Positions 1 through 64,000 of a stretch of DNA of 64,000 nucleotides are shown piece by piece; position 1 is the first letter of the stretch, and each line of letters opens with the position of its first letter. The notes beneath the pieces were generated by a model, which had not been told where the DNA came from, made no database searches, and worked only from the letters and a program-made list of their open reading frames with translations. A program made the translations under genes and the position numbers. The stretch lies in assembly GCF_004322755.1 (NCBI RefSeq), contig NZ_CP036401.1, positions 6,200,001 through 6,264,000 of the forward strand. Direction: 5' to 3'. Source of the stretch: Pseudoduganella albidiflava. GTDB taxonomy: Bacteria; Pseudomonadota; Gammaproteobacteria; Burkholderiales; Burkholderiaceae_D.

Positions 1-257
1 AGCTGCCGGCCCTGGGCCCGGTTGTCGACCACGGCGCGCAGCCAGGCGCTTTGCTGGCCGGAGTGGCGGGCATAGTGCTTGTACGTGCGGCCCATCGAGC
101 AATCGAGGCCGAACAGCGTGCGCAGCGCATCGAGCAGCGTGGTCTTGCCGGAGCCGTTCTGGCCGGCGATCGTGATGATCTTGGCGTCCAGCGGAATGTT
201 CTTGATGCGTTGCCAGTAATCCCAGTGGACCAGCTCCAGCGATTTGATGTGAAACAT
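1..257 (-). CDS. SMC/MukB-like ATPase, N-terminal fragment
   Basis: Only the first 85 codons lie in the window; the gene runs off the left edge. The start ATG is at 257, three bases after the stop of the upstream gene. Residues 32-40 read GQNGSGKTT, a Walker A P-loop of the ABC/SMC type, preceded by a short beta-rich segment containing HIKSLELVHW, the usual N-terminus of SMC, RecF and MukB heads. With a MukF-like and a MukE-like gene directly upstream, the most likely identity is the SMC subunit of a MukBEF, MksBEF or Wadjet-type condensin. The ATPase would bind DNA and extrude loops. The coiled coil, hinge and Walker B lie outside the window, so the exact subfamily cannot be settled here. 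Confidence 0.6.
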   Translation of the reverse strand, partial: MFHIKSLELVHWDYWQRIKNIPLDAKIITIAGQNGSGKTTLLDALRTLFGLDCSMGRTYKHYARHSGQQSAWLRAVVDNRAQGRQ

Positions 258-260
258 GCG

Positions 261-1088
261 TCAGCTCCGGTTCTCGGTATCGTTGGCGCCGTCGTTGGCG
301 CCCTCGTTGGCGTCTTGGTCGGCGTCAGTGTTGGCGGAAGCGGCGGCGTCGCGGATCGCGGCGGCCACTTCGTCTTCGGCGGCGGGATCGGCCGCGCTGT
401 CATCCACGCTGGCGGTGTCGTTGGCGGCGGCAAGCACGGCGCGCGGGATATGCACGACCTGCGCCGGCGCGCGCTTGAACACTTCGGCCAGCGCGCCGTT
501 GATGATGCGTTCCTTCAGCAGGTCGGTATCCATCAGCAGGTCGAGCAGCGGGCCTTCGACGAGGATGTCGCCGCGCCGCTCGATGAAGCCCAGCTTCGAC
601 AGGATGCCCAGGTTCATGTCCATGCGTGTCTTCTTGCCCAGCTTGTCGCCGAAGTCGGCCAGCAGCGCCTTGTACGGGATGCCGATCGACGTGTCTTCGG
701 CGCGCGGTACCGGCTTGTCATTGCCGAACATGTCGTTCTGGTCGTCATCGGCGTGCTGGTGGGTTTCCTGCCGCTCGCGCTTGGGCAGGATGATCAGCGC
801 CCACAGCACCACCAGCAGCGCCACGCCGTCGCGGGCCAGGCCGAAATTGTTGTTCTGCCATGTGTCGCGCGCGCCGAAGATCTTCGGTTCGATCGCGCGG
901 TGCAGCGCCAGCGTGACGTGGTCCGCGTAGACATTGTCCAGCAGCTTCAGGCCGGTGGCGAGCAGGCGCGCATCGACTTCCTGGCGGAACTGTTCGTCCG
1001 ACAGCGCGCGTTTCACGAGGCGGTCGTCGCGGCGCAGCGTCTGGTGCGTCAGCAGGCGGGCGATCAGAATCTGGGAATCGTCATTCAT
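261..1088 (-). CDS. MukE/MksE-like condensin accessory subunit (predicted)
   Basis: A 275-aa protein, second in a three-gene leftward unit, 17 bp after the 457-aa gene and 3 bp before the SMC-like gene. Residues 1-115 are helical and hydrophobic (LLVVLWALIILPK near residue 95), followed by a second compact block (residues 130-200) that looks like a winged helix. Size and position match the kite subunits MukE, MksE or JetB, which bridge the kleisin and the ATPase heads. The C-terminal 60 residues are a low-complexity tail rich in Ala, Asp and Asn, coded by slipped GTTGGCG-type repeats. No diagnostic motif is visible, so the function rests on context and size. Confidence 0.45.
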   Translation of the reverse strand: MNDDSQILIARLLTHQTLRRDDRLVKRALSDEQFRQEVDARLLATGLKLLDNVYADHVTLALHRAIEPKIFGARDTWQNNNFGLARDGVALLVVLWALIILPKRERQETHQHADDDQNDMFGNDKPVPRAEDTSIGIPYKALLADFGDKLGKKTRMDMNLGILSKLGFIERRGDILVEGPLLDLLMDTDLLKERIINGALAEVFKRAPAQVVHIPRAVLAAANDTASVDDSAADPAAEDEVAAAIRDAAASANTDADQDANEGANDGANDTENRS

Positions 1089-1105
1089 TTTGTAACTCGC
1101 ATAAG

Positions 1106-2479
1106 TCAGCTCGCGGCCTTGTCGCCATCGTTCACATCGAGGGAGAGGCGGGCCAGGGTCATGGCGGCCACCTCCATGTCATCCAGCTGCACCATCATGT
1201 CGGTGGGCGCGAACTGCAGCGGCAGGCGCGCCAGTGCGGCGGTGGCGCCCTGCAGGCTTGCCTCGCCCTCGTCGCCCAGCAGCGGCAGCATCGACGCGCG
1301 GTAGGACGCCACCGCGAAGCTGGCCGGCAGCAGCGCTTCGTGCACGTTGATGTCCTTCGGCGATTCGTCGGCGATGCTGGGGAAATTGTTCAGCGTGGCG
1401 AAGTCGGACAGGCGCGCCAGCCAGTCATCGAGCTCGCGCTGCATGTCCTGGTCTTCGTTTACCGTCAGCGGCGCATCCTCGCCGGACGGCAGGCCGGAGG
1501 CGACGACGGCCACGCGCTCGGCCATCAGCTCGGTCTCGGCCACGTCGATCATCTCGGCCGGCGTGATGAACAGCGGCTTCACCGGCTGTTCGATGGCGTC
1601 TTCCGCCAGCGAAGCCAGATCCTGGTGCGCCAGCAGCCAGCGCTTGATGTCGGTCGTCGACAGGCCCGACTGGCCCAGGTGCACGCGCTGCCGCTCGATC
1701 TGGTTCAGCGCGCGCGAGAACATGCCCTGCATGTTCAGCAGCGAACTCTGGGCCCGGCCGATCGCCTGCGCGGCGCGGTGCGTGGCCGCATCGGCGTTTT
1801 CGTCGCTGGTGATGGCGCGCAGGATCTCGGAACCCTTTTCCACCCAGTCGCACGCGGTGTGCCATTTGGCCTGCGACTCGCGCAGGCGGAATTCGGAGCC
1901 GGAAGCGATGGCGTCGCGGAATTCGTCGGTCAGGTCGGTCAGGCGGCCCAGCAGGTGCTGCAGCTGTTCTGACGTGACGCCGCCCACCGCCTGCGCGCCG
2001 GCCACCTGCGACAGCAGGAAGCCCATTTCCGCTTCGTCGTGGTCCTGGCCCAGGGTCAGCAGCGCGTCGATCGAGGAGAGCACGTTGCGCGCCATCGGCG
2101 TCACGCGGTACACGCCCTGCTGCGCATCCCAGGCCAGCAGGCCGTTGGTGCGCAGGCGCATCAGCACCGTTTCCAGGCTTTCCGGCAGCAGGTAGGCCAG
2201 GCGCGTGTTGATGTCGGCGCGCGAAAACGCCGACGAGGTGGCGTCGTTGGCCAGCTCGCGCAGCACCAGCAGGCGCACCAGCACGCTCTCGAAACCGCCG
2301 TGGAACAGCGCCGTGAACACCTGCAGCAGCGGCTGCGCGCGCTTCAGGTGGAAGACTTGCTCGATCTCGTCGACGGACACGTGCGGCTGGAAATGCGCCT
2401 GCAGTGCCTGTTCGTGCTCAATGGAATTGTGTTCGGCAGCCGTGGCTGTGCTGGCTGCCGCATGTGCGGTATTACTCAT
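1106..2479 (-). CDS. MukF/MksF-like kleisin subunit (predicted)
   Basis: A 457-aa protein and the first gene of the condensin-like unit. After an Ala-rich start, residues 35-135 resemble a winged-helix dimerisation domain. A long helical middle (residues 160-290) and a C-terminal acidic and hydrophobic segment follow. MukF (about 440 aa) and MksF share this plan: an N-terminal winged-helix dimer, a helical linker that contacts the SMC neck, and a C-terminal winged helix that contacts the SMC cap. The gene order F-E-B matches MukFEB and MksFEB. No JetD or MksG nuclease gene is visible, but it would lie beyond the left edge. The fold is inferred from sequence character and operon order. Confidence 0.45.
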   Translation of the reverse strand: MSNTAHAAASTATAAEHNSIEHEQALQAHFQPHVSVDEIEQVFHLKRAQPLLQVFTALFHGGFESVLVRLLVLRELANDATSSAFSRADINTRLAYLLPESLETVLMRLRTNGLLAWDAQQGVYRVTPMARNVLSSIDALLTLGQDHDEAEMGFLLSQVAGAQAVGGVTSEQLQHLLGRLTDLTDEFRDAIASGSEFRLRESQAKWHTACDWVEKGSEILRAITSDENADAATHRAAQAIGRAQSSLLNMQGMFSRALNQIERQRVHLGQSGLSTTDIKRWLLAHQDLASLAEDAIEQPVKPLFITPAEMIDVAETELMAERVAVVASGLPSGEDAPLTVNEDQDMQRELDDWLARLSDFATLNNFPSIADESPKDINVHEALLPASFAVASYRASMLPLLGDEGEASLQGATAALARLPLQFAPTDMMVQLDDMEVAAMTLARLSLDVNDGDKAAS

Positions 2480-2596
2480 CGCGCTCCGGGGTTCTGGGCG
2501 CCCTGCTGCTTAAACCTTCAACGGCTTGCGAACTCAGGCGGGGACGTGAGTATACCAGTTCCAGCTAGCAAAACCGTTACCGGCGGCAAGGCAATC

Positions 2597-2820
2597 GTTG
2601 CCCGGAAAATGGGGACGGACCCTATTTTTGAGGAAATCGTGCCGCTGGTGTCGGACACCACCAGGTGTCGGACACCGGTTTTTGCCGGCAAATTGGCGAT
2701 TTTTCAGCACAAACCGATGTCCGACACCGAAAAGAAGGTGTCCGGCACCAGGATTTCGGCACTGTGGCCATTTTTCTGCTTTTATTGCCCGGAAAATGGG
2801 GTCCGTCCCCATTTTTCCGG
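2597..2820. repeat. cluster of GTC-N-GAC palindromic intergenic repeats
   Basis: The gap 2480-2826 holds no gene. It contains GGTGTCGGACACC at 2647 and again at 2664, GATGTCCGACACC at 2716, and GGTGTCCGGCACC at 2737. These are bracketed by two copies of CCCGGAAAATGGGG, at 2601 (followed by ACGGACCC) and at 2788 (followed by TCCGTCCCC). Related motifs recur at 28685-28720 and 63011-63045. This is the pattern of REP-like palindromic repeats. The outer pair may form a larger terminator-like fold. Confidence 0.7.
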
Positions 2821-2826
2821 CAACTT

Positions 2827-3573
2827 TTACTTTTTCACCACCCTGTCAAGTAGTTGCTCGAAGGAATCACCGTCTTCTTCCATGAACACCAGGCGCACCG
2901 GATACCATTCCAGCGACGGCGCCAGCCACAGGTCCACCTGCTGGCCCTTGCCCTTCGGCGGCGCCTTGCTGAAGTGGACGGCTTTCACGTCGCCGACGCC
3001 GGTCTTGACCGTTTCGGTGCCCACCACCTTGAAACTCCAGGTATCGGCGTTGCGCCGGCCGACCACGTAGAACTTCCATTCCGAGCCGGGCACGAATTTC
3101 TGCGGCGTGGCGCGGGCGATGGCGGCCAGCTGCCAGGGCGCGCTGCTGCGATCCTGTTCGCCGCCGTGGATCGGCACCGTGTTGTCGCTGTCGGCCAGGT
3201 CGATGGTTTTCGCATCGCGCCGGAAGGTCGTGGTGCCGGCACCCTTGCGGATGCGCTTCTCGTAGTAGGTGTCCGGCGCCAGGCCCCAGGCGTCGACCGT
3301 GCCTTCGCTGCGGTATTCGAGCACCTTGCCGAACATGCCGGAGCGGGCTTCCGTCACCAGCGTGTACTTGCCGCCGCCCTGCTGCCAGCCGATCGTGCCG
3401 TTGCCGGACAGCGGGATGCCGTGGCTGCTGGCCTTGACCGTGTAGCTCAGCTCCGCCGATGGCGGCAGGTCGAACTTGTACTTCACCGCCGGACGCTCGT
3501 CCTGGGCGGCCGCCGGGAGCGACGCTGCGATCAGCCAGGCCGCCAGCACGGCACGGTACGGGATATGTTTCAT
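2827..3573 (-). CDS. DUF3108 domain-containing periplasmic protein
   Basis: A 248-aa protein with a clear signal peptide (residues 1-23, positive start, hydrophobic core, cleavage after AAA). The mature part is beta-rich and resembles the DUF3108 family (YLVTEARSGMFG-like strands, a late LPLGQ-type region replaced by KGKGQQVDLWLAPS). Such proteins are predicted beta-barrel or clamshell folds in the envelope; their role is unknown. It lies 12 bp downstream of a second DUF3108 gene, so the two are almost certainly cotranscribed and arose by duplication. The family assignment comes from the residue pattern and the matching neighbour, not from a search. Confidence 0.7.
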   Translation of the reverse strand: MKHIPYRAVLAAWLIAASLPAAAQDERPAVKYKFDLPPSAELSYTVKASSHGIPLSGNGTIGWQQGGGKYTLVTEARSGMFGKVLEYRSEGTVDAWGLAPDTYYEKRIRKGAGTTTFRRDAKTIDLADSDNTVPIHGGEQDRSSAPWQLAAIARATPQKFVPGSEWKFYVVGRRNADTWSFKVVGTETVKTGVGDVKAVHFSKAPPKGKGQQVDLWLAPSLEWYPVRLVFMEEDGDSFEQLLDRVVKK

Positions 3574-3585
3574 GTTATTCCTTGG

Positions 3586-4716
3586 TCAGCTTGCAGGGCG
3601 CAGGATCTTCGTGACGGTCTGCGTTGTCACGGCGCCGCTGCGTTCCGTATTGCGGATCTGCACGGGATACCAGTCCAGGCCAGGGGCCAGCCAGATATCG
3701 AGCCGCGCGTTGTAGCTGCCGGGCCGCGGCGGGCGCGCCAGGCGCCACGTCACGAGCCGGCCCATTTTCGTTTCCAGCTCCTCCTCGCCGACCAGCACGA
3801 AGCGGTACACGGTGGCTTCGCGGTCTTCGCCCACCTGGATATCGATATCGCTGCCGAACTGGTTGACGTCGCCGCGGCCGATCGCGGCAAGCTGGAATGG
3901 CACGGTGGCCTTGTCCTGCGCGCCGGCCGCCATCGGCACCGCGGCCGTGCTGGCCGAGAACGTGATGCGCTTGCCCTCGTGGTCGAAGTGCGTGGCCGTC
4001 ATCGCGCGGCTGCGGCGCTTTTCCGTCATCTTCACGGGGGCGATGCCGCCGTCGTCGATCGTGCCCTCGCTGGCCAGTTCCAGCAGGCCGACCCGCGCCA
4101 CCAGCACGCTGATGCCGACATCCAGGCCGACCTTGTACGTGCTGCCGTCGGTCTGCCAGCGCATGTCCGCGCTGCCGCTCCATTTCGTGCCATCCGCGTC
4201 GGTCCGGTTCACTTCCAGCTCGAAGGTCGCGCTGGGCGGCGGATTGACGCGGAACCGCCGGCCTGGCATCGGTTCGGCCGCCGCGGCCGGCGTGCTGTCG
4301 GCCGCCGATTGTACGTCGGCAGGCCGCGGCGCAGCGCCGCCTTGCACCGGCGGTGCCACGAGATCGACTGGAACGGGAGCCGCCACCACGGCCGGCACCG
4401 GCCCGGCCACCGGCTCCGGCACCGGCTCGGGAACCGGGTCGGCCGGCGCGGCGATCCGCGACGCGGACGGCACCGGCGGACGCGGACTGGCTGGCGCAGG
4501 GGCCGGCACGGGCGCCTGCCGCGGCGGGCTCGCCACCCGCGCCGGCAGCGCCGGCCGCAATTGCGCGCTGACCTTCATCGGCACCTGTTCCCGTGGCGTA
4601 TCGGCCGTGCCGATGCGTGCCGCCAGCCAGCCGATCGTCACGTAGTGCAGCGCCACCGTGGCCGCGCACAGCACCAGCGCGCGGCGCCGGCGGGAAAGAA
4701 AGGAAACGATCGTCAT
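3586..4716 (-). CDS. membrane-anchored DUF3108 domain-containing protein
   Basis: A 376-aa protein. Residues 1-35 hold an Arg-rich start and one membrane segment (LVLCAATVALHYVTIGWLAA). Residues 45-150 form a long Pro/Ala/Val linker typical of a periplasm-spanning tether, reminiscent of TonB. Residues 155-376 match the downstream DUF3108 protein in pattern (ADMRWQTDGSTYKVGL, APGLDWYPVQIRNTE). The layout suggests an inner-membrane-anchored envelope protein. The start ATG at 4716 fits the membrane segment. An overlapping longer frame covering 3575-4828 is a shadow caused by high GC. The function is unknown; shared transcription with the shorter paralogue suggests a joint role. Confidence 0.7.
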   Translation of the reverse strand: MTIVSFLSRRRRALVLCAATVALHYVTIGWLAARIGTADTPREQVPMKVSAQLRPALPARVASPPRQAPVPAPAPASPRPPVPSASRIAAPADPVPEPVPEPVAGPVPAVVAAPVPVDLVAPPVQGGAAPRPADVQSAADSTPAAAAEPMPGRRFRVNPPPSATFELEVNRTDADGTKWSGSADMRWQTDGSTYKVGLDVGISVLVARVGLLELASEGTIDDGGIAPVKMTEKRRSRAMTATHFDHEGKRITFSASTAAVPMAAGAQDKATVPFQLAAIGRGDVNQFGSDIDIQVGEDREATVYRFVLVGEEELETKMGRLVTWRLARPPRPGSYNARLDIWLAPGLDWYPVQIRNTERSGAVTTQTVTKILRPAS

Positions 4717-4813
4717 GCCCCCTAGTGTAAACGCTTCCGTTTTTTGCCGGCGATGGTGTCAAATCTGCTACGCTAGGCGCCGAAGGTACCCACCAAAGCT
4801 TTGGAGACATGCC

Positions 4814-5560
4814 ATGAGCACACCGCAAATGTCCAACATCCCCGGCGCGGCCGTGATGACGGACACCCTGGATTTCGTGAAATCGCTGTGGGGCAGCATG
4901 GGCGTTCCCGGCCTAGCATCGCCCACGCTGTCGCTGGATGAGCTGGACAAGAAGATCAACGACCTGAAGGCCGTGGAAGCCTGGCTGAACCTGAATGGCA
5001 CGATGCTGCGCAGCAGTATCCAGGCGCTGGAAGTCCAGCGCGGCACGATTGCAACCCTGAAGTCGATGGGCCAGAGCCTGGCCGACTCGATGCAGCAAAA
5101 GCCGGGGCGCCCGGAAAAAACGCTGTTCGACGCGAATCCCTACGCGGCCGCGTTCTTCAACCAGTTCGAGCCCGCCAAGGTCACGCCGAGACCGGCCCCG
5201 CCACCGGCGCCGCGGCCGGAAGCGAAACCCGAGGCCAGGGCGCAGCCGAAGCCGGCGGCCAGTACGGAAGGCAAGCCCGCCGAGGATGCGCCACCGAAGC
5301 CCGACCTCGCCGCGGCGGCGGCCGCACAGATGGCCAACCCCGCCATCTGGTGGAACATGCTGCAGGAACAGTTCAAGCAGGCTGTCTCCACCGCGATGAC
5401 GCCGGAGGCGAAGCCGGCACCGGCAGCCGCCAGCGATGGCGCCCCTGCCGCCGGTGCGGGCGAGGCAGCGGAAGCCGGGCCGGGACAGGAAGCAAAACCC
5501 GACAGCGCCGGCACGGCCCGCAAGGCACCGGCGCGCAAGACGGTGCCGAAGAAGGAATAG
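4814..5560 (+). CDS. phaM: PhaM-like polyhydroxyalkanoate granule-associated protein
   Basis: A 248-aa protein. The ATG at 4814 follows a GGAGA box with correct spacing; an upstream in-frame extension has no ribosome site. The N-terminal 90 residues (DTLDFVKSLWGSMG, LDELDKKINDLKAVEAWLNL, LRSSIQALEVQRGTIATL) match the PhaM family of Burkholderiales. PhaM activates PHB synthase, attaches PHB granules to the nucleoid and helps partition them. Residues 115-175 are Pro/Ala/Lys-rich. The C-terminus ends in a basic APARKTVPKKE-type tail, which in PhaM proteins contacts DNA. The gene is monocistronic and convergent with the response regulator gene, 18 bp away. No pha synthase genes lie in the window. 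Confidence 0.85.
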   Translation: MSTPQMSNIPGAAVMTDTLDFVKSLWGSMGVPGLASPTLSLDELDKKINDLKAVEAWLNLNGTMLRSSIQALEVQRGTIATLKSMGQSLADSMQQKPGRPEKTLFDANPYAAAFFNQFEPAKVTPRPAPPPAPRPEAKPEARAQPKPAASTEGKPAEDAPPKPDLAAAAAAQMANPAIWWNMLQEQFKQAVSTAMTPEAKPAPAAASDGAPAAGAGEAAEAGPGQEAKPDSAGTARKAPARKTVPKKE

Positions 5561-5578
5561 CGCCCGCGCCGCGGCAGC

Positions 5579-7312
5579 TTATTCTCCGGCCGCGGCCGGC
5601 GTCTCGGCCGCGCTGTCCGCACTATTCGCACTATTCGCACTATCGACGGCATCCCGGCGCCGCGGCACCAGTTCCTGCAGCTGTTCGACCAGCTGCGCGA
5701 ATCGCTGCTGCCCGGGCGCCAGCGCATCCACGTGCATCAGCACGCCGTTCGCCTCGATCATCAGTTCTTCGCTGTAGCCCTGCTGCTGCATCAGGTTGAT
5801 CAGCATCTGCGCCGAGTTGAACAGGATGCGCATATTGTCCGGCAGGCGTTCGCGCGATGCCCGCATCCACGCCACCGCATCGCCGAGCCGGCCGGTCTTC
5901 CACAGCAGCGCGCCCTGGTTCATCATCTCCGACGCTTCCTTGCGCGCCGCGGCGATCAGGTCCACGCCCTCCTCGCTCATGCGCGCCTTGTCGAAGATCT
6001 TCTGCACCTCGTCGAGCAGCACGGCGTTGTCGTGGTTGTTGCGCACCACGTGGCACAGCAGCTCCACCGGCGCATCCTTGACGCCGACCGCGAACAGCAG
6101 CGTGGCCATCTCGATGCAGGTGGCGGTGTGCGGGCGCTTCGGTTCCGCTTCCAGCATCGCCTCGAGCTGGTCGCCGGACTTGCGCGCCCTGCGGTAGTCG
6201 CCGCTCTCGTGGTACACCAGGCCCTCGGTGACCTTGCTGCGCAGCTGGACCACCTCGCCAGGGAAATCGCGCTGCGCGATGGCCAGCAGCCGCAGCGCCT
6301 CCTTGGTGTCGTTCTTCATGCCGCACACGCGCGCCATGCCCAGGTAGGCGTCGACCGTGCGCCGGATCGAGTATTCGCCGATGGCCAGGCACTTGCGGAA
6401 CGCATGCTCGGCCAGCTGCACGTTGCCGATGCGCAGCGCGGCGTTGCCCAGGCTGCGCTGGCGCGGCACCGAGTTCGGCGACAGCTTGGCGGCCTTTTCC
6501 AGCACGCCGCAGGCATCCTCGTGGCGGCCCAGCAGCTCCAGCGACGCGGCCAGCTGGTCGTAGGCATCGATATAGAAACGGTTTTCGGCGATCACGCCCT
6601 GGAACATCTGGCGTGCCGCCTCGTGGTCGCCATTGGCCAGGCGGATCTTGCCCAGGCCGGTGCGCGCCCAGTTGTACTCGCGCTCCTCGAGCAGCCGCTC
6701 ATACACCACGCGCGCCTTTTCCGGCTCGCCCGCCTTCAGCAGCAGGGCCGCCTTCATGCGCATCAGGTCGATCTCGTGCACCTTGTGGCGCTCGATCTGC
6801 TCGTCGCACAGCCGGGCCGCGCGCAGGTAATCCTTGTCGATGTACGCGGCATCGATCTGCTGGAAGACCTGCTTCTTGTGCCATACGCGGTTCAGGCGCG
6901 TCAGCAGCACGCCCTCGGTGATCGGCTTGATGATGTAGGCGTCCGGCTGGTGCTCGGCCGCGCCCATCACCGATTCCACGCTTTTCTCGGCCGATACCAT
7001 CAGCCACACGCTGCTGGGCACCATCAGGTTGCGCACGCGCGCTTCTTCCAGTACCTGCTGGCCATTCTTGCCTTCGCCCAGGTTGAAGTCGCACAGCACC
7101 ACGTCGTAATGGGTGCGACCGAGCAGCGTCATCGCCTCGCCGCCGGAGGAAGCCTGGTCGATGTGCCGGGCGCCGATATTGCGCAGCGATTCGCGCAGCA
7201 GTTGCCGGATGCCGACGAAATCGTCGACGATCAGGTAGCGTTTTTCGCTCCACTCGACGCCGGAGATTTCAGGCACCGGCGCGCCGCTTGCCGTGATGTA
7301 GGTACTGGTCAT
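5579..7312 (-). CDS. response regulator with C-terminal TPR repeats
   Basis: A 577-aa protein. Residues 25-145 are a receiver domain with the acidic pair D30/D31, phospho-acceptor D75 (VVLCDFNLG) and conserved K129-P130. Residues 150-560 are tetratricopeptide repeats (for example ARVVYERLLEEREYNWARTG and LGRHEDACGVLEKAAKLSPN). There is no DNA-binding or enzymatic output domain, so signalling probably goes through protein contacts. It is cotranscribed with the kinase gene 10 bp upstream. The C-terminus carries a SAN-SAN-SAD repeat coded by a 9-bp tandem repeat (CGCACTATT, 5620-5645), a likely slippage product. The partner and stimulus cannot be read from sequence. Confidence 0.85.
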   Translation of the reverse strand: MTSTYITASGAPVPEISGVEWSEKRYLIVDDFVGIRQLLRESLRNIGARHIDQASSGGEAMTLLGRTHYDVVLCDFNLGEGKNGQQVLEEARVRNLMVPSSVWLMVSAEKSVESVMGAAEHQPDAYIIKPITEGVLLTRLNRVWHKKQVFQQIDAAYIDKDYLRAARLCDEQIERHKVHEIDLMRMKAALLLKAGEPEKARVVYERLLEEREYNWARTGLGKIRLANGDHEAARQMFQGVIAENRFYIDAYDQLAASLELLGRHEDACGVLEKAAKLSPNSVPRQRSLGNAALRIGNVQLAEHAFRKCLAIGEYSIRRTVDAYLGMARVCGMKNDTKEALRLLAIAQRDFPGEVVQLRSKVTEGLVYHESGDYRRARKSGDQLEAMLEAEPKRPHTATCIEMATLLFAVGVKDAPVELLCHVVRNNHDNAVLLDEVQKIFDKARMSEEGVDLIAAARKEASEMMNQGALLWKTGRLGDAVAWMRASRERLPDNMRILFNSAQMLINLMQQQGYSEELMIEANGVLMHVDALAPGQQRFAQLVEQLQELVPRRRDAVDSANSANSADSAAETPAAAGE

Positions 7313-7322
7313 GGCAGGCGGA

Positions 7323-8024
7323 TCAGGGCAGGGTCAGGACAAAGCAGCCGCCGCCCAGCGGGCCGCCGTTCTCCAGGCGGATGCTGCCACCGCGCTGGCG
7401 CCGCTTGTGCATCTTCGCCACTTCGCTGGCGAAGAACAGCCCCAGGCCGCTGCTGTTGGTGAGGAAGTTGACGCCCTGCCCCACCACGGCGCCCGCTTCC
7501 AGCATCGATGGCGGGAAGCCCATGCCGTTATCCTCGACGCGGAATTCCAGCATGCCGTCGTGTTCGGCGATCGACAGGCGGATGCGGTCGCGCGTGTAGC
7601 GCACGGCATTGTTGATCGCGTGGCACAGCACGCCGATCACGAGGTCTTCATCCAGGGTCCACAGCAGCTCGTGGCTGAAGTCGAGGTCGAGCCGGATCTC
7701 CTTGGCGTCCAGCAGCACGCGCGACTGGCTGGCCACCTGGTGCACCAGCTCGCCCAGCGGCACAGTGACGGGCTCGAACGGATAGGTGGGCTTGCCCACT
7801 TCCTTGTACAGCGCCAGCAGCTGCATCAGGTTGTCGGACAGCCGGCGGGTCTGGTACAGCATGTGCGCCAGCTGCGGGTACGAGGCGTCCTGGTTCGCCT
7901 GCGGCGTCTTGCCGAGCAGGTTTTCCAGCGTTCCGCCCAGCACGCTGAGCGAATTCTTCATGTCGTGTACCGTGGAAGCCAGAAACACGAACAGCTCGGG
8001 CGAGCCGCCACGATCTTCCATCAT
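7323..8024 (-). CDS. sensorless histidine kinase
   Basis: A 233-aa cytosolic protein with no membrane or sensor domain. The H-box is HDMKNSL with the phosphorylated histidine at residue 20. The ATP-binding domain follows, with the N-box HAINNAVRYTRD, G1 box VEDNGMGFP and G2 box GLGLFFASEVAK. It is therefore a minimal HisKA-HATPase kinase. Two ATGs (8024 and 8021) are possible; a GGGG run lies just upstream. It sits 10 bp before the TPR response regulator, which should be its phosphotransfer partner. With no sensor, it may read a signal through another protein or act as a phosphatase. Confidence 0.85.
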   Translation of the reverse strand: MMEDRGGSPELFVFLASTVHDMKNSLSVLGGTLENLLGKTPQANQDASYPQLAHMLYQTRRLSDNLMQLLALYKEVGKPTYPFEPVTVPLGELVHQVASQSRVLLDAKEIRLDLDFSHELLWTLDEDLVIGVLCHAINNAVRYTRDRIRLSIAEHDGMLEFRVEDNGMGFPPSMLEAGAVVGQGVNFLTNSSGLGLFFASEVAKMHKRRQRGGSIRLENGGPLGGGCFVLTLP

Positions 8025-8114
8025 TACCCCGCAAAAGTTTCAGTAGGGCAATTATAGCCGTGAACCCGCATGAAATCAGGGTTTACCCGGGTTTCCCAAG
8101 GTTTTACGACAACG

Positions 8115-9821
8115 CTATGGCGCGATTGCGACAGTTTTCCGGCGTGCCTTGAGCAAGAAACGGCCCGGATCGAGGGCGGCGGCCAGCGTGGCCTCGAGCG
8201 GCGATGCCAGTCCGTCAAGCTGGCAAGCCAGCAACTCGGCCGCCAGAGGTGCCCAGATCAGCCCGCGCGAGGCATAGCCCAGCAAGCCGTGCAGGCCCGG
8301 GTGGCGCACCACGTCGCGCAGGCGCTCCGGCTGGTTTGCCGCGCCATGGTCCGGCAAGGCGCCCACCAGCGGCAACCGGTCCGGCGCCATGCAGCGCAAG
8401 CCCACCCGGCCGGCCAGCGGCGCGTCGTCCGGCACGCGCGCGGCACCGAGGATCTCGCGCGCCCGCGCCAGGTTTTCCGCCTGGCTCGATGGCCACAGCG
8501 TGCGGTCGGCCTCGCGGTCCGACGTGCGGTCATACGTGGCGCCGACGCTGGCGATGCCGCCGGAGGCGGGCGTCATGTAAGCCTCGCGGCACACCACCAG
8601 CGGCAGCGCCGCGAAGGTGCCGGCGGCCAGGTGGGTGACCTGCCCGCGCATCGTGTACAGCGGCAGCGGTGCCGTCTGCGGCAGCTGCATCGCGCCGGCG
8701 CCGCATGCGACGATCACGTGGGCACCTTCGGCCAGCACGATGCCCTCGGCACTGCGCACCAGCCACCGCTCGCCCGCCCGCTCCAGCGCCAGCGCTTCGG
8801 CATGGAACACGCGCCGCAGGCGCTCGCCGCACGCGGCCAGCATGGCCCGGCAAACCGACGCCGGGTTGGCCCAGCCGCCCTGCGGGAACAGCCAGGCGCC
8901 ATGCGGCGTGGCGGAACCGAGCAGCGCGGAGGCCTGCGCTGCATCCAGCCAGCGCACATACTCCTCGGGATAGCGCCATGCGCCGGCCACTTCTTCCTGC
9001 AATGCCGCGTGTTCCGCATCGCGAGCCAGCTGCAGCACGCCGCACTGCTGGCCGAGGATCGGCGCGCTGCCATCGGGCGCCATGCCGCCCAGCGCGTGCC
9101 AGCGGCGCAGCGCGTACAGGTAGGCAGCGCGCGTCAGGCGCGTCGGGATATTGTCGTCGCGCGACAGCAGCGGCATGAAGATGCCGGCCCGGTTGCCGGA
9201 CGCTTCCTGCGCCGGCTCCTCGTGCCGCTCGACCAGCGTGACCTGCCAGCCGCGCGCGCACAGGCGTTCGCAGGCGGCGGCACCGGCCACGCCGGCACCG
9301 ATGACCACGGCGCTGCGCACCGGCGGCGCGGGCCGCGGCGGCTGCGGCTTGCGGCTCGTGTAGCGCGCTTGCAGGGGTTCGGTTTCGGCATCCCACGAAA
9401 AGCCGGCGGCGCGCAGGGCACGGCGCCAGGCTTCGTCGCCCAGGGGGGCCTGCAGCCGCGCGCCCGGTACCGCGAGCCGCGCCAGCGCCCGCAACGGTGC
9501 CTGCGTCGAGGGCACGATGAATTCGCCGACCCGCGCATCCAGTTCGGGCAGCATCGCTTCAGCCTCGCCCAGCACGATGTCGACGAGGGTACGGCCGCCA
9601 TCGAGTTCCAGCCGGTGCAGGCCCGGTACCGCCACCAGGAAATCCGCCCGCCAGTGCGCGGCGAGCTCCGTGTCCGCCACTTCCGGCAACGACGGCATCA
9701 CCGCGATGTAGTGCAGCCTGTCGTGCAGCCCGTCTCCGGCCGCGCGGGCCGCAGCGAGGCGCTCCGTGTCGAACGCCAGGTCGAGGATGACGCGGTCAGC
9801 CAAGGCGCGCGCACTCCGCAT
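8115..9821 (-). CDS. mnmC: MnmC-type tRNA cmnm5U34 oxidoreductase with decayed methyltransferase domain
   Basis: About 568 aa from the ATG at 9821, which overlaps tag by 26 bp; the start is not certain. Residues 175-180 (GAGVAG) begin the FAD-binding MnmC1 module, followed by EASGNRAGIFMPLLSRDDN, a PQGGW motif and a C-terminal YASRGLIWAPLAAELLA. This half removes the carboxymethyl group from cmnm5s2U34 in tRNA. Residues 10-150 align with the second part of the MnmC2 methyltransferase domain (PGLHRLELDGGR, ALARLAVPGARL), but the S-adenosylmethionine loop (GFGxGxNF in E. coli) reads AFDTERLA, and the DGFAPAKNP catalytic motif is missing. The methyl-transfer half is probably inactive. Confidence 0.85.
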   Translation of the reverse strand: MRSARALADRVILDLAFDTERLAAARAAGDGLHDRLHYIAVMPSLPEVADTELAAHWRADFLVAVPGLHRLELDGGRTLVDIVLGEAEAMLPELDARVGEFIVPSTQAPLRALARLAVPGARLQAPLGDEAWRRALRAAGFSWDAETEPLQARYTSRKPQPPRPAPPVRSAVVIGAGVAGAAACERLCARGWQVTLVERHEEPAQEASGNRAGIFMPLLSRDDNIPTRLTRAAYLYALRRWHALGGMAPDGSAPILGQQCGVLQLARDAEHAALQEEVAGAWRYPEEYVRWLDAAQASALLGSATPHGAWLFPQGGWANPASVCRAMLAACGERLRRVFHAEALALERAGERWLVRSAEGIVLAEGAHVIVACGAGAMQLPQTAPLPLYTMRGQVTHLAAGTFAALPLVVCREAYMTPASGGIASVGATYDRTSDREADRTLWPSSQAENLARAREILGAARVPDDAPLAGRVGLRCMAPDRLPLVGALPDHGAANQPERLRDVVRHPGLHGLLGYASRGLIWAPLAAELLACQLDGLASPLEATLAAALDPGRFLLKARRKTVAIAP

Positions 9822-10377
9822 GCCGGAAGCAGGCGGCATCGTGGTCGTTGACGATGCCGATACCCTGCAGGTAGGCGTACACGATGGTGGAACCGACGAA
9901 CTTGAAGCCGCGCTTGCCCAGGTCCTTCGAGATGCGGTCGGACAGATCCGTCTTCGCCATGCGGTCGGCCGGAGTGCCGATGTGGTTGCGGATCGGCTTG
10001 TTGTCCACCCAGCCCCACAGGTAGCCATCCAGTGTCTGCCCCTGCTCGCGCAGGCGCAGGTACGCCTGCGCATTGCTGATGGCCGCGGCCACCTTCAGGC
10101 GGTTGCGCACGATGCCGGGGTTGGCCAGCAGTTCGGCCACCTTGTCCGGCCCGTAGGCGGCGATCCGCACCGGATCCCAATCGTCGAACGCGGCGCGGTA
10201 GGTGTCGCGCTTGTTCAGGATGGTTTCCCACGACAGTCCCGCCTGGGCCCCCTCCAGGTTCAGCATCTCGAACAGCCGCCGCTCGTCGTGGCAAGGCACG
10301 CCCCATTCGTCGTCGTGATAGGCGATGTAGCGGGGATTGGCGGGATTGGCCCAGGTGCAGCGGACGGCGGTCGACAT
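9796..10377 (-). CDS. tag: DNA-3-methyladenine glycosylase I
   Basis: A 193-aa protein that removes 3-methyladenine from alkylated DNA in base excision repair. Family hallmarks are all present: RCTWANPANPRYIAYHDDEW at the start, GAQAGLSWETILNKRDTYR in the middle, FKFVGSTIVYAYLQGIGIVN near the end, and the zinc-binding C-terminal H...HDAACFRHAEC. The start was set at the ATG at 10377 (MSTAVRC); an in-frame ATG five codons earlier is possible. The gene overlaps mnmC by 26 bp, so the two are likely cotranscribed. Confidence 0.95.
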   Translation of the reverse strand: MSTAVRCTWANPANPRYIAYHDDEWGVPCHDERRLFEMLNLEGAQAGLSWETILNKRDTYRAAFDDWDPVRIAAYGPDKVAELLANPGIVRNRLKVAAAISNAQAYLRLREQGQTLDGYLWGWVDNKPIRNHIGTPADRMAKTDLSDRISKDLGKRGFKFVGSTIVYAYLQGIGIVNDHDAACFRHAECARLG

Positions 10378-10419
10378 GGCGGCTGGCGGCAAGTTGAGGA
10401 AGCGCCAGTATAGTGGAGC

Positions 10420-11940
10420 TTACTGCCCCGCCATCTGCCGCAGCTTGCGGCGCAGTTCGCGCTCGCGCCGCTGTTCCTCGTCCCAGTCGTGGACGATGCC
10501 CCGCCACAGCGACCACGCCATCAGCATGATGACGACCGTGAACGGCAGCGCGAACACGATGGTGGCCGTCTGCACCGCCTTCAGGCCGCCGGCCAGCAGC
10601 AGGCTGAGGGCGATGCCCGCGACCAGCACGCCCCAGGTCACCTTGACGCGCGCCGGCGGATGCGGATTGCCGCTGGTGCTCATCATGCTCAGTACCAGCA
10701 CCGCCGAGTCGCCGGACGTGACGAAGAACACCAGCACCAGCACGGTGGCCACGACCGACATCGCCGCGCCCCCCGGCAGCGCCTGGAACATCTGGAACAG
10801 CGCGGTCGACACGTCCGCCTTGACCGCTTCGGAGAGCGGCACGTGCTGCCATACTTCCATGTACAGCGCGGTACCGCCGAAGATGGAGAACCACAGGAAG
10901 GCCGCCAGCGACGGCGCCGCCACGGTACCGATGATGAATTCCCGGATCGTGCGCCCGCGCGACACGCGGGCGATGAACAGGCCCACGAACGGCGACCACG
11001 AGACCCACCAGGCCCAGTAGAAGATGGTCCAGCCGCCCACCCAGTTGGTGTCGCGGAACGGCGTCATGCGCAGGCTCATGCGCACGAATTCGGACAGGTA
11101 GGTGCCTACCGTGTTGGTCAGCGTATCGATGATGATGACGGTCGGCCCGAGGACGAAGACCGCCAGCGCCAGCAGCGCCGCCAGGATCATGTTGGCGTTC
11201 GACAGGATGCGCACGCCCTTGTCGACGCCGCTCACGGCCGAGGTGACGAACAGCGCGGTGGCGACGACGATGATGATCACCTGCGCAGTCTCCGTGTTGG
11301 GCACGCCGAATACGGACGCCAGCCCGCTGTTGATCTGCAGCGCGCCCATGCCCAGCGAAGCGGCCACGCCGAACGCGGTGGCGATCACGGCCAGCGCGTT
11401 GAACAGGCCGCCGAGCCGTTTCGGCCAGCGCCACGGCAGCGCATCCGTCACGGTGCTGATCAGCGAGCGGCCGTCGCGGCGGTACAGGAAGAAGGCGATC
11501 GCCAGCGCGACGATGCTGTACACCGCCCACGGGTGCACGCCCCAGTGGAACAGCGCATGGCGCATGGCGGCATTGGCCGCTTCCGGCGTGCCGGGCCGGA
11601 TGCCGGGCGGTGGCGCCACGTTGAAGTGCGAAATGGGTTCAGCCACGCCCCAGAACACCAGGCCGATGCCCATGCCGGCCGCGAACAGCATCGAGAACCA
11701 GCTTTTGGTTGAAAATTCCGGCGTTTCATCTTCTCCGCCCAGCTTCAGGTCGCCGTAGCGGCTGAATGCCAGGAACAGGGCGAACAGCACGAGGCCCAGC
11801 ACGAGCCACAGGTACAGCCAGCCGAAGTTGCGGGTGATGGCGGCCAGCAGCATGTCGAATTGCGCAGCCATGGTGTCGGGCGCGAGCACGCCCCAGATGA
11901 CGATCAGCAGGATGAACCCCGCCGTGAAAAACAGTTGCAT
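10420..11940 (-). CDS. BCCT family betaine/choline/carnitine transporter
   Basis: A 506-aa inner-membrane protein with about 12 membrane segments. The BCCT signature is clear: GMGIGLVFWGVAEPISHF in TM3, FHWGVHPWAVYSIVALAIAF, and the aromatic TM8 WTIFYWAWWVSWSPFVGLFI. The family imports glycine betaine, choline, carnitine or related quaternary ammonium compounds with sodium or protons. The short N-terminus and the C-terminal tail of about 30 charged residues (EEQRRERELRRKLRQM) could take part in osmosensing, as known for BetP. The gene stands alone; a ribosome site (AGGAGG) precedes the ATG. The substrate cannot be fixed, but the choline-sulfate locus elsewhere in the window makes choline or betaine attractive. 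Confidence 0.9.
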   Translation of the reverse strand: MQLFFTAGFILLIVIWGVLAPDTMAAQFDMLLAAITRNFGWLYLWLVLGLVLFALFLAFSRYGDLKLGGEDETPEFSTKSWFSMLFAAGMGIGLVFWGVAEPISHFNVAPPPGIRPGTPEAANAAMRHALFHWGVHPWAVYSIVALAIAFFLYRRDGRSLISTVTDALPWRWPKRLGGLFNALAVIATAFGVAASLGMGALQINSGLASVFGVPNTETAQVIIIVVATALFVTSAVSGVDKGVRILSNANMILAALLALAVFVLGPTVIIIDTLTNTVGTYLSEFVRMSLRMTPFRDTNWVGGWTIFYWAWWVSWSPFVGLFIARVSRGRTIREFIIGTVAAPSLAAFLWFSIFGGTALYMEVWQHVPLSEAVKADVSTALFQMFQALPGGAAMSVVATVLVLVFFVTSGDSAVLVLSMMSTSGNPHPPARVKVTWGVLVAGIALSLLLAGGLKAVQTATIVFALPFTVVIMLMAWSLWRGIVHDWDEEQRRERELRRKLRQMAGQ

Positions 11941-12066
11941 GAGACCTCCTTGGATGGCGCCTTGCGGCGGCCAGCCGGCGATTATAGGGCCCGGCCCGGC
12001 AGCATGTCGGCCGATTGGCCAGCCGGCGCGCTACACTCACGGCATCACAACCGGATGGAGAAACCC

Positions 12067-12540
12067 ATGCAATTCGAAGCACGACTGGAATGGCAGCGCA
12101 ACGGCCAGCCGTTCCTGGACCAGAAATACAGCCGCGGCCACGAATGGCGCTTCGACGGCGGCCTGCGCGTGCCCGCGTCGTCCTCGCCGCTGTCGGTGCC
12201 GCTGCCGATGTCGGTGGCCGACAACGTCGATCCGGAAGAAGCGCTGGTCGCCGCGACAGCCAGCTGCCACATGCTGTTCTTCCTGTCGATCGCGGCAAAG
12301 CGCGGCCATGTCGTGGAAAGCTATGTCGACAATCCCGTCGGTTTGCTGGAGAAGGATGGCGCCGGCCGGATGTCGATGACGAACATCACCATGCGCCCCG
12401 AGATCGTGTTCGCCGGCGGTGACTGGCCAAGCGAGGACGAGATCGCGGCGATGCACCATGAAGCGCACGACAAGTGCTACATCGCGAACTCGCTGAAGAC
12501 CGAGATCACGATCGAACCGCCGATCGAGCCGGAGGGCTGA
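12067..12540 (+). CDS. OsmC family protein (peroxiredoxin-like)
   Basis: A 157-aa protein of the OsmC/Ohr/YhfA family. The two conserved cysteines are present: C67 in AATASCHML and C137 in HDKCYIANSLKTEI. They serve as peroxidatic and resolving residues in thiol-dependent reduction of organic hydroperoxides. The segment EWRFDGGLRVPASSS is typical of the YhfA/OsmC-like subgroup rather than true Ohr. The ATG at 12067 follows a GGAG box at 12057. Monocistronic and convergent with the DUF4142 gene. Confidence 0.88.
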   Translation: MQFEARLEWQRNGQPFLDQKYSRGHEWRFDGGLRVPASSSPLSVPLPMSVADNVDPEEALVAATASCHMLFFLSIAAKRGHVVESYVDNPVGLLEKDGAGRMSMTNITMRPEIVFAGGDWPSEDEIAAMHHEAHDKCYIANSLKTEITIEPPIEPEG

Positions 12541-12581
12541 TCCGCGGCGCCCCGGCGTCAGGCAGCCGGGTCTGGAAAGAT

Positions 12582-12610
12582 AAAAAAAGCCCGGCGCATG
12601 CGCCGGGCTT
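12582..12610 (-). terminator. Rho-independent terminator for the DUF4142 gene
   Basis: A 10-bp stem (AAGCCCGGCG / CGCCGGGCTT) with a CATG loop spans 12587-12610. Read on the minus strand it is followed by a run of seven T. It lies 54 bp past the stop of the DUF4142 gene. Confidence 0.85.
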
Positions 12611-12663
12611 CCATGGTTTGCGATCGAGTCTCGCGATCAAGGCCCGCGATCAAACCGGCGAGG

Positions 12664-13359
12664 TCATTTCGCCGGCGCGGTCGCCGGATTGGTGGTCGGA
12701 TTCGCCGGGTTGGCCGGATTGTCCGTGTTGCCGCTGGATTGCTGCTGAGTGCCGACCTTGTCCTTGCTCTTCGGCATGGCCGAGCCGCCCGTGCTGCCGC
12801 TGCCGGAAGCGCCCATCGCGGTGCCGGTCTTCATGTCCTTCATGGACGAGGCCAATTGCTGCACATGGCCCATGTGCTGGTCGATGGTGGGCTGCAGCTT
12901 CGCCGCCAGGCCTTTCACGTCGGCATCCTTGGCGTTCGACTGGGTCTTGACGACCAGCGCATGCGCTTCCTTGTGGCTCTTCACGCCGGCCATGTCGAGG
13001 TAAGCCTTGTCGAACTTCTCGCCGGACATGGCCTGCAGCTTCTTCGCCATGGCCTTGTGCTTGGCATCCGGCTCGCTCGGCAGCGTCACGTTCTTGGCCT
13101 GGGCCACGGCCTTCACTTCATCGAGCCCCTTGGTGTGGTCATCCACCATCTGCTGGGCAAAGGCCTTCACTTCGGCATTCTGCGACTTCTGCAGCGCGAT
13201 CTTGGCGGTTTCCACCTCGGCCATGTTGGCGATCGCCATGTCCTTGAGTGCCTTTTCGTCGGCTTTCGCCAGCGACTGGGCATAAGCCGAACCCATGCCC
13301 ATCAGCACGGCCAGCAGCGGCACGCCCAGGTAACTCTTCCACATCCTTGCCTTGTTCAT
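12664..13359 (-). CDS. DUF4142 domain-containing periplasmic protein
   Basis: A 231-aa secreted protein. Residues 1-28 are a signal peptide ending AYA. Residues 33-165 match DUF4142, a four-helix ferritin-like bundle (LKDMAIANMAEVETAKIALQ, VKAFAQQMVDDHTKGLDEV, KFDKAYLDMAGVKSHKEAH). The C-terminal 65 residues are a Gly/Ser then Asn/Pro-rich low-complexity tail (DNPANPANPTTNPAT). The family is common in soil bacteria and is linked only loosely to stress; the function is unknown. The ATG at 13359 was chosen because AGGAGA precedes it and it gives the signal peptide. Confidence 0.85.
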   Translation of the reverse strand: MNKARMWKSYLGVPLLAVLMGMGSAYAQSLAKADEKALKDMAIANMAEVETAKIALQKSQNAEVKAFAQQMVDDHTKGLDEVKAVAQAKNVTLPSEPDAKHKAMAKKLQAMSGEKFDKAYLDMAGVKSHKEAHALVVKTQSNAKDADVKGLAAKLQPTIDQHMGHVQQLASSMKDMKTGTAMGASGSGSTGGSAMPKSKDKVGTQQQSSGNTDNPANPANPTTNPATAPAK

Positions 13360-13601
13360 TGCATTCTCCTGTAGTGGTCTGAAATTTTCGGGTGGTAAGA
13401 CACGATATGAGACAGAAACTCGGACACAAACTCCGACAACAAACTGGACAAACACGGAGCGAAGCCACTTCCAGGCTCCTTATGCGGTTTATCGAATGAG
13501 ATATGCATATTACGGCGGAACGTGCGGTGGAGACGCACATTACGCTGGACCGGGAGGCGGTGAGGCCGGGAAGCGGCGCAGGGAGTGACGCGTGGAAATG
13601 A

Positions 13602-13661
13602 GGCGGGGAATCAGGCGGGAACTGAGGCGGAAACTAAGGCGGAAACTAAGGCGGAAAACGG
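13602..13661. repeat. 12-bp tandem repeat in the gap before hxlR
   Basis: Five copies of a 12-bp unit, consensus GGCGGAAACTAA, with units three and four identical and the outer ones degenerate. The rest of the gap 13360-13756 shows no gene. The repeat is not a CRISPR (no spacers). Confidence 0.8.
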
Positions 13662-13696
13662 CGCGGGAAAGTGCACGAAAACCAGGCGAGGCCGGC

Positions 13697-13730
13697 AAAA
13701 AAGCACCGGCCGCGCGAAGCGGCCGGTGCT
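13697..13730 (-). terminator. Rho-independent terminator of the HxlR-type regulator gene
   Basis: A perfect 12-bp stem (AGCACCGGCCGC / GCGGCCGGTGCT) with a GCGAA loop. On the minus strand it is followed by six T. It lies 27 bp past the stop of the HxlR gene. Confidence 0.88.
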
Positions 13731-13756
13731 GCCTTCATTGGCCCGTCGCCGGGCAG

Positions 13757-14299
13757 CTAATTGGCGCCGGGCGTGACGGTGCCGTTACCGCCCGCATGCT
13801 TGATGAACGGCACGCGCTGGCTGACTTCGCGCAGCCGTGCCCGCATGACCTCCGGCGCCGCCGGACCGGGTGCGAACACGTACTCCTCGTCGCTGATCGT
13901 CGCACCGCTGCGTTTGTCGACCAGGATCTGCTCGGCCGGCTGGCCGGTTTCCCGGTGTACAACGAGCAGGCTGGCCCCTTCCGGCGCCAGGTGTTCATTG
14001 CCCCATGCCACGAATGCCAGCAGGACAGGCTTGAACGCGCGACCCTTTTCGGTCAGCAGGTACTCGTAGCGCGGCGGCCGGGCACTGTACTGCCGCTTTT
14101 CCATCAGGCCGCCCGCTACCAGCCCGGCCAGCCGCCGGGTCAGCATGTTGGGCGCGATCTTCAGGCTTTTCTCAAACTCGTCGAACCGTGTGAGCCCGTA
14201 AAACGCGTCGCGCAGGATGAGAATGCTCCACCATTCGCCTACCTTGCCGAGGCTGCGCGCTATCGGACAGGGCATCTGGCCAAAATCGGTATGTTTCAT
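13757..14299 (-). CDS. HxlR family transcriptional regulator
   Basis: A 180-aa protein. Residues 8-110 are the HxlR winged helix: MPCPIARSLGKVGEWWSILI with the conserved early cysteine (C11), RFDEFEKSLKIAPNMLTRRL as the recognition region, and RPPRYEYLLTEKG as the wing. HxlR regulators often sense aldehydes, thiols or oxidants through the first cysteine. A C-terminal extension of about 60 residues (VVHRETGQPAEQILVDKRSG) is typical of a subset of the family. The ATG at 14299 follows a GGGAGG box; the track of in-frame codons upstream has no ribosome site. No target gene is obvious next door. Confidence 0.9.
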   Translation of the reverse strand: MKHTDFGQMPCPIARSLGKVGEWWSILILRDAFYGLTRFDEFEKSLKIAPNMLTRRLAGLVAGGLMEKRQYSARPPRYEYLLTEKGRAFKPVLLAFVAWGNEHLAPEGASLLVVHRETGQPAEQILVDKRSGATISDEEYVFAPGPAAPEVMRARLREVSQRVPFIKHAGGNGTVTPGAN

Positions 14300-14311
14300 T
14301 ATTCCTCCCAC

Positions 14312-14596
14312 TTGTGCACATTAAAAAACGAACGAGCGCAACAGAGGCTCTGTTTTACCCTGAAAATGGTCCGAACAAACTATCGAATAATCACCGACGG
14401 GATAAAAGAACGTGTTTTTTCACTCTGGGCTCAGCATTATGGCCATTCGTGCACAGTGAATAGGCAACTGGCCGTTTGCTATGCGATAAAAAATGATCCG
14501 GCAACGCGAACGGTGATATTTTCTATTTAATTACGGTGCATAATATATGCAGCCCGGAAGCCATCGCCAACCTTATGTCGCAGTAATCCCCATGTT
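14312..14596. other. AT-rich intergenic region
   Basis: About 285 bp with clearly lower GC than the surroundings (TTTTCTATTTAATTACGG and AATATATGC). It holds the divergent promoters of the HxlR gene and the receiver-protein gene. A 54-codon frame (14366-14530, plus) is open but lacks a ribosome site, so it is not called as a gene. Confidence 0.6.
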
Positions 14597-15082
14597 ATGT
14601 ACCTGACGACCGACGCCACCGTTCGCAATATCCTGATCGTGGATGATTCCGCTTTCGAACAGCGCTTGCTGGCCGACCTGCTCAGCGAGTTTCCCTACCG
14701 CGTGTGCGTTGCCTTCAACGGCGAGGAAGGTTACCGCCTGGCACAGACCCGGCATCCGGACCTGATCCTGCTCGACGTGCGCATGCCTGACATGGATGGC
14801 TACACCTGCTGCCGCCTGCTGAAAGCCAACCCGGCCACGCAGGACATCCCTGTCATCTTCGTCAGCGGCACCGAATCGGCGGAAGAACGCATCCATGGCC
14901 TGTCGATCGGCGGCGTGGACTTCGTCAGCAAGCCCTTCCTGCCGGCCGAGCTGGCCGCACGCATCCATGTGCACCTGAACCTGATGCCGCGGCAGGAACC
15001 GGCGCCCGCGCGCTGCGCCGATGCGCCCGACATCCCATTTCTTCAGGCTGACCGGGGCGCTGGCCCGCAACGGGATCACTGA
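14597..15082 (+). CDS. single-domain response regulator
   Basis: A 161-aa protein. Residues 10-130 are a receiver domain: acidic pair D16/D17 (IVDDS), phospho-acceptor D60 (LILLDVRMPDMDGYT), S90/T92 and K112-P113. No output domain follows; the last 30 residues (RQEPAPARCADAPD...) are Pro/Ala-rich and look disordered. Such CheY-like proteins act by protein contact or as phosphate sinks. No histidine kinase gene is adjacent, so the partner is unknown. The ribosome site before 14597 is weak. The tail might have been shortened by a frameshift, since the +1 frame stays open for about 25 more codons, but there is no family evidence for this. Confidence 0.8.
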   Translation: MYLTTDATVRNILIVDDSAFEQRLLADLLSEFPYRVCVAFNGEEGYRLAQTRHPDLILLDVRMPDMDGYTCCRLLKANPATQDIPVIFVSGTESAEERIHGLSIGGVDFVSKPFLPAELAARIHVHLNLMPRQEPAPARCADAPDIPFLQADRGAGPQRDH

Positions 15083-15110
15083 AGCGCGCCAGTGCATGCC
15101 ACTGGCAAGA

Positions 15111-15198
15111 TCATAGACAACTGAGTCTATGACTGCTGGAATTTTATCGCCAACTCCTCATATTCCACGGCAAAAATAAGTATACAAGTCGGTCTATG
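15111..15198 (+). promoter_or_regulatory. probable BlaI-type operator and promoter region
   Basis: A perfect 8-bp inverted repeat, TCATAGAC-N6-GTCTATGA, spans 15111-15132. The half site GTCTATG recurs at 15192-15198, just before the blaI-like gene. BlaI/MecI repressors bind dyads in their own promoters, so autoregulation is likely. Confidence 0.55.
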
Positions 15199-15234
15199 TT
15201 GGCTATCGTGTGAAAAACATCACGAGGAACCGCC

Positions 15235-15618
15235 ATGACGGCACCCGCCGACCATCCGAAGCCGACACCGGCCGAGCTGGAATTGCTCCAGGCGCTGTGG
15301 CCGCTGGGCGCCGCGACCGCGCGCCAGGTTCACGACGCGCTGCGCGACAGCCGGCCCGAGCTGGGCTATGGCGCCGTGCTGCGCCTGATGCAGGTGATGC
15401 ACGGCAAGGGCCTGCTGATCCGCGACGACAGCCAGCGCTCCCATGTGTACGCACCCGCGCAGCCGCGCGACGCCTTGCAGACGAATTTGCTGAAAGACCT
15501 GTTGCAGCGCGCTTTTGCCGGTTCCGCCAAGGCACTGGTGCTGGCCGCGCTGAAAACCGGCATCTCGCGCAAGGACCGCGAGGAGATCGAACGCATGCTC
15601 CGGGAGGAAAAAGAATGA
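15235..15618 (+). CDS. BlaI/MecI/CopY family repressor
   Basis: A 127-aa winged-helix repressor. PTPAELELLQALWPLGAATA and YGAVLRLMQVMHGKGLLIRD are the canonical BlaI DNA-binding segments, followed by SHVYAPAQPRD (the wing and start of the dimerisation part) and a helical C-terminus. It would repress its own operon until cleaved or released by the downstream M56 membrane peptidase. The stop overlaps the next ATG (ATGA at 15615), which indicates translational coupling. An upstream dyad is the likely operator. Confidence 0.9.
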   Translation: MTAPADHPKPTPAELELLQALWPLGAATARQVHDALRDSRPELGYGAVLRLMQVMHGKGLLIRDDSQRSHVYAPAQPRDALQTNLLKDLLQRAFAGSAKALVLAALKTGISRKDREEIERMLREEKE

Positions 15619-16895
15619 CGGCGATGTTCTTGCGGCCTGGCGGCGTCGTCGATGCGCTGGGCTGGACCCTCGTGCATTTCCTGTGGCAGGGTGCGCTTGC
15701 CGGTGCCGTCACCGCGCTGGTACTGGCCGCGTTGCGCGATGCCCGGCCGCAGCTGCGCTATGCGATGGCCTGCACCGGCCTGCTGGCCTGCGTGCTGTGG
15801 CCGGCCGCCACGCTGGCACTGCGGCTGCACGAGGCCACGGCGGCCGCGGGCGGCGGTGCCGTCGTCCAGCTGGATGGCTCCTTGCAGGCCGGCGGGCTTG
15901 CCGGGCTGGTGCAGGCGCACATGGGCTGGATCGTCGCGGCCTGGGCGGCATGCTGCATGGCGCTGCTGGCCCGTACGGCACTCGGCATGGCATGGATCGC
16001 GCGTGCCGTGCGCACCGGCGCACACGATCCGTCGTGGCAGGCGCGGCTGGACCGGCTGGCCGGCGCGATGGGCGTGGCGCGCCGGGTGCGGCTGCGCGTC
16101 GTGCAGGGCCTGGCCAGCCCGGTCGCGGCGGGCTGCTGGCGCCCCGTCGTGCTGGTGCCGGCCAGCCTGCTGTCGGGCATGCCGCCGGACCTGCTGCACG
16201 CGCTGCTGGCGCATGAAATGGCCCATATCCGCCGCCACGACTACCTGGTGAATGTATTGCAGAACCTGGCCGAAACCCTGCTGTTCTACCACCCCGCCGT
16301 GTGGCGGCTGTCGCGCCGCATCCGGTTCGAACGCGAACTGGTCGCGGACGATCTCGCCGCTGGCCACGCCGGTGGTCCGCGCCGCCTGGCGCATGCCCTG
16401 TCCGAACTGGAAAAGCGCCAGTTCGCCCACCACGAACCGGCCCTCGCGGCCGATGGAGGAGACTTGATGAAGCGTGTTACCCGACTGCTGCGCCCCGCCA
16501 CCGGGCGCGATCCTTCGACCACCGTCGCCACCGCGCTGGCCGCCGTGCTGCCGGCACTGGCGCTGGCCGGCGCCTTTTTCGCCGGCGCGGCGCAGGCGGA
16601 CGTGGTGACGGCCGATCCGGACAAGCGAGCCGTCGTCGACTTCAAGACCTGCGCCAAGCCGGTGTGGCCGAAAGCGTCGCTGGCGGCCCACCACACGGGT
16701 ACCGTGACGCTGGCCTTCCTGATCGACACGGATGGCACCGTGGGGGATGCGGAGGTGAAGCAGTCGAGCGGCCACCCGGCACTGGATGAAGCCGCGCGCG
16801 AAGGAATCCGCAAATGCCGGTTCGTTCCCGGCGTGAAGGACGGCAAGCCGGTCGCGTCATGGATGCGCATGCAATACACGTGGCTGCTCAAGTGA
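15615..16895 (+). CDS. BlaR1-like M56 membrane metallopeptidase with TonB-type C-terminus
   Basis: A 426-aa protein. Several membrane segments occupy residues 10-130. The cytosolic zinc-peptidase motif HEMAH is at 200-204, with a downstream ERELVADDLA (residues 239-248) giving the third ligand. Another membrane segment lies near residue 310. Instead of a penicillin-binding sensor, residues 335-426 form a TonB_C-like domain (HTGTVTLAFLIDTDGTVGDA, SSGHPALDEAAREGIRKCRF). The protein would cleave or displace the cognate BlaI when its periplasmic part senses envelope stress. The ATG at 15615 overlaps the blaI stop. The inducer is unknown; no beta-lactamase gene is nearby. Confidence 0.88.
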   Translation: MTAMFLRPGGVVDALGWTLVHFLWQGALAGAVTALVLAALRDARPQLRYAMACTGLLACVLWPAATLALRLHEATAAAGGGAVVQLDGSLQAGGLAGLVQAHMGWIVAAWAACCMALLARTALGMAWIARAVRTGAHDPSWQARLDRLAGAMGVARRVRLRVVQGLASPVAAGCWRPVVLVPASLLSGMPPDLLHALLAHEMAHIRRHDYLVNVLQNLAETLLFYHPAVWRLSRRIRFERELVADDLAAGHAGGPRRLAHALSELEKRQFAHHEPALAADGGDLMKRVTRLLRPATGRDPSTTVATALAAVLPALALAGAFFAGAAQADVVTADPDKRAVVDFKTCAKPVWPKASLAAHHTGTVTLAFLIDTDGTVGDAEVKQSSGHPALDEAAREGIRKCRFVPGVKDGKPVASWMRMQYTWLLK

Positions 16896-17662
16896 GGCGT
16901 CGCCTCCTGCCCATCCTGGTGGCGGCCGCCGGTTGTGCAGCCATGGTCGCCAGTGCCGCCAGTGCCGCCGACCTGCCCGCCCACCCCTTTGTTTCCACCA
17001 CCGGCAAGGCGCAGATATGGGTGGCGCCCGACATCGCCGCCCTGTATTTCGACACCGGCGCGCAGGATGGCAGCGCCGAACAGGCTGCAGCCTCGCTCGA
17101 TGAACTGTCCACCGCCATCGCCGCGCTGCTGGCCGAACATGGCGTGGCCGGGAACGATATCGACGGGTCGGAACTGGCGAAGAAAACCGTGGCCCTGTCG
17201 AAACCGGCGGCGGACGGCGGCACCAGCGCCTATCTGCTGACGCGCCACTACCGGGTGCAGGTGCGCGACCTGGGCCGCCTGCCCGGCCTGGTGGCGGCGC
17301 TGCTGGCACGCGACCACGTGGACAGCCTGAGCGCCTCGTTCGAACGCACCGACAAGGACAGCATCGACCGCGAGCTGATGGGCCAGGCGGCGGCCGATGC
17401 GCGCGCCAACGGCACCCTGCTGGCGGAAGCGTTCGGGCGCAAGCTGGGCCCGGCCGTGGCGATCGCGCGCGCGCCGCTGGACAAGATGGGCCAGGCCTTG
17501 CTGGAACCGCCGGGCGCAGGCAGGCCCACGCTGCCGGCGGCACAGGGCATCAAGGCGTATTCGGTGCCGCCGGCGATCCCGTTCGCGCAGTCGGTGACGG
17601 CGGTGTTCAAGCTCGGCGGCCCTTCCGCCGATACCGCGGCCGCCCGCAAATCGTCGCGCTGA
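16892..17662 (+). CDS. SIMPL domain-containing periplasmic protein
   Basis: About 256 aa from a GTG at 16892 that overlaps the M56 stop by 4 bp (GTGA). This start gives a compact signal peptide (RRRLLPILVAAAGCAAMVAS, cleavage near ASAA). An ATG at 16859 is also possible but adds an N-terminal stretch that breaks the signal peptide pattern. The mature part matches SIMPL/DUF541: STTGKAQIWVAPDIAALYFD at the start, LLTRHYRVQVRDLGRLPGLV, and DARANGTLLAEAFGRKLGPAV. SIMPL proteins are envelope proteins of uncertain function. The third gene of the BlaI operon, it is probably the regulated output. Confidence 0.85.
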   Translation: MRRRLLPILVAAAGCAAMVASAASAADLPAHPFVSTTGKAQIWVAPDIAALYFDTGAQDGSAEQAAASLDELSTAIAALLAEHGVAGNDIDGSELAKKTVALSKPAADGGTSAYLLTRHYRVQVRDLGRLPGLVAALLARDHVDSLSASFERTDKDSIDRELMGQAAADARANGTLLAEAFGRKLGPAVAIARAPLDKMGQALLEPPGAGRPTLPAAQGIKAYSVPPAIPFAQSVTAVFKLGGPSADTAAARKSSR

Positions 17663-17678
17663 CCAGGCGGGCCGGCGC

Positions 17679-19229
17679 TCAGTCCCGCGCCATCACCGCC
17701 AGCAGGCCGGCCACGTCCACGCCGCTGTCCTGCCGCAAGGTGCACCGCTCCAGTGCCAGTACGGCAAAACCATGGCGGGCGACGAGGCGCTGCAGATAGG
17801 CGGTGGCATGCGCATAGCGGCCGGACGGGCGCAGCGCGTAGCCGGCTTCTGCCTTGCGCTCTTCCTTGTGCTCTTCCTTGCTGCTGTCCAGCACCTCGAC
17901 CGAGAAGGCGAACCGGCCGCCGGCGCGCAATGCCTGCCGGGCGGCGCCGAACAGCGCATCCAGGTCGCCGATGTACACCAGCACGTCCGCCGCCGCCAGC
18001 ACGTCCCACTGCCGGTCGCTGTCCCGCAGGTAGGGTTCGATGCCGGCGCATGCCAGTTCATCGTAGACGCCCAGCTCCCCGGCCCGGGCCAGCATCGCGC
18101 GCGACAGGTCGACGCCGCCCAGGTGGCGCGCCAGGGGCCGCAGGTGCGGGCCGCACAGGCCGGTGCCGCAACCCAGGTCCAGCACATCGAAGCCGTTGCC
18201 GTTGCCTGCGCTGTCGGGCAGGTGCCGCTGCAACAGGCTCGCAAGCAGGGACGGCGTGCGGTAGCGCAGTTCTTCGACCAGGTGCCGGTCGAAACGCGGG
18301 GCATAGCCGTCGAACAGCGCGGCCACGTAGTCCGGCGGCGACGCTGGCGGCGCCGCGCCGGCACCCAGCGCGGCCAGCAGGTAGTCGACGGTGGCGGCGT
18401 CGGCACCCATCTTCCTGGCTTGCCGGTAAGCGATGATGGCGGCTTCGTTCCGGCCCAGCGCGCGCAGCGTGTTCGCCAGCCCGAGCTGTGCCCTAACGTA
18501 GCCGGGGCGGGCCGCCAGCGCATGGTGCCAGCTGTCCAGCGCCGCCTCGGGCTGGCCGGCATACAGCAGCAGGCCGCCACGCCCGCACCAGGCTTCCGCA
18601 TAGCCGGGGCGCAGTTGCAGCGCGCGGTCGAAGCCTTGCAGCGCCCCTTCGGTATCGCCGGTGGCCAGCAGCGAGACGGCGGCGCCGTTGACCGCTTCCG
18701 GGTAGGCCGGCCGGGCGGCCAGCGCCGCGGCGAAGCCGTCCAGCGCCGCATCGTGCCGGCCCAGTTCCTGCAATGCCAGCGCGCGGTTGCACAGCGCTTC
18801 CGGATAGCGCGGCGACAGTGCCAGCGCGGCCGCGTAGCCGTCCAGCGCTTCGTCCACGCGGCCGAGGCGGCGCAGCGCGTTGGCGCGGTTGCACAGCGCC
18901 AGCGGGTAGTCCGGCTGCAGCGCCAGCGCCCGCTCATAGCTGGCCAGCGCGTCGCCGTCGCACCCGGCATCCTGCTGTGCCGCGCCGAGGTTGCAATGGG
19001 CGATCGCGCGCGTGCCATCGAGCGCGATGGCGCGGCCGATCAGCTCCAGCGCCCGCTGCGCATCGCCGCGCTGGCGTGCCAGCACCCCGGTGAGGTGCAG
19101 CGCATCGAAGTTGGCCGGATCGTGTTGCAGGACATGCGCATACAGCGCCTCGGCGTCGGCGAATGCGCCACGCTGGTGATGCGCGACGGCTTGCCGCAGG
19201 AGGGAATCGGTCGTCATGGCGGTATTCAT
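17679..19229 (-). CDS. TPR repeat protein with class I SAM methyltransferase domain
   Basis: A 516-aa protein. Residues 10-290 are about eight TPR units (for example AIAHCNLGAAQQDAGCDGDA, YPEALCNRALALQELGRHDA). Residues 310-516 form a Rossmann methyltransferase, with motif I VLDLGCGTGLCGPHLRPLA and the acidic residue in GGVDLSRAML. The TPR part probably selects a protein or glycan acceptor; similar TPR-methyltransferase fusions are common in Proteobacteria but few have known substrates. Start at the ATG at 19229, with a second ATG four codons in; neither has a strong ribosome site. Monocistronic, convergent with the SIMPL gene and 16 bp from it. Confidence 0.85.
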   Translation of the reverse strand: MNTAMTTDSLLRQAVAHHQRGAFADAEALYAHVLQHDPANFDALHLTGVLARQRGDAQRALELIGRAIALDGTRAIAHCNLGAAQQDAGCDGDALASYERALALQPDYPLALCNRANALRRLGRVDEALDGYAAALALSPRYPEALCNRALALQELGRHDAALDGFAAALAARPAYPEAVNGAAVSLLATGDTEGALQGFDRALQLRPGYAEAWCGRGGLLLYAGQPEAALDSWHHALAARPGYVRAQLGLANTLRALGRNEAAIIAYRQARKMGADAATVDYLLAALGAGAAPPASPPDYVAALFDGYAPRFDRHLVEELRYRTPSLLASLLQRHLPDSAGNGNGFDVLDLGCGTGLCGPHLRPLARHLGGVDLSRAMLARAGELGVYDELACAGIEPYLRDSDRQWDVLAAADVLVYIGDLDALFGAARQALRAGGRFAFSVEVLDSSKEEHKEERKAEAGYALRPSGRYAHATAYLQRLVARHGFAVLALERCTLRQDSGVDVAGLLAVMARD

Positions 19230-19494
19230 GGCTGTATTAAAGCGGTCAACCTGACGCAGGTCAAACTCTTGTCACATTCAAACGGCAGAATACGCCTGCT
19301 TCTGTGGAGAGGGGCACACCTGGCGGAGCAACCCGCCACTACCGGCGCCGGCGGTCGGGAAATATACCGGCACCACATTCTTCTAGCCGCTCTTACAGCG
19401 GCCAGATGCAACGCGACAGCAGCGAGCAGACGATCGCGTTGCCATTCCAACCCGAACTCTGGCAGCATGGCGGCTCCCTAGCCGAGGAGCCGCC

Positions 19495-20088
19495 ATGAAT
19501 GCCGACCTGACCCTGCTGCTGGATGAACTCGAACGATTCGGTGCCGCCAACGATGGCGGCATCGCCCGCGGCGATCCGGCCAGCGCGCAGCGGATGCTGA
19601 ACATCACGCGCGATACCGGCGAATTCCTGGCCGTGCTGGTACGCGCCACGCGGGCCCGCGACATCCTGGAAATCGGCACGTCGAACGGCTACTCGACGCT
19701 GTGGCTGGCCGATGCGGCGGCCGCCGATGGCGGCAAGGTAACGACGGTCGAGCTGCAGGACACCAAGTACGCGATGGCGCAGGAAAACTTCGCGCGCGCC
19801 GGGCTGGCCGACCGGATCGATGCGCTGAACGCCGATGCGGGCGAAGTGCTGCGGGTGGCCGGCGATGCGGCCTATGACCTGGTATTCCTGGATTCGGACC
19901 GCACGCAATATGCCGGCTGGTGGCCCGAGATCCGCCGCGTGCTGCGCCCGCGCGGCCTGCTGGTGGTCGACAACGCGGTCTCGCATGCCGACGAGATGGC
20001 TTCCTTCGTCGACGCCGTGAAGGCCGACGGCTTCACGTGCAGCCTGGTCCCGGTCGGCAAGGGCGAATTCCTCGCTACGCGCGGGTGA
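19495..20088 (+). CDS. O-methyltransferase family 3 protein
   Basis: A 197-aa SAM-dependent methyltransferase. Motif I is ILEIGTSNGYSTLWLA, followed by VTTVELQDTKYAMAQENFAR (adenosine pocket) and YDLVFLDSDRTQYAGWWPEI with the metal-binding DSD. RPRGLLVVDNAVSHADEM is the family DN motif. The protein belongs to the COMT/caffeoyl-CoA type, which methylates catechols or similar hydroxyls with magnesium or calcium. AGGAG precedes the ATG at 19495. It stands alone; proximity to the gallate cluster could hint at an aromatic substrate, but there is no operon link. Confidence 0.88.
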   Translation: MNADLTLLLDELERFGAANDGGIARGDPASAQRMLNITRDTGEFLAVLVRATRARDILEIGTSNGYSTLWLADAAAADGGKVTTVELQDTKYAMAQENFARAGLADRIDALNADAGEVLRVAGDAAYDLVFLDSDRTQYAGWWPEIRRVLRPRGLLVVDNAVSHADEMASFVDAVKADGFTCSLVPVGKGEFLATRG

Positions 20089-20114
20089 CACAAGCCACGG
20101 GAAGAAGCCAGAGG

Positions 20115-20240
20115 AATTGCCGAGCTCGTGTCAGGGGGTCAGGCACCCTGACACGAGCTCGGCAATTGAAAGAGTGATCCCTTGCAAGGGATCACCGCAT
20201 TGCAGGCGCGGTGCGGTGCACCACGAATTCCCTGCAATGC
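20115..20240. repeat. three successive hairpins and palindromes before galC
   Basis: A perfect 22-bp inverted repeat has arms 20115-20136 and 20146-20167 with a 9-nt loop (GGTCAGGCA). It is followed by a perfect 22-bp palindrome at 20174-20195 and a 10-bp inverted repeat (GCATTGCAGG at 20197, its complement at 20231). They lie between convergent genes, so a termination or repeat-element role is likely. No T-run follows the first stem. Confidence 0.8.
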
Positions 20241-20252
20241 CGTGATACGGGC

Positions 20253-20951
20253 TCAGTCGATGTACGTCAGCCCCGCGGCGGCCAGCGGCTCGCGCATCCG
20301 GTACATATCGAGCCCCAGCACGCCGCTGGCCAGCTTGGCGCGCTTCTCGCCTTCCAGGTCTTCGCGCCTTTGCGCCACGTCCGCCACGCGCGCGGCATCG
20401 GCGGCCGGCACGACGACCACGCCGTCTTCATCGGCCACGATCACGTCGCCCGGATTGACCAGCGCGCCGGCGCACAGCACGGGGATGTTGACGGAGCCCA
20501 GCGTGGACTTGATGCAGCCCTTGGCGCTGATGCACTTGCTCCACACGGGGAAGCCCATCTCGCGCAGGAATTTCACGTCGCGCACGCCAGCGTCGATCAC
20601 CAGCCCCTTCGCGCCGCGCGCCTGGAAACTGGTGGCCAGCAGGTCGCCGAAGTAGCCGTCCGTGCAATCGGCCGTGATGGCGGCCACCACGATGTCGCCC
20701 GGCTGGATCTGTTCCGCGACGACGTGCATCATCCAGTTGTCGCCCGGGTGCAGCAGCACGGTGACGGCGGTACCGGTGGCTTCGGCGCCCTGCCAGATGG
20801 GGCGCATATAGGGTTTCAGCAGGCCGACGCGGCCCATCGCCTCGTGCACCGTGGCGCTGCCGAATGTCGCCAGTTGGGCGACGGCGGCCGGGTCGGCCCG
20901 TTCGATAGTGCGCTTGACGATGCCGAGCTGGTTGATCAGGGGAGCGGTCAT
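20253..20951 (-). CDS. galC: 4-carboxy-4-hydroxy-2-oxoadipate aldolase (RraA-like)
   Basis: A 232-aa enzyme that splits 4-carboxy-4-hydroxy-2-oxoadipate into pyruvate and oxaloacetate, the last step of gallate and protocatechuate 4,5-cleavage. It also usually decarboxylates oxaloacetate. The RraA-fold motifs are clear: [62 protein letters not shown] (active site Gly/Asp), and [14 protein letters not shown] [18 protein letters not shown] with the metal-binding Asp. The stop lies at the end of a three-gene unit, 1 bp after the hydratase gene. Homologues are LigK and GalC. Confidence 0.93.
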
Positions 20952-20952
20952 G

Positions 20953-21990
20953 TCATTGTCCTTTCGCGTTTAGTTGCGCATCCAGGCGCGGGAATACGCG
21001 GCGCGCATTGCCTTCGAAGATCGCGAAGCGCTCCTCGTCGGTGAGATTGGCGGCCTGGATGTAGCGTTTCGTGTCGTCGTAGTAGTTGCCGGTTTCCGGG
21101 TCGATGCCGCGCACGGCGCCGATCATCTCGGAAGCGAACAGCACGTTCTTCGCCGGGATCACCTTCGTCAGCAGGTCGATGCCCGGCTGGTGATAGACGC
21201 AGGTGTCGAAGAAGATATTGTTCAGCAGGTGTTCGGCCAGCGGGGGCTTCTTCATTTCCTGCGCCAGGCCGCGGAAACGGCCCCAGTGGTACGGCACCGC
21301 GCCGCCGCCATGCGGGATCAGGAACCGCAAGGTCGGGAAATCCTTGAACAGGTCGCTCGTCAGGCATTGCATGAAGGCGGTAGTATCGGCGTTCAGGTAA
21401 TGCGCGCCCGTGGTGTGGAAGCACGCATTGCAGCTGGTGGAGACGTGGATCATCGCCGGGATGTCGTACTCCACCATCTTTTCATAGATGGGGTACCAGT
21501 GGCGGTCGGACAGCGGCGGCGCAGTCCAGTGCCCGCCGGACGGATCGGGGTTCAGGTTCAGGCCGACGGCACCGTACTCCTTCACGCATTTCTCCAGCTC
21601 GGGAATGCAGCTGGCCGGATCCACGCCGGGCGACTGCGGCAGCATTGCCGCCGTCGCGAAATGGTCCGGGAACAGTTGCGCCACGCGCGCACACAGTTCG
21701 TTGCAGATCGCCGCCCAGGTGGCGCTGGTGTTGAAGTCGCCGATATGGTGCGCCATGAAGCTGGCGCGCGGCGAGAAGATCGTCAAGTCCGAGCCCCGTT
21801 CCTTCATCAGGCGCAGCTGGTTGGCTTCGATCGTGTCGCGCAGCTCGTCGTCGGAGATCTTCAGGTCGGACACGCGCGGGCCCAGCTCCGGCGTGTTCAG
21901 GTTGGCGACCTGCCGGTTGCGCCATTCCTCCAGCGCCCTGGGCGCCGTGGTGTAGTGGCCATGGCAGTCGATGATCAGTGGCTTTTTCAT
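20953..21990 (-). CDS. ligJ: 4-oxalomesaconate hydratase, LigJ type
   Basis: A 345-aa amidohydrolase-superfamily enzyme that adds water to 4-oxalomesaconate to give 4-carboxy-4-hydroxy-2-oxoadipate. The N-terminal metal motif [20 protein letters not shown] is characteristic of LigJ from Sphingobium. Other family blocks are [40 protein letters not shown] and [20 protein letters not shown] (zinc ligands and substrate contacts). This is not the PIG-L-type GalB used by Pseudomonas putida. The gene is the middle of galD-ligJ-galC, with 13 bp and 1 bp to its neighbours. Confidence 0.93.
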
Positions 21991-22003
21991 CTAATTCGTA
22001 TCC

Positions 22004-23119
22004 TTAACAAGGTATCAAGACTTCGCCGCGCATGATGGGGCGGGCGGTGCGCAGCAGTGCCGCGCGGGTGACCTGCTGGCCGTCGACATCCAGTTCGACG
22101 GAAAACTCGCCGGTCGGATGTTCGACCGATACCGCCTTCGTGCGGCCGGCCGGCACGCTCGCGATGCCCTGCGTGATCGCGCCGTCCAGCACGCAGGCCG
22201 TGGCAACGGTGACCGCTGCCAGCACGCCGATGGAGTCGTGGCAGACGTGCGGAATGAAGCAGCGCGTGGCGATCGTGCCACCCGCCGCGGGGGGAGCCAC
22301 GAGGCACATCTTCGGGTAGTTCTTCGCCTTCACGTCGCCCAGGCCCATCAGCGGGCCGCAAGCCAGGCGCAGCGCCTCGAGCTTGTCCTTCAGCGCCGCG
22401 TGGCCGTTCAGGTACGCCGCGCTTTCGTCGCCGGCGATGCCGAAATCGGCGGCGCGCACCAGCACCATCGGCATGCCGTTGTCGATCAGCGTTGCCGCGA
22501 CGGTGCCGAGGCCGGGCACGGCAACGTGGTCGAGCGCGCGGCCGCTCGGCAGCAGCGCCGGGCATACCGAACCGGCCGTGTCGAGGAACTCGATGCTGAC
22601 GGGCGCTGCGCCGCCGGGCACGCCGTCGATGCGCGTGGTGCCCGTGTACTGCAGGCGTCCTGCCGGCGTGGGCACCGTAACGTCGCATTGCATGCCGGTG
22701 TTCAGGGTGAGGATGCGCGCCGTCGTCGTGCCATCGCCGATGGGCAGCAGGCCCCGTTCCAGCGCGAACGGCAGCACGGCGGCCAGCATGTTGCCGCAAT
22801 TGGGCGTCACGTCCACCGTGTCGCTGTCCGGCTGCAGCTGGGCGAACAGGAAGTCGAGGTCAACGCCCGGCGTGGTACTGCGGCGCACGATGCCGACCTT
22901 GCTGGTCAGCGGATGCGCGCCGCCCAGGCCGTCGATCTGGCGCGGATCGGGCGAGCCCAGGGCGGCCAGCAGCACCTTGTCGCGCTGTGCCGGATCGGCC
23001 GGCAGGTCGGCCTCGACGAAGAACGGGCCGCGCGAGGTGCCGCCCCGCATCAGCATGCAGGGCACGGCGCGCAGGTCGGAGGGAGCATATTCCATGGCAC
23101 GGTTGACGTGAGTTGACAT
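22004..23119 (-). CDS. galD: 4-oxalomesaconate tautomerase (PrpF family)
   Basis: A 371-aa isomerase of the PrpF/DapF-like fold that converts the initial gallate ring-cleavage product (4-oxalomesaconate keto form) to the form used by the hydratase. Diagnostic blocks are PCMLMRGGTSRGPFFVEADL at the start, SPDPRQIDGLGGAHPLTSKV, VTPNCGNMLAAVLPFALE with the catalytic cysteine, and CHDSIGVLAAVTVATACVL with the second. The ATG at 23119 is used; one at 23095 (MEYAPSDLRA) is equally plausible, as neither has a good ribosome site. First gene of the catabolic unit, divergent from the LysR-type gene with a 95-bp shared promoter region. Confidence 0.92.
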   Translation of the reverse strand: MSTHVNRAMEYAPSDLRAVPCMLMRGGTSRGPFFVEADLPADPAQRDKVLLAALGSPDPRQIDGLGGAHPLTSKVGIVRRSTTPGVDLDFLFAQLQPDSDTVDVTPNCGNMLAAVLPFALERGLLPIGDGTTTARILTLNTGMQCDVTVPTPAGRLQYTGTTRIDGVPGGAAPVSIEFLDTAGSVCPALLPSGRALDHVAVPGLGTVAATLIDNGMPMVLVRAADFGIAGDESAAYLNGHAALKDKLEALRLACGPLMGLGDVKAKNYPKMCLVAPPAAGGTIATRCFIPHVCHDSIGVLAAVTVATACVLDGAITQGIASVPAGRTKAVSVEHPTGEFSVELDVDGQQVTRAALLRTARPIMRGEVLIPC

Positions 23120-23214
23120 GCCGGCCAGTATCCGTGGCGGCGCCTGCCGCGTGGTTGCGTTGTGCCCGGCGTTTTGTTCTAATTCCCTTATCGCCCCTCT
23201 TCCGGTCCGCATCG

Positions 23215-24480
23215 ATGTCTTTGGTCAGCCTGCGTCACCTGCATGCCTTTTCCGTGGTTGCCGCCACCGGCGGCATTCGCCGCTCTTCCGATGCGCTGTT
23301 CCGTGCCTCGTCGGCGGTAGCACGCTCCGTGACAGCGCTGGAGGCCAGCCTCGGCGTGCTGCTGTTCGAGCGCAAGGGTCGGGGCATGCTGCTGACGGCG
23401 GCCGGCCAGCTGGCGAAACTGCGCGCCGACCGCATCGAGGCCGAATTGCGCGACGTGCGCGACGACGCCGTGCGCCTGCGCGAAAAATGGCTGGAAAAGG
23501 CCGTGGACCGGAGCCCCGCCAGCAATGATCGAGGAAAATTCAGCGGCAATGTCGGCGGCATCGAGGCGCTGCTGAATGAACGCCGGCTGCAGGCCGCCGT
23601 GCTGCTGGCCGAAGTGCACCACATGCCCACGGTGGCGCACACGGTGGGCACCTCGCAATCGGCCGTCAGCCAGGCCATCGCGCGGCTGGAAGACATGCTG
23701 GGCCAGCCGCTGTTCCTGCGCACCGCGCACGGCATGGTGCCCACCGACGCGGGCCGGCGCTGGGTGGAACGGTTCGAACGCGTGCTGGCCGAGCTGCGGC
23801 ACATCCCGGAAGACATCGCCGCGCTGGCCGGCGTGGTGGAAGGCGTGGTCACCGTGGGCGCCTTGCCGCTGGCGCGTTCGCAACTGCTGCCGGGCGCGAT
23901 CGCGGCCGTGCTGCAAAAGCATCCGCGGCTGCGCATCCGCTCGCTGGAAAGCCCGTACGAGGAATTGACGGCCGGGCTGCTGTCCGGCCGCGTCGACTTC
24001 ATCGTCGGTGCGCTGCGCCAGGGTGCCGGCGACGCGTTCGAGGACCGCGTGCTGATCGAAGACCGCGTGGCCCTGATCGCCCGGCGCGGCCATCCGCTGG
24101 CCGCGCCGAACGGTGCACGCCACGTTACCGATGCCGAGCTGGCCGGCTACCCGTGGGTACTGTCGCGCGCTGGCACGCCGCTGCGCGAATCGCTGGAAGC
24201 GTTTTTCCGCGGCCGCGGCGTGTCCCCGCCGGTGCCGGCGGTGGAAACGGGCGACCTGGCGCTGCTGCGCGGCCTGCTGGTGGAAAGCGACATGCTGACA
24301 GTCCTGTCGGCCCACCAGCTGCACCATGAAATCGCCACCGACCAGCTGGCGGTGCTGCCCTACGACATGGCCGGACTCGAACGCCGCATCGGCCTGATCA
24401 CCCGGCGCGGCGCCCACCTGTCGCCCGGCGCCAACGCACTGCTGGCCGAGATCGACGCCTGCGCCGCCCGCTGGCGCTGA
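23215..24480 (+). CDS. galR: LysR-type regulator with two N-terminal HTH domains
   Basis: A 421-aa protein, about 110 residues longer than ordinary LysR members. Residues 5-65 are one LysR-like helix-turn-helix (LRHLHAFSVVAATGGIRRSS, ending LFERKGRGMLLTAAGQ). Residues 119-180 are a second (LQAAVLLAEVHHMPTVAHTV, ending LFLRTAHGMVPTDAGRRW). Residues 200-415 are the co-inducer-binding domain. It is divergent from galD-ligJ-galC and precedes the transporter and galA, so it most likely activates the gallate genes with gallate or a ring-cleavage product as inducer. The duplication may let one dimer contact extended operator DNA. The symbol reflects position, not proven orthology. Confidence 0.85.
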   Translation: MSLVSLRHLHAFSVVAATGGIRRSSDALFRASSAVARSVTALEASLGVLLFERKGRGMLLTAAGQLAKLRADRIEAELRDVRDDAVRLREKWLEKAVDRSPASNDRGKFSGNVGGIEALLNERRLQAAVLLAEVHHMPTVAHTVGTSQSAVSQAIARLEDMLGQPLFLRTAHGMVPTDAGRRWVERFERVLAELRHIPEDIAALAGVVEGVVTVGALPLARSQLLPGAIAAVLQKHPRLRIRSLESPYEELTAGLLSGRVDFIVGALRQGAGDAFEDRVLIEDRVALIARRGHPLAAPNGARHVTDAELAGYPWVLSRAGTPLRESLEAFFRGRGVSPPVPAVETGDLALLRGLLVESDMLTVLSAHQLHHEIATDQLAVLPYDMAGLERRIGLITRRGAHLSPGANALLAEIDACAARWR

Positions 24481-24596
24481 CGCTTCCCCCGCGCTTTACA
24501 TTCCTTTACCTCCGCCCAAAGCCGATAAGCAGATTGCAACGCTGCGGCAGGTAATGGCAATACTCCCCGGAACGCCAAAACGTACACTTGCCTTGC

Positions 24597-24628
24597 GGTG
24601 ATGCCTGATATTCAAGGATGGCATTACC
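24597..24628 (+). promoter_or_regulatory. possible LysR binding dyad upstream of galT
   Basis: Arms GGTGATGCC (24597) and GGCATTACC (24620) form a 9-bp inverted repeat with one mismatch and a 14-bp AT-rich spacer. The site lies 65 bp before the transporter start, within the 212-bp gap after the LysR gene. Assignment to the LysR-type regulator is inference. Confidence 0.4.
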
Positions 24629-24692
24629 GGGCAGGTCCGCGCCGCCACACGCGCTGCCCGACCAAAACAGGTGTTTACCAATTGGAGACTTA

Positions 24693-26024
24693 ATGAATAC
24701 CGTACAATCGCTCGACGTCCGGGCCACCATCAACGGCCGCCCCATGAGCGGCTACCAGTGGCTGCTGCTGGTGCTGTGCTTCCTCATCGTGGCGACCGAT
24801 GGCATGGACGTGGCCATCATGGGCTTCCTGGCGCCCGCCATCACCAAGGAATGGGGTATTTCCAAAGCGGCGTTCGGCGTGGTGATGAGCGCCGCGCCCA
24901 TCGGCCTGGCCATCGGCGCGCTGCTGGTCGGCCCGCTGTCCGACCGCTACGGCCGCAAGAAACTGCTGATGTCGGCGATTTTCTGCTTCGGCCTGTTCAG
25001 TCTGCTGTGCGGCTTCGCGACCGATGTGATCAGCTTATCGGTACTGCGCTTCCTCACCGGCCTGGGCCTGGGCGCGGCGATGCCGACGACGACCACGCTG
25101 CTGTCCGAATACCTGCCCGAGAAATCGCGCAGTACGCTGCTGGCGGTGATGTTCACCGGCTTCAACCTGGGTTCCGCGCTGGTGGGCTTCGGCGCCGCCG
25201 CGATCCTGCCCGACCATGGCTGGCGCACGGTGCTGATGGTGGGCGGCGCGATTCCGCTGGCCTGCCTGCCGTTCTACCTGTGGCTGGTGCCGGAATCGAC
25301 GCAGTTCCTCGTGACGAGGAAGTTCCCCGCCGAACGCATCGCCCGCACGCTGCGCCGTGTCTGCGGCGGCGATATCCCGCAAGCCGAAACCTACACGAAC
25401 AGCGAGCAGGCCGTGAAGGAAGCGGCACCGGCCAAGGCGCTGCTGTCCGGCCAGTTCCGGAAAACCACGCTGTCGCTGTGGGCCACCTACTTCATGGGCC
25501 TGCTGGTGATCTACCTGCTGAGCGGCTGGCTGCCGACCCTGATCAAGGATGCCGGCCTGCCGATCGAGCGCGCCGCCAACATCACCGCGCTGTTCCAGCT
25601 GGGCGGCACCGTGGGCGCGCTGTTCGTCGGCTACTTCATGGACCGCTGGGTGCCCAACAAGGTGATCGCCACCGCCTACATCGGCGGCGCCGCTTTCATC
25701 CTGATGCTGGCATCGTCCAGCGTGGAATCGTCGCTGTTCGCGGTACTGGTGCTGCTGGCCGGCTTCTGCATGAGCGGCGCCCAGACCGGCATGAACGCCT
25801 TCGCGCCGTCCTGCTATCCGACCGCGGTGCGCGCCACCGGCGTCAGCTGGATGCTGGGCATCGGCCGCTTCGGCAGCATCTCCGGCTCCTTCCTGGGCGG
25901 CATGCTGCTGACGATGGGCTGGGGCTTCTCGGCCGTCATTGCGATCCTGGCGATTCCGGCCACGCTGGCCGCCATCGCGATCATCGCCGCCACGCTGGGC
26001 AAGCAACGCCAGGTACTTGCCTGA
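24693..26024 (+). CDS. galT: MFS aromatic acid transporter, AAHS family
   Basis: A 443-aa inner-membrane protein with 12 predicted membrane segments. The aromatic acid:H+ symporter (PcaK, BenK, GalT) motifs are present: the TM1 DGMDVAIMGFLAPAI, the loop GPLSDRYGRKKLLMSAIFCF, and PESTQFLVTRK after TM6. It would import gallate with protons. The ATG at 24693 follows GGAGACTTA. It lies downstream of the LysR gene and directly before galA, with a run of short tandem repeats in the gap. The symbol is used by analogy with Pseudomonas putida. Confidence 0.88.
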   Translation: MNTVQSLDVRATINGRPMSGYQWLLLVLCFLIVATDGMDVAIMGFLAPAITKEWGISKAAFGVVMSAAPIGLAIGALLVGPLSDRYGRKKLLMSAIFCFGLFSLLCGFATDVISLSVLRFLTGLGLGAAMPTTTTLLSEYLPEKSRSTLLAVMFTGFNLGSALVGFGAAAILPDHGWRTVLMVGGAIPLACLPFYLWLVPESTQFLVTRKFPAERIARTLRRVCGGDIPQAETYTNSEQAVKEAAPAKALLSGQFRKTTLSLWATYFMGLLVIYLLSGWLPTLIKDAGLPIERAANITALFQLGGTVGALFVGYFMDRWVPNKVIATAYIGGAAFILMLASSSVESSLFAVLVLLAGFCMSGAQTGMNAFAPSCYPTAVRATGVSWMLGIGRFGSISGSFLGGMLLTMGWGFSAVIAILAIPATLAAIAIIAATLGKQRQVLA

Positions 26025-26087
26025 CCTTATTTGCTGACCTTATTTGCTGACCTCATTTGCCGGACCTTGCTTGCCGGACCTTGCTTG
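26020..26087 (+). repeat. 13-14 bp tandem repeats between galT and galA
   Basis: Five units in a row: three of GCTGACCTTATTT type, then two identical GCCGGACCTTGCTT. The first unit overlaps the galT stop codon. The array ends 56 bp before the galA ATG. Confidence 0.85.
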
Positions 26088-26143
26088 CATCACCTGAATG
26101 ACCTGCCCCTCGTGGCCTGAACCACTGCAACGGAATAGACATC

Positions 26144-27451
26144 ATGGCTAACATCATCGGCGCGATCGCGTCTTCCCACACTCCCACGATCGGCTTCGCG
26201 CTGGACGCGAACAAGCAGCACGACGCCGTCTGGGCCCCAATCTTCAAGGCCTACGAGCCGGTGCAGCAATGGCTGGCGGAAAAGAAGCCCGACGTGCTGC
26301 TGATGATCTTCAACGATCACGTGACGTCGTTCTTCTTCGACCATTACTCGGCGTTCGCACTGGGCATCGGCGACGAATACAAGCCCGCCGACGAAGGCGG
26401 CGGCGCGCGCGACCTGCCCGCTATCGCCGGGCACACCGGCCTGGCGCAGCACATCGGCCAGTCGCTGATGGCCGATGAATTCGACATGTCGTTCTTCCAG
26501 GACAAGCCGCTCGACCATGGCTGCTTCTCGCCGCTGTCGATCATGTGGCCGCACGACGGCGCCGGCCCGAACCCATGGCCGGGCAGCATCGTGCCGCTGC
26601 AGGTGGGCGTGCTGCAATTCCCCGTGCCGTCCGGCCGCCGGTGCTACAAGCTGGGACAGGCGCTGCGCCGCGCCATCGAGAGCTTCCCGGAAGACCTGGA
26701 CGTGGCGATCGTGGCGACCGGCGGCCTGTCGCACCAGGTGCACGGCGAACGCGCGGGCTTCAACAACACCGAGTGGGACAGCCGCTTCCTCGACATGTTC
26801 GAAGCCGACCCGGAAGCGCTGCTGGACCTGACGCACGCCGACTTCGCCCGCCTGGGCGGCTGGGAAAGCGCCGAAGTGGTGATGTGGATGATCATGCGCG
26901 GCGCGATGGCCGGCAAGATCGACTGCCTGCACCGCGAGTACTACCTGCCGTCGATGACCGGCATCGCCGTGTCGATCTACCAGAATGCCGTCGAGGTGGA
27001 CCCGGCGCTGCACCAGCGCGCCGTCGAACGGCACCGCGAGCACATCGCGCACCAGACGAAAGGTGCCGAAGAGCTGGAGGGTACCTATCCGTTCACGCTG
27101 GAGACCAGTGCGCGCGCCTACCGCATCAACAAGTACCTGCACCAGCTGATCGAGCCGGAGTTCCGCGCGCGCTTCAAGGAAGCGCCGGAAGCCACGTACG
27201 ACGAGGCTGGCCTGACGGACGTCGAACGGCAACTGGTCTCGCAGCGCGACTGGCAGGGCATGATCCGCTACGGCGTGATCTTCTTCCTGCTGGAAAAGCT
27301 GGGCGCGGCGGTGGGCGTGTCGAACCTGCACATCTACGCGGCGATGCGCGGCGAAACGCTGGAAGCGTTCCAGAAGACGCGCAACACCAAGGCCCTGTAC
27401 TCGGTGGGCGGCGCGGCCAAGGACGCCGACTGGAACAAGCCGAAGACCTGA
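26144..27451 (+). CDS. galA: gallate dioxygenase
   Basis: A 435-aa type II extradiol dioxygenase that opens gallate directly between C4 and C5 to 4-oxalomesaconate. Iron ligands are H12 (ASSHTPTIGF), H59 (IFNDHVTSFFFDHY) and E241 (GGWESAEVVMW); the catalytic histidine is H197 (TGGLSHQVHG). Residues 1-280 correspond to the LigB-like large subunit. Residues 300-430 correspond to LigA-like small-subunit sequence (INKYLHQLIEPEFRARFKEA), fused as in GalA and DesB (about 420 aa) rather than split as in LigAB. No ribosome site better than a weak GGAA precedes the ATG. Followed by the porin gene. Confidence 0.95.
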   Translation: MANIIGAIASSHTPTIGFALDANKQHDAVWAPIFKAYEPVQQWLAEKKPDVLLMIFNDHVTSFFFDHYSAFALGIGDEYKPADEGGGARDLPAIAGHTGLAQHIGQSLMADEFDMSFFQDKPLDHGCFSPLSIMWPHDGAGPNPWPGSIVPLQVGVLQFPVPSGRRCYKLGQALRRAIESFPEDLDVAIVATGGLSHQVHGERAGFNNTEWDSRFLDMFEADPEALLDLTHADFARLGGWESAEVVMWMIMRGAMAGKIDCLHREYYLPSMTGIAVSIYQNAVEVDPALHQRAVERHREHIAHQTKGAEELEGTYPFTLETSARAYRINKYLHQLIEPEFRARFKEAPEATYDEAGLTDVERQLVSQRDWQGMIRYGVIFFLLEKLGAAVGVSNLHIYAAMRGETLEAFQKTRNTKALYSVGGAAKDADWNKPKT

Positions 27452-27569
27452 TTGTCCTGAAGCGGGCCGGCGAGCCCGCTCCCCTGATCCGATGCCACCC
27501 TCCTCCGGCCGGGGCGCGGTATCGCTCATCCCTGCACGAACAACCATCCGATTCACTCGAGGAGACAGC

Positions 27570-28667
27570 ATGAAGAAAACCCTGATCGCCAGCGCCATCG
27601 CCGCTTGCGCGATGGCCGGCGCGTTGCCGGCGCAGGCACAGAGTTCAATATCAGTTTATGGACTGATCGACGGCGCCGTGGAGCACTACACCAACGCCGA
27701 CGCGGCCGGCAACGGCGTCACGCGCAGCCCGAGCCTGGGCGGCGGCATGTTCCCGTCCCGTATCGGCTTCAAGGGTTCCGAAGACCTGGGCGGCGGCCTG
27801 AAAGCCATCTTCACGCTGGAAAACGGCTTCGCGCCCGATGCCGGCACCATCAACCAGGGCGGCCGGCTGTTCGGCCGGCAGGCCTGGGTCGGCCTGGCCG
27901 GCAGCTGGGGCCAGGTGACGATCGGCCGCAACTACAACATGCTGTATGTGTCGTCGTTCGACGTCGACGTGTTCGGCCCGTCGCAATACGGCCTGGGTGC
28001 GCTCGATCCGGCGGTGCCGAATGGCCGCAGCGACAATTCGGTCGCCTACAAGGGCACGTTCAACGGCGTCACGCTGGGTGCCACGTACAGCCTGGGACGC
28101 GACACGTCGGCTGCGGGCGGCGCCTCCGGCACGAACTGCGCCGGCGAATCGGCCGCCGATGCGCAAGCCTGCCGCGAATGGTCGGCGCTGCTGCGTTATG
28201 ACCGTCCCACCTGGGCGGTGGTGGCCGCCTATGACCGGATCCACGGCAGCCCCACGGCGGCCAATGGCCTGAACACGAGCGACAAGACGGACAGCCGCCT
28301 GCACGTCGCCGGCTTCGTCAAGGGCAGCGACTGGAAGGTGGGCGGCGGCGTGCTGCTGCGCGAGAACGAAGGCTCGGCGACGCAGCCGAAGAGCCGGCTG
28401 TATTACCTGGGCGCGGCGTACAACGCCACGCCGCTGCTGACGATCGACGGCCAGGTGGGCAAGCTGGATTACCGCGCCACCGGCAACGATACGAAGCAGG
28501 CGCTGCTCCGTGCCACATACCTGCTGTCGACCCGCACCGCCGTCTACATTGCCGGCGGCCGGCTGGACAACGACGGCACGGCCGCCGTCGCGCTTTCCGC
28601 CGGGGGCTCGGTCGGCGCGGGCATGGGGCAGACCGGCATCATCACCGGCATCAAGCACGCGTTCTGA
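27570..28667 (+). CDS. outer-membrane porin, Burkholderiales OmpC-like family
   Basis: A 365-aa secreted protein with a 23-residue signal peptide (KKTLIASAIAACAMAGALPA). The mature start SSISVYGLIDGAVEHYTNAD and the blocks SRIGFKGSEDLGGGLKAIFT, GRLFGRQAWVGLAGSWGQVT are typical of 16-stranded Burkholderia-type porins; the C-terminus ends KHAF with the terminal Phe needed for Bam recognition. It follows galA by about 120 bp and probably lets gallate cross the outer membrane. It takes the place of the OprD-type GalP of Pseudomonas. AGGAGA precedes the ATG. Confidence 0.88.
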   Translation: MKKTLIASAIAACAMAGALPAQAQSSISVYGLIDGAVEHYTNADAAGNGVTRSPSLGGGMFPSRIGFKGSEDLGGGLKAIFTLENGFAPDAGTINQGGRLFGRQAWVGLAGSWGQVTIGRNYNMLYVSSFDVDVFGPSQYGLGALDPAVPNGRSDNSVAYKGTFNGVTLGATYSLGRDTSAAGGASGTNCAGESAADAQACREWSALLRYDRPTWAVVAAYDRIHGSPTAANGLNTSDKTDSRLHVAGFVKGSDWKVGGGVLLRENEGSATQPKSRLYYLGAAYNATPLLTIDGQVGKLDYRATGNDTKQALLRATYLLSTRTAVYIAGGRLDNDGTAAVALSAGGSVGAGMGQTGIITGIKHAF

Positions 28668-29067
28668 GCCCCGCCCGTTGGCCGCACTGGTGTCGGACTC
28701 CCGCAGGATGTCGGACACCGGTCTTTCCGCGCCCGCTACAAAAAACGGTGACAGGCTCTAATGCCGTGAAGTTAAGCGTCATCCGGCATTGACAGCGCAT
28801 GCATTCACCCCCAACAGCGAAGGGCTGGGGTCAGACCCGCCGGGACTGACCCCGGTATTTGCACTTGGGGTGAATTAACTATGGAAATTGGTGACTGTCA
28901 CCGTTTTTGCGGGTGCCGGCCAACGGTCTTTCCGCGCCCGCCAGCGCCGCCGCCGCGTTGTCCATGCGCGACTCAGCCATCTCCCAAAAGTTAAAGTAAT
29001 TTCTGAAGTATGCGCTTCAAGTCCCGGACTTGATATGATGGCTGCAAGCGTAACAACGGAGGCAGCC
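28668..29067. other. repeat-bearing intergenic region
   Basis: About 400 bp with no gene. It holds GTC-N-GAC half sites (28689 and 28709), a 104-bp repeat listed separately, and a GGTGACTGTCACC palindrome (28890-28902) followed by five T. The promoter of the next small gene lies near 28985-29040. Confidence 0.7.
28769..28872 (+). repeat. 104-bp dispersed repeat, copy 1
   Basis: Starts AAGTTAAGCGTCATCCGGCA, includes CAACAGCGAAGGGCTGGGGT followed by an inverted pair (GGGGTCAGACCC and ACTGACCCC), and ends CTTGGGGTG. A near-identical copy lies at 62875-62979. Differences are scattered substitutions plus short indels. Confidence 0.85.
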
Positions 29068-29304
29068 ATGGACGATTCAGTCTACGACGAGGCCCGGGCC
29101 GACTGGCGCACGGCGCAATGCGTCGATACGGGCGTGAAGGTATCGATGGCCGATGGCGTCACGCCCGCGCTCGAATTCATGCTCAAGTGCGGCGTGCCGC
29201 GCGGGGTGGCGATGCGCGTGCTCGCCGGGCCGCGCTTCGGGCGTCCTGCGCGCTCCAGGCTCCCGGCCGCCGGCCCGGCGCCGGAGCTTTACAAATCCTC
29301 GTGA
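29068..29304 (+). CDS. small conserved-looking hypothetical protein
   Basis: A 78-aa protein with a strong ribosome site (GGAGGCAGCC before the ATG at 29068). The sequence DDSVYDEARADWRTAQCVDT and DGVTPALEFMLKCGVPRGVA looks like a folded domain; the end is Pro/Arg-rich. I do not recognise a family. It ends inside the convergent siderophore-interacting gene, overlapping by 16 bp. The alpha-helical middle and two cysteines are all that can be said. Confidence 0.6.
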   Translation: MDDSVYDEARADWRTAQCVDTGVKVSMADGVTPALEFMLKCGVPRGVAMRVLAGPRFGRPARSRLPAAGPAPELYKSS

Positions 29305-30017
29305 TGGTCGGAAGCGCCCCGCTTCCAGTATGCCGAGATCCGGCTGGCGGTACGGGGGAAGCCTTTTTCGCCATGCACCACGTCGCGCACCTGCGCGGCG
29401 ATCGACGCTTCGCCGCCAAACCACACGAACGCATCGTCGGCCGGTAGCGGGATCGCGCGAATCGCCTCCACCAGCGCGGCGCCGTCGGCCACTTGCCACA
29501 CGTCGAGCTGCGCAGCGGTGGCGAGGGCCACGTCATCGCCGCCGGCGACGACGACGATCGCGCGCACGCCCGCAGGCAGTTCTTCCATGCGGCGCCGGAT
29601 CGCCGGCAGCGCGGCCGAGTCGCCGGCCAGCAGGTGCCATGCGTAGTCGGCGGGGATGATCATCGAGCCGCGCGGGCCGCCGATCGTGACGCGCTGGCCG
29701 ACGGCGGCCTGGCGCGCCCAGGCCGACGCCTTGCCCTCACCGTGCAGCGCGAACTCGATCGTCAGCTCGCACGCGGCGCGATCATACCGGCGCGGCGTGT
29801 AGTCGCGGCGTACCGTCTCGCCGGACGGATCGTCGAAGATGAATTTCACGTGGTCGTCGAACGATGCGGAAACGAAGTCCGCCAGGTCGCCGCCGCGGAA
29901 CGTGACCGCCACGAAGTGCGCGCCGAGGGGCGCCACGCCGACCACCTCCACATCGCGCCGTTTCAATTCGTGCCGCACGCGCCGCACCCGGCTCGAAGTT
30001 TCCATGCCTGCTTCCAT
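29289..30017 (-). CDS. siderophore-interacting protein (FAD-dependent ferric reductase)
   Basis: A 242-aa cytosolic flavoprotein of the ViuB/YqjH (SIP) family that releases iron by reducing ferric siderophores. The FAD-binding part has RRDYTPRRYDRAACELTIEF (flavin loop RxYTxR) and GPRGSMIIPADYAWHLLAGD; a C-terminal NAD(P)H-like domain includes FVWFGGEASIAAQVRDVV and a closing RISAYWKRGASDH, the usual SIP signature. The ATG at 30017 is used, with GGAG upstream; 30005 is also possible. It is divergent from the DUF3649-PepSY operon, and a Fur-like box lies between them. Confidence 0.88.
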   Translation of the reverse strand: MEAGMETSSRVRRVRHELKRRDVEVVGVAPLGAHFVAVTFRGGDLADFVSASFDDHVKFIFDDPSGETVRRDYTPRRYDRAACELTIEFALHGEGKASAWARQAAVGQRVTIGGPRGSMIIPADYAWHLLAGDSAALPAIRRRMEELPAGVRAIVVVAGGDDVALATAAQLDVWQVADGAALVEAIRAIPLPADDAFVWFGGEASIAAQVRDVVHGEKGFPRTASRISAYWKRGASDHHEDL

Positions 30018-30127
30018 CCGCCGCTCCAATTAGTTGATAAGGTCCCCTATTCTGCGCGCGATTGGTGGACTTGGTCAACTAACTTCGCGGCGCTGTTCAT
30101 CCTTGCACATTCGGTCCAATCTTGCCA

Positions 30128-30150
30128 TAATTGAGAATAGTTCTCATTTG
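30128..30150. promoter_or_regulatory. Fur-like box between divergent iron genes
   Basis: TGAGAATAGTTCTCA (30132-30146) is a 7-1-7 inverted repeat with one mismatch in an AT-rich stretch, close to the Fur consensus. It lies about 115 bp before the SIP gene and 94 bp before the DUF3649 gene, so both could be iron-repressed. Confidence 0.6.
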
Positions 30151-30239
30151 TATTCGCACCCATTAGTAATCACACCTATTAACGCATCGCCGCCGGACAT
30201 TCGCCCTCCCGGCGCCGCGTGCCACCTCACAAGCCAGCC

Positions 30240-30569
30240 ATGCAAGCACAACCAACGATGGGGCCGCCAGCCGCCAAACCCAGAAAACCCGGCCCCGGCT
30301 GGCGCTACCGCACCGGCGTCGCGGTGCGCGCGCTCGCGGCGATCCTCGGCGGCTATGCACTGTCCGCCGCATGGGCGGCGGCGCTGGCACTGACCCTGCC
30401 GACCGTGCGTGTGGAAGCCGCGCTGACGGCGACCATGACCGCGCTGGCGATCTACCCCTGCGCGGCGATGTGGTGCTTCGGCGCGCGCACGGCGCAGCGC
30501 GCCGTCACCGGCCTGGCGATCGCCGGCGTGGTGCCCGCCGCCATCCTGTTGCTGAAGGGGGCCGCATGA
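30240..30569 (+). CDS. DUF3649-type small membrane protein
   Basis: A 109-aa protein. After a 30-residue cytosolic Pro/Lys-rich start there are three membrane segments (VAVRALAAILGGYALSAAWA, TATMTALAIYPCAAMWCFGA, GLAIAGVVPAAILLL). Size and the WRYRTGVAVRALAAILGGY block match DUF3649 proteins, which are found with PepSY membrane proteins in iron-uptake loci. The ATG at 30240 is the first; its ribosome site is weak. It overlaps the PepSY gene by 4 bp. Confidence 0.75.
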   Translation: MQAQPTMGPPAAKPRKPGPGWRYRTGVAVRALAAILGGYALSAAWAAALALTLPTVRVEAALTATMTALAIYPCAAMWCFGARTAQRAVTGLAIAGVVPAAILLLKGAA

Positions 30570-32197
30570 AAGAAGGCATCCGCCAGTCGATGGCATGGCT
30601 GCATACCTGGTCCGGCCTGCTGGTGGGCTGGATACTGTTCATGGTGTTCGCGGCCGGCACCGCCAGCTACTTCCGCGACGAGATCACGCTGTGGATGAAG
30701 CCCGAACTGCACGGCGTGGCGCATGCGGTGGTCCCGCAGGCGGTGGCGGTGGCGAACGCCGTCGAGACGCTGCAGGACAAGGCGCCGAAGTCGCAGCGCT
30801 GGTTCATCACGCTGCCGACCGAGCGCGAGCCTGGCCTGCGCGTAAGCTACAACGCCAAGCCGCCGCCGGGCGAAGGCGGTGGCCGCCAGCGCAACCTGAA
30901 GAACCTGACGCTCGATCCGGCCACGGGCGCCGAACTGTCGGCCCCGCGCGAGACGCGCGGCGGCGATTTCCTGTATCGCCTGCACTTCGACCTGCATTAC
31001 ATGTCGCCCCTCTGGGGCCGCTGGATCGTCGGCTTCTGCGCCATGTTCATGCTGGTGGCGATCCTGTCGGGCATCGTCACGCACAAGCGCATCTTCAAGG
31101 ACTTCTTCACGTTCCGGCCGAAGAAGGGCCAGCGTTCGTGGCTGGACTTCCACAATGTCTCGGCCGTGCTGGCCCTGCCCTACCACCTGATGATCACGTA
31201 CACCGGCCTGCTGACGCTGATGTTCATGTACTTCCCGCAGGGCATACAGGCGGTGTACCAGGACAAGCAGGAGACCTTCTTCTCGGAACTGTTCGGCAAT
31301 CCACCCTCGGATGCCAAGGCGGCCCGCGTGCCCGCGCCGCTGGCCCCGCTGGCGCCGATGGTCGAACAGGCCACGCGCACGTGGAACGGCGCGCCGGTGG
31401 GCCGGGTGACGGTGGCCTTCCCGAACGACGCCAACGCCACCGTCTCGATCACGCAGCAGACCGGCCACGCCATCAGCTACGACGTGCCCACCATCGTGTT
31501 CGACGGCGTGACCGGCCGCGTGGCATCGGCCGCGCCGGAACACAGCGGGGCGGCCAAGGATACCCGCGGCGTGATGTACGGCCTGCACGTGGCGCGCTTT
31601 GGCGATCCGTTCACGCGCTGGCTGTTCTTCACCTGCGGCCTGGCCGGCTGCCTGATGGTGGCCACCGGCCTGCTGCTGTGGGCCGTGAAGGAACGGCCGA
31701 AGCACCTGAAGGCCCATGCCGGGAAGGTCGGCTTCAGCCTGCGCCTTGTGGATGGCCTGAACATCGCCGCCGTGGCCGGCCTGCCGCTGGCGATGGCCGT
31801 GTACTTCTGGGCCAACCGGCTGATCGAGACGGGCATCGCGCAGCGGCCGGAGGCGGAAATCCGCTGGTTCTTCACGGCGTGGGGCATCGCCGCCATCGCC
31901 GCGCTGGTCAAGCCGGGGCGCCCGATGTGGCGGATCCAGCTGGCGCTTGGCGGCCTGGCCTTCGCCCTGCTGCCGCTGCTGAACGGTGTCACGGGCGGCG
32001 CCCACCTCGGTACCAGCATCGCCCGGGGCATCTGGGCGGTGGCCGGCTTCGACCTGGTGACCCTGCTGCTGGGCGCCTTCCTGCTGTACAGCAGTCATTA
32101 CCTGGGCAAGGCGAGGGCACCGAAGGCCGCCCGCGCTGCGCCGACACCAGGCAGCGGAACGGATGCCAAGCCTGAACTTGCCGGGAGCAACGCATGA
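30566..32197 (+). CDS. PepSY-associated TM protein (iron-regulated membrane protein)
   Basis: A 543-aa inner-membrane protein. It opens with RQSMAWLHTWSGLLVGWILF, the PepSY-TM start with its membrane histidine (H13), followed by a long periplasmic region. Further helices hold FLYRLHFDLHYMSPLWGRWI, IVTHKRIFKDFFTFRPKKGQRS and WLDFHNVSAVLALPYHLMIT, all with conserved His residues that may bind heme or metal. Members are thought to reduce or move ferric siderophore iron, or to pass electrons across the membrane; this is not proven. Overlaps of 4 bp with both neighbours show a tight operon. Confidence 0.88.
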   Translation: MKEGIRQSMAWLHTWSGLLVGWILFMVFAAGTASYFRDEITLWMKPELHGVAHAVVPQAVAVANAVETLQDKAPKSQRWFITLPTEREPGLRVSYNAKPPPGEGGGRQRNLKNLTLDPATGAELSAPRETRGGDFLYRLHFDLHYMSPLWGRWIVGFCAMFMLVAILSGIVTHKRIFKDFFTFRPKKGQRSWLDFHNVSAVLALPYHLMITYTGLLTLMFMYFPQGIQAVYQDKQETFFSELFGNPPSDAKAARVPAPLAPLAPMVEQATRTWNGAPVGRVTVAFPNDANATVSITQQTGHAISYDVPTIVFDGVTGRVASAAPEHSGAAKDTRGVMYGLHVARFGDPFTRWLFFTCGLAGCLMVATGLLLWAVKERPKHLKAHAGKVGFSLRLVDGLNIAAVAGLPLAMAVYFWANRLIETGIAQRPEAEIRWFFTAWGIAAIAALVKPGRPMWRIQLALGGLAFALLPLLNGVTGGAHLGTSIARGIWAVAGFDLVTLLLGAFLLYSSHYLGKARAPKAARAAPTPGSGTDAKPELAGSNA

Positions 32198-32565
32198 GCG
32201 CCGCCATCTTCTTCACCATCGCCGCGCTGGGCGCGGCCGCCGCCGGGTTCGGCGGCCTGGGCCTGGCCATGGACCGGCACTGGGAAGCCATCCACGGCCG
32301 CGGCAGCGTGCCCGCGCCATCGCTGCGCCGCCTGCTGCAGCTGGGAGGCAGCGCCGCGCTGGCGATCTCGCTATGGTGCTGCCTGGCCGTGCACGAGGCA
32401 GACAATGCCGGCCAGGCCGTCGTGCTGTGGTGCGGCGTGCTGTCGGTGGCCGCGTGGAGTTCGGTGGCGGTGATGACCTATGCCGCGCAGCATGCGCGCC
32501 ACTCGGCGGCCGGTGCCGCGCTCGTGGCCTGCGCCACCGCCGTGCTGGCGCTGGTGCTGCGCTGA
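32194..32565 (+). CDS. DUF3325 family membrane protein
   Basis: A 123-aa protein with four membrane segments, the first at the very N-terminus. The block GFGGLGLAMDRHWEAIHGR with its DRH motif is characteristic of DUF3325, a family that follows PepSY proteins in siderophore-uptake loci. The ATG overlaps the PepSY stop by 4 bp. Probably an accessory of the PepSY reductase; the role is unknown. It ends 3 bp from the convergent MarR gene. Confidence 0.75.
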   Translation: MSAAIFFTIAALGAAAAGFGGLGLAMDRHWEAIHGRGSVPAPSLRRLLQLGGSAALAISLWCCLAVHEADNAGQAVVLWCGVLSVAAWSSVAVMTYAAQHARHSAAGAALVACATAVLALVLR

Positions 32566-32568
32566 AGC

Positions 32569-33054
32569 TTAGCCTTCACCGCCCAGCGCGTTTTGCGCAC
32601 CCTGCGCATCGAGCGTGGCGCGCACCTTTTCCAGCAGCGCCAGCAACTGCCGGCGCTCGCTCTCGTCGAGGCCCGCCGCCGCCACCCGCGCCAGCTGCTC
32701 GCCGCTCTTCTGCACACTGCGCGCGATCGCCTTGCCCTGCTCGGTGACGTGCAGCCGCGTGCTGCGGCGGTCCGCATCGTCCGCGGTGGCTTCCAGCAAG
32801 CCCTGCTCTCGCAAGGCGCGCACCAGCCGTGCCAGCTGCGCCTTGTCGCGCCCGGAATGGGCCACCAGGTCGCTCTGCGTAGCGCCGGGATACCGGGCGA
32901 AGTAACCGAGCACCTTGCCTTCCAGGTGCGTCAGGCCGCTCGGGCCATCGCGCAGCGCGCGGTACTGGTGCGCGCGGTACTGGTGCATGATCGAATGGAT
33001 CGCTTCGAAGACGGCGCTGGCGCTATCGGGGGACTTGTCGCTGGAGGGGGGCAT
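32569..33054 (-). CDS. MarR family transcriptional regulator
   Basis: A 161-aa winged-helix protein. Helices 3-4 are GATQSDLVAHSGRDKAQLAR and the wing is LLEATADDADRRSTRLHVTE (the DxRS motif). MarR proteins usually repress until a small aromatic or oxidant binds. The ATG at 33054 was chosen (MPPSSDK); the longer frame has no ribosome site. An internal perfect duplication (HQYRA twice) comes from a 15-bp repeat near 32970. Divergent from the DUF819 gene, which it may control. Confidence 0.88.
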   Translation of the reverse strand: MPPSSDKSPDSASAVFEAIHSIMHQYRAHQYRALRDGPSGLTHLEGKVLGYFARYPGATQSDLVAHSGRDKAQLARLVRALREQGLLEATADDADRRSTRLHVTEQGKAIARSVQKSGEQLARVAAAGLDESERRQLLALLEKVRATLDAQGAQNALGGEG

Positions 33055-33204
33055 GATCGTGAGGAGTAGTGGGGCCCCGCGAGTATACCCCGCCGCGCCG
33101 CCTGTAGAATGCCGTAGCCCGCGGGACACCGTCCGGCGGCAGCGCCTTTGCCGGCTCCCCTACCCGGGGCGCCGCCGGAGCCACGACAACCTGATGATCA
33201 TTTT

Positions 33205-34449
33205 ATGCAGACCAGCATTCCACTCGTTACCAACGATGCCATCGTGCTCGGCATACTCGCCACCATCCTCGGCCTCGTCTTCTGGACCTCGTCACGGCCC
33301 GACGGCATCTGGAAAAAAATCTACACCTACGTGCCGTCGCTGCTGCTGTGCTACCTGGTCCCGGCCATCCTCAATACGCTCGGCATCATCGACGGCAGCC
33401 ATTCGAAGCTGTATCCGATGGCGCGCGATTACCTGCTGCCCGGCGCCCTGGTGCTGCTGTGCATCGCCACCGATTTCGGCGCCATCGTGCGGCTGGGCCC
33501 CAAGGCGCTGATCATGTTCCTGACCGGCACCGCCGGCATCATGCTGGGCGCCATCGTGTCGTTCGAAGCGATGCGCTTCATCCATCCGGAAACCGTGGCC
33601 GGGGAAACCTGGCGCGGCCTGACCACGATCACCGGAGCCTGGATCGGCGGCGGCGCCAACCAGGCGGCGATGAAGGAAGTGTTCGAGGTCGACGCCAACG
33701 TGTTCGGCCAGTTCGTCGCGGTCGACGTCGTGATCGCCAATCTCTGGATGGCCGTGCTGCTGTTCCTGGCCGGCCGTGCCGACGCGTTCGACCGCTGGAC
33801 CGGTGCCGATGTCTCCGCGATCAACGCGGTCAAGGCGCGGATCGAACGTTACCAGGCCGCGCATGCCCGCATCCCCACGCTGGCCGACGTGATGATCGTG
33901 CTGGCCGTGGCGCTGGGCGTCTCCGGCCTGTCGCACGCGCTGACCGGCCCTACGCTGCAATGGATCGGCAGCCTGCCGGCGGAGTGGAACCTGAAGGACT
34001 ACAGCCTCACGTCGGCCTTCTTCTGGATGGTGGTCTTCGCCACCACGTTCGGGCTGCTGCTCAGTTTTACCAAAGCGCGCAATCTCGAAGGCGCCGGTGC
34101 CTCGACCATCGGTTCGGCCATGGTGTACTTCCTGGTGGCGACGATCGGCATGCAGATGGACCTGTCCGCCCTGGTCGAGCGGCCATGGCTGTTCCTGCTT
34201 GGGGCGATCTGGATCTCCGTGCATGGCGGCCTGATGCTGCTGGTGGCGAAGCTGATCCGCGCTCCGCTGTTCTTCATGGCGGTGGGATCGCAGGCCAACG
34301 TCGGCGGCGCCGCGTCCGCGCCGGTGGTGGCCAGCGTCTTCCATCCATCGCTGGCGCCGGTCGGCGTGCTGCTGGCGGTGCTGGGCTACGCGCTCGGCAC
34401 CTACTGCGCCTACATCACGGGGCTGGTGCTGCGCGCGCTGGCGACTTGA
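33205..34449 (+). CDS. DUF819 family membrane protein
   Basis: A 414-aa inner-membrane protein with about 11 segments. Conserved blocks include GGGANQAAMKEVFEVDANVF, VDVVIANLWMAVLLFLAG and the C-terminal VGSQANVGGAASAPVVASVF. DUF819 proteins (YjcL-like) resemble the ion-transporter superfamily, but no substrate is known. The ATG at 33205 has only a weak ribosome site; an in-frame upstream start is possible. Monocistronic, convergent with the LysR gene of the choline-sulfate locus, and divergent from marR. Confidence 0.8.
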   Translation: MQTSIPLVTNDAIVLGILATILGLVFWTSSRPDGIWKKIYTYVPSLLLCYLVPAILNTLGIIDGSHSKLYPMARDYLLPGALVLLCIATDFGAIVRLGPKALIMFLTGTAGIMLGAIVSFEAMRFIHPETVAGETWRGLTTITGAWIGGGANQAAMKEVFEVDANVFGQFVAVDVVIANLWMAVLLFLAGRADAFDRWTGADVSAINAVKARIERYQAAHARIPTLADVMIVLAVALGVSGLSHALTGPTLQWIGSLPAEWNLKDYSLTSAFFWMVVFATTFGLLLSFTKARNLEGAGASTIGSAMVYFLVATIGMQMDLSALVERPWLFLLGAIWISVHGGLMLLVAKLIRAPLFFMAVGSQANVGGAASAPVVASVFHPSLAPVGVLLAVLGYALGTYCAYITGLVLRALAT

Positions 34450-34461
34450 CGCCCGCAGCCC

Positions 34462-35355
34462 CTATGCGGCGCATTCGGCCGCGATCCAGGCACGCAGGCT
34501 GTCCAGGGCCGGCCCCGATGCGCGGCCATGCGGACGCACCAGGTAGTAGCCGCGCGGCGTCGCCATTTCCGGTACGGGCAGCCTGACGAGCTGCCCGCCG
34601 CGCAGCAGGTCGTCCACCAGCGGGCGCCAGCCCAGCGCCACGCCGCGGCCGGCCACCGCGGCCTGGATCACCAGCGGGTAATTTCCCAATGTCAGGCTCT
34701 GGCGCTGGTTCTCCGCGCTGGCGCCCTGCGCTCGCGCCCAGTCGTGCCATGTCATCCACCGCACCGGCCCGCTGCTCTCCAGGTGCAGCAGCGGCATCTC
34801 CATCACGTCGCCGGCGCTGGCTGGGGCATGGCGCGCCAGCAGGCCGGCACTGCACACGGGCACGACCACTTCCGGCAGGATCGGCTGGGCATCGCAGCCC
34901 GGCCACTGCCCGGCACCGAATGAAATGGCCAGGTCGACAGGTTCGCCGCGGATGTCGAAACCGTTCTGCGACGTGACGATGCGCACGTCCAGCGCCGGCT
35001 TCGCTTCCTGGAACGCCGCCAGCCGGGGCATCAGCCAGAAATTGGCGAACGCAAAATCGGTCGCCACCGTCAGCACCTCGCGCCGCCGCCGCGTGCGCAG
35101 CCGCTCCACCGCTCCCTGTACCGCGGCCAGGTGATCGTGCACGGCATCGTACAGCGCGGCGCCTTCCGCGGTGAGCACCACGCCGCGATGCGCGCGCTTG
35201 AACAAGGCGGTGCCCAGGTATTTTTCCAATGCCGCGATGCGCTGGCTGACGGCCGGCTGCGTGGTGCCGAATTCCTCGGCGACCTGCGTGAAATTCAGGT
35301 GGCGCACCGCGCAGGCGAACAGCAGCAGGCTTTGCATCGGCACATCGTTTCCCAT
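34462..35355 (-). CDS. LysR-type regulator of the choline-O-sulfate locus
   Basis: A 297-aa protein. Residues 7-66 are the LysR helix-turn-helix (LLLFACAVRHLNFTQVAEEF, TQPAVSQRIAALEKYLGTAL); residues 92-295 are the effector domain, of the GcvA/AmpR-like type (VLTVATDFAFANFWLMPRLA). AAGGA precedes the ATG at 35355. It is divergent from betC, with a 17-bp palindrome in the shared 157-bp promoter. It probably activates betC-choX-receptor-choVW in response to choline sulfate or choline, which differs from the TetR-type BetI. Inferred from position. Confidence 0.88.
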   Translation of the reverse strand: MGNDVPMQSLLLFACAVRHLNFTQVAEEFGTTQPAVSQRIAALEKYLGTALFKRAHRGVVLTAEGAALYDAVHDHLAAVQGAVERLRTRRRREVLTVATDFAFANFWLMPRLAAFQEAKPALDVRIVTSQNGFDIRGEPVDLAISFGAGQWPGCDAQPILPEVVVPVCSAGLLARHAPASAGDVMEMPLLHLESSGPVRWMTWHDWARAQGASAENQRQSLTLGNYPLVIQAAVAGRGVALGWRPLVDDLLRGGQLVRLPVPEMATPRGYYLVRPHGRASGPALDSLRAWIAAECAA

Positions 35356-35441
35356 TCTTTTTCCTTATGCATGGATCAGGTTTCGTGATTTTAAGTGCCT
35401 GAATCCATGGAAGAAAACGAAAAATTACGCATAAGCATGGA

Positions 35442-35458
35442 TTATGAATAATTCATAA
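35442..35458. promoter_or_regulatory. palindromic operator candidate between lysR and betC
   Basis: TTATGAATAATTCATAA is a perfect 8-1-8 palindrome of the T-N11-A type. It sits inside a wider inverted pair (CGCATAA at 35428 and TTATGCG at 35461). Likely target of the divergent LysR regulator. Confidence 0.6.
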
Positions 35459-35512
35459 GATTATGCGAATTAATACGTTTTCCATTACCGGTGGCCGGTG
35501 CAGAATCCGGCC

Positions 35513-37093
35513 ATGAATGCACCACGCCAACCCACGCATCGACCGACGCATCGGCCAACGCATCGGCCAACGCATCGGCCAAATATCCTGATCGTGATGG
35601 CCGACCAGCTGACGCCCCGCGCGCTGGCGGCATACGGCAACCGCGTCACCCGCACGCCGCACCTCGACCGCCTGGCCGCACAGGGTGTCGTGTTCGATTC
35701 CGCCTATTGCAACTCGCCGCTGTGCGCCCCGGCGCGCTACTCGCTGATGACCGGCCTGCCGCCATCGGTCCATGGCGGCTACGACAATGCCGCCGCGCTG
35801 TCGCCCGAAGCGCTCACGTTCGGGCACTACCTGCGCCATGCCGGCTACCGCACGATCCTGGCCGGCAAGATGCACTTCATCGGGGCCGACCAGCTGCACG
35901 GCTTCGAGGAGCGCCTGACCACCGATATCTACCCGGCCGACTTCACGTGGACACCGGACTGGGAACAGCCGCATGTGCGCCCGGACTGGTACCACAACAT
36001 GGCGTCCGTTGCCGATGCCGGGCCATGCGTGCGCACCAACCAGCTCGACTTCGACGACGAGGTGGTGCACGCCACCCGCCAGAAGCTGTTCGACCTGGCG
36101 CGCGATCCGGACGGGCGGCCGTTCTGCCTGACCGTGTCGCTGACGCATCCGCACGACCCGTATGCCATCTCGCGCGACTACTGGGACCTGTACCGCGACG
36201 ACGACATCGATCCGCCGCGCGTGCCCGGCACGCCGGACCACGAGGACGCGCACTCGCGCCGCCTGCGCGACGTGATCGACATCGCCCGCGCGCCCGTCGA
36301 TGCCGGCCAGGCGCGCACCGCGCGGCGCGCGTACTACGGCGCGATTTCCTATGTCGACGAGCAGGTCGGGAAGCTGCTGCGCACGCTGGAGGAAACCGGC
36401 CAGGCGCAGGACACGGTCATCGTCTTCACGTCGGACCATGGCGACATGCTGGGCGAGCGCAACCTCTGGTACAAGATGACGTTCTTCGAACCGTCGGCGC
36501 GCGTGCCGCTGATCGTGCACGCGCCGGACCGCTTCGCGCCGCGCCGCGTGGCCGAATCGGTGTCCCACGTGGACCTGCTGCCGACGCTGCTCGACCTGGC
36601 AAGCGCCGGCGCGCCGCTGGAACCGGGCGGACGCAGCCTGCTGCCGCACCTGGAAGGCGCCGGCGGCCATGATGAAGTGGCCGCCGAGTACACCGCCGAA
36701 GGCGCGCTCGCGCCGATCGTGATGCTGCGCCGCGGCCCCTACAAATACGTGCATTCGCCCGCCGACCCGGAGCAGCTGTACCACCTGGCCGACGATCCCG
36801 ACGAGCTGCGCAACCTGGCTGCCGAGCCGGGCCGCCATGCCGGCGCACTGGCCAGCCTGCGCGCCGACGCGGCACGCCGCTGGGACCTGGCGTCGCTGCA
36901 CCGCCGCGTGCTGGCCAGCCAGCGCCGCCGCCGGCTGATCGGCACGGCCAATGCACTGGGCGCCCGCCATGCCTGGGACTACGAACCGCCGCGCGATGCC
37001 AGCCGCCAGTACATCCGCAGCCACCTCGACCTCGATTCGCTGGAGGCGCGCGCGCGTTTCCCTTCCCTCACCGGTGAAAGAAAACCACGATGA
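35513..37093 (+). CDS. betC: choline-sulfatase
   Basis: A 526-aa sulfatase that hydrolyses choline-O-sulfate to choline and sulfate in the cytosol. The type I sulfatase signature is CAPARYSLMTG with C71 as the formylglycine precursor and R75. Metal ligands include D31 (LIVMADQLTPRAL) and the TSDHGDMLGER block near residue 308. Choline-sulfatase blocks are RNLWYKMTFFEPSARVPLIV and the C-terminal HRRVLASQRRRRLIGTANAL. The N-terminus carries four THRP repeats from a 12-bp tandem repeat (35534-35581). The stop overlaps choX (ATGA). First gene of a five-gene operon. Confidence 0.93.
   Translation: MNAPRQPTHRPTHRPTHRPTHRPNILIVMADQLTPRALAAYGNRVTRTPHLDRLAAQGVVFDSAYCNSPLCAPARYSLMTGLPPSVHGGYDNAAALSPEALTFGHYLRHAGYRTILAGKMHFIGADQLHGFEERLTTDIYPADFTWTPDWEQPHVRPDWYHNMASVADAGPCVRTNQLDFDDEVVHATRQKLFDLARDPDGRPFCLTVSLTHPHDPYAISRDYWDLYRDDDIDPPRVPGTPDHEDAHSRRLRDVIDIARAPVDAGQARTARRAYYGAISYVDEQVGKLLRTLEETGQAQDTVIVFTSDHGDMLGERNLWYKMTFFEPSARVPLIVHAPDRFAPRRVAESVSHVDLLPTLLDLASAGAPLEPGGRSLLPHLEGAGGHDEVAAEYTAEGALAPIVMLRRGPYKYVHSPADPEQLYHLADDPDELRNLAAEPGRHAGALASLRADAARRWDLASLHRRVLASQRRRRLIGTANALGARHAWDYEPPRDASRQYIRSHLDLDSLEARARFPSLTGERKPR
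35534..35581 (+). repeat. 12-bp in-frame tandem repeat in betC
   Basis: Four copies of ACGCATCGGCCA (first copy with two changes) encode THRP four times near the BetC N-terminus. Length change by slippage would keep the frame. Confidence 0.9.
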
Positions 37094-38025
37094 AACGCTA
37101 TCCCGCCCTTGCCCTTTTTCCTGCACTGGCGCTAGCCTTTGCAGCCACCTCCCATGCCGCCGACGCGCCCGCGTGCCGCGTCGTGAAGATGGCCGATCCC
37201 GGGTGGACCGACATCGCCGCCACGAATGCACTGAGCGGCATCGTGCTCGAAGCGCTCGGCTATGAACAGAAGGTGCTGCCGCTGTCCGTGCCGATCACCT
37301 ACGCCGGGCTGCAGAAGAACCACGTCGACGTCTTCCTCGGCAACTGGATGCCGGCACAGCGCACGCTGGTCGAGCCGCTGCTGAAAAGCGGCACGGTGGA
37401 ACAGCTGCGCGCCAACCTGCCGCAGGCGCGCTTCACGCTGGCCGTGCCGGACACGGTGGCCCGCGCCGGCGTGCGCAGCGTCGCCGACCTGGCGAAGCAC
37501 GCGGACAAGTTCAACAACAGAATCTACGGCATCGAGTCGGGTGCGCCCGCAAACTCGGTCATCCGGAAAATGCTGGCATCGAACAGCCATGGGCTAAAGG
37601 GCTGGACGCTCGTCGAATCGAGCGAGCAGGGCATGCTGAGCCAGGTGGCGCGGGCCACCCGCAACAACGACTGGATCGTGTTCCTGGCCTGGGAGCCGCA
37701 CCAGATGAACAACACGTTCAAGCTGGCCTACCTGGAAGGCGCGGCCGACGACTTCGGCCCGGCCAGCGTGCACACGGTGACGCGCAAGGGTTACCGCGCC
37801 GCCTGCCCCAACGCGGCCAGGCTGTTCGCGCAGATTGAATTCACGGCCCCGCTGGAGCACGCGATCATCGCCGACGTGACGGCGAAGAAGGCCACCGCGC
37901 GTGCCGCCGCGCTGCGCCAGCTGAAGGCGCAACCGGCGCTGCTGGAGCGCTGGCTGGCCGGCGTGACCACGCTGGCGGGCACCGATGCGAAGGCCGCCGT
38001 GCTGGCCCGCCTCGCCAGGCCGTGA
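37090..38025 (+). CDS. choX: choline ABC transporter substrate-binding protein
   Basis: A 311-aa periplasmic protein with a 23-residue signal peptide ending SHA. The OpuAC/ChoX pattern is clear: VKMADPGWTDIAATNALSGI, LPLSVPITYAGLQKNHVDVF, LGNWMPAQ and LAWEPHQMNNTFKLAYLEG. The aromatic residues W39, Y76, W86 and W202 (approximate) would form the cation-pi box for the trimethylammonium group. It feeds ChoVW. The start overlaps betC by 4 bp. Length and motifs agree with ChoX of rhizobia. Confidence 0.92.
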   Translation: MKRYPALALFPALALAFAATSHAADAPACRVVKMADPGWTDIAATNALSGIVLEALGYEQKVLPLSVPITYAGLQKNHVDVFLGNWMPAQRTLVEPLLKSGTVEQLRANLPQARFTLAVPDTVARAGVRSVADLAKHADKFNNRIYGIESGAPANSVIRKMLASNSHGLKGWTLVESSEQGMLSQVARATRNNDWIVFLAWEPHQMNNTFKLAYLEGAADDFGPASVHTVTRKGYRAACPNAARLFAQIEFTAPLEHAIIADVTAKKATARAAALRQLKAQPALLERWLAGVTTLAGTDAKAAVLARLARP

Positions 38026-38057
38026 CACCTCATTCATCACAACCACAAGAGTCCAAG

Positions 38058-40316
38058 ATGTCCGCCCCGTCCAAATCGCCGTTTCCCTTGAAACCCCTGG
38101 CCCTGCTGGTGCTGCATGCGCTCTCCGGCGCCGCTCTTGCCGCGCCGCTTCCCGCCGAACCGGAGCCCGTCCCCGACCCCGCGATCCGCCCCGAAGCGCC
38201 GATCGAGACTGTGTTTGTCCAGGGCCAGGTGCGCCAGGTGCAGAACGTCACCCGCAAGGACCTGCAGCAGGCCACGCCCGGCACCAGCCCCCTGAAGACG
38301 CTGGAAAAGCTGCCCGGCGTATCGTTCCAGTCGGCCGACCCGTTCGGCGCCTACGAATGGTCGACGCACATCTCCATCCGGGGCTTCGGCCAGAACCAGC
38401 TGGGCTTTACCCTGGACGGCATACCGCTGGGCGACATGAGCTACCGGAACCACAATGGCTTGCACGTCAGCCGGGCGATCTCGTCGGAAAACATCGGCAG
38501 CGTGACGGTATCGCAGGGCGCCGGCGCGCTGGGCACCGCATCGACCAGCAACCTGGGCGGCGCCGTGGCGTTCACCACGCGCGGCCCGCAGGATACCGCC
38601 GGCGTGCAGCTGGCCCAGACGATCGGCACCGAGAACACCTCGCGCACGTTCGTCCGCTACGATACTGGCCTGCTGCCGACCGGCACCAGGGCCTATGCAT
38701 CCGGCACGCGCCAGCGCGCCGACAAATGGAAGGGTGACGGCGGCCAGGACCAGGACCAGTTCAATGCGGCCGTCGAACAGGAGCTGGGCAAGCATGTGCT
38801 GGGCGCGTTCTTCAACTACTCCGAGCGCACCGAGGCCGACTACCAGGACCTGTCGTTCGATGCTGTGCGCCGCCTCGGATACGGCTGGGACAACTATGCG
38901 CCCGACTGGCAGCGAGCCGTGGATGCGGCGAACGGCGACTACACGGGCGGCGTGAACAATCTCGACGACGCCTACTACCTGGGCCGCGGCATCCGCCACG
39001 ACTGGCTGGCGGGCGCGAAACTGGAACTGAACCCGGTGGATGGCGTGCGCTGGGATACCACCGTGTATGGCCACCGCAACCGCGGCGAGAGCCACTGGTA
39101 CACGCCCTACACGCCCTCCTCCGCCACCGTGCCGATCTCGGTCCGCGCACAGGAATACGGTATCGAGCGCGCGGGCGTGGTCACCAGCCTCGCGTGGGAG
39201 ATCGGCAACCACACGGTCACCGCCGGTGCCTGGGGCGAGCGCAGCACGCACTCGTGGTCGCGCGCGTTCCACGCGGTGGCCGGGCCCGAGGATACCTCGC
39301 ACTTCCTCGACAATCCATTCTCCACCGTGATCGCGCAGCGCTTCACGACGAAGACGCGCCAGTTCCACGTGCAGGACAGCATCGCCCTGCTGCAGCACCG
39401 CCTGAAGCTGAATGCCGGGTTCAAGAGCACCAAGGTCACGATCGATGGTGACAATGATATCGGCGGCCGTGCCGCCGGCACGCTGGAAGCATCGAAGAAA
39501 TTCCTGCCGCAGGCCGGCCTGACGTTCGCCGTGACGCCGCAAACGGAACTGTTTACATCGTGGTCGAAGAACCTGAAGGCACATATCGCCGGCGCCGACG
39601 GCCCGTTCTCGCAGACGCAGGCGGCGTTCGACCTGTCGAAGCCGGCCCTGAAGCCGGAAACCTCGACCACGGTCGACCTGGGCGTGCGCGCAAGGAACGG
39701 CAACGTGCAGGGCTCGGTGGCGCTGTACGCCGCGGATTTCAGGAACCGGCAACTGACCGTGGCCACCTGCACCGGCATCGTCGGCTGCCCGACCACGCTG
39801 GCCAATGTGGGCAAGGTGGAAACCCGCGGCCTGGAAGCGGCGCTGGACTGGAAGCTGGCGCGAGGGGGGCGCTGGTTCAACTCCTTCACCTACAACCGCT
39901 CCGAGTACAAGGATGCGCCGGTGTACTACGAAGGGGCGGCCGCGATCGACGTCAACGGCAAGCGCGTGGTCGATGCGCCGCGCGTGCTGTTCAACACCGA
40001 GCTGTCGTTCGAGCACGCCGGCTGGTTCGCCCGCGTCGATACGAAATATACGGGAAAGCGGTACTACACCTACCTGAACGACAGCCCGGTGCCGTCGTAC
40101 TGGATCGCCAACGCGGTGGCCGGCTACAGGCTGGGCGCGGCCGGTCCGTTCAGGGAGGCGACGCTCCAGCTGAACGTGGCCAACCTGTTCGACAAGAAGT
40201 ACTTCGCCACGATCGGCACCAACGGCTTCGCCAGCGCCGATCCCGCCGGCACGTTCGCGACGATGCTGGCGGGCGCACCGCGCGCGGCATTCCTGTCGCT
40301 GAGCGGCAAACTGTAA
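38058..40316 (+). CDS. TonB-dependent outer-membrane receptor in the choline-sulfate operon
   Basis: A 752-aa outer-membrane receptor. A signal peptide (residues 1-29) is followed by a plug domain (ETVFVQGQVRQVQNVTRKDL, SIRGFGQNQLGFTLDGIPLG, GSVTVSQGAGALGTASTSNL) and a 22-strand barrel with the late VANLFDKKYFATIGTNGF; it ends LSLSGKL. The ATG at 38058 is used. It sits between choX and choV with gaps of 32 and 19 bp, so it is part of the operon. Such receptors energise uptake of scarce substrates; here the cargo is probably choline-O-sulfate or a choline-bearing compound. This is inference, as known choline-sulfate loci lack a receptor. Confidence 0.9.
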   Translation: MSAPSKSPFPLKPLALLVLHALSGAALAAPLPAEPEPVPDPAIRPEAPIETVFVQGQVRQVQNVTRKDLQQATPGTSPLKTLEKLPGVSFQSADPFGAYEWSTHISIRGFGQNQLGFTLDGIPLGDMSYRNHNGLHVSRAISSENIGSVTVSQGAGALGTASTSNLGGAVAFTTRGPQDTAGVQLAQTIGTENTSRTFVRYDTGLLPTGTRAYASGTRQRADKWKGDGGQDQDQFNAAVEQELGKHVLGAFFNYSERTEADYQDLSFDAVRRLGYGWDNYAPDWQRAVDAANGDYTGGVNNLDDAYYLGRGIRHDWLAGAKLELNPVDGVRWDTTVYGHRNRGESHWYTPYTPSSATVPISVRAQEYGIERAGVVTSLAWEIGNHTVTAGAWGERSTHSWSRAFHAVAGPEDTSHFLDNPFSTVIAQRFTTKTRQFHVQDSIALLQHRLKLNAGFKSTKVTIDGDNDIGGRAAGTLEASKKFLPQAGLTFAVTPQTELFTSWSKNLKAHIAGADGPFSQTQAAFDLSKPALKPETSTTVDLGVRARNGNVQGSVALYAADFRNRQLTVATCTGIVGCPTTLANVGKVETRGLEAALDWKLARGGRWFNSFTYNRSEYKDAPVYYEGAAAIDVNGKRVVDAPRVLFNTELSFEHAGWFARVDTKYTGKRYYTYLNDSPVPSYWIANAVAGYRLGAAGPFREATLQLNVANLFDKKYFATIGTNGFASADPAGTFATMLAGAPRAAFLSLSGKL

Positions 40317-40335
40317 CCTTTCCGGGAGAAGCGTC

Positions 40336-41172
40336 ATGACGGCCACGGTCACCCTGCATCACGTGACGAAGATCTATCCGCCCGCGCCGGACGCGCCGGC
40401 CGGCGGCCGCGCCGCGGCGCTGGACGATGTGTCGCTCGAGGTCCGCGAAGGCGAGATCTGCGTGCTGATGGGCCTTTCCGGCTGCGGCAAGTCGACGCTG
40501 CTGCGGCTGATGAACGGGCTGGTGCCGCCGACGTCGGGCCAGGTCATCGTCGGCGGGCACGATCTCGGCACCCTGTCGGAACGCAAGCTGCAGTACCTGC
40601 GGCGCGGCACGATGGCGATGGTGTTCCAGTCGTTCGCGCTGTTCCCGCACCGGAGCGTGATCGACAATGCCGCCTTCGGCCTGGAGATCGCCGGCGTGCC
40701 GAAGGCCGAGCGCCATCGCCTTGCCGCCGCCGTGCTGGAGCAGGTGGGGCTGGCCGGCAATGCGAAGCAGTTCCCGCACCAGCTGTCCGGCGGCATGCGC
40801 CAGCGCGTGGGCCTGGCGCGCGCGCTGGCCGTCGATCCCGCGCTGCTGCTGATGGACGAAGCCTTTTCGGCGCTGGACCCACTGACCCGCCGCGACATGC
40901 AGGACCTGCTGCTCGACCTGCAGCGCGACAAGCGCCGCACGATCGTCTTCGTGTCGCACGACGTCGACGAGGCACTGCACCTGGCCGACAGGATCGCCCT
41001 GCTCCACGACGGCAGGCTGCTGCAGCATGGCACGCCCGAAGAACTGGTCGACAGCCCGGCGCACGAGCATGTGCGCAAGTTCTTCCGCGGCGCGAGTCCG
41101 GCCTGGCTTGCCCCTGCGCCTGCTATCGGGGCGGCGCACTCCGCGCCCCTGGCGGGAGCCCTGCATGGATAA
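40336..41172 (+). CDS. choV: choline ABC transporter ATPase
   Basis: A 278-aa ATPase. Walker A is GLSGCGKST (residues 46-54), Q-loop VFQSFALFPHRSV, signature LSGGMRQRVGLARALA, Walker B LLLMDEAFSALDPL and the H-loop VFVSHDVDEAL. It matches ProV/OpuAA/ChoV ATPases of quaternary-amine importers, but lacks the C-terminal CBS pair, so osmotic gating is unlikely. The stop overlaps choW by 8 bp. Confidence 0.92.
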   Translation: MTATVTLHHVTKIYPPAPDAPAGGRAAALDDVSLEVREGEICVLMGLSGCGKSTLLRLMNGLVPPTSGQVIVGGHDLGTLSERKLQYLRRGTMAMVFQSFALFPHRSVIDNAAFGLEIAGVPKAERHRLAAAVLEQVGLAGNAKQFPHQLSGGMRQRVGLARALAVDPALLLMDEAFSALDPLTRRDMQDLLLDLQRDKRRTIVFVSHDVDEALHLADRIALLHDGRLLQHGTPEELVDSPAHEHVRKFFRGASPAWLAPAPAIGAAHSAPLAGALHG

Positions 41173-41986
41173 GCTGGGATTGGGCAGCCACATCAACGAC
41201 GGCGTGCGGTGGCTGGTCGACCACCACGGCGCCTGGTTCGACGTCATCGGCCAGGGCATCGAATTCTTCGCCGGCACAGTCGAAGCAGCGTTGCAGGCCC
41301 TGCCCTGGTGGCTGCTGGCCGCGCTCGCGGCGGTGGTGGCATGGCGGCGCGTGTCGTCGGGATTCGCCGTACTGGCGGTGCTGGCGCTCGGCCTGATCGA
41401 GGCGCTGGGCTACTGGCCGCAGACCATGGCGACGCTGGGCCTGACGCTGGCCGCCACCGCCATCAGCCTGCTGCTGGGAGTACCGCTGGGTATCCTCGCC
41501 GCACGCCATCGCGGCGTGCACGCGGCGCTGCGGCCGGTGCTCGACTTCATGCAAACGATGCCGGCCTTCGTCTACCTGATCCCCGCCGTGATGCTGTTCG
41601 GCCTGGGCCGGGTGCCCGGCGTGCTGGCCACCGTGGTATTCGCGATGCCGCCCGCCGTGCGGCTGACCACCATGGGTATCCTGGCGGTGGACCGGGAACA
41701 GCTCGAAGCCGGCCAGGCCTTCGGCGCCAGCCCCTGGCAGCTGCTGTTCAAGGTGCAGCTGCCGCTGGCGCTGCCGGCCGTGATGGGCGGCATCAACCAG
41801 ACCATCATGATGGCGCTGTCGATGGTGATCGTCACGTCGATGGTCGGCGCCGGCGGGCTCGGTGGCGAAGTCCTCAGCAGCATCCAGCAGCTGGACGTGG
41901 GCCTCGGCTTCGAGAGCGGGCTGTGCGTGGTGCTGCTGGCGATCGTGGTGGACCGGATCACGCAGAGCTTCGGGCGGCGCATGTAA
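41165..41986 (+). CDS. choW: choline ABC transporter permease
   Basis: A 273-aa inner-membrane permease with about seven segments. The ProW/ChoW blocks are present: LDFMQTMPAFVYLIPAVMLF, GRVPGVLATVVFAMPPAVRL, and the EAA-type loop EAGQAFGASPWQLLFKVQLP. It also has NQTIMMALSMVIVTSMVGAG. It pairs with ChoV and ChoX to import choline, and perhaps choline-O-sulfate, which would then meet BetC inside the cell. Last gene of the operon; the next gene starts a lower-GC island. Confidence 0.92.
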   Translation: MDKLGLGSHINDGVRWLVDHHGAWFDVIGQGIEFFAGTVEAALQALPWWLLAALAAVVAWRRVSSGFAVLAVLALGLIEALGYWPQTMATLGLTLAATAISLLLGVPLGILAARHRGVHAALRPVLDFMQTMPAFVYLIPAVMLFGLGRVPGVLATVVFAMPPAVRLTTMGILAVDREQLEAGQAFGASPWQLLFKVQLPLALPAVMGGINQTIMMALSMVIVTSMVGAGGLGGEVLSSIQQLDVGLGFESGLCVVLLAIVVDRITQSFGRRM

Positions 41987-42060
41987 GTGACCTGGCAGCA
42001 ATCACCGCATGCCCCCGTCGGACCAACGCTGCCGGGCTCGTCCGTTCAGATATTTGCAAC

Positions 42061-42142
42061 GTTCAGTTTTTCTGAACTATGAAATTAATTGAACAGAACA
42101 GCATAGGTGTTCATAATCATATCTTGTTCGGGTTTACTGAAC
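42061..42142 (+). promoter_or_regulatory. paired 17-bp operators of the AbiE-like pair
   Basis: GTTCAGTTTTTCTGAAC at 42061-42077 and GTTCGGGTTTACTGAAC at 42126-42142 share length, end sequences and palindromic form. A third partial site (GTTCAGATATTTGCAAC) starts at 42044. They precede the antitoxin gene at 42154. AbiEi-type antitoxins repress their own promoter through inverted repeats. Confidence 0.65.
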
Positions 42143-42153
42143 GGAGTAAAAAA

Positions 42154-43179
42154 ATGAACCCAAAAGAATGGGAACGAACACTTGCCGTATGGCTACCAAA
42201 AGTCCTGGCCGCTTTGCGCAACTCTGCAGGTATCGACGGCCATGTCATGCCCAACTCGATGCTGTCAGAAGGAATGGTGGAACTGGCGATCAACGAAACG
42301 CTCCTCACCTACAGGTGCGAATTCAAGATGCGGATCTCCCACTTTGCAGTGCTCGCAGACATGAGGGCGCGTACCAATTCGGGCAACTCGGTTCTACTCA
42401 TTACACCGGCGCTAAGCCAGGAAATGGCGCTGCGCTGCCGCGCCGCAGGTATCCAGTTTCTCGATGCCGCTGGTAACGCATACCTGACAGACGGGCAATG
42501 CATGTTTATATTCATTGCCGGCTTAAAGACAGCTGCCGACGATGCGCCACTGGAAGCGGGTTCCCTTGCCACGCCGGCTGCCTTGCGGATGATTTTCGCT
42601 TTTCTCGCCAAACCCGCACTGATCAACGCGTCGTACCGCGAGATTTCGTGGGCGGCAAAAGTATCAACAGGCTCGATTGGCCAAGTGTTCAACTCGCTCG
42701 CCGCGCGGAATTTTCTTGCCACGACAAAGACTGGACGCCGCTTGAAGAACGAGAGGTTGCTGATCAGTGAATGGAGCGCAGGATACGCCAATCGGCTGAG
42801 GCCCAAACTGGAACGCCTGCGTTTCGCAGCAGACAACGTCGACCGCTTGTACCAATGGCTTCCGACGCAAGGCGTAGCTGCCTGGGGCGGCGAAATGGCT
42901 GCAGCAGTGCTAACAAAGCACCTGAAGCCTCAGCAATTTACTATCTATCTGGACATGGATGTTCCTGGAGCGCTGAATGAAATTGTCGGCGAGTTCCGGC
43001 TACGCAAGGATAACCAGGGTGCGATTGAAGTAGTACAGCCATTTTGGAAGATCGCCGAGTTGGAGGTGCAACAGGGCATCGCTCCCATTCCCCTGGTTTA
43101 CGCGGACCTGCTCATCAGCGGCGATCCACGCAATATCGAAGTCGCGTCCCATCTTTTGGACATAATGAACGATGCTTAG
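42154..43179 (+). CDS. AbiEi-like type IV antitoxin / transcriptional regulator
   Basis: A 341-aa protein with lower GC than its neighbours. Residues 165-235 look like a winged helix (INASYREISWAAKVSTGSIG, QVFNSLAARNFLATTKTGRR); the rest resembles the AbiEi family, type IV antitoxins that counter a nucleotidyltransferase without binding it and repress their own operon. GGAG at 42144 supports the ATG at 42154; an upstream ATG at 42079 lies between the operator copies and is less likely. It overlaps the next gene by 8 bp. Family assignment comes from the partner and the pattern; a search is needed to be firm. Confidence 0.75.
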   Translation: MNPKEWERTLAVWLPKVLAALRNSAGIDGHVMPNSMLSEGMVELAINETLLTYRCEFKMRISHFAVLADMRARTNSGNSVLLITPALSQEMALRCRAAGIQFLDAAGNAYLTDGQCMFIFIAGLKTAADDAPLEAGSLATPAALRMIFAFLAKPALINASYREISWAAKVSTGSIGQVFNSLAARNFLATTKTGRRLKNERLLISEWSAGYANRLRPKLERLRFAADNVDRLYQWLPTQGVAAWGGEMAAAVLTKHLKPQQFTIYLDMDVPGALNEIVGEFRLRKDNQGAIEVVQPFWKIAELEVQQGIAPIPLVYADLLISGDPRNIEVASHLLDIMNDA

Positions 43180-44020
43180 TATTCCGTCGGAGCGTCCGCT
43201 GTTGCCAGAGACGCTGGAAATCCTCCGTGCAGTTCAGCAGATCACTCGATCCCATGACATCGATCATTTCGTCATCGGTGCCACTGCGCGAGATATTCTG
43301 ATGCAGCACGTCTTCGGCATTGCCACTGGCCGTGCAACCCGCGACGTTGATTTCGCGATCGCTATCCGGGATTGGCAACAGTTCGGCATGATCCGGACAA
43401 AATTGATCGCGACCGGGCAGTTTCATGAAGCATCGCCCATCGCGCACAGGCTCTATTTCGAACCTGGCAAACACGGCGAAGCATATCCACTGGACCTCGT
43501 GCCTTTTGGCGCAGTGGAACATAAGCCGCATGAAATTGCATGGCCGCCCGACATGCACGTCGTGATGAACGTCGCAGGCTATGGTGAGGCGCTTCAAACC
43601 GCGCTGACAGTCGACGTCGGCGGATTCGACATACGCGTCGTCTCGCTTCCCGGGCTTGCCGCGCTCAAGTTGCTTGCATGGGCCGACAGGCACGATGAGC
43701 ACACAAAGGACGCACTGGACTTGCGGTTCTTGATGGGGAATTATCATCGGGCCGGGAACTTTGACAGACTGTACGACGAAGCAATGGATGTCATGGAAAA
43801 GACTGGCTATGACATCAGCCTGGCGGGGGCCGCTTTACTCGGCCTGGATACCCGCCGCATGCTGGCACCGGCGACATTGACAGCCATGCTTGCCATTCTC
43901 CACGCACCAAAGCTACGCGACAGGCTTCTCACGCACATGAGCGCGGCCATGCTCGATCATGATCAGTTGGCAGACGAGTTGCTTCAGCAATTCACTGACG
44001 GACTGATGACAGAAAAGTAG
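43172..44020 (+). CDS. AbiEii-like nucleotidyltransferase toxin
   Basis: A 282-aa nucleotidyltransferase of the AbiEii/AbiGii family. The active-site strand pattern is DHFVIGATARDILMQHV followed by ATRDVDFAIAI, giving the two catalytic Asp residues of DVD. Later blocks are VVSLPGLAALKLLAWADRHD and TKDALDLRFLM, also family hallmarks. Such toxins transfer nucleotides to tRNA acceptor stems or other targets and cause growth arrest, often as anti-phage defence. The 8-bp overlap with the antitoxin gene and lower GC indicate an acquired two-gene cassette. Confidence 0.82.
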   Translation: MLSIPSERPLLPETLEILRAVQQITRSHDIDHFVIGATARDILMQHVFGIATGRATRDVDFAIAIRDWQQFGMIRTKLIATGQFHEASPIAHRLYFEPGKHGEAYPLDLVPFGAVEHKPHEIAWPPDMHVVMNVAGYGEALQTALTVDVGGFDIRVVSLPGLAALKLLAWADRHDEHTKDALDLRFLMGNYHRAGNFDRLYDEAMDVMEKTGYDISLAGAALLGLDTRRMLAPATLTAMLAILHAPKLRDRLLTHMSAAMLDHDQLADELLQQFTDGLMTEK

Positions 44021-44102
44021 CGTCGCACCGACGGGTGGCGATGTGTGCGAAAGCCGAGCCGTGACTTAATTTCTTGTCGGGCGATGGTCCGACAAAAAGG
44101 AC

Positions 44103-44402
44103 TCAGGAATGAACGCCAGCCAGTTCGGCCAGCAGCGCGAACGGGTAGATGCCCCGCGCGTGCCCGTCGCTGAAGCCGAGGTTCAGCGCGTTGCTGCCCG
44201 CCGGTTCGATGACGGTCAGCCGCACCTCCGCCGATGCTTGGACGGTACCGCCGGCACGCCGCAGCGCGCGGCATCCGGAGCAGGGGCACGCGGCACGCAG
44301 TTCGGCGTGAGTGAAGGCGTGCTCGCTGCCGCCAGCCCAGCGCACGGCAAGGATGCCGGCGCGCGAGCGGTTTTCGATGGCTTCGATGGTGCCGACGCTC
44401 AT
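44103..44402 (-). CDS. DUF971 domain protein
   Basis: A 99-aa protein that is entirely one DUF971 domain: VRWAGGSEHAFTHAELRAAC, PCSGCRALRRAGG, IEPAGSNALNLGFSDGHARG and IYPFALLAEL. DUF971 also forms the N-terminal part of gamma-butyrobetaine hydroxylase and fuses to Mrp/ApbC iron-sulfur carriers; C39, C41 and C44 with a His resemble its zinc site. It overlaps the HEAT-repeat gene by 4 bp and is the last gene of the flavoprotein operon. It may help mature the iron-sulfur partner, but this is inference. Confidence 0.85.
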   Translation of the reverse strand: MSVGTIEAIENRSRAGILAVRWAGGSEHAFTHAELRAACPCSGCRALRRAGGTVQASAEVRLTVIEPAGSNALNLGFSDGHARGIYPFALLAELAGVHS

Positions 44403-45355
44403 GCCGCGGCCTCCGTCTGCTGCAGCGCCAGCCGGGCCGACTTGCGCACTTCGGGGTCCGGGTCGTTGGCCGCCTCGCGCAGTGCCGGCAGGGCCAGCGG
44501 CGAGGCGATCTCGCCCAGCGCCAGCGCGGCTTCCTTGCGCAGGTTGCTGATGGTGTGGGCCAGCGCGGCGATCAGCGCGGGCAGCGCATCGGCGCTGCGC
44601 AGCCGGCCCAGGCTGCGGGCGGCGCGCAGGCGTACCTGCCAGTATGGATCGTCCAGCGCGGCGATCAGGGCCGCGGCGGCGCCCTGCAGGCGCAGCTTGC
44701 CCAGCGTGGCGGCCGCTTCCTCGCGCACCTGCCACGCGGTGTCGCCCAGGGCGGCCAGCAGCGCCGGGAGCACGGCATCGTCGGTGGCGGCGCCCAGCGC
44801 GCCCACGGCGGCGCGGCGCACGTCGGCATGCGGATCGCCGGTCGCCAGTGCCGTCAGCGCCGGCAAGGCGTCGAGGTGCTTCAGCCAGCCCAGCACGGAC
44901 ACGGCTTCGCGCCGCACCAGCGGATCGGTATCGTCCAGCGCGGCCAGTGCGGGCGCCGCCGTTTCCGGCGCGCGCAGTTCGCGCACGGCACGCAGCGCCG
45001 CGGCGCGCACGAAACTGTCACCGCTGGCGAGGTAAGGCAACACCGCGATGGCCGACGAGGCCACCTTCAGTTGCGCCAGGCTTTGCGCGGCGGCGGCGCG
45101 CACGTCTTCGTCGTCATCGGCCAGCAGGCGCGCCACGCCGGCCACGCTGTCCGGCGTCTCGAACGCTTCCAGCGCCCGCGCGGCCTCGGCGCGCACGTCG
45201 GCCGAGGCGTCGCCCAATGCCGCGACCAGCAGCGGCAGGGGCTCGTCGCCATCGAAGTCCGCCAGCGCGAGTACCGCGATGCGGCGCACCGTGGCATCCG
45301 GCTCGCGCAGCCGTGCGGCGATGTCCGCCAGTTCCGGGTCGTCGTAATCGGTCAT
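44399..45355 (-). CDS. HEAT-repeat protein
   Basis: A 318-aa protein built of about ten HEAT / PBS-lyase-type repeats of 31 residues (for example DVRAEAARALEAFETPDSVA, LVRREAVSVLGWLKHLDALP, QVRLRAARSLGRLRSADALP). There is no catalytic motif. HEAT proteins act as scaffolds or chaperones, as CpcE/F lyases and NifX-linked proteins do. It lies 7 bp after the ATPase gene and overlaps DUF971. An ATG 7 codons upstream (45376) is possible. Conserved position in the flavoprotein operon suggests a role in cofactor insertion or complex assembly. Confidence 0.88.
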   Translation of the reverse strand: MTDYDDPELADIAARLREPDATVRRIAVLALADFDGDEPLPLLVAALGDASADVRAEAARALEAFETPDSVAGVARLLADDDEDVRAAAAQSLAQLKVASSAIAVLPYLASGDSFVRAAALRAVRELRAPETAAPALAALDDTDPLVRREAVSVLGWLKHLDALPALTALATGDPHADVRRAAVGALGAATDDAVLPALLAALGDTAWQVREEAAATLGKLRLQGAAAALIAALDDPYWQVRLRAARSLGRLRSADALPALIAALAHTISNLRKEAALALGEIASPLALPALREAANDPDPEVRKSARLALQQTEAAA

Positions 45356-45362
45356 TGTCTTT

Positions 45363-46238
45363 TTATCCTTGTGCATGTTGAGGTGCCGATCCGGCCGGGC
45401 CCAGGGGGCTCAGGCGGTCGAGCGGCACGATGTTCGCGTGCGGGTGCAGCAGCGCCAGGCAATGGCGCTTGTATTGGGTGAATTCCGGCGACGTCACCAG
45501 GTCCGCGCTGCGCGGCCGGGGGAAGTCGAGCCGGATCTCGTCGATGATGCGGCCCGGGCGGGGGCTCATCACGAGGATGCGGTCGGCCAGGAACAGCGCT
45601 TCGTCGATATCGTGCGTGATGAAGACGATGGTCGTCTTCACGCGGCTCCACACGTCCAGCAGCAGTTCCTGCATCTTCAGGCGGGTCTGCGCGTCGAGGG
45701 CGCCGAACGGTTCGTCCATCAGCATCACGCGCGGGCCGTTGATCAATACCCGGGCGATCTCCACGCGCTGCTGCATGCCACCGGAGAGCTGCACCGGGTA
45801 GCGGTCCTCGAAACCCTCCAGGCCGACCAGTTTCAACATGTCCCGCGCCCGCTGATGGCGTTCGGCGCGGCCGACGCCCTTCATCTTCAGGCCGAAGGCC
45901 ACGTTGTCCAGTACCTTCTTCCACGGGAACAGCGTGTGGTGCTGGAATACCAGGCCGCGGTCCGGGTGCGGCCCGGACACCGTGTCGCCATCGACGCGGA
46001 TGGTGCCCCCGCTCGGCTGCCAGTGCCCGGCCAGCCCGCCCAGCAGGGTGGACTTGCCGCAGCCCGACGGCCCCAGCACGCAGACGAATTCGCCGGGGCG
46101 GATGTGCAGCGACACATCCTGCACCGCATCGAATGCCTGCTTGCCCTGCCCCAGGCGGATGGTGAGATGGTCGATGTCGATGCCGCCCAGCGCACCGTCT
46201 TCCAATGCGCGTTCTTCAAGTGCTGAAATACGGTTCAT
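45363..46238 (-). CDS. ABC transporter ATPase, nitrate/sulfonate/taurine type
   Basis: A 291-aa ATPase. Walker A is GPSGCGKST (residues 57-65), Q-loop VFQHHTLFPWKKVLDN, signature LSGGMQQRVEIARVLI, Walker B VMLMDEPFGALDAQ and H-loop VFITHDIDEAL. The LFPWKKVLDNVAFGLKMKGV block is typical of SsuB/TauB/NrtD. It overlaps the permease by 4 bp. Part of an importer whose substrate is not determined, in a unit with a flavoprotein and a ferredoxin. Confidence 0.9.
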   Translation of the reverse strand: MNRISALEERALEDGALGGIDIDHLTIRLGQGKQAFDAVQDVSLHIRPGEFVCVLGPSGCGKSTLLGGLAGHWQPSGGTIRVDGDTVSGPHPDRGLVFQHHTLFPWKKVLDNVAFGLKMKGVGRAERHQRARDMLKLVGLEGFEDRYPVQLSGGMQQRVEIARVLINGPRVMLMDEPFGALDAQTRLKMQELLLDVWSRVKTTIVFITHDIDEALFLADRILVMSPRPGRIIDEIRLDFPRPRSADLVTSPEFTQYKRHCLALLHPHANIVPLDRLSPLGPAGSAPQHAQG

Positions 46239-47029
46239 GATTTCGTCCTCGTCATCAGGTACCAGGGCAGGAACAGGTTGCCGATCTTTTTCACCAGCAC
46301 GCTGCTGCCCATGCCGATGGCGCCGATGAACAGCATGCCCACCACGATCTCGGGATAGTTCTGGATCGTGTACGACGCCCACGTGTAGTAGCCGATGCCG
46401 AACTGGCCGGAGATCATTTCCGCCGTCACCAGGCAGAACCACGCGGTGCCCATGCCGATCGCCAGCCCGGTCACGATACTGGGCGCGGCCGCCGGCAGGA
46501 TCACTTCGGCGAAGATGCTCCACCGCCCGGCCCCCAGGCTGCGGGCCGAGGCGACCAGGCGCTGGTCGACGCCTTCCACGCCGTGGACGGTGTTCAGCAG
46601 GATCGGGAACAGTGCGCCGATGAAGGTGATGAACACCATCGATGCCTCCGACGACGGGAACATCAGGATCGCCAGCGGGATCCACGCCACCGCGGGAATC
46701 GGCCGCAGCACTTCCAGTGGCGGCATCAGCACGTCCTCGACCCAGCGCGAGCGGCCGACGACGAGGCCGAGCAGGATGCCGGTCACCGCGGCGCCGGCAA
46801 AACCGGCAAACACCCGGTACACGCTGGCCGATACGTGCTGCGACAGCTTCGGCGATTCGACCAGGTCCTTCGCCGCCGCCACCACGTCGACGGGCGACGG
46901 CACGTTCTGGAACGTGACCAGGCCGAAGTCGGCGTGGCGCGACGCGGCCCATTGCCAGGCTGCCACGCAGGCGGCGATCGACAACAGCCCGACGATCGCG
47001 CGCAGGATTTTGGATGCGGTCGTGTTCAC
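46235..47029 (-). CDS. ABC transporter permease, nitrate/sulfonate/taurine type
   Basis: A 264-aa inner-membrane permease with six segments. The EAA loop is VEGVDQRLVASARSLGAGRW, and the blocks PLEVLRPIPAVAWIPLAILM and MGTAWFCLVTAEMISGQFGI fit the SsuC/TauC family. It overlaps the ATPase gene by 4 bp and follows the binding-protein gene by 12 bp. Confidence 0.9.
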   Translation of the reverse strand: MNTTASKILRAIVGLLSIAACVAAWQWAASRHADFGLVTFQNVPSPVDVVAAAKDLVESPKLSQHVSASVYRVFAGFAGAAVTGILLGLVVGRSRWVEDVLMPPLEVLRPIPAVAWIPLAILMFPSSEASMVFITFIGALFPILLNTVHGVEGVDQRLVASARSLGAGRWSIFAEVILPAAAPSIVTGLAIGMGTAWFCLVTAEMISGQFGIGYYTWASYTIQNYPEIVVGMLFIGAIGMGSSVLVKKIGNLFLPWYLMTRTKS

Positions 47030-47041
47030 GATGGCGTCCGC

Positions 47042-48460
47042 TCAGATAGTCGCGTTGACCGTATCGGCCTTGAGCCTGTCGTAATCCACGACCTGCCCGC
47101 CGTTCTTCTTCGCCCACGCGTCCGCATCGGCCTTCAGCAGGAAGGCTCCCACCTCCTTGCCCTTGACGACGAACCACGCATCGGCCGCCAGCAGCTTCAG
47201 GCCCGTATCCTGGTCATGCGCATACACGGTGCGCACCTTCTTGCCGCCCTGTTCCAGCTTGCGCAGCTCGGCGAACGCGGTGCCGGCGCTTGCATAGTGG
47301 CGCACCAGCGGCTCGCCCTGCACCCAGATCTGCGTGAGCTGGCGGAAGTCCGCAATCGGCTTGCCCGTCACCGCATCCTTGGCGGACAGCGGCAGCTTGG
47401 CGTAGTTCTTCAGCGCCTTGTCGTAGTCGAGCTTCGCCTGCTTGAAGGCGGTGCGCAGGTAGGAATCGTCGATGAAGCTGTTCACGTCGATGTCGCTTTC
47501 GGTGCGCTTCAGCAGGCGCAGCGTCTCGATCGACGTCGCCACCGCCTGCCGGTATTCCGGCTTCCACGTGAAATCGCGTGTCTGCAATCCGACCGGCCCA
47601 TGGAACAGGTAGTTGATCTCGGCCTCGATGCCGGTCACCTTGGCGATCAGCTCACTGTATTTTTCCGGTTCGGCGGCGATCAGCCGGTCCGCTTCCAGCG
47701 CGGCGCGCAGGTAGGCCACCACGATCTCCGGGTATTTCTTCGCATAGGCCGAATCCACCAGGCTGCCGTGGAGCGTGGGCGACTTGGCTTGCGAACCGTC
47801 GAAGATCTTGCGGGCGTAGCCGCGGTGCGGGAACAGTTCGGCGAACGGCACGAAGTCGGCATGCGCTTCGATCTTGTTGCTCTGCAGGGCCGAGCCGGCG
47901 ATTTCCGGCGCCTGCGTGGTGATGTTCACGTCCTTTTCCGGATCCCAGCCCTGTGCCTTCACGGCGCGCAGCAGCATCCCGTGGGCCGTCGATGCGAACG
48001 GCACCGAGATCGTCTTGCCCTTCAGCTCGGCCAGCGATTGCACGGCCGAGCCTTTCGGCACGACGATGCCGTTGCCCGAGCCCAGCGTGCTGCCCGACAG
48101 CACGGTGATGAAGATGCTTTTCTTGCCGGCCTTCTGGTGCGCGGCGCCATTGAAGGAGCCGGGGAAGTCGGCCATCGAGCCGAGGTCCAGCTTGCCGGCC
48201 ACCATCTCGTTCGTCAGCGGTGCGCCGGAGGTGAAGTTCTTCCATACGATGTCGTATTTCGCATCCTTGTACTTGCCATCCTTCGGCAGGTACTTCTGCA
48301 GCAGGTTCAGTTCGCGGATCAGCAGGCCGCCCGTGGCGCAGTTGATCGTGGTGTCCTGCGTGCCGATGGCAATGCGGATCGTTTCGGCACTGGCGCCGCT
48401 GAAAGCGAGCGACAGGGACAGGGCAAGGGGAAGACCGATCAGGTGTCTGGACAGGTTCAT
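47042..48460 (-). CDS. ABC substrate-binding protein with NosL-like C-terminal extension
   Basis: A 472-aa periplasmic protein, about 150 residues longer than SsuA or TauA. A 25-residue signal peptide ends ASA. Residues 28-330 are the binding fold (TTINCATGGLLIRELNLLQK, TLGSGNGIVVPKGSAVQSLA). Residues 400-470 (VRTVYAHDQDTGLKLLAADA, WFVVKGKEVGAFLLKADADA, KKNGGQVVDYDRL) resemble NosL, a copper-binding accessory of nitrous oxide reductase. GGAG precedes the ATG at 48460. The fusion suggests delivery of a metal-linked or sulfur ligand, but the cargo is unknown. Confidence 0.82.
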   Translation of the reverse strand: MNLSRHLIGLPLALSLSLAFSGASAETIRIAIGTQDTTINCATGGLLIRELNLLQKYLPKDGKYKDAKYDIVWKNFTSGAPLTNEMVAGKLDLGSMADFPGSFNGAAHQKAGKKSIFITVLSGSTLGSGNGIVVPKGSAVQSLAELKGKTISVPFASTAHGMLLRAVKAQGWDPEKDVNITTQAPEIAGSALQSNKIEAHADFVPFAELFPHRGYARKIFDGSQAKSPTLHGSLVDSAYAKKYPEIVVAYLRAALEADRLIAAEPEKYSELIAKVTGIEAEINYLFHGPVGLQTRDFTWKPEYRQAVATSIETLRLLKRTESDIDVNSFIDDSYLRTAFKQAKLDYDKALKNYAKLPLSAKDAVTGKPIADFRQLTQIWVQGEPLVRHYASAGTAFAELRKLEQGGKKVRTVYAHDQDTGLKLLAADAWFVVKGKEVGAFLLKADADAWAKKNGGQVVDYDRLKADTVNATI

Positions 48461-48478
48461 TTTATTGTTCTCCAAGGA

Positions 48479-48712
48479 TCATCGCAGCAGATAGGGAATG
48501 TCGACGTGCACGGCGCCGGTGGGGCAATCCTTCTCGCACGGCATGCAGTACCAGCATTCGTCGAATTTCATGTACGCCGTGCCTTTCGACAGGTCGATGG
48601 CGAGCACGTCGAGCGGGCACACGTCCACGCAGACGGTGCAGCCCTTGTGGGCGATGCACTTGTCGGCGTCCACGGTGACGGGCACGCTGGTGATGTTGAT
48701 CGTGGTGGGCAT
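48479..48712 (-). CDS. ferredoxin with two 4Fe-4S clusters (AprB-like)
   Basis: A 77-aa protein. The first cluster motif is C19-x5-C25-x2-C28-x3-C32-P, the second C53-x2-C56-x2-C59-x3-C63-P. The arrangement CTVCVDVCPLDVLAID and CWYCMPCEKDCPTGAV recalls the beta subunit of adenylylsulfate reductase (AprB), but without its C-terminal tail. It lies 10 bp after the flavoprotein gene and should carry electrons to or from its FAD. The ATG at 48712 is the only sensible start. Confidence 0.92.
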   Translation of the reverse strand: MPTTINITSVPVTVDADKCIAHKGCTVCVDVCPLDVLAIDLSKGTAYMKFDECWYCMPCEKDCPTGAVHVDIPYLLR

Positions 48713-48722
48713 TGCGTCTCCT

Positions 48723-50447
48723 TCAGGCGGCCAGCGGTTGGGCGACCCGCAAGCGTTGATAAGCGGTTTTTTCCTGGTCTTCCAGCGGCACGATGTACGG
48801 TTCGATGGCGCGCTTGAAGCACACCATCTCGCCGTCCTGCTTCTGCAGCTGCACGTGCACGAACCAGTCCTGGTCGTTGCGCTGCGGGTAGTCCACGCGG
48901 TTGTGGTACAGGCCCCAGCGGCTTTCGGTGCGGTACAGCGAGGCGCGCGCCGCCATTTCCGCGCAATCGCGGATCGCATGCACCTCCATGGCGCGCATCA
49001 GTTCATGGGGATTGCGCGCCTGGATGCGGTCGAGGTCTTGCCGGATCATGTCGAAGCGCTGCAAGCCGATCTCCATCTTCTTCGTGACCTTCGGCGGCTG
49101 AAGGTAGTCGTTGACCATGCGCCGCAGCTTGTACTCCACCTGGTTCGGCGGCAGGCCATCCTCGCGGTGCAGCGGCGCCCAGACACGCTGGCGTTCCGCC
49201 TCCACCTGCGCGGCATCGACGGCCGGCAACTCGTGCGCGGCGCAGTACGCGGCGGCACTCTCGCCGGCCAGCTTGCCGTACACGAAGGCACCCAGCATGT
49301 AGTTGTGCGGCACGCAGGCCAGGTCGCCGGCGGCATGCAGGCCCGCGACCGTGGTGCGGGCGTGTTCGTCGACCCACACGCCGGAGGCCGAGTGGCCGCT
49401 GCACAGGCCGATCTCGGAAATGTGCATCTCCACCATCTGCTGGCGGTAATCGGTGCCGCGGCCTTCATGGAAGCGGCCGCGGCTCGGGCGTTCGTTGGTG
49501 TGCAGGATCGTCTCGATGGTCTGGATGGTTTCCTCGGCCAGGTGGTTCAGCTTGAGGAACACCGGCCCGTTGCCGCCCTGCAGTTCGTTATAGAACTCCT
49601 GCATCATCTGGCCGCTCCAGTAATCGCACTCGATGAAGCGCTCTTCCTTCGCGTTGGTGGTATGGCCGCCGAACGGACCGGTGACGTAGGCGCACGACGG
49701 GCCGTTGTAATCCTTGATCAGAGGATTGATCTGGAAGCACTCGATGCCCGACAGTTCGGCGCCGGCGTGGTACGCCATGCTGTAGCCGTCGCCCGCATTT
49801 GTCGGGTTTTCATAGGTGCCGAACAGGTAACCCGATGCCGGCAACCCCAGCCTGCCCGCCGCGCCCGTGGCCAGCACGACGGACTTCGCGCGGATCACGT
49901 GGAAGTCCGCCGTGCGGCAGTCGAACGCCATGGCGCCGGCGATGCTGCCGTCTTCCGCCAGCAGCAGGCGCGTGGCCACCAGCCGGTTGGTGATTTCCAC
50001 GCGGGTGCGCTTCAGGCGGCGGTACAGCACCTTCTTGATGTCGTGCCCTTCCGGCATCGGCAGCACGTAGGTGCCCATGTGGTGCACCTTGCGCATCGCA
50101 TAGTCGCCCGTTTCATCCTTCTCGAAACGCACGCCCCAGCGGTCCAGTTCCTCGATCATGGCGTAGCTGTTCCGCGCGTAGGCCATCACGGTTTTCTGGT
50201 TGACGATGCCGTCGTTGGCGACCGTGATCTCTTTCACGTACTGCTCGGGCGTGGCGAAGCCCGGCACGACGGCGTTGTTCAGGCCATCCATGCCCATCGA
50301 GATGGCACCGCTGCGCTTGACGTTGGCCTTTTCCAGCAGCAGCACACGTAATGCGGGATTGGCTTCCTTGGCCTTCACGGCCGCCATCGGTCCGGCGGTA
50401 CCGCCGCCGATGACGAGCACGTCGACGGTTTGTTCGATTGTCTCCAT
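48723..50447 (-). CDS. FAD-dependent oxidoreductase, fumarate reductase / AprA-like
   Basis: A 574-aa flavoprotein. The dinucleotide motif VLVIGGGTAGPMAAVKAKEA is at residues 9-28, and SVVLATGAAGRLGLPASGYL and GLHAAGDLACVPHNYMLGAF complete the FAD site. NVKRSGAISMGMDGLNNAVV and the C-terminal TESRWGLYHNRVDYPQRNDQ are typical of the AprA/SdhA/FrdA superfamily. Paired with an AprB-like ferredoxin, it should catalyse a two-electron step on an imported substrate, perhaps a sulfur compound. It is not a clear AprA. The ATG at 50447 is set by family alignment; GTR gene ends 2 bp upstream. Confidence 0.88.
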   Translation of the reverse strand: METIEQTVDVLVIGGGTAGPMAAVKAKEANPALRVLLLEKANVKRSGAISMGMDGLNNAVVPGFATPEQYVKEITVANDGIVNQKTVMAYARNSYAMIEELDRWGVRFEKDETGDYAMRKVHHMGTYVLPMPEGHDIKKVLYRRLKRTRVEITNRLVATRLLLAEDGSIAGAMAFDCRTADFHVIRAKSVVLATGAAGRLGLPASGYLFGTYENPTNAGDGYSMAYHAGAELSGIECFQINPLIKDYNGPSCAYVTGPFGGHTTNAKEERFIECDYWSGQMMQEFYNELQGGNGPVFLKLNHLAEETIQTIETILHTNERPSRGRFHEGRGTDYRQQMVEMHISEIGLCSGHSASGVWVDEHARTTVAGLHAAGDLACVPHNYMLGAFVYGKLAGESAAAYCAAHELPAVDAAQVEAERQRVWAPLHREDGLPPNQVEYKLRRMVNDYLQPPKVTKKMEIGLQRFDMIRQDLDRIQARNPHELMRAMEVHAIRDCAEMAARASLYRTESRWGLYHNRVDYPQRNDQDWFVHVQLQKQDGEMVCFKRAIEPYIVPLEDQEKTAYQRLRVAQPLAA

Positions 50448-50449
50448 AT

Positions 50450-51214
50450 TCAATTCCCAGGGTTGGTTGTCGTGGTGCGGCGCGGCAGGCGCAGCGTGTA
50501 CTGGAACGCGTCGCCGCGCACGTACAGGTATTCGAAATCGAGAGGCTCGCCGTCGATCGTCCATGTCAGGCGCTCGATACGCAGCAGCGCGGTGCCAGGC
50601 GCCAGGTCCAGCGCCTTCGCCAGCGCGGTGTCGGCCGAGACGGCGCCGATCTGGATGTCGGCATGGGACAGCGACAGGCCGTAGTCCGTTTCCAGGATCA
50701 GGAAGATGTCGCGTTCGGCCAGGTTCTCGCCGCGCAGCCGGTCGCCGATGCGGGTCGGCAGGTAGGTGATTTCATACGACACCGGCGCATCGTCGACATG
50801 GCGCACGCGCCGGATTTCCGTGACCCGGGCGCTGGCGGGCAGGTGCAGCTGGCTGGCCACGTGGGCTTCGGCCGGCACCGTCAGGTGGCTGAGCACGCGG
50901 TTGATGACGGTATGGCCGCGGCGCGACATGGCTTCGCCGAAGCCTTCCAGCCGCGCCAGGTCCTGGGTCGGCTTGGGCTGGGCCACGAACGTCCCCTTGC
51001 CGGGCACCTTGACGATCAGGCCTTCGTGCTGCAGGTCGGCCAGCGCCTGGCGCACCGTGATGCGGCTGACGGAGAAGATCGCGCTGATCTCGCTTTCGGC
51101 GGGCAGGCGCGCTTCCGGTTCGTAGGTGCCGTCGACGATCCGCTCGCGCAGGCGTTCGCGCACTTGCGAGTACAGCGGTGCCGCGGAGGATTCGAGTGCC
51201 CGGAAAAGAGTCAT
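50450..51214 (-). CDS. GntR/HutC family regulator with UTRA domain
   Basis: A 254-aa regulator. Residues 12-80 are the GntR winged helix (LYSQVRERLRERIVDGTYEP, ITVRQALADLQHEGLIVKVP). Residues 95-245 are the UTRA ligand domain of the HutC group (RRGHTVINRVLSHLTVPAEA, VSYEITYLPTRIGDRL). AAGGA supports the ATG at 51214. The gene is first in the flavoprotein operon (2 bp to the next), so it likely controls it and senses the substrate or product. A 14-bp palindrome sits just upstream. Confidence 0.9.
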   Translation of the reverse strand: MTLFRALESSAAPLYSQVRERLRERIVDGTYEPEARLPAESEISAIFSVSRITVRQALADLQHEGLIVKVPGKGTFVAQPKPTQDLARLEGFGEAMSRRGHTVINRVLSHLTVPAEAHVASQLHLPASARVTEIRRVRHVDDAPVSYEITYLPTRIGDRLRGENLAERDIFLILETDYGLSLSHADIQIGAVSADTALAKALDLAPGTALLRIERLTWTIDGEPLDFEYLYVRGDAFQYTLRLPRRTTTTNPGN

Positions 51215-51233
51215 GTGCGGTGTCCTTGCTTGG

Positions 51234-51247
51234 CCTGTCATGACAGG
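51234..51247 (-). promoter_or_regulatory. palindromic operator candidate for the GntR regulator
   Basis: CCTGTCATGACAGG is a perfect 14-bp palindrome, 20 bp upstream of the GntR start at 51214. It covers the alternative upstream ATG, which favours the shorter start. It may be an autoregulatory site. Confidence 0.5.
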
Positions 51248-51382
51248 TGATGACGATGCAAGGATGGTAACGACGGCTCCCGGGCGGGGGAACGAATCGT
51301 TTCGGTTTTGCTAATGCGGCAAGCGCCTCAGTCGATTGGCGTATATCGATATATGAACGCGCGCCACCGGATCTGCTCAAAT

Positions 51383-51418
51383 TTGCAGCAATCAAACAAG
51401 CGAGATACAATGTATCTC
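51383..51418 (+). promoter_or_regulatory. promoter and operator of the dinJ-yafQ pair
   Basis: TTGCAG (51383) and TACAAT (51406) are spaced 17 bp apart. An 8-1-8 dyad, GAGATACAATGTATCTC (51402-51418), covers the -10 box. A half site (TTATCTC) follows at 51422. This is the usual layout of a self-repressed RelB/DinJ operon. Confidence 0.65.
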
Positions 51419-51440
51419 AATTTATCTCGAGGAGTTCAAT

Positions 51441-51719
51441 ATGGCTGCTACCACCATGATTCATGTCCGTGTGGACGAGAACATCAAGAAGCAAGCGGCG
51501 GAAACGCTGTCCGCCATGGGGCTGACCATTTCGGACGCCGTACGTGTGTTCCTCACCCGTGTGGTTGCGGATGAAGAGTTGCCGTTTGCAATCAAAGCGC
51601 CGAATGCGGCCAGCCGGGCGGCCATGGCTGAAGCGAGCGAGCTCGCCGGAAACCGCCGCGCCCGCTTCGCTACGGCGGAGGAACTGATCAATGACCTCGA
51701 AAAAGCCGGCGGCAAGTAA
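51441..51719 (+). CDS. dinJ: DinJ/RelB family antitoxin
   Basis: A 92-aa antitoxin. Residues 5-45 are a ribbon-helix-helix (MIHVRVDENIKKQAAETLSA, MGLTISDAVRVFLTRVV) of the RelB/DinJ family; the C-terminal part (ATAEELINDLEKAG) would wrap the toxin. GAGGAG precedes the ATG at 51441. It overlaps the toxin gene by 29 bp and should repress the pair through the upstream dyad. Confidence 0.9.
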   Translation: MAATTMIHVRVDENIKKQAAETLSAMGLTISDAVRVFLTRVVADEELPFAIKAPNAASRAAMAEASELAGNRRARFATAEELINDLEKAGGK

Positions 51720-52020
51720 ACGGACGCCCCTTCCTCGTGCCAGCGATTACACGAAGCAGTTCCTGAAGGACTGGCAGCGCCTGTCCCATTCGGGCCGGTA
51801 CGACATGAACCGCCTGAAGGAAGCAATGGCGCTGCTCATTGCCAACGACGGCCCACTACCGCCCGAATGGCTCGATCATGCACTGTCAGGTGATTGGCTT
51901 GGCCATCGGGAGTGCCACGTCGGTGGCGACTTCCTGCTCATTTACCTTCTCGACGACAGCGGCAAGCACGGGCAGGTCATCTTCGTGCGCAGTGGCACGC
52001 ATTCCGATCTATTTTCCTGA
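51691..52020 (+). CDS. yafQ: YafQ family mRNA interferase toxin
   Basis: A 109-aa RelE-superfamily ribonuclease that cuts mRNA on the ribosome. The YafQ pattern is intact: YTKQFLKDWQRLSHSGRYDM, L-DHALSGDWLGHRECHVGGDF and the C-terminal GTHSDLF with the catalytic histidine. The N-terminus is longer than usual by about 15 residues (KKPAASKRTPLPRAS). The start overlaps dinJ by 29 bp, which couples their translation. Confidence 0.9.
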   Translation: MTSKKPAASKRTPLPRASDYTKQFLKDWQRLSHSGRYDMNRLKEAMALLIANDGPLPPEWLDHALSGDWLGHRECHVGGDFLLIYLLDDSGKHGQVIFVRSGTHSDLFS

Positions 52021-52215
52021 CGGACGGCTCCGAACGCTCCCGCCTCCGCTGCGCGCAGGATCCCGTGCCAGGTCGGGCACCCCAGGTGGCTCGGCGCCTT
52101 GCACGGCGCCGCGTGCCAATCCATCCCGCATCGCCCGAAGCCAGCGGATCGGTGGTCCAGGACATTCACCCGCGACAGCAGGTAGCATTGATTTGTTTAC
52201 ATGAAAGGACAAAAC

Positions 52216-53037
52216 ATGGCCGAGAATCCGCTTACTCAACAGGAACTATGGAACACCACCGGTGGCAACGCCTGGGTCGACCTGCGCGAACTGCTCGACG
52301 AGATGTTCCGCGGGATCGAGACCCTGCTGGTGGAAGGTGTCGACATCGGCCAGCGGGTGCTGGACGTAGGCTGCGGCACCGGCGGCACCACGCTCGCGCT
52401 GGCGCGCCGCACGGGCCACGCCACCGGCATCGACATCTCGGCGCCGATGATCGCCGTCGCGCGGGCCGAGGCCACTGCCGGGGGCGTGCCTGCCGACTTC
52501 GTGTGTGCGGATGCGCAGCAGTACGGGTTCGTACCGGCCAGCTTCGACGCGCTCGTGTCGCGCTTCGGCGTGATGTTCTTCGAGGATGCCGACGCCGCGT
52601 TCGCGAACCTGCGCCAGGCGGTGCGCAGCGGCGGCACGCTGCGGTTCTTCGCGTGGCGCACTGCCGAGGAGAATCCGTTCATGACTGCCGCCGAGCACGC
52701 GGTGGGCGCGCAACTGCCGGCGCAGCCGCCCCGCAAGCCGGACGATCCTGGCCAGTTCGCGTTTGCCGATGCGGAACGCGTGCACGGCATTCTCGCCGGT
52801 GCCGGCTGGCAGGACATCCGCATCGCGCCGCGCGACGTGCCATGCGCGTTCCCGCAGCGCGACCTGGCCCGCTACGCGACGATGATGGGCCCCGTGGGAC
52901 GCGCGCTGCCGCGGCTCGATGCCGCGGCCCGGGCGGCGATCGTGCCGCAGGCCGTGGCAGCCTTCGCACCGTTCGTCGACGGCGATACCGTGCGCTACAC
53001 GGCGGCGTGCTGGGACGTGAGCGCCACGGCGCCGTGA
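52216..53037 (+). CDS. class I SAM-dependent methyltransferase
   Basis: A 273-aa methyltransferase of the UbiE/methyltransferase-11 type. Motif I is VLDVGCGTGGTTLALARRTG (near residue 45), followed by GIDISAPMIAVARAEA and the post-motif FDALVSRFGVMFFEDADAAF. The N-terminal NTTGGNAWVDLRELLDEM block is common in this subgroup. AAAGGA supports the ATG at 52216; one at 52201 is possible. The substrate is unknown. Convergent with the PAS protein gene. Confidence 0.88.
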   Translation: MAENPLTQQELWNTTGGNAWVDLRELLDEMFRGIETLLVEGVDIGQRVLDVGCGTGGTTLALARRTGHATGIDISAPMIAVARAEATAGGVPADFVCADAQQYGFVPASFDALVSRFGVMFFEDADAAFANLRQAVRSGGTLRFFAWRTAEENPFMTAAEHAVGAQLPAQPPRKPDDPGQFAFADAERVHGILAGAGWQDIRIAPRDVPCAFPQRDLARYATMMGPVGRALPRLDAAARAAIVPQAVAAFAPFVDGDTVRYTAACWDVSATAP

Positions 53038-53041
53038 TCCG

Positions 53042-53488
53042 TCAGGAAGCCACCGGCTCGCTGCGCGCGGCCGCTTCCAGTTCACGCACGCGGGCCTTCA
53101 GGGCCCGCTCCTCGCTCCAGCGCGCGGTATCGTCGCGCACCACGGCGATGACCGACGCCACCTGGCCGGCCGGGTCGTACAGCATGGCGACAGTGAACGC
53201 AATCGACAGCGGCTTGCCTTCCTTGTGCAGCGCGGGCACGCGCAGCAGGTCGTTGCCATAGCGCGTTTCACCGGTGGCCGCCGTCTTGTGATAGCCATCC
53301 CAGTGGCGCTGCCGCTGCCGTTCGGGAATGATCAGGTCGAGCGAGTGGCCGAGCGCGTCGCTGGCCGTGAAGCCGAAGATGCGCGTGGCGGCATCGTTCC
53401 AGAACGTGATCGCGCCGGCCGCATCGCAGACGATGACGCCGTCGCCGATGCCGCGTACCAGCTGTTCGAAGTCGATCTCGGTGGTCAT
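53042..53488 (-). CDS. stand-alone PAS domain protein
   Basis: A 148-aa protein: residues 8-120 are one PAS domain (DGVIVCDAAGAITFWNDAAT, FGFTASDALGHSLDLIIPE, RHWDGYHKTAATGETRYGN) with a PAC-like end (DPAGQVASVIAVVRDDTARW). A helical C-terminus (EERALKARVRELEAAARS) may dimerise. The DxIxP and HWxGY residues resemble those of heme or flavin PAS sensors (FixL-like), but no effector domain is attached. It lies downstream of the oxc-frc terminator, so it has its own promoter. Confidence 0.85.
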   Translation of the reverse strand: MTTEIDFEQLVRGIGDGVIVCDAAGAITFWNDAATRIFGFTASDALGHSLDLIIPERQRQRHWDGYHKTAATGETRYGNDLLRVPALHKEGKPLSIAFTVAMLYDPAGQVASVIAVVRDDTARWSEERALKARVRELEAAARSEPVAS

Positions 53489-53502
53489 GTGAGCTCCTGA
53501 AT

Positions 53503-53534
53503 GAAAAATGCGCGCCTGCTCGTAACAGGCGCGC
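53503..53534 (-). terminator. Rho-independent terminator of oxc-frc
   Basis: A 9-bp stem (GCGCGCCTG / CAGGCGCGC, 53510-53534) with a 7-nt loop. On the minus strand it is followed by ATTTTTC. It lies 34 bp past the frc stop and before the PAS gene. Confidence 0.82.
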
Positions 53535-53567
53535 GAACGGGAAGAACCTGGAAAATCCGACCCGGGG

Positions 53568-54818
53568 TCAGACGACGCGCTGTTCGTGGAGCGCCGCGAT
53601 CTGATTCTGGCTGTAGCCGAGCGACTCGAGGATCTCGTCGGTATGTTCACCCAGCAGTGGCGAGCCCTTGATCTCCACCTTCAGGTCCGAGAACTTGATC
53701 GGGCTGCCCACGGTCAGGTACTTGCCGCGCTCCTTGTGGTCCACCTCGGCGATGGTGCCGCTGGCGCGCAGCGACGGATCGTTGGCCAGCTCCTTCATCG
53801 ACAGCACCGGCGAGCACGGAATGTCGAACTTGCGCAGCACGTCCACCGCCTCGAACTTGGTCTTGTCCTTCAGCCATTCCTCGATGGTACCGAAGATGTC
53901 GAAGATCTTGTCCTGGCGCGCCTGCGCCGTCATGTAGGCGGGATCGTCGATCCACTCTTCCTTGCCGATCGCGCGGCAGATCGGCGCCCAGGCGTGTCCC
54001 TGGATCGTGAAGTAGATATACGCGTTGGGATCGGTTTCCCAGCCCTTGCACTTCAGCACCCAGCCCGGCTGGCCGCCGCCGCCGGCGTTGCCGCCACGCG
54101 GCACCACGTCGGAGAAGGTACCGTGCGGGTACTGCGGATACTCTTCCAGGTAGCCCACGCGGTCCAGGCGCTGCTGGTCGCGCAGCTTCACGCGGCACAG
54201 GTTCAGCACGCTGTCCTGCATCGATACCGCCACCTTCTGGCCGCGGCCCGTGACATCGCGCGAACGCAGCGCCGTCAGGATGCCGATGGCCAGGTGCATG
54301 CCGGTATTGCTGTCGCCCAGCGCGGCGGCGCTGACGGTCGGCGGGCCGTCGTCGAAACCGGTGGTGGACGCCGCGCCGCCGGCGCACTGCGCCACGTTCT
54401 CGTACACCTTCAGGTCCTCGTAATGGTGGCCGTCGCTGAAGCCTTTCACCGACGCCACGATCATGCCGGGGTTCAGCTCGCGGATATGCTCCCATGTGAA
54501 ACCCATCCGGTCCAGCGCGCCGGGACCGAAGTTCTCCACCAGCACGTCGGATTCCTTGATCAGCTTCGTCAGGATCTCCTTGCCCTCGGCGGTCTTGGTG
54601 TCGAGCGTCAGCGAGCGCTTGTTACTGTTCAACATGGTGAAGTACAGCGCATCGACGCCGGGAATGTCGCGCAGCTGCGAACGGGTAACGTCGCCCGCGC
54701 CCGGCCGCTCCACCTTGATCACGTCGGCGCCGAACCAGGCCAGCATCTGGGTGCAGGCGGGGCCGGCCTGGACGTGGGTGAAGTCGATGATCTTGATGCC
54801 TTCCAGTGGCTTGCTCAT
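53568..54818 (-). CDS. frc: formyl-CoA:oxalate CoA-transferase
   Basis: A 416-aa class III CoA-transferase that moves CoA from formyl-CoA to oxalate. The N-terminus [20 protein letters not shown] has the family Gln; the catalytic Asp is in [20 protein letters not shown] (about residue 169). The glycine-rich loop [20 protein letters not shown], which folds over the active site, is intact. Slightly shorter than the Oxalobacter enzyme (428 aa). It follows oxc by about 95 bp and ends at a clear terminator. Confidence 0.94.
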
Positions 54819-54913
54819 GGTGCAGTCTCCTTGTTGAGGTCTTTGTTCAGTCGTAGCGGGGCCCCGCGCCGGCATTGGTGATGCCGGCGTCGTGGAAAAT
54901 CACAGGTGTGGAT

Positions 54914-56620
54914 TTACTTTTTCGCGGCGCTTTGCGGATTCAGGTTCGTCAGGCGCCCGCTTTCGGTGCCGGCCGTTTCATCGATGACGGCGTTGATCAG
55001 CGCAGGCTTGCCGGCGGCGATCGCCTCCGAAAGTGCCCGCGCCAGTTCTTCCGGCGTGGTGGCGTGGTAGCCGATGCCGCCGAACGCCTCGATCATCTTG
55101 TCGTAGCGGGCATTCTTGACGAATACGGTGGGCGCCACGTCCTTGCCGCCGGTCGGGTTCACGTCCGTACCGCGGTACACGCCGTTGTTGTTGAACACGA
55201 TGGTGGTGACGGGCAGCTCGTAGCGGCAGATCGTCTCCAGCTCCATGCCGGAGAAGCCGAAGGCGCTGTCGCCTTCCACCGCCACCACCGGCTTGCCGCT
55301 GGTGACCGCCGCGCCGATCGCGAAGCCCATGCCGATGCCCATGATGCCCCAGGTGCCCGAATCGAAACGCTTGCGCGGCTGGTACTGGTCGATGATGCTG
55401 CGCGCGAAGTCGAGCGTGTTGGCGCCTTCGTTGACCAGGTTGATGTCCGGGTACTCCTTCAGCACGTCGCGGATCGAACGCAGCGCGCTGTGGAAATTCA
55501 TCGGTACCGGGTTCCTGTCCAGCAGCGCGGCCATCTTCGCCGTGTTCTGTTCCTTGCGCTGGGCGATCGCGCCGAGCCATTCTTCATCCGGCTTGTCGAT
55601 GCCGGCGCCATCGAGCCCCGCCAGCAGCGCGCCCACGCAGGAACCGATGTCGCCGACCAGCGGCGCGGCGATCGCCACGTTGCTGTCCATTTCCGTCGGC
55701 GCGATATCGATCTGCACGAACTGCTTCGGCTTGCCCCAGGTCTTGCCCTTGCCGTGCGCCAGCAGCCAGTTCAGGCGCGCGCCGACCAGCACCACCACAT
55801 CGGCCTCGGCCAGCACGAACGAGCGCGCCGCGGACGCCGACTGCGCATGCGTGTCGGGCAGCAGGCCCTTGGCCATCGACATCGGCAGGTAGGGAATGCC
55901 GGTGCGTTCGACGAAGGCGCGAATGTCGGCATCGGCCTGCGCATAGGCGGCCCCCTTGCCGAGCAGGATCAGCGGCTTCTTCGCGCCCTTCAGCAGTGCC
56001 AGCGCGCGCTCCACCGACTCGGGCGCCGGCAGCTGCCGTGGCGCGGCATCGATCACCTTGACCAGCGAGCGCTGGGCGTGGCCGGCCTCGATCGTCTGCG
56101 CCAGCAGTTGCGCCGGCAGGTCGAGGTACACGCCGCCGGGGCGGCCGGAGACGGCGGCGCGGATGGCCCGCGCGATGCCGATGCCGATGTCTTCGGCCTT
56201 GAGCACGCGGAACGCTGCCTTGCAGTGCGGGCGCGCCACGTTCAGCTGGTCCATCTCCTCGTAGTCGCCCTGCTGCAGGTCGACGATTTCCCGTTCGCTG
56301 GAACCGGAGATCAGGATCATCGGGAAGCAGTTGGTGGTGGCGTTGGCCAACGCGGTCAGCCCGTTCAGGAAGCCCGGTGCCGACACGGTCAGGCAGATGC
56401 CCGGCTTCTTCGTCATGTAGCCGGCGATGGCGGCCGCGTTGCCCGCGTTCTGCTCGTGCCGGAAGCCGATGAAGCGCATGCCTTCGGCCTGCGCCAGGCG
56501 GGCGAGATCGGTGATCGGTATCCCGACCAGGCCGAAGATCGTATCGATGTCGTTGTGTTTCAGCGCATCGATCACCAGGTGGAAGCCGTCGGTGACTTCT
56601 ACCGATACATTGTGGGTCAT
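54914..56620 (-). CDS. oxc: oxalyl-CoA decarboxylase
   Basis: A 568-aa thiamine diphosphate enzyme, the same length as the Oxalobacter formigenes protein. It turns oxalyl-CoA into formyl-CoA and CO2. The ThDP glutamate is in [20 protein letters not shown] (about residue 56); the ThDP/Mg motif is [20 protein letters not shown]...[30 protein letters not shown] and [16 protein letters not shown] are oxalyl-CoA specific. GGAG before the ATG at 56620 supports it over 56632. First gene of oxc-frc, divergent from the Crp/Fnr gene. Confidence 0.96.
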
Positions 56621-56712
56621 GGTTGTCTCCATTTATTGTCGGGGTGCCCGTCGGTTCAGGCGACCTGGCCAGCCGATTCGCCCTGGAACCATCATAGCCA
56701 GCGGCTCTGATT

Positions 56713-56739
56713 TGAATCATTGACCGCGGTCAAGATTCA
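56713..56739. promoter_or_regulatory. palindromic operator candidate of the oxalate regulon
   Basis: TTGACCGCGGTCAA (56720-56733) is a perfect 14-bp palindrome, flanked by TGAATC on the left and GATTCA on the right. It lies between oxc and the Crp/Fnr gene. The related TTGACCGCGGTTAA-GAATCA lies at 61366-61385. Confidence 0.7.
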
Positions 56740-56778
56740 CCGCATGATGACAATCTCGTGTATGTTGGCCGGTTGCAC

Positions 56779-57387
56779 ATGACGCTCATCGCAAATCACC
56801 CCGAACGCAACATCATTCGCGCACAGCTGAAACAGAACATCGTTCTCAAGGAAATGCGCGACAGCGAAATGGCCGCCCTGGAGCCATACCTGACGGTGAC
56901 CAATCACCAGAAGGGCGACCTGCTCCTGAACCAGGGCGTGTACGACATGCAGCAGTACTTCATCCTGGACGGCATCCTCAAGCGGCTGGTCACTAACCAC
57001 GAGGCGAAGGAAATGATCCTGCGCTTCTCCTCCGAGCGCGACATCGAAACCAGCTATGCCGCGTGGTGCCTGAAGACGCCGACGCCGTACAGCATCGTGT
57101 GCATGACGAAGGCGCGGGTGGCCAGCATGCCGCTGTCGCAGTGGGTGGATTTCCTGCAGAGCCACAGCACGGTGAAGCAGGCGTTCGAGTACGAGGTGAT
57201 GAACCTGATGAGCGGCATCATGGCCCACACGATCACGCTGCACCTGCTCGATGCGCCCGGCCGCGTGCACCGCTTCATGCGCAAGTTTCCGGACATGTTC
57301 GAGCGGCTGCCGAAGAAGGAGCTGGCGTACTACCTGAACCTGTCGCCCGAGACGCTGAGCCGGCTGAAGCACCAGGGCAAGATCTAG
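56779..57387 (+). CDS. Crp/Fnr-type regulator of the oxalate genes (predicted)
   Basis: A 202-aa protein. Residues 20-120 are a cyclic-nucleotide-type beta-barrel (YLTVTNHQKGDLLLNQGVYD, YFILDGILKRLVTNHEAKEM) that lacks FNR's iron-sulfur cysteines. Residues 150-200 end in a helix-turn-helix (ERLPKKELAYYLNLSPETLS, RLKHQGKI). The barrel has no clear cAMP-binding RSELA motif, so another ligand, perhaps oxalyl- or formyl-CoA, is plausible. The ATG at 56779 is chosen over a GTG at 56758. It is divergent from oxc and faces the shared palindrome. Confidence 0.85.
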   Translation: MTLIANHPERNIIRAQLKQNIVLKEMRDSEMAALEPYLTVTNHQKGDLLLNQGVYDMQQYFILDGILKRLVTNHEAKEMILRFSSERDIETSYAAWCLKTPTPYSIVCMTKARVASMPLSQWVDFLQSHSTVKQAFEYEVMNLMSGIMAHTITLHLLDAPGRVHRFMRKFPDMFERLPKKELAYYLNLSPETLSRLKHQGKI

Positions 57388-57514
57388 GCATGCAGCGCGG
57401 AAACCATGCCTGGGCTCACTGTCCGGTTACCCCAGGCAGCGAACGAAAACAACAGTTTCCTACCGACACTCACTAAATAAATTTGCCTGATTTTTGAGCG
57501 CGTTTTCATAGACA

Positions 57515-57582
57515 GTCATTCACACATTGAATGACCGTTATGGCTGCCGTCAATTGGACCGGGGGTGTACCGCCTTTATAAT
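57515..57582 (+). promoter_or_regulatory. promoter with upstream dyad for the 49-codon gene
   Basis: TTGGAC (57554) and TATAAT (57577) are 17 bp apart, a strong sigma70 promoter. An 8-bp inverted repeat (GTCATTCA-N5-TGAATGAC, 57515-57535) lies 18 bp upstream of the -35 box, the place for an activator. Confidence 0.7.
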
Positions 57583-57622
57583 CAAAGGCATACACGCTTT
57601 CAACCATTCAAGGAGCAGCAAA

Positions 57623-57772
57623 ATGAACGGCCTCACTGATACCGCAAAGCAACAGAACAACGACTTCTCCCTCGCAGGCCTGATCGCCCAGTTCTTCCAG
57701 CTGGAATGGCGCGACAAGCTGAGCGACCAGCAGCAGGACCGCGAAGAAGCGGCCTACACCTGGGGCCTGTAA
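57623..57772 (+). CDS. orphan small protein, 49 aa
   Basis: A 49-aa protein in its own transcription unit: strong promoter, AAGGAG ribosome site with good spacing before the ATG at 57623, and a terminator right after. The sequence is polar at the start (TDTAKQQNNDFS), hydrophobic in the middle (LAGLIAQFFQLEWRDKL), and ends DREEAAYTWGL. No signal peptide or full membrane helix; an amphipathic helix is likely. I do not recognise a family. It could be a small regulator of an enzyme or a peptide precursor, though no maturation genes are nearby. Confidence 0.75.
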   Translation: MNGLTDTAKQQNNDFSLAGLIAQFFQLEWRDKLSDQQQDREEAAYTWGL

Positions 57773-57789
57773 GGCTCGAGGGGTCACGA

Positions 57790-57822
57790 AAACCGGGACG
57801 ATGCGCTGTCCCGGTTTTTTTT
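57790..57822 (+). terminator. Rho-independent terminator after the 49-codon gene
   Basis: A 10-bp stem (AAACCGGGAC / GTCCCGGTTT) with an 8-nt loop is followed by eight T. It may also stop the convergent panE-like gene, since a short T-run exists on the other strand. Confidence 0.92.
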
Positions 57823-57840
57823 CGTCCGGGCCTGGCGCCG

Positions 57841-58857
57841 TCAGGCCGCCACCGCCTTGTGCAGCCGCACGCCGCCGCGCGCCTCGGCCATCGACTGCTC
57901 CAGCAGCTTCACCAGAGCGTACGCGGAATCGATGTGCGGCGTCGCCGTGCCCGTCATGCGCGCCAGTTCGATCACCGAGCCCACCAGCGCGTCGATCTCC
58001 GGTCCCCGCCCTGCTTCGACATCCTGCAGCATCGACGTCTTGTGCTTGCCGATCTTTTCCGCGCCTTCGATACGGCGGTCCAGCGTGACGCGGAAGGCGA
58101 TGCCCAGCTTGGCCGCCACCGCTTCGGCCTCGCGCATCATGCTAGCGGCCAGGCCGCGCGCCAGCGGGTGCTGGCAAATGTCCACCAGCGTGGAATGCGC
58201 CAGCGCGCTGATCGGATTGAAGCTGAGGTTGCCCCACAGCTTCAGCCAGATCTCGGCGCGGATATTCTCCAGCACCGGTGCCTTCAGGCCCGCATGCTCG
58301 AAGCAGGCGCCAACCCTGCCGGCCCGCTCGCTCGTGCTGCCATCGAGTTCGCCCAGCGGAAACCGGCTGCCCTCGATGTGGCGGATCACGCCGGGCGACA
58401 CCAGCTCCGCCGCCGGATAGACCACGCAGCCGAGGATGCGCGCCGGCGGGATGGCCTGCGCCAGCTGCCCGGCGGGATCGACGCTGAGCACCGGCCGCCC
58501 GTCGAATTCGCCGCCGTGGCGATGGAAGTACCAGAACGGGATGCCGTTCTGCATGGTCACCACCACGGTCTCCGGGCCGAACAGCGCACCGATGCGGCCA
58601 GCGACGTCGGCCACCTGGTGCGCCTTCAGCGCCACGATGACCACGTCCTGCGGGCCCGCGGCCTCGTAGTCGTCGGTGGCGCGCACCTGCGCGGCGATCC
58701 GCACCTGCCCGTCGGCCTCGATCAGCCTGATGCCCCGGTTGCGCAGGGCTTCCAGGTTCGCGCCGCGCACGATGAACGTCACATCCTCGCCCGCCAGCGC
58801 CAGCCGCGCCCCCACCAGTCCACCGATTGCTCCCGCTCCGATCACTGCGATCTTCAT
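57841..58857 (-). CDS. 2-dehydropantoate 2-reductase family protein (PanE/ApbA)
   Basis: A 338-aa NAD(P)-dependent reductase. The Rossmann motif IAVIGAGAIGGLVGARLALA is at residues 3-22; KAHQVADV and the catalytic lysine in AEIWLKLWGNLSFNPISAL follow, and the C-terminal part has KTSMLQDVEAGRGPEIDALV. Family members reduce ketopantoate, but many in catabolic operons act on other 2-oxoacids. It lies 16 bp after the FAH-family gene, in the OxlT unit, so a role on glyoxylate- or oxalate-linked 2-oxoacids is possible. GGGAG favours the ATG at 58857. Confidence 0.85.
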   Translation of the reverse strand: MKIAVIGAGAIGGLVGARLALAGEDVTFIVRGANLEALRNRGIRLIEADGQVRIAAQVRATDDYEAAGPQDVVIVALKAHQVADVAGRIGALFGPETVVVTMQNGIPFWYFHRHGGEFDGRPVLSVDPAGQLAQAIPPARILGCVVYPAAELVSPGVIRHIEGSRFPLGELDGSTSERAGRVGACFEHAGLKAPVLENIRAEIWLKLWGNLSFNPISALAHSTLVDICQHPLARGLAASMMREAEAVAAKLGIAFRVTLDRRIEGAEKIGKHKTSMLQDVEAGRGPEIDALVGSVIELARMTGTATPHIDSAYALVKLLEQSMAEARGGVRLHKAVAA

Positions 58858-58873
58858 CATCTGCTCCCTGGGT

Positions 58874-59641
58874 TTACTCGAAACGGTTGGTGAGCCTGCC
58901 GATGCCGTCGATCTCCACCACGACGGTGCTGCCCGGACGCATCGAGCCCACGCCGACCGACGTGCCGCACAGCAGCAGGTCGCCCGGTTCCAAAGTCATG
59001 TCCTGCGACACGCGGCTGACCAGCTCGGCCGCGGAGAACACCATGTCGTTGACGGGATAGTCCTGCCGCACCTCGCCGTTCAGGATGGTGCGCACCACCA
59101 GCATCGCCGGATCGAGCCCGGTGGCGACGACGGGGCCGAACGGGCAGAAGGTGTCGAAGCCCTTGGCGCGCACCCATTGCGGGAATGTGGGATCGCGCCC
59201 GATGATCTCGCTCACGGTCACGTCGTTGGCGCAGGTGTAGCCGAAGATATGGTCGGGCGCGTTCTCCACGGACACGCCGCTGCAGCTGCGGCCGATCACG
59301 ATCGCCAGCTCGCCTTCGAAGGCTACCTTGCCGTCGCCGCGCGGCTTGCGGATCGTGCCGCCCGGCGCCAGGTACGAGGTGGGCGGCTTCATCAGGTACA
59401 ACGGTTCTTCCGGCGGCGGCAGCCCCAGCTTCTTGCCCAGCGCATGGAAATTGTTCCACATCGCCAGCACCTTGCCCGGCACGACGGGCGTGCACAGCTG
59501 CACCTCGGCCAGGTGGATGGCGATGTCCGTGCGCTGCGGCGCATCGAACATGTCGCCCTTGAAAACGCGGATCTTGTCGCCCTCGAGCGTGCCGAAGCGC
59601 AAGGTGTCGAGATGCGTGAAACGTATCCAGTGCTGGATCAT
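58874..59641 (-). CDS. fumarylacetoacetate hydrolase family protein
   Basis: A 255-aa enzyme of the FAH superfamily. The metal site is AFEGELAIVIGRSC (E), followed by HIFGYTCANDVTVSEIIGRD (the usual GYTxxNDV) and the lysine of WVRAKGFDTFCPFGP; GDLLLCGTSVGVGSMRPGST closes the fold. Members hydrolyse or decarboxylate acylpyruvates and oxaloacetate. With galC giving oxaloacetate and the neighbours handling oxalate, an oxaloacetate or acylpyruvate activity fits. It follows oxlT by about 100 bp. Confidence 0.86.
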   Translation of the reverse strand: MIQHWIRFTHLDTLRFGTLEGDKIRVFKGDMFDAPQRTDIAIHLAEVQLCTPVVPGKVLAMWNNFHALGKKLGLPPPEEPLYLMKPPTSYLAPGGTIRKPRGDGKVAFEGELAIVIGRSCSGVSVENAPDHIFGYTCANDVTVSEIIGRDPTFPQWVRAKGFDTFCPFGPVVATGLDPAMLVVRTILNGEVRQDYPVNDMVFSAAELVSRVSQDMTLEPGDLLLCGTSVGVGSMRPGSTVVVEIDGIGRLTNRFE

Positions 59642-59744
59642 GGGGAGCCTCGTCAGGAACAGTAGGGCGTGGGCAGTCCGCATGCACGCGCGGTGCATGC
59701 GGACTTGCCGGGGGGATGCCGCGGCATTGCCGCGGGGTTGCCGG

Positions 59745-61100
59745 TCAGTTCGGCAGCGGCGATGCGGTCGTGGTGCCGGCGCTGCCGGTCATCAGCTTCT
59801 CGTCATCCTGCACGCTGACGGTGCCGGACGACTCTTCGATGAAGCGCTTGCGCATCGGCCGCAGCACCCACCAGGCCATGATGGCAGCCACCGCATTCAT
59901 GCCGCAGCCGACGAAGAAGACGGCTTCCCAGCTGCCCGTCATGGCCGTGATGATGCTGGAGATCGGCACGAAGATCGATGCCGTGCCCTTCGCCGTGTAC
60001 ATCAACCCGGCATTGCCGGCGGCGTTGCGGGTACCGAACGTGTCGGCCGTGGTGGCGGGGAACAGGCTGTAGATCTCGCCCCAGGCAAAGAACACCAGGC
60101 CGGTCAGGATGACGAACATGATCGGATCGCGGCCGAAGTAGTACAGCAGGATGATGCCCACCGATTCCAGCGCGAAGGCGATGAACATCGTCTTCTCCCG
60201 GCCGATCTGGTCCGATACCCAGCCGAAGAATGGCCGCGTCAACCCGTTCAGCACCCGGTCGATCGCCAGGGCGAAGGTCAGTGCCGGCAGGACCATGCCC
60301 ATGATGTTGAACTTCACGCCATCGATCTCGAAGTCGGTTGCGATCGGCCCCATTTGCGCGGTGGCCATCAGGCCGCCGGCGGCGACCAGCACGAACATCG
60401 TGTACATCACCCAGAACACCGGGGTACGCACCATCTGCGAAGGCTTGAAGTCGGCCGTTGTCTGCAGCACGTTCGGGTTGATCTTCTTCTTGATGGCCTT
60501 GCTCGCCGTGTGGGGCGGACGCACCATCATCAGCGCCAGCAGGATCACGATCGCGCCCTGGCCGATGCCGAAGTACAGGAACGTGTCCTGGTAGCCGCGC
60601 TCCGCGATCATGTTCGAGATCGGGATGATGGTGGCGGCCGAGCCGGCGCCGAAGCCGGCGGCGGTCAGGCCCGCAGCCAGGCCGCGGCGGTCCGGGAACC
60701 ATTTCAGTGACTGGCCCACGCAGGTGCCGTAGACGGCGCCGGCACCGATGCCGCTGATCGCCGCGGCGATGTACAGCACGGCCAGGGTGTCGGCATACGA
60801 GTTCATCACCCAGCCGATGGCGCACAGCAGGCCACCGAACAGCACCACGGGGCGGGGGCCCCACTTGTCCACGGCCCAGCCCTCGACCGGCACCAGCCAG
60901 GTTTCGGTCAGGATGAAGATCGTGAAGGCCACCTGGATCGATGCCTTGGTCCAGCCGTGCGCCTCGGCGAGCGGATTGACGAACAGGGTCCAGCCATACT
61001 GCAGGTTGGCGATCATGGCCATGCAGACGATACCCATGATCAGTTGCATCCAGCGGAACGATGCTGGCCTTTCGATTGCTTTCGGTGCGTCGGTTTTCAT
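59745..61100 (-). CDS. oxlT: oxalate:formate antiporter (MFS)
   Basis: A 451-aa inner-membrane protein with 12 segments. It matches OxlT: residues for oxalate binding are the TM8 Arg (DRVLNGLTRPFFGWVSDQIG) and the TM11 Lys (LMYTAKGTASIFVPISSI). Other blocks are GIGAGAVYGTCVGQSLKWFP and the central loop KKKINPNVLQTTADFKPSQM. It swaps external oxalate for internal formate, which with Oxc and Frc builds a proton gradient. GGGAG precedes the ATG at 61100. A possible leader ORF and the oxalate motif lie upstream. Confidence 0.92.
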   Translation of the reverse strand: MKTDAPKAIERPASFRWMQLIMGIVCMAMIANLQYGWTLFVNPLAEAHGWTKASIQVAFTIFILTETWLVPVEGWAVDKWGPRPVVLFGGLLCAIGWVMNSYADTLAVLYIAAAISGIGAGAVYGTCVGQSLKWFPDRRGLAAGLTAAGFGAGSAATIIPISNMIAERGYQDTFLYFGIGQGAIVILLALMMVRPPHTASKAIKKKINPNVLQTTADFKPSQMVRTPVFWVMYTMFVLVAAGGLMATAQMGPIATDFEIDGVKFNIMGMVLPALTFALAIDRVLNGLTRPFFGWVSDQIGREKTMFIAFALESVGIILLYYFGRDPIMFVILTGLVFFAWGEIYSLFPATTADTFGTRNAAGNAGLMYTAKGTASIFVPISSIITAMTGSWEAVFFVGCGMNAVAAIMAWWVLRPMRKRFIEESSGTVSVQDDEKLMTGSAGTTTASPLPN

Positions 61101-61121
61101 GCAATGTCTCCCATCTATTAT

Positions 61122-61223
61122 TCAGCGCTGTTCGGATACCGCTGTTCGTGGCGTCGCTCCTGGCGGGGAGCTGGAACTTCGCAGGCGGTGGCGGGCGATG
61201 TTGCGGTGCAGTGGGTTGCTCAT
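61122..61223 (-). CDS. possible 33-aa leader ORF before oxlT
   Basis: An ATG at 61223 with a strong AGGAG box starts a 33-codon frame, MSNPLHRNIARHRLRSSSSP then Pro/Thr-rich, which stops 21 bp before the oxlT ATG. Arg and Ser are abundant. It could be a regulatory leader or a remnant gene. No family is known. It was missed by length limits. Confidence 0.35.
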   Translation of the reverse strand: MSNPLHRNIARHRLRSSSSPPGATPRTAVSEQR

Positions 61224-61270
61224 GGTCTTGTCTCCTGTTGGGTCCTGCCGAAAGACTCTGGAACCTTTTG

Positions 61271-61385
61271 TTGACCGCGGCCTCCGGCTGGTGCCGCGTG
61301 GCCTCGATCCCTTATTTGAAGTTCAACAGATGGGACGATTGTGGAAGAACGGTTTTCGCATATCCTTGACCGCGGTTAAGAATCA
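61271..61385. promoter_or_regulatory. oxalate-regulon motif copies upstream of oxlT
   Basis: TTGACCGCGGTTAAGAATCA at 61366-61385 repeats the oxc-side palindrome with one change and a close flank. A half site TTGACCGCGG lies at 61271-61280. The gap 61101-61434 otherwise holds only the leader ORF. Confidence 0.65.
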
Positions 61386-61434
61386 AAAAATCGTTTCGAG
61401 TAGTGGTAATCGCGCACGCTTCGGCAACCAGGAT

Positions 61435-61743
61435 TCAGATGCCGATCTGCGGCTGGCGCAGCTCGCGCCAGTCCATCGCCACGGCCAGGTCGCCGCCGGC
61501 CGCCAGGCATTGCGCCTCGCAGCGCTCCTTGGTGGCCAGGATCGCCGCCACCAGGAAGTCGGCGTCGTAGACAGTGAGCAGGTGGGGCTGGTGGCTGACC
61601 AGGTAGTCGCGTACGCAGGCGTGTTCGGCGCCGCAGTCGGGCAATTCGCAGCCGGTATCCCAGAACCAGGGCAAGCCCAGTTCGTGGAAGGCCGCGTTCC
61701 AGGCATTTCGCTGCGCCGTGGCGGCGCTGCCGGTGATCGTCAT
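61435..61743 (-). CDS. small hypothetical protein in the oxalate locus
   Basis: A 102-aa cytosolic protein with a very strong ribosome site (GGAGGAGACC before the ATG at 61743). Four cysteines in two groups (GCELPDCGAEHAC and ERCEAQC) and aromatic residues (GLPWFWDTG, YDADFLVAAIL) suggest a folded, perhaps metal-binding protein. I do not recognise a family. It is divergent from the LysR gene and upstream of oxlT. Confidence 0.7.
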   Translation of the reverse strand: MTITGSAATAQRNAWNAAFHELGLPWFWDTGCELPDCGAEHACVRDYLVSHQPHLLTVYDADFLVAAILATKERCEAQCLAAGGDLAVAMDWRELRQPQIGI

Positions 61744-61901
61744 GGTCTCCTCCGTCGATTGTTGTGCGGGTGGTGCTGACCTGACCGATACTAGGCCCGT
61801 CGAATGATTACCAAAAGTTAAAGTTTTTAGGGATAATCATCAGCGATCCTTAATACATCCCCAATCGCCGTGAATGGGGTGGCCACGACACCGGGAGCGC
61901 C

Positions 61902-62828
61902 ATGCGGAATGCCACACTGCGCCAGCTGAAGACCTTCGAGACGGTGGCGCGCCACCTGAGCTTTTCCCGCGCCGCCGAGGAACTGCACCTGACGCAGCCG
62001 GCCGTGTCGACGCAGATCCGCACGCTGGAAGGCCACGTGGGCGCCACGCTGTTCGAGCAGCTGGGCAAGAAGACCTTTCTCACCCAGGCGGGCGCCGAAC
62101 TGCTGCCGTTCAGCCGCGCCATCATCCAGCAGTTCGAGGACGCCGAGGCGGCGATGGCCCAGCACCGCGGCATTTCCGGTGGCCGCCTGGACGTGGCCGT
62201 GATCAGCGCCGGCGACTACTTCTTCCCCCAGCTGATGGTGGCGTTCGCGCGGCGCCATCCGGGCGTGCAGCTGAACCTGACCGTGCACAACCGCGAAGAG
62301 CTGCTCGGGCAGCTGGCGGCCAACCGCACCGATCTCGCCGTGATGGTGCGCCCGCCATCGCACGACACGCAGAACGATGCATTCGCGCCACACCCCTATG
62401 TGATCGTCGCCGCGCCGCAGCATCCGCTGGCGGAAGTTGGCCGCGAACCGATCGCCTTGCGCGAACTGGTGCGGCACCCGTTCGTGGTGCGCGAACGGGG
62501 CTCCGATACCTGGCATTCGATGGAGGATGCATTCGGGCCGCGGCTGGCCGAGCTGCAGGTGGCGATGGAGATCAAGAGCACGGAGACGATCAAGCAGGCC
62601 GTCATCGCCGGCATCGGCCTGGGCTTCCTGTCGGCGCACACGATCGGCCGCGAAGTGGCGGCGGGCAGCCTGGTGGTACTGCCGGTCGAGCGCTTTCCGC
62701 TGATGCTGAACTGGTACGTGGTGCACCGCCGCGAGAAACGGCTGCCGCCGGTGGCCAGCGCGTTCCGGCAATTCCTGCTCGACGATGGCGCCGAGTGGAT
62801 CGGGCGGCTGATACCGACGGCGGGCTGA
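61902..62828 (+). CDS. LysR-type regulator, CbbR-like
   Basis: A 308-aa protein. Residues 4-65 are the helix-turn-helix (LRQLKTFETVARHLSFSRAA, LTQPAVSTQIRTLEGHVGAT); residues 95-300 are the effector domain (GRLDVAVISAGDYFFPQLMV). The closest group by pattern is CbbR/RbcR, which senses sugar phosphates or NADPH in carbon fixation. It is divergent from the small cysteine-rich gene, with an imperfect dyad (TGATTACC / GGATAATCA, 61805-61839) between. A role in oxalate or formate metabolism is likely by position. Confidence 0.88.
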   Translation: MRNATLRQLKTFETVARHLSFSRAAEELHLTQPAVSTQIRTLEGHVGATLFEQLGKKTFLTQAGAELLPFSRAIIQQFEDAEAAMAQHRGISGGRLDVAVISAGDYFFPQLMVAFARRHPGVQLNLTVHNREELLGQLAANRTDLAVMVRPPSHDTQNDAFAPHPYVIVAAPQHPLAEVGREPIALRELVRHPFVVRERGSDTWHSMEDAFGPRLAELQVAMEIKSTETIKQAVIAGIGLGFLSAHTIGREVAAGSLVVLPVERFPLMLNWYVVHRREKRLPPVASAFRQFLLDDGAEWIGRLIPTAG

Positions 62829-62874
62829 CGGCTGCCGGTGCGCCGGCCTTGGTGTCTAGGATACCAAGCCCGTT

Positions 62875-62979
62875 AAGTTAAGCGTCATCCGGCACATTGA
62901 AAGCGCATGCGTTCACCCCAACAGCGAAGGGCTGGGGTCAGACCCAGCGGGTCTGACCCCGGAATTTGCCCTTGGGGTG
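62875..62979 (+). repeat. 104-bp dispersed repeat, copy 2
   Basis: Starts AAGTTAAGCGTCATCCGGCA like copy 1 at 28769, and contains the GGGGTCAGACCC and GGGTCTGACCCC pair. The gap 62829-63082 holds no gene. It lies downstream of the LysR gene. Confidence 0.85.
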
Positions 62980-63010
62980 GGCTTACCTTGACGGCATTCA
63001 CGAAAACACC

Positions 63011-63082
63011 GGTGTCCGACACCCCGACAACGGGTGTCCAGCACCAGGCGGGCAGGCGCGCAGGCGCGCAGGCGCGCAGGCA
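63011..63082. repeat. GTC-N-GAC palindromes and 8-bp microsatellite
   Basis: GGTGTCCGACACC (63011) and GGTGTCCAGCACC (63033) match the motif type at 2647-2749. An array of GCAGGCGC units (63052-63082) follows, right up to the stop of the deacetylase-family gene. Confidence 0.8.

Positions 63083-64000
<918 letters not shown>

Follow-up and report, generated by a model that had tools for sequence, protein, structure and literature searches.

An operon of eight genes in the soil bacterium Pseudoduganella albidiflava, located within a 64,000-nucleotide stretch of DNA that we call the window, may encode a self-contained system scavenging sulfur from an imported sulfonate-like compound by means of a ferredoxin-driven flavo-iron-sulfur reductase. 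We give this tentative reading a probability of about 45%. The gene set is common to many unrelated bacteria and is labeled succinate dehydrogenase in databases. Judged by its residues, the family that carries the name succinate dehydrogenase/fumarate reductase (SDH/FRD) there is neither SDH/FRD nor an ordinary APS reductase.

Organization and Conservation of the Operon

The eight genes all point leftward and occupy positions 44103-51241 of the window, as follows.

51233..51248, no strand: 16-bp palindrome GCCTGTCATGACAGGT, predicted operator, spanning the GntR start codon
50450..51241, minus strand: GntR/UTRA transcriptional regulator, 263 aa (PF07702, 126 bits; PF00392, 78 bits)
48723..50447, minus strand: FAD flavoprotein of the AprA/FRD superfamily, 574 aa, NF006131 (PRK08275), with FAD_binding_2 and Succ_DH_flav_C domains
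48479..48712, minus strand: two-[4Fe-4S] ferredoxin subunit, 77 aa, with an AprB-like CWxC (Fer4_7)
47042..48460, minus strand: periplasmic binding protein (SBP), 472 aa, with an SsuA/TauA-like domain (residues ~25-350) and a C-terminal tail (NMT1-type SBP)
46235..47029, minus strand: ABC permease, 264 aa (PF00528)
45363..46238, minus strand: ABC ATPase, 291 aa (PF00005)
44399..45355, minus strand: HEAT-repeat protein, 318 aa (PF13646, 187.5 bits)
44103..44402, minus strand: free DUF971 protein, 99 aa (PF06155, 67.5 bits, above the gathering score of 22.8)

This is the place and the tight packing reported in a preliminary description of the window, and Pfam matched each of its domain readings (UTRA plus GntR, flavoprotein, ferredoxin, SBP, permease, ATPase, HEAT, and DUF971). 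PF06155 is currently named GBBH-like_N. The junctions range from 4-bp overlaps (permease/ATPase and HEAT/DUF971) to gaps of 2 bp (GntR/flavoprotein), 7 bp (ATPase/HEAT), 10 bp (flavoprotein/ferredoxin), 12 bp (SBP/permease), and 18 bp (ferredoxin/SBP), lengths that depend on the chosen starts, the SBP and HEAT genes also having TTG and upstream ATG options. Directly upstream of the operon, the window encodes a formyl-CoA transferase and a TPP enzyme. A link to oxalate was rejected, probes for these two proteins scoring below 300 bits in every locus listed.

The operon is conserved, with a patchy distribution, across 96 related loci that lean to close relatives because they include the best 80 of 592 confirmed loci. 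Plasmid loci came from 8 of 53 records, hand-picked for diversity; the loci from other phyla in the sample are plasmid records, and L112-L120 are 9 of 14 carriers. The flavoprotein is accompanied by the ferredoxin in all 96 loci, by HEAT in 94 (the two others being contig ends), by the SBP and the permease in 88 each, by the ATPase in 85, and by DUF971 in 68. The core is therefore kept together elsewhere; its absence there would have spoken against the preliminary description. Since these neighbors stay with the flavoprotein, and since the HEAT and DUF971 probes reached threshold in none of 80 control stretches, the arrangement is not due to chance. A phage origin was also rejected: a PHROGs search returned nothing for HEAT and DUF971, while the ferredoxin gave a single weak match of unknown function.

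The Importer and Its Genomic Context

As for the importer, the SBP displays the sulfonate-binding-protein fold and resembles SsuA/TauA, and its four sequence matches in the PDB are all taurine- or sulfonate-binding, one of them under the label nitrate transport protein. Sequence and fold thus bear out the sulfonate-kind binding protein proposed earlier, as a taurine/sulfonate type, at a score of 106.7 bits against TIGR01728, which is below the cut-off of 163.5. The best NCBIfam model for the ATPase is the TauB-like PRK11248 (273.9 bits, cut-off 357), and those for the permease are ntrB and SsuC, each under its cut-off. The NosL tail previously ascribed to the SBP did not hold up: the protein's residues 356-472 contain no Cys and no Met, and the tail scores 21.6 bits against PF05573, short of the gathering score of 24. 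Because, in addition, no Cys, Met, or His in the tail is common to half of 18 aligned SBPs, copper is unsupported, and we rejected a copper/NosL reading.

Genes of sulfur type neighbor 23 of the 96 loci versus 4 of the 80 control stretches. They encode a sulfate-binding protein (seven loci), SsuD (six; that of L028 scores 626 bits, cut-off 510), a family-2A encapsulin with cysteine-desulfurase cargo and a CysE-like protein (five each), SsuE and YeiH (four each), an LsfA-like peroxiredoxin (three), and TauE, a DszC-like protein, and CysT (two each). In two Methylococcales MAGs, the flavoprotein-ferredoxin-HEAT triad closes a same-strand ssu gene run, in the order SsuE-SsuA-SsuA-SsuD-SsuC-SsuB-DszC-like-amidohydrolase-flavoprotein-ferredoxin-HEAT. 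A betaproteobacterial MAG has the triad after SsuE-SsuA-SsuD-SsuC-SsuB. Genes for an electron donor (FNR, an Nfn-like protein, or FdxA) are found in 20 of the 96 loci versus 1 of the 80 control stretches, the Nfn-like protein matching both NfnI subunits. Where informative, the neighbors point to sulfur starvation and to an electron supply through ferredoxin and NAD(P)H.

The same evidence bears on whether the substrate is an organosulfur compound at all. A nitrate-like anion, an amide, or a thiamine-type precursor would fit with ntrB as a best match of the permease, with a fold ranking of the SBP in which CmpA/CmpC and NrtA lie close to SsuA and Thi5-type proteins come next, with amidase genes near loci L008, L085, and L090, and with the 73 of 96 loci that have no sulfur neighbor. 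We nevertheless consider such a substrate unlikely in view of the excess of sulfur-type neighbors over the controls, the triad lying inside ssu gene runs, and the taurine- and sulfonate-binding proteins matched by the SBP in the PDB, even with one of them labeled for nitrate.

Proposed Partners of the Flavoprotein

The ferredoxin exhibits both cluster motifs and the AprB-like Trp (CWxC) in 96 of 96 loci, and its structure matches include the AprB chains 3gyx_B and 1jnr_B. Together with the closest solved structure of the flavoprotein, the FAD/[4Fe-4S] PAPS reductase of Methanothermococcus thermolithotrophicus (MtPAPSR, 8a8o), this supports the AprAB-like architecture suggested for the pair.

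Of HEAT and DUF971, both previously cast as assembly factors, DUF971 still looks plausible in such a role and HEAT less so. The HEAT protein has its best NCBIfam match in the HEAT half (656-897) of NF010374, a family in which flavoprotein and HEAT are fused (89.3 bits), followed by the generic HEAT families NblB (76.5 bits) and CpcE (60.3 bits). Because flavoprotein and HEAT are fused in one protein in Tsukamurella (NF010374, 1568 bits), HEAT is likelier to be a structural partner of the flavoprotein than an assembly factor. DUF971 is plausibly an iron-sulfur helper, two cyanobacterial loci that have no DUF971 match carrying Mrp/NBP35 in its place.

Electrons could also flow the other way: the flavoprotein would dehydrogenate a sulfur intermediate, or the imported compound itself, and pass electrons through ferredoxin to NAD(P)+. 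In favor of this reading, flavoproteins of the FRD superfamily work in both directions, and FNR and Nfn are reversible. Electron-transfer genes recur in 20 of the 96 loci, which does not fix a direction. Against the reading is the loss, in 107 of 107 family rows, of the equivalents of all six SdhA/FrdA residues checked, which are H242, E255, R286, H354, R399, and the FAD-linking His in E. coli numbering; they are present in 3 of 3 SdhA rows. We consider an oxidative flavoprotein unlikely.

Family and Active Site of the Flavoprotein

The flavoprotein belongs to NF006131 (PRK08275), scoring 1100.8 bits against a cut-off of 587. MtPAPSR is its nearest solved structure by sequence (E 1.4e-68), with APS reductases also among the closest, and tops its fold list. 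Scores against TIGR02061 (aprA; 182.2 bits, cut-off 641.75) and sdhA_frdA_Gneg (169 bits, cut-off 567) fall below the cut-offs. Positions mapped through the AprA row L107 reveal that Leu (Leu243 in the window protein) replaces Arg265, the catalytic Arg of AprA, in 107 of 107 family rows (Arg in 4 of 4 AprA rows), and that Tyr replaces Trp234 in 107 of 107. The Gln145 and Gly274 positions are altered in the same 107-row survey, whereas the equivalents of Asn74 and His398 in AprA numbering, near the FAD, are kept in every row. In a tree that includes just four AprA rows and in which MtPAPSR is a long branch of unlike composition, AprA and MtPAPSR group together (100/100) and the flavoprotein family stands separately (98/97), outside both AprA/MtPAPSR and SdhA. 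A firm place inside a characterized family, which would have spoken against the earlier proposal, was thus not found. Since SDH/FRD substrate residues are absent and the AprA Arg is Leu, the flavoprotein is, by its sequence, neither an SDH/FRD nor an ordinary APS/PAPS reductase.

As for the PAPS loop, MtPAPSR uses Lys120, Arg121, and Ser122, according to the published study (PMC10322725). The corresponding residues of the window protein are Val121, His122, and His123; at the third position, 103 of the 107 rows have His and the other 4 have Arg.

An APS or PAPS reductase of the AprAB/MtPAPSR kind, or a sulfite-to-APS oxidase, serving assimilation would account for the closest solved structures, the invariant CWxC of the ferredoxin, and the retained Asn74 and His398 equivalents, and the name APS reductase was given to a module on Acidithiobacillus caldus plasmids in a 2025 paper (PMC12375680). 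The changed Arg265, Trp234, and PAPS-loop residues argue against it, as do two tandem PF01507 proteins already in the genome (CysH and CysD by size) and a CysH probe that matched none of the 96 loci. Rejected as a family assignment on Arg265, score, and tree, it survives as an improbable rival. A true soluble SDH or FRD, as the NF006131 name and the FAD_binding_2 and Succ_DH_flav_C domains would have it, is highly improbable and was rejected on its lost substrate residues, which another protein encoded in this genome (L134) retains, and on its low sdhA_frdA_Gneg score.

Regulator and Palindrome

The GntR regulator is present in 82 of the 96 loci, and the 16-bp palindrome at its start is predicted to be the operator for GntR/UTRA. 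The palindrome is the sole site in the 7.44-Mb genome within one mismatch of ACYTGTYATRACARGT. Because a reversed control pattern of ACYTGTYATRACARGT finds two matches per strand in the same genome, the argument is one of position, not of rarity. With the same tolerance, 64 of 95 loci have it upstream of their flavoprotein gene, these being the very loci from which the consensus was built, versus 0 of 1120 control pieces.

Proposed Function

In the sulfur-scavenging reading, the ABC importer would take up a small organosulfur compound resembling a sulfonate. The flavoprotein, the two-cluster ferredoxin subunit, and a HEAT scaffold would form a soluble complex in the cytoplasm. Low-potential electrons would leave NAD(P)H through a carrier that varies with the host (FNR, FdxA, or an Nfn-like enzyme) and cross the two [4Fe-4S] clusters to the FAD, which would attack or reduce the sulfur group and probably release sulfite into ordinary assimilation. 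DUF971 (or Mrp/NBP35) would assist cluster loading, and GntR/UTRA, sitting on the palindrome that covers its start codon, would keep the operon repressed as long as its ligand is absent; this ligand is probably the substrate or something derived from it. The sequence first suggested, uptake and then a two-electron step by a soluble flavo-iron-sulfur enzyme, stands as an inference, which the neighbors, where informative, sharpen to sulfur and to reduction.

A bolder and doubtful version is ferredoxin-driven, oxygen-independent desulfonation: in aerobes, a flavoenzyme that has the AprA fold, a remodeled pocket, and a HEAT partner might reductively cleave an S-C, S-N, or S-O bond in a sulfo compound brought in by the importer. 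It would be an alternative to the oxygenases SsuD/TauD, and plasmids and operon transfer would have carried it between proteobacteria, cyanobacteria, and actinobacteria. If the sulfur reading is true, aerobic bacteria could obtain sulfur from sulfonate-like compounds by reduction with electrons from ferredoxin, beside the known oxygen-dependent enzymes, and genome-based prediction of sulfonate use would change.

Comparison with Known Systems

We found no functional study of the operon in the part of the open-access literature that was covered. The earlier view that no named pathway has this set is slightly weakened by A. caldus. Its plasmid pTcM1 (L084) carries GntR-flavoprotein-ferredoxin-HEAT, and PMC12375680 describes a ferredoxin/APS reductase/GntR module and a NirT/TauT sulfonate transporter on A. 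caldus plasmids, predicting that two operons take up and assimilate organosulfonates. As we read its figure legend, these modules are probably the pTcM1 set; the passages covered mention neither an experimental test nor a HEAT partner and do not analyze the active site.

The window flavoprotein is above the cut-off of PRK08275 (NF006131), and PRK13800 (NF010374) is the HEAT-fused form, but these family names say just fumarate reductase/succinate dehydrogenase flavoprotein. One of the model names occurs in one paper on fungi.

With SsuABC/TauABC and SsuD/SsuE, the operon shares the SBP fold, the ABC arrangement, and, in three loci, one gene run. It differs in the extra C-terminal tail of its SBP, which is under the family cut-off, and in having a flavo-iron-sulfur set in the place of SsuD/TauD. 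The dissimilatory APS reductase AprAB belongs to the same superfamily, and the window ferredoxin has the AprB-like Trp beside a cluster Cys, but the four altered AprA positions set the flavoprotein apart, and the ferredoxin is 77 aa long versus the 132 positions of TIGR02060. MtPAPSR comes closest, pairing an FAD α-subunit with a small two-cluster ferredoxin subunit and sharing the Asn74 and His398 equivalents. However, it is only 30% identical to the window flavoprotein, which lacks the catalytic Arg and has Val-His-His for Lys120-Arg121-Ser122, and the window operon adds a HEAT partner and an importer.

The operon and its surroundings

The eight operon genes are tightly packed, overlapping by at most 4 bp and lying no more than 18 bp apart, in a window that corresponds to positions 6200001-6264000 of a one-contig 7.44-Mb genome. 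The domains that the preliminary description assigned to them agree with our domain and family profile searches, except for a NosL tail on the periplasmic binding protein (SBP), which scores under the Pfam gathering score and contains neither Cys nor Met. With AbiEi/AbiEii on one side and RelB/YafQ on the other, toxin-antitoxin-type genes bracket the operon.

30371-32197 and 38022-40316, + strand: PepSY-associated TM protein and TonB-dependent receptor, elsewhere in the window
42079-44020, + strand: an AbiEi antitoxin-like gene (PF09952) and an AbiEii toxin-like gene (PF08843), side by side and immediately past the downstream end of the operon
44103-51241, leftward: the eight-gene operon
51441-52020, + strand: genes for a RelB antitoxin and a YafQ toxin, running divergently to the GntR gene
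53568-56632, - strand: formyl-CoA transferase (TIGR03253, 730.8 bits) and a TPP enzyme, by its position probably oxalyl-CoA decarboxylase

Probes for the last two enzymes gave no score of at least 300 bits in the operon-carrying loci compared.

The GntR start codon lies within a 16-bp palindrome. Nowhere else in the genome does a site come within one mismatch of ACYTGTYATRACARGT, but the reversed control pattern has two hits per strand, so that its count alone is no better than chance and what speaks for it is its position over the regulator's start, not its rarity. Of 95 loci, 64 have it, within one mismatch, upstream of the flavoprotein, versus 0 of 1120 control pieces, a contrast partly built in since the consensus was taken from these very loci. 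It was not found in the alphaproteobacterial, actinobacterial and Acidithiobacillus caldus loci checked.

Conservation and spread

The comparison covers 96 flavoprotein-carrying loci, each 9 kb or longer, namely 79 genome contigs, 8 plasmid records and 9 genome stretches (L112-L120); the contigs were drawn from the best 80 of 592 confirmed loci (L031 was too short), and close relatives are therefore over-represented. The nearest locus among these best 80 is that of Massilia kyonggiensis (92% flavoprotein identity). The ferredoxin accompanies the flavoprotein in all 96 loci and the HEAT protein in 94, both misses (L061 and L082) reaching a contig end. The SBP and permease are each present in 88/96, the ATPase in 85, the GntR gene in 82 and DUF971 in 68, with HEAT either directly after the ferredoxin or separated from it by the importer. 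Seven loci (L033, L038, L067, L068, L082, L089 and L118) have no SBP and no ATPase match within 9.8 kb; of these, L082 is truncated where its contig ends, and in L089 ABC genes lie slightly farther out.

The distribution is patchy: of 199 Pseudomonadota genomes, 14 encode a flavoprotein above the family threshold, as do 11 of 116 from the window's own family (own genome counted in both) and 3 of 289 from the class to which another carrier, G149, belongs (itself counted). The core of flavoprotein, ferredoxin and HEAT protein also occurs on records labelled plasmids from cyanobacteria, actinobacteria, a rhizobium, Methylocystis, Acinetobacter and Acidithiobacillus, and the operon looks like a transferable accessory operon.

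HEAT and DUF971 partners

The HEAT protein is most likely a structural partner of the flavoprotein, judging from sequence: in Tsukamurella the two form a single 893-aa protein (NF010374, 1568 versus a cut-off of 1196), and in the window, L112 and L028, where HEAT is a protein of its own, its best match is the HEAT half of this model, ahead of generic HEAT families. Two cyanobacterial loci without DUF971 have Mrp/NBP35. Since Mrp-type proteins function in iron-sulfur loading, DUF971 may by analogy do the same.

Importer and sulfur neighbors

The SBP has, by eye, a Sec-type signal sequence. TauA and SsuA are the best Foldseek matches of its modeled main domain (mean pLDDT 82); by VIA-align a CmpC domain ties with them and NrtA is close.

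In two Methylococcales MAGs (L028 and L029) the core follows SsuE, two SsuA-like SBPs, SsuD (above its curated cut-off in L028), SsuC, SsuB, a DszC/SfnB-like protein and an amidohydrolase, and in L028 CysT comes after it; in L030 it is preceded by SsuE-SsuA-SsuD-SsuC-SsuB. Other neighbors include sulfate-binding proteins (seven loci in all), YeiH (four), TauE (two) and an LsfA-like peroxiredoxin (three), the names YeiH, SsuE, DszC-like and FNR (below) resting on scores below curated cut-offs. Five loci (L017, L030, L050, L067 and L068) have a family-2A encapsulin shell, its cysteine-desulfurase cargo and a CysE-like gene of serine acetyltransferase type nearby, possibly linking sulfur storage to the operon system. 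Overall, 23 of 96 loci have a sulfur-type neighbor and 73 have none; among 80 control stretches, each 19.7 kb long and taken from four carrier genomes, 4 have one (Fisher p 3e-4). The probes were chosen after the loci were inspected, and several loci are closely related. The window genome also encodes two PF01507 proteins in tandem, which their size marks as CysH and CysD, and an SsuD outside the operon; the operon is thus not necessarily a substitute for sulfate assimilation.

Electron-donor neighbors

FNR, FdxA or an Nfn-like protein accompanies 20/96 loci versus 1/80 controls. The Nfn-like protein has nine members, single chains of 1160-1260 aa, with matches in 10 loci:

L023:15839-19423: Nfn-like protein, with eight similar proteins, one on L084

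Its matches among NfnI-type enzymes are to the alpha subunit (E down to 1e-13) and, in one chain, weakly to the beta subunit (E ~1e-4). Its C-terminal end has an invariant C-x5-C-x2-C-x18-C motif, and the N-terminal ~290 residues have no Pfam match. In this set such proteins often come from sulfur-oxidiser-type records. These neighbors suggest that the host supplies low-potential reduced ferredoxin and that the operon's reaction is probably reductive.

Proposed reaction and comparison with known systems

We propose, at slightly less than even odds (about 0.45), that the importer would take up a sulfonate-like compound and that ferredoxin-driven reduction at the FAD would then yield sulfite or a reduced sulfur product; the sulfur role is firmer than the reductive direction.

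Against NF006131, whose only name is fumarate reductase/succinate dehydrogenase flavoprotein, the window protein reaches 1100.8 bits. In a tree with four AprA, three SdhA and the PAPS reductase MtPAPSR, 29 family representatives form one group (98/97), separate from AprA plus MtPAPSR (100/100) and from SdhA (100/100). We aligned 107 family rows and compared residues by their known roles in AprA and SdhA. Every row keeps the counterparts of AprA Asn74 and His398, whereas Arg265 is replaced by Leu, Trp234 by Tyr and Gly274 by Cys in all 107, and Gln145 by His (103) or Arg (4). None of the 107 has an equivalent of SdhA H242, E255, R286, H354, R399 or the FAD-linking His. In 96/96 loci the ferredoxin keeps both [4Fe-4S] motifs, and the first Cys of the second one is followed by a Trp, as in an AprB chain (3gyx_B). 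An AprB-like wire would thus lead electrons to the FAD, whereas the substrate pocket appears to be new. PMC10322725 places the PAPS loop of MtPAPSR at 104-123 and names Ser122, Lys120 and Arg121 in its Discussion; at the Lys120-Arg121-Ser122 positions the window flavoprotein has Val-His-His.

No functional study of the operon was found among the open-access literature matches listed. On A. caldus plasmids, PMC12375680 names one module as ferredoxin/APS reductase/GntR and another as NirT/TauT sulfonate transporter, with two operons predicted for organosulfonate uptake and assimilation.
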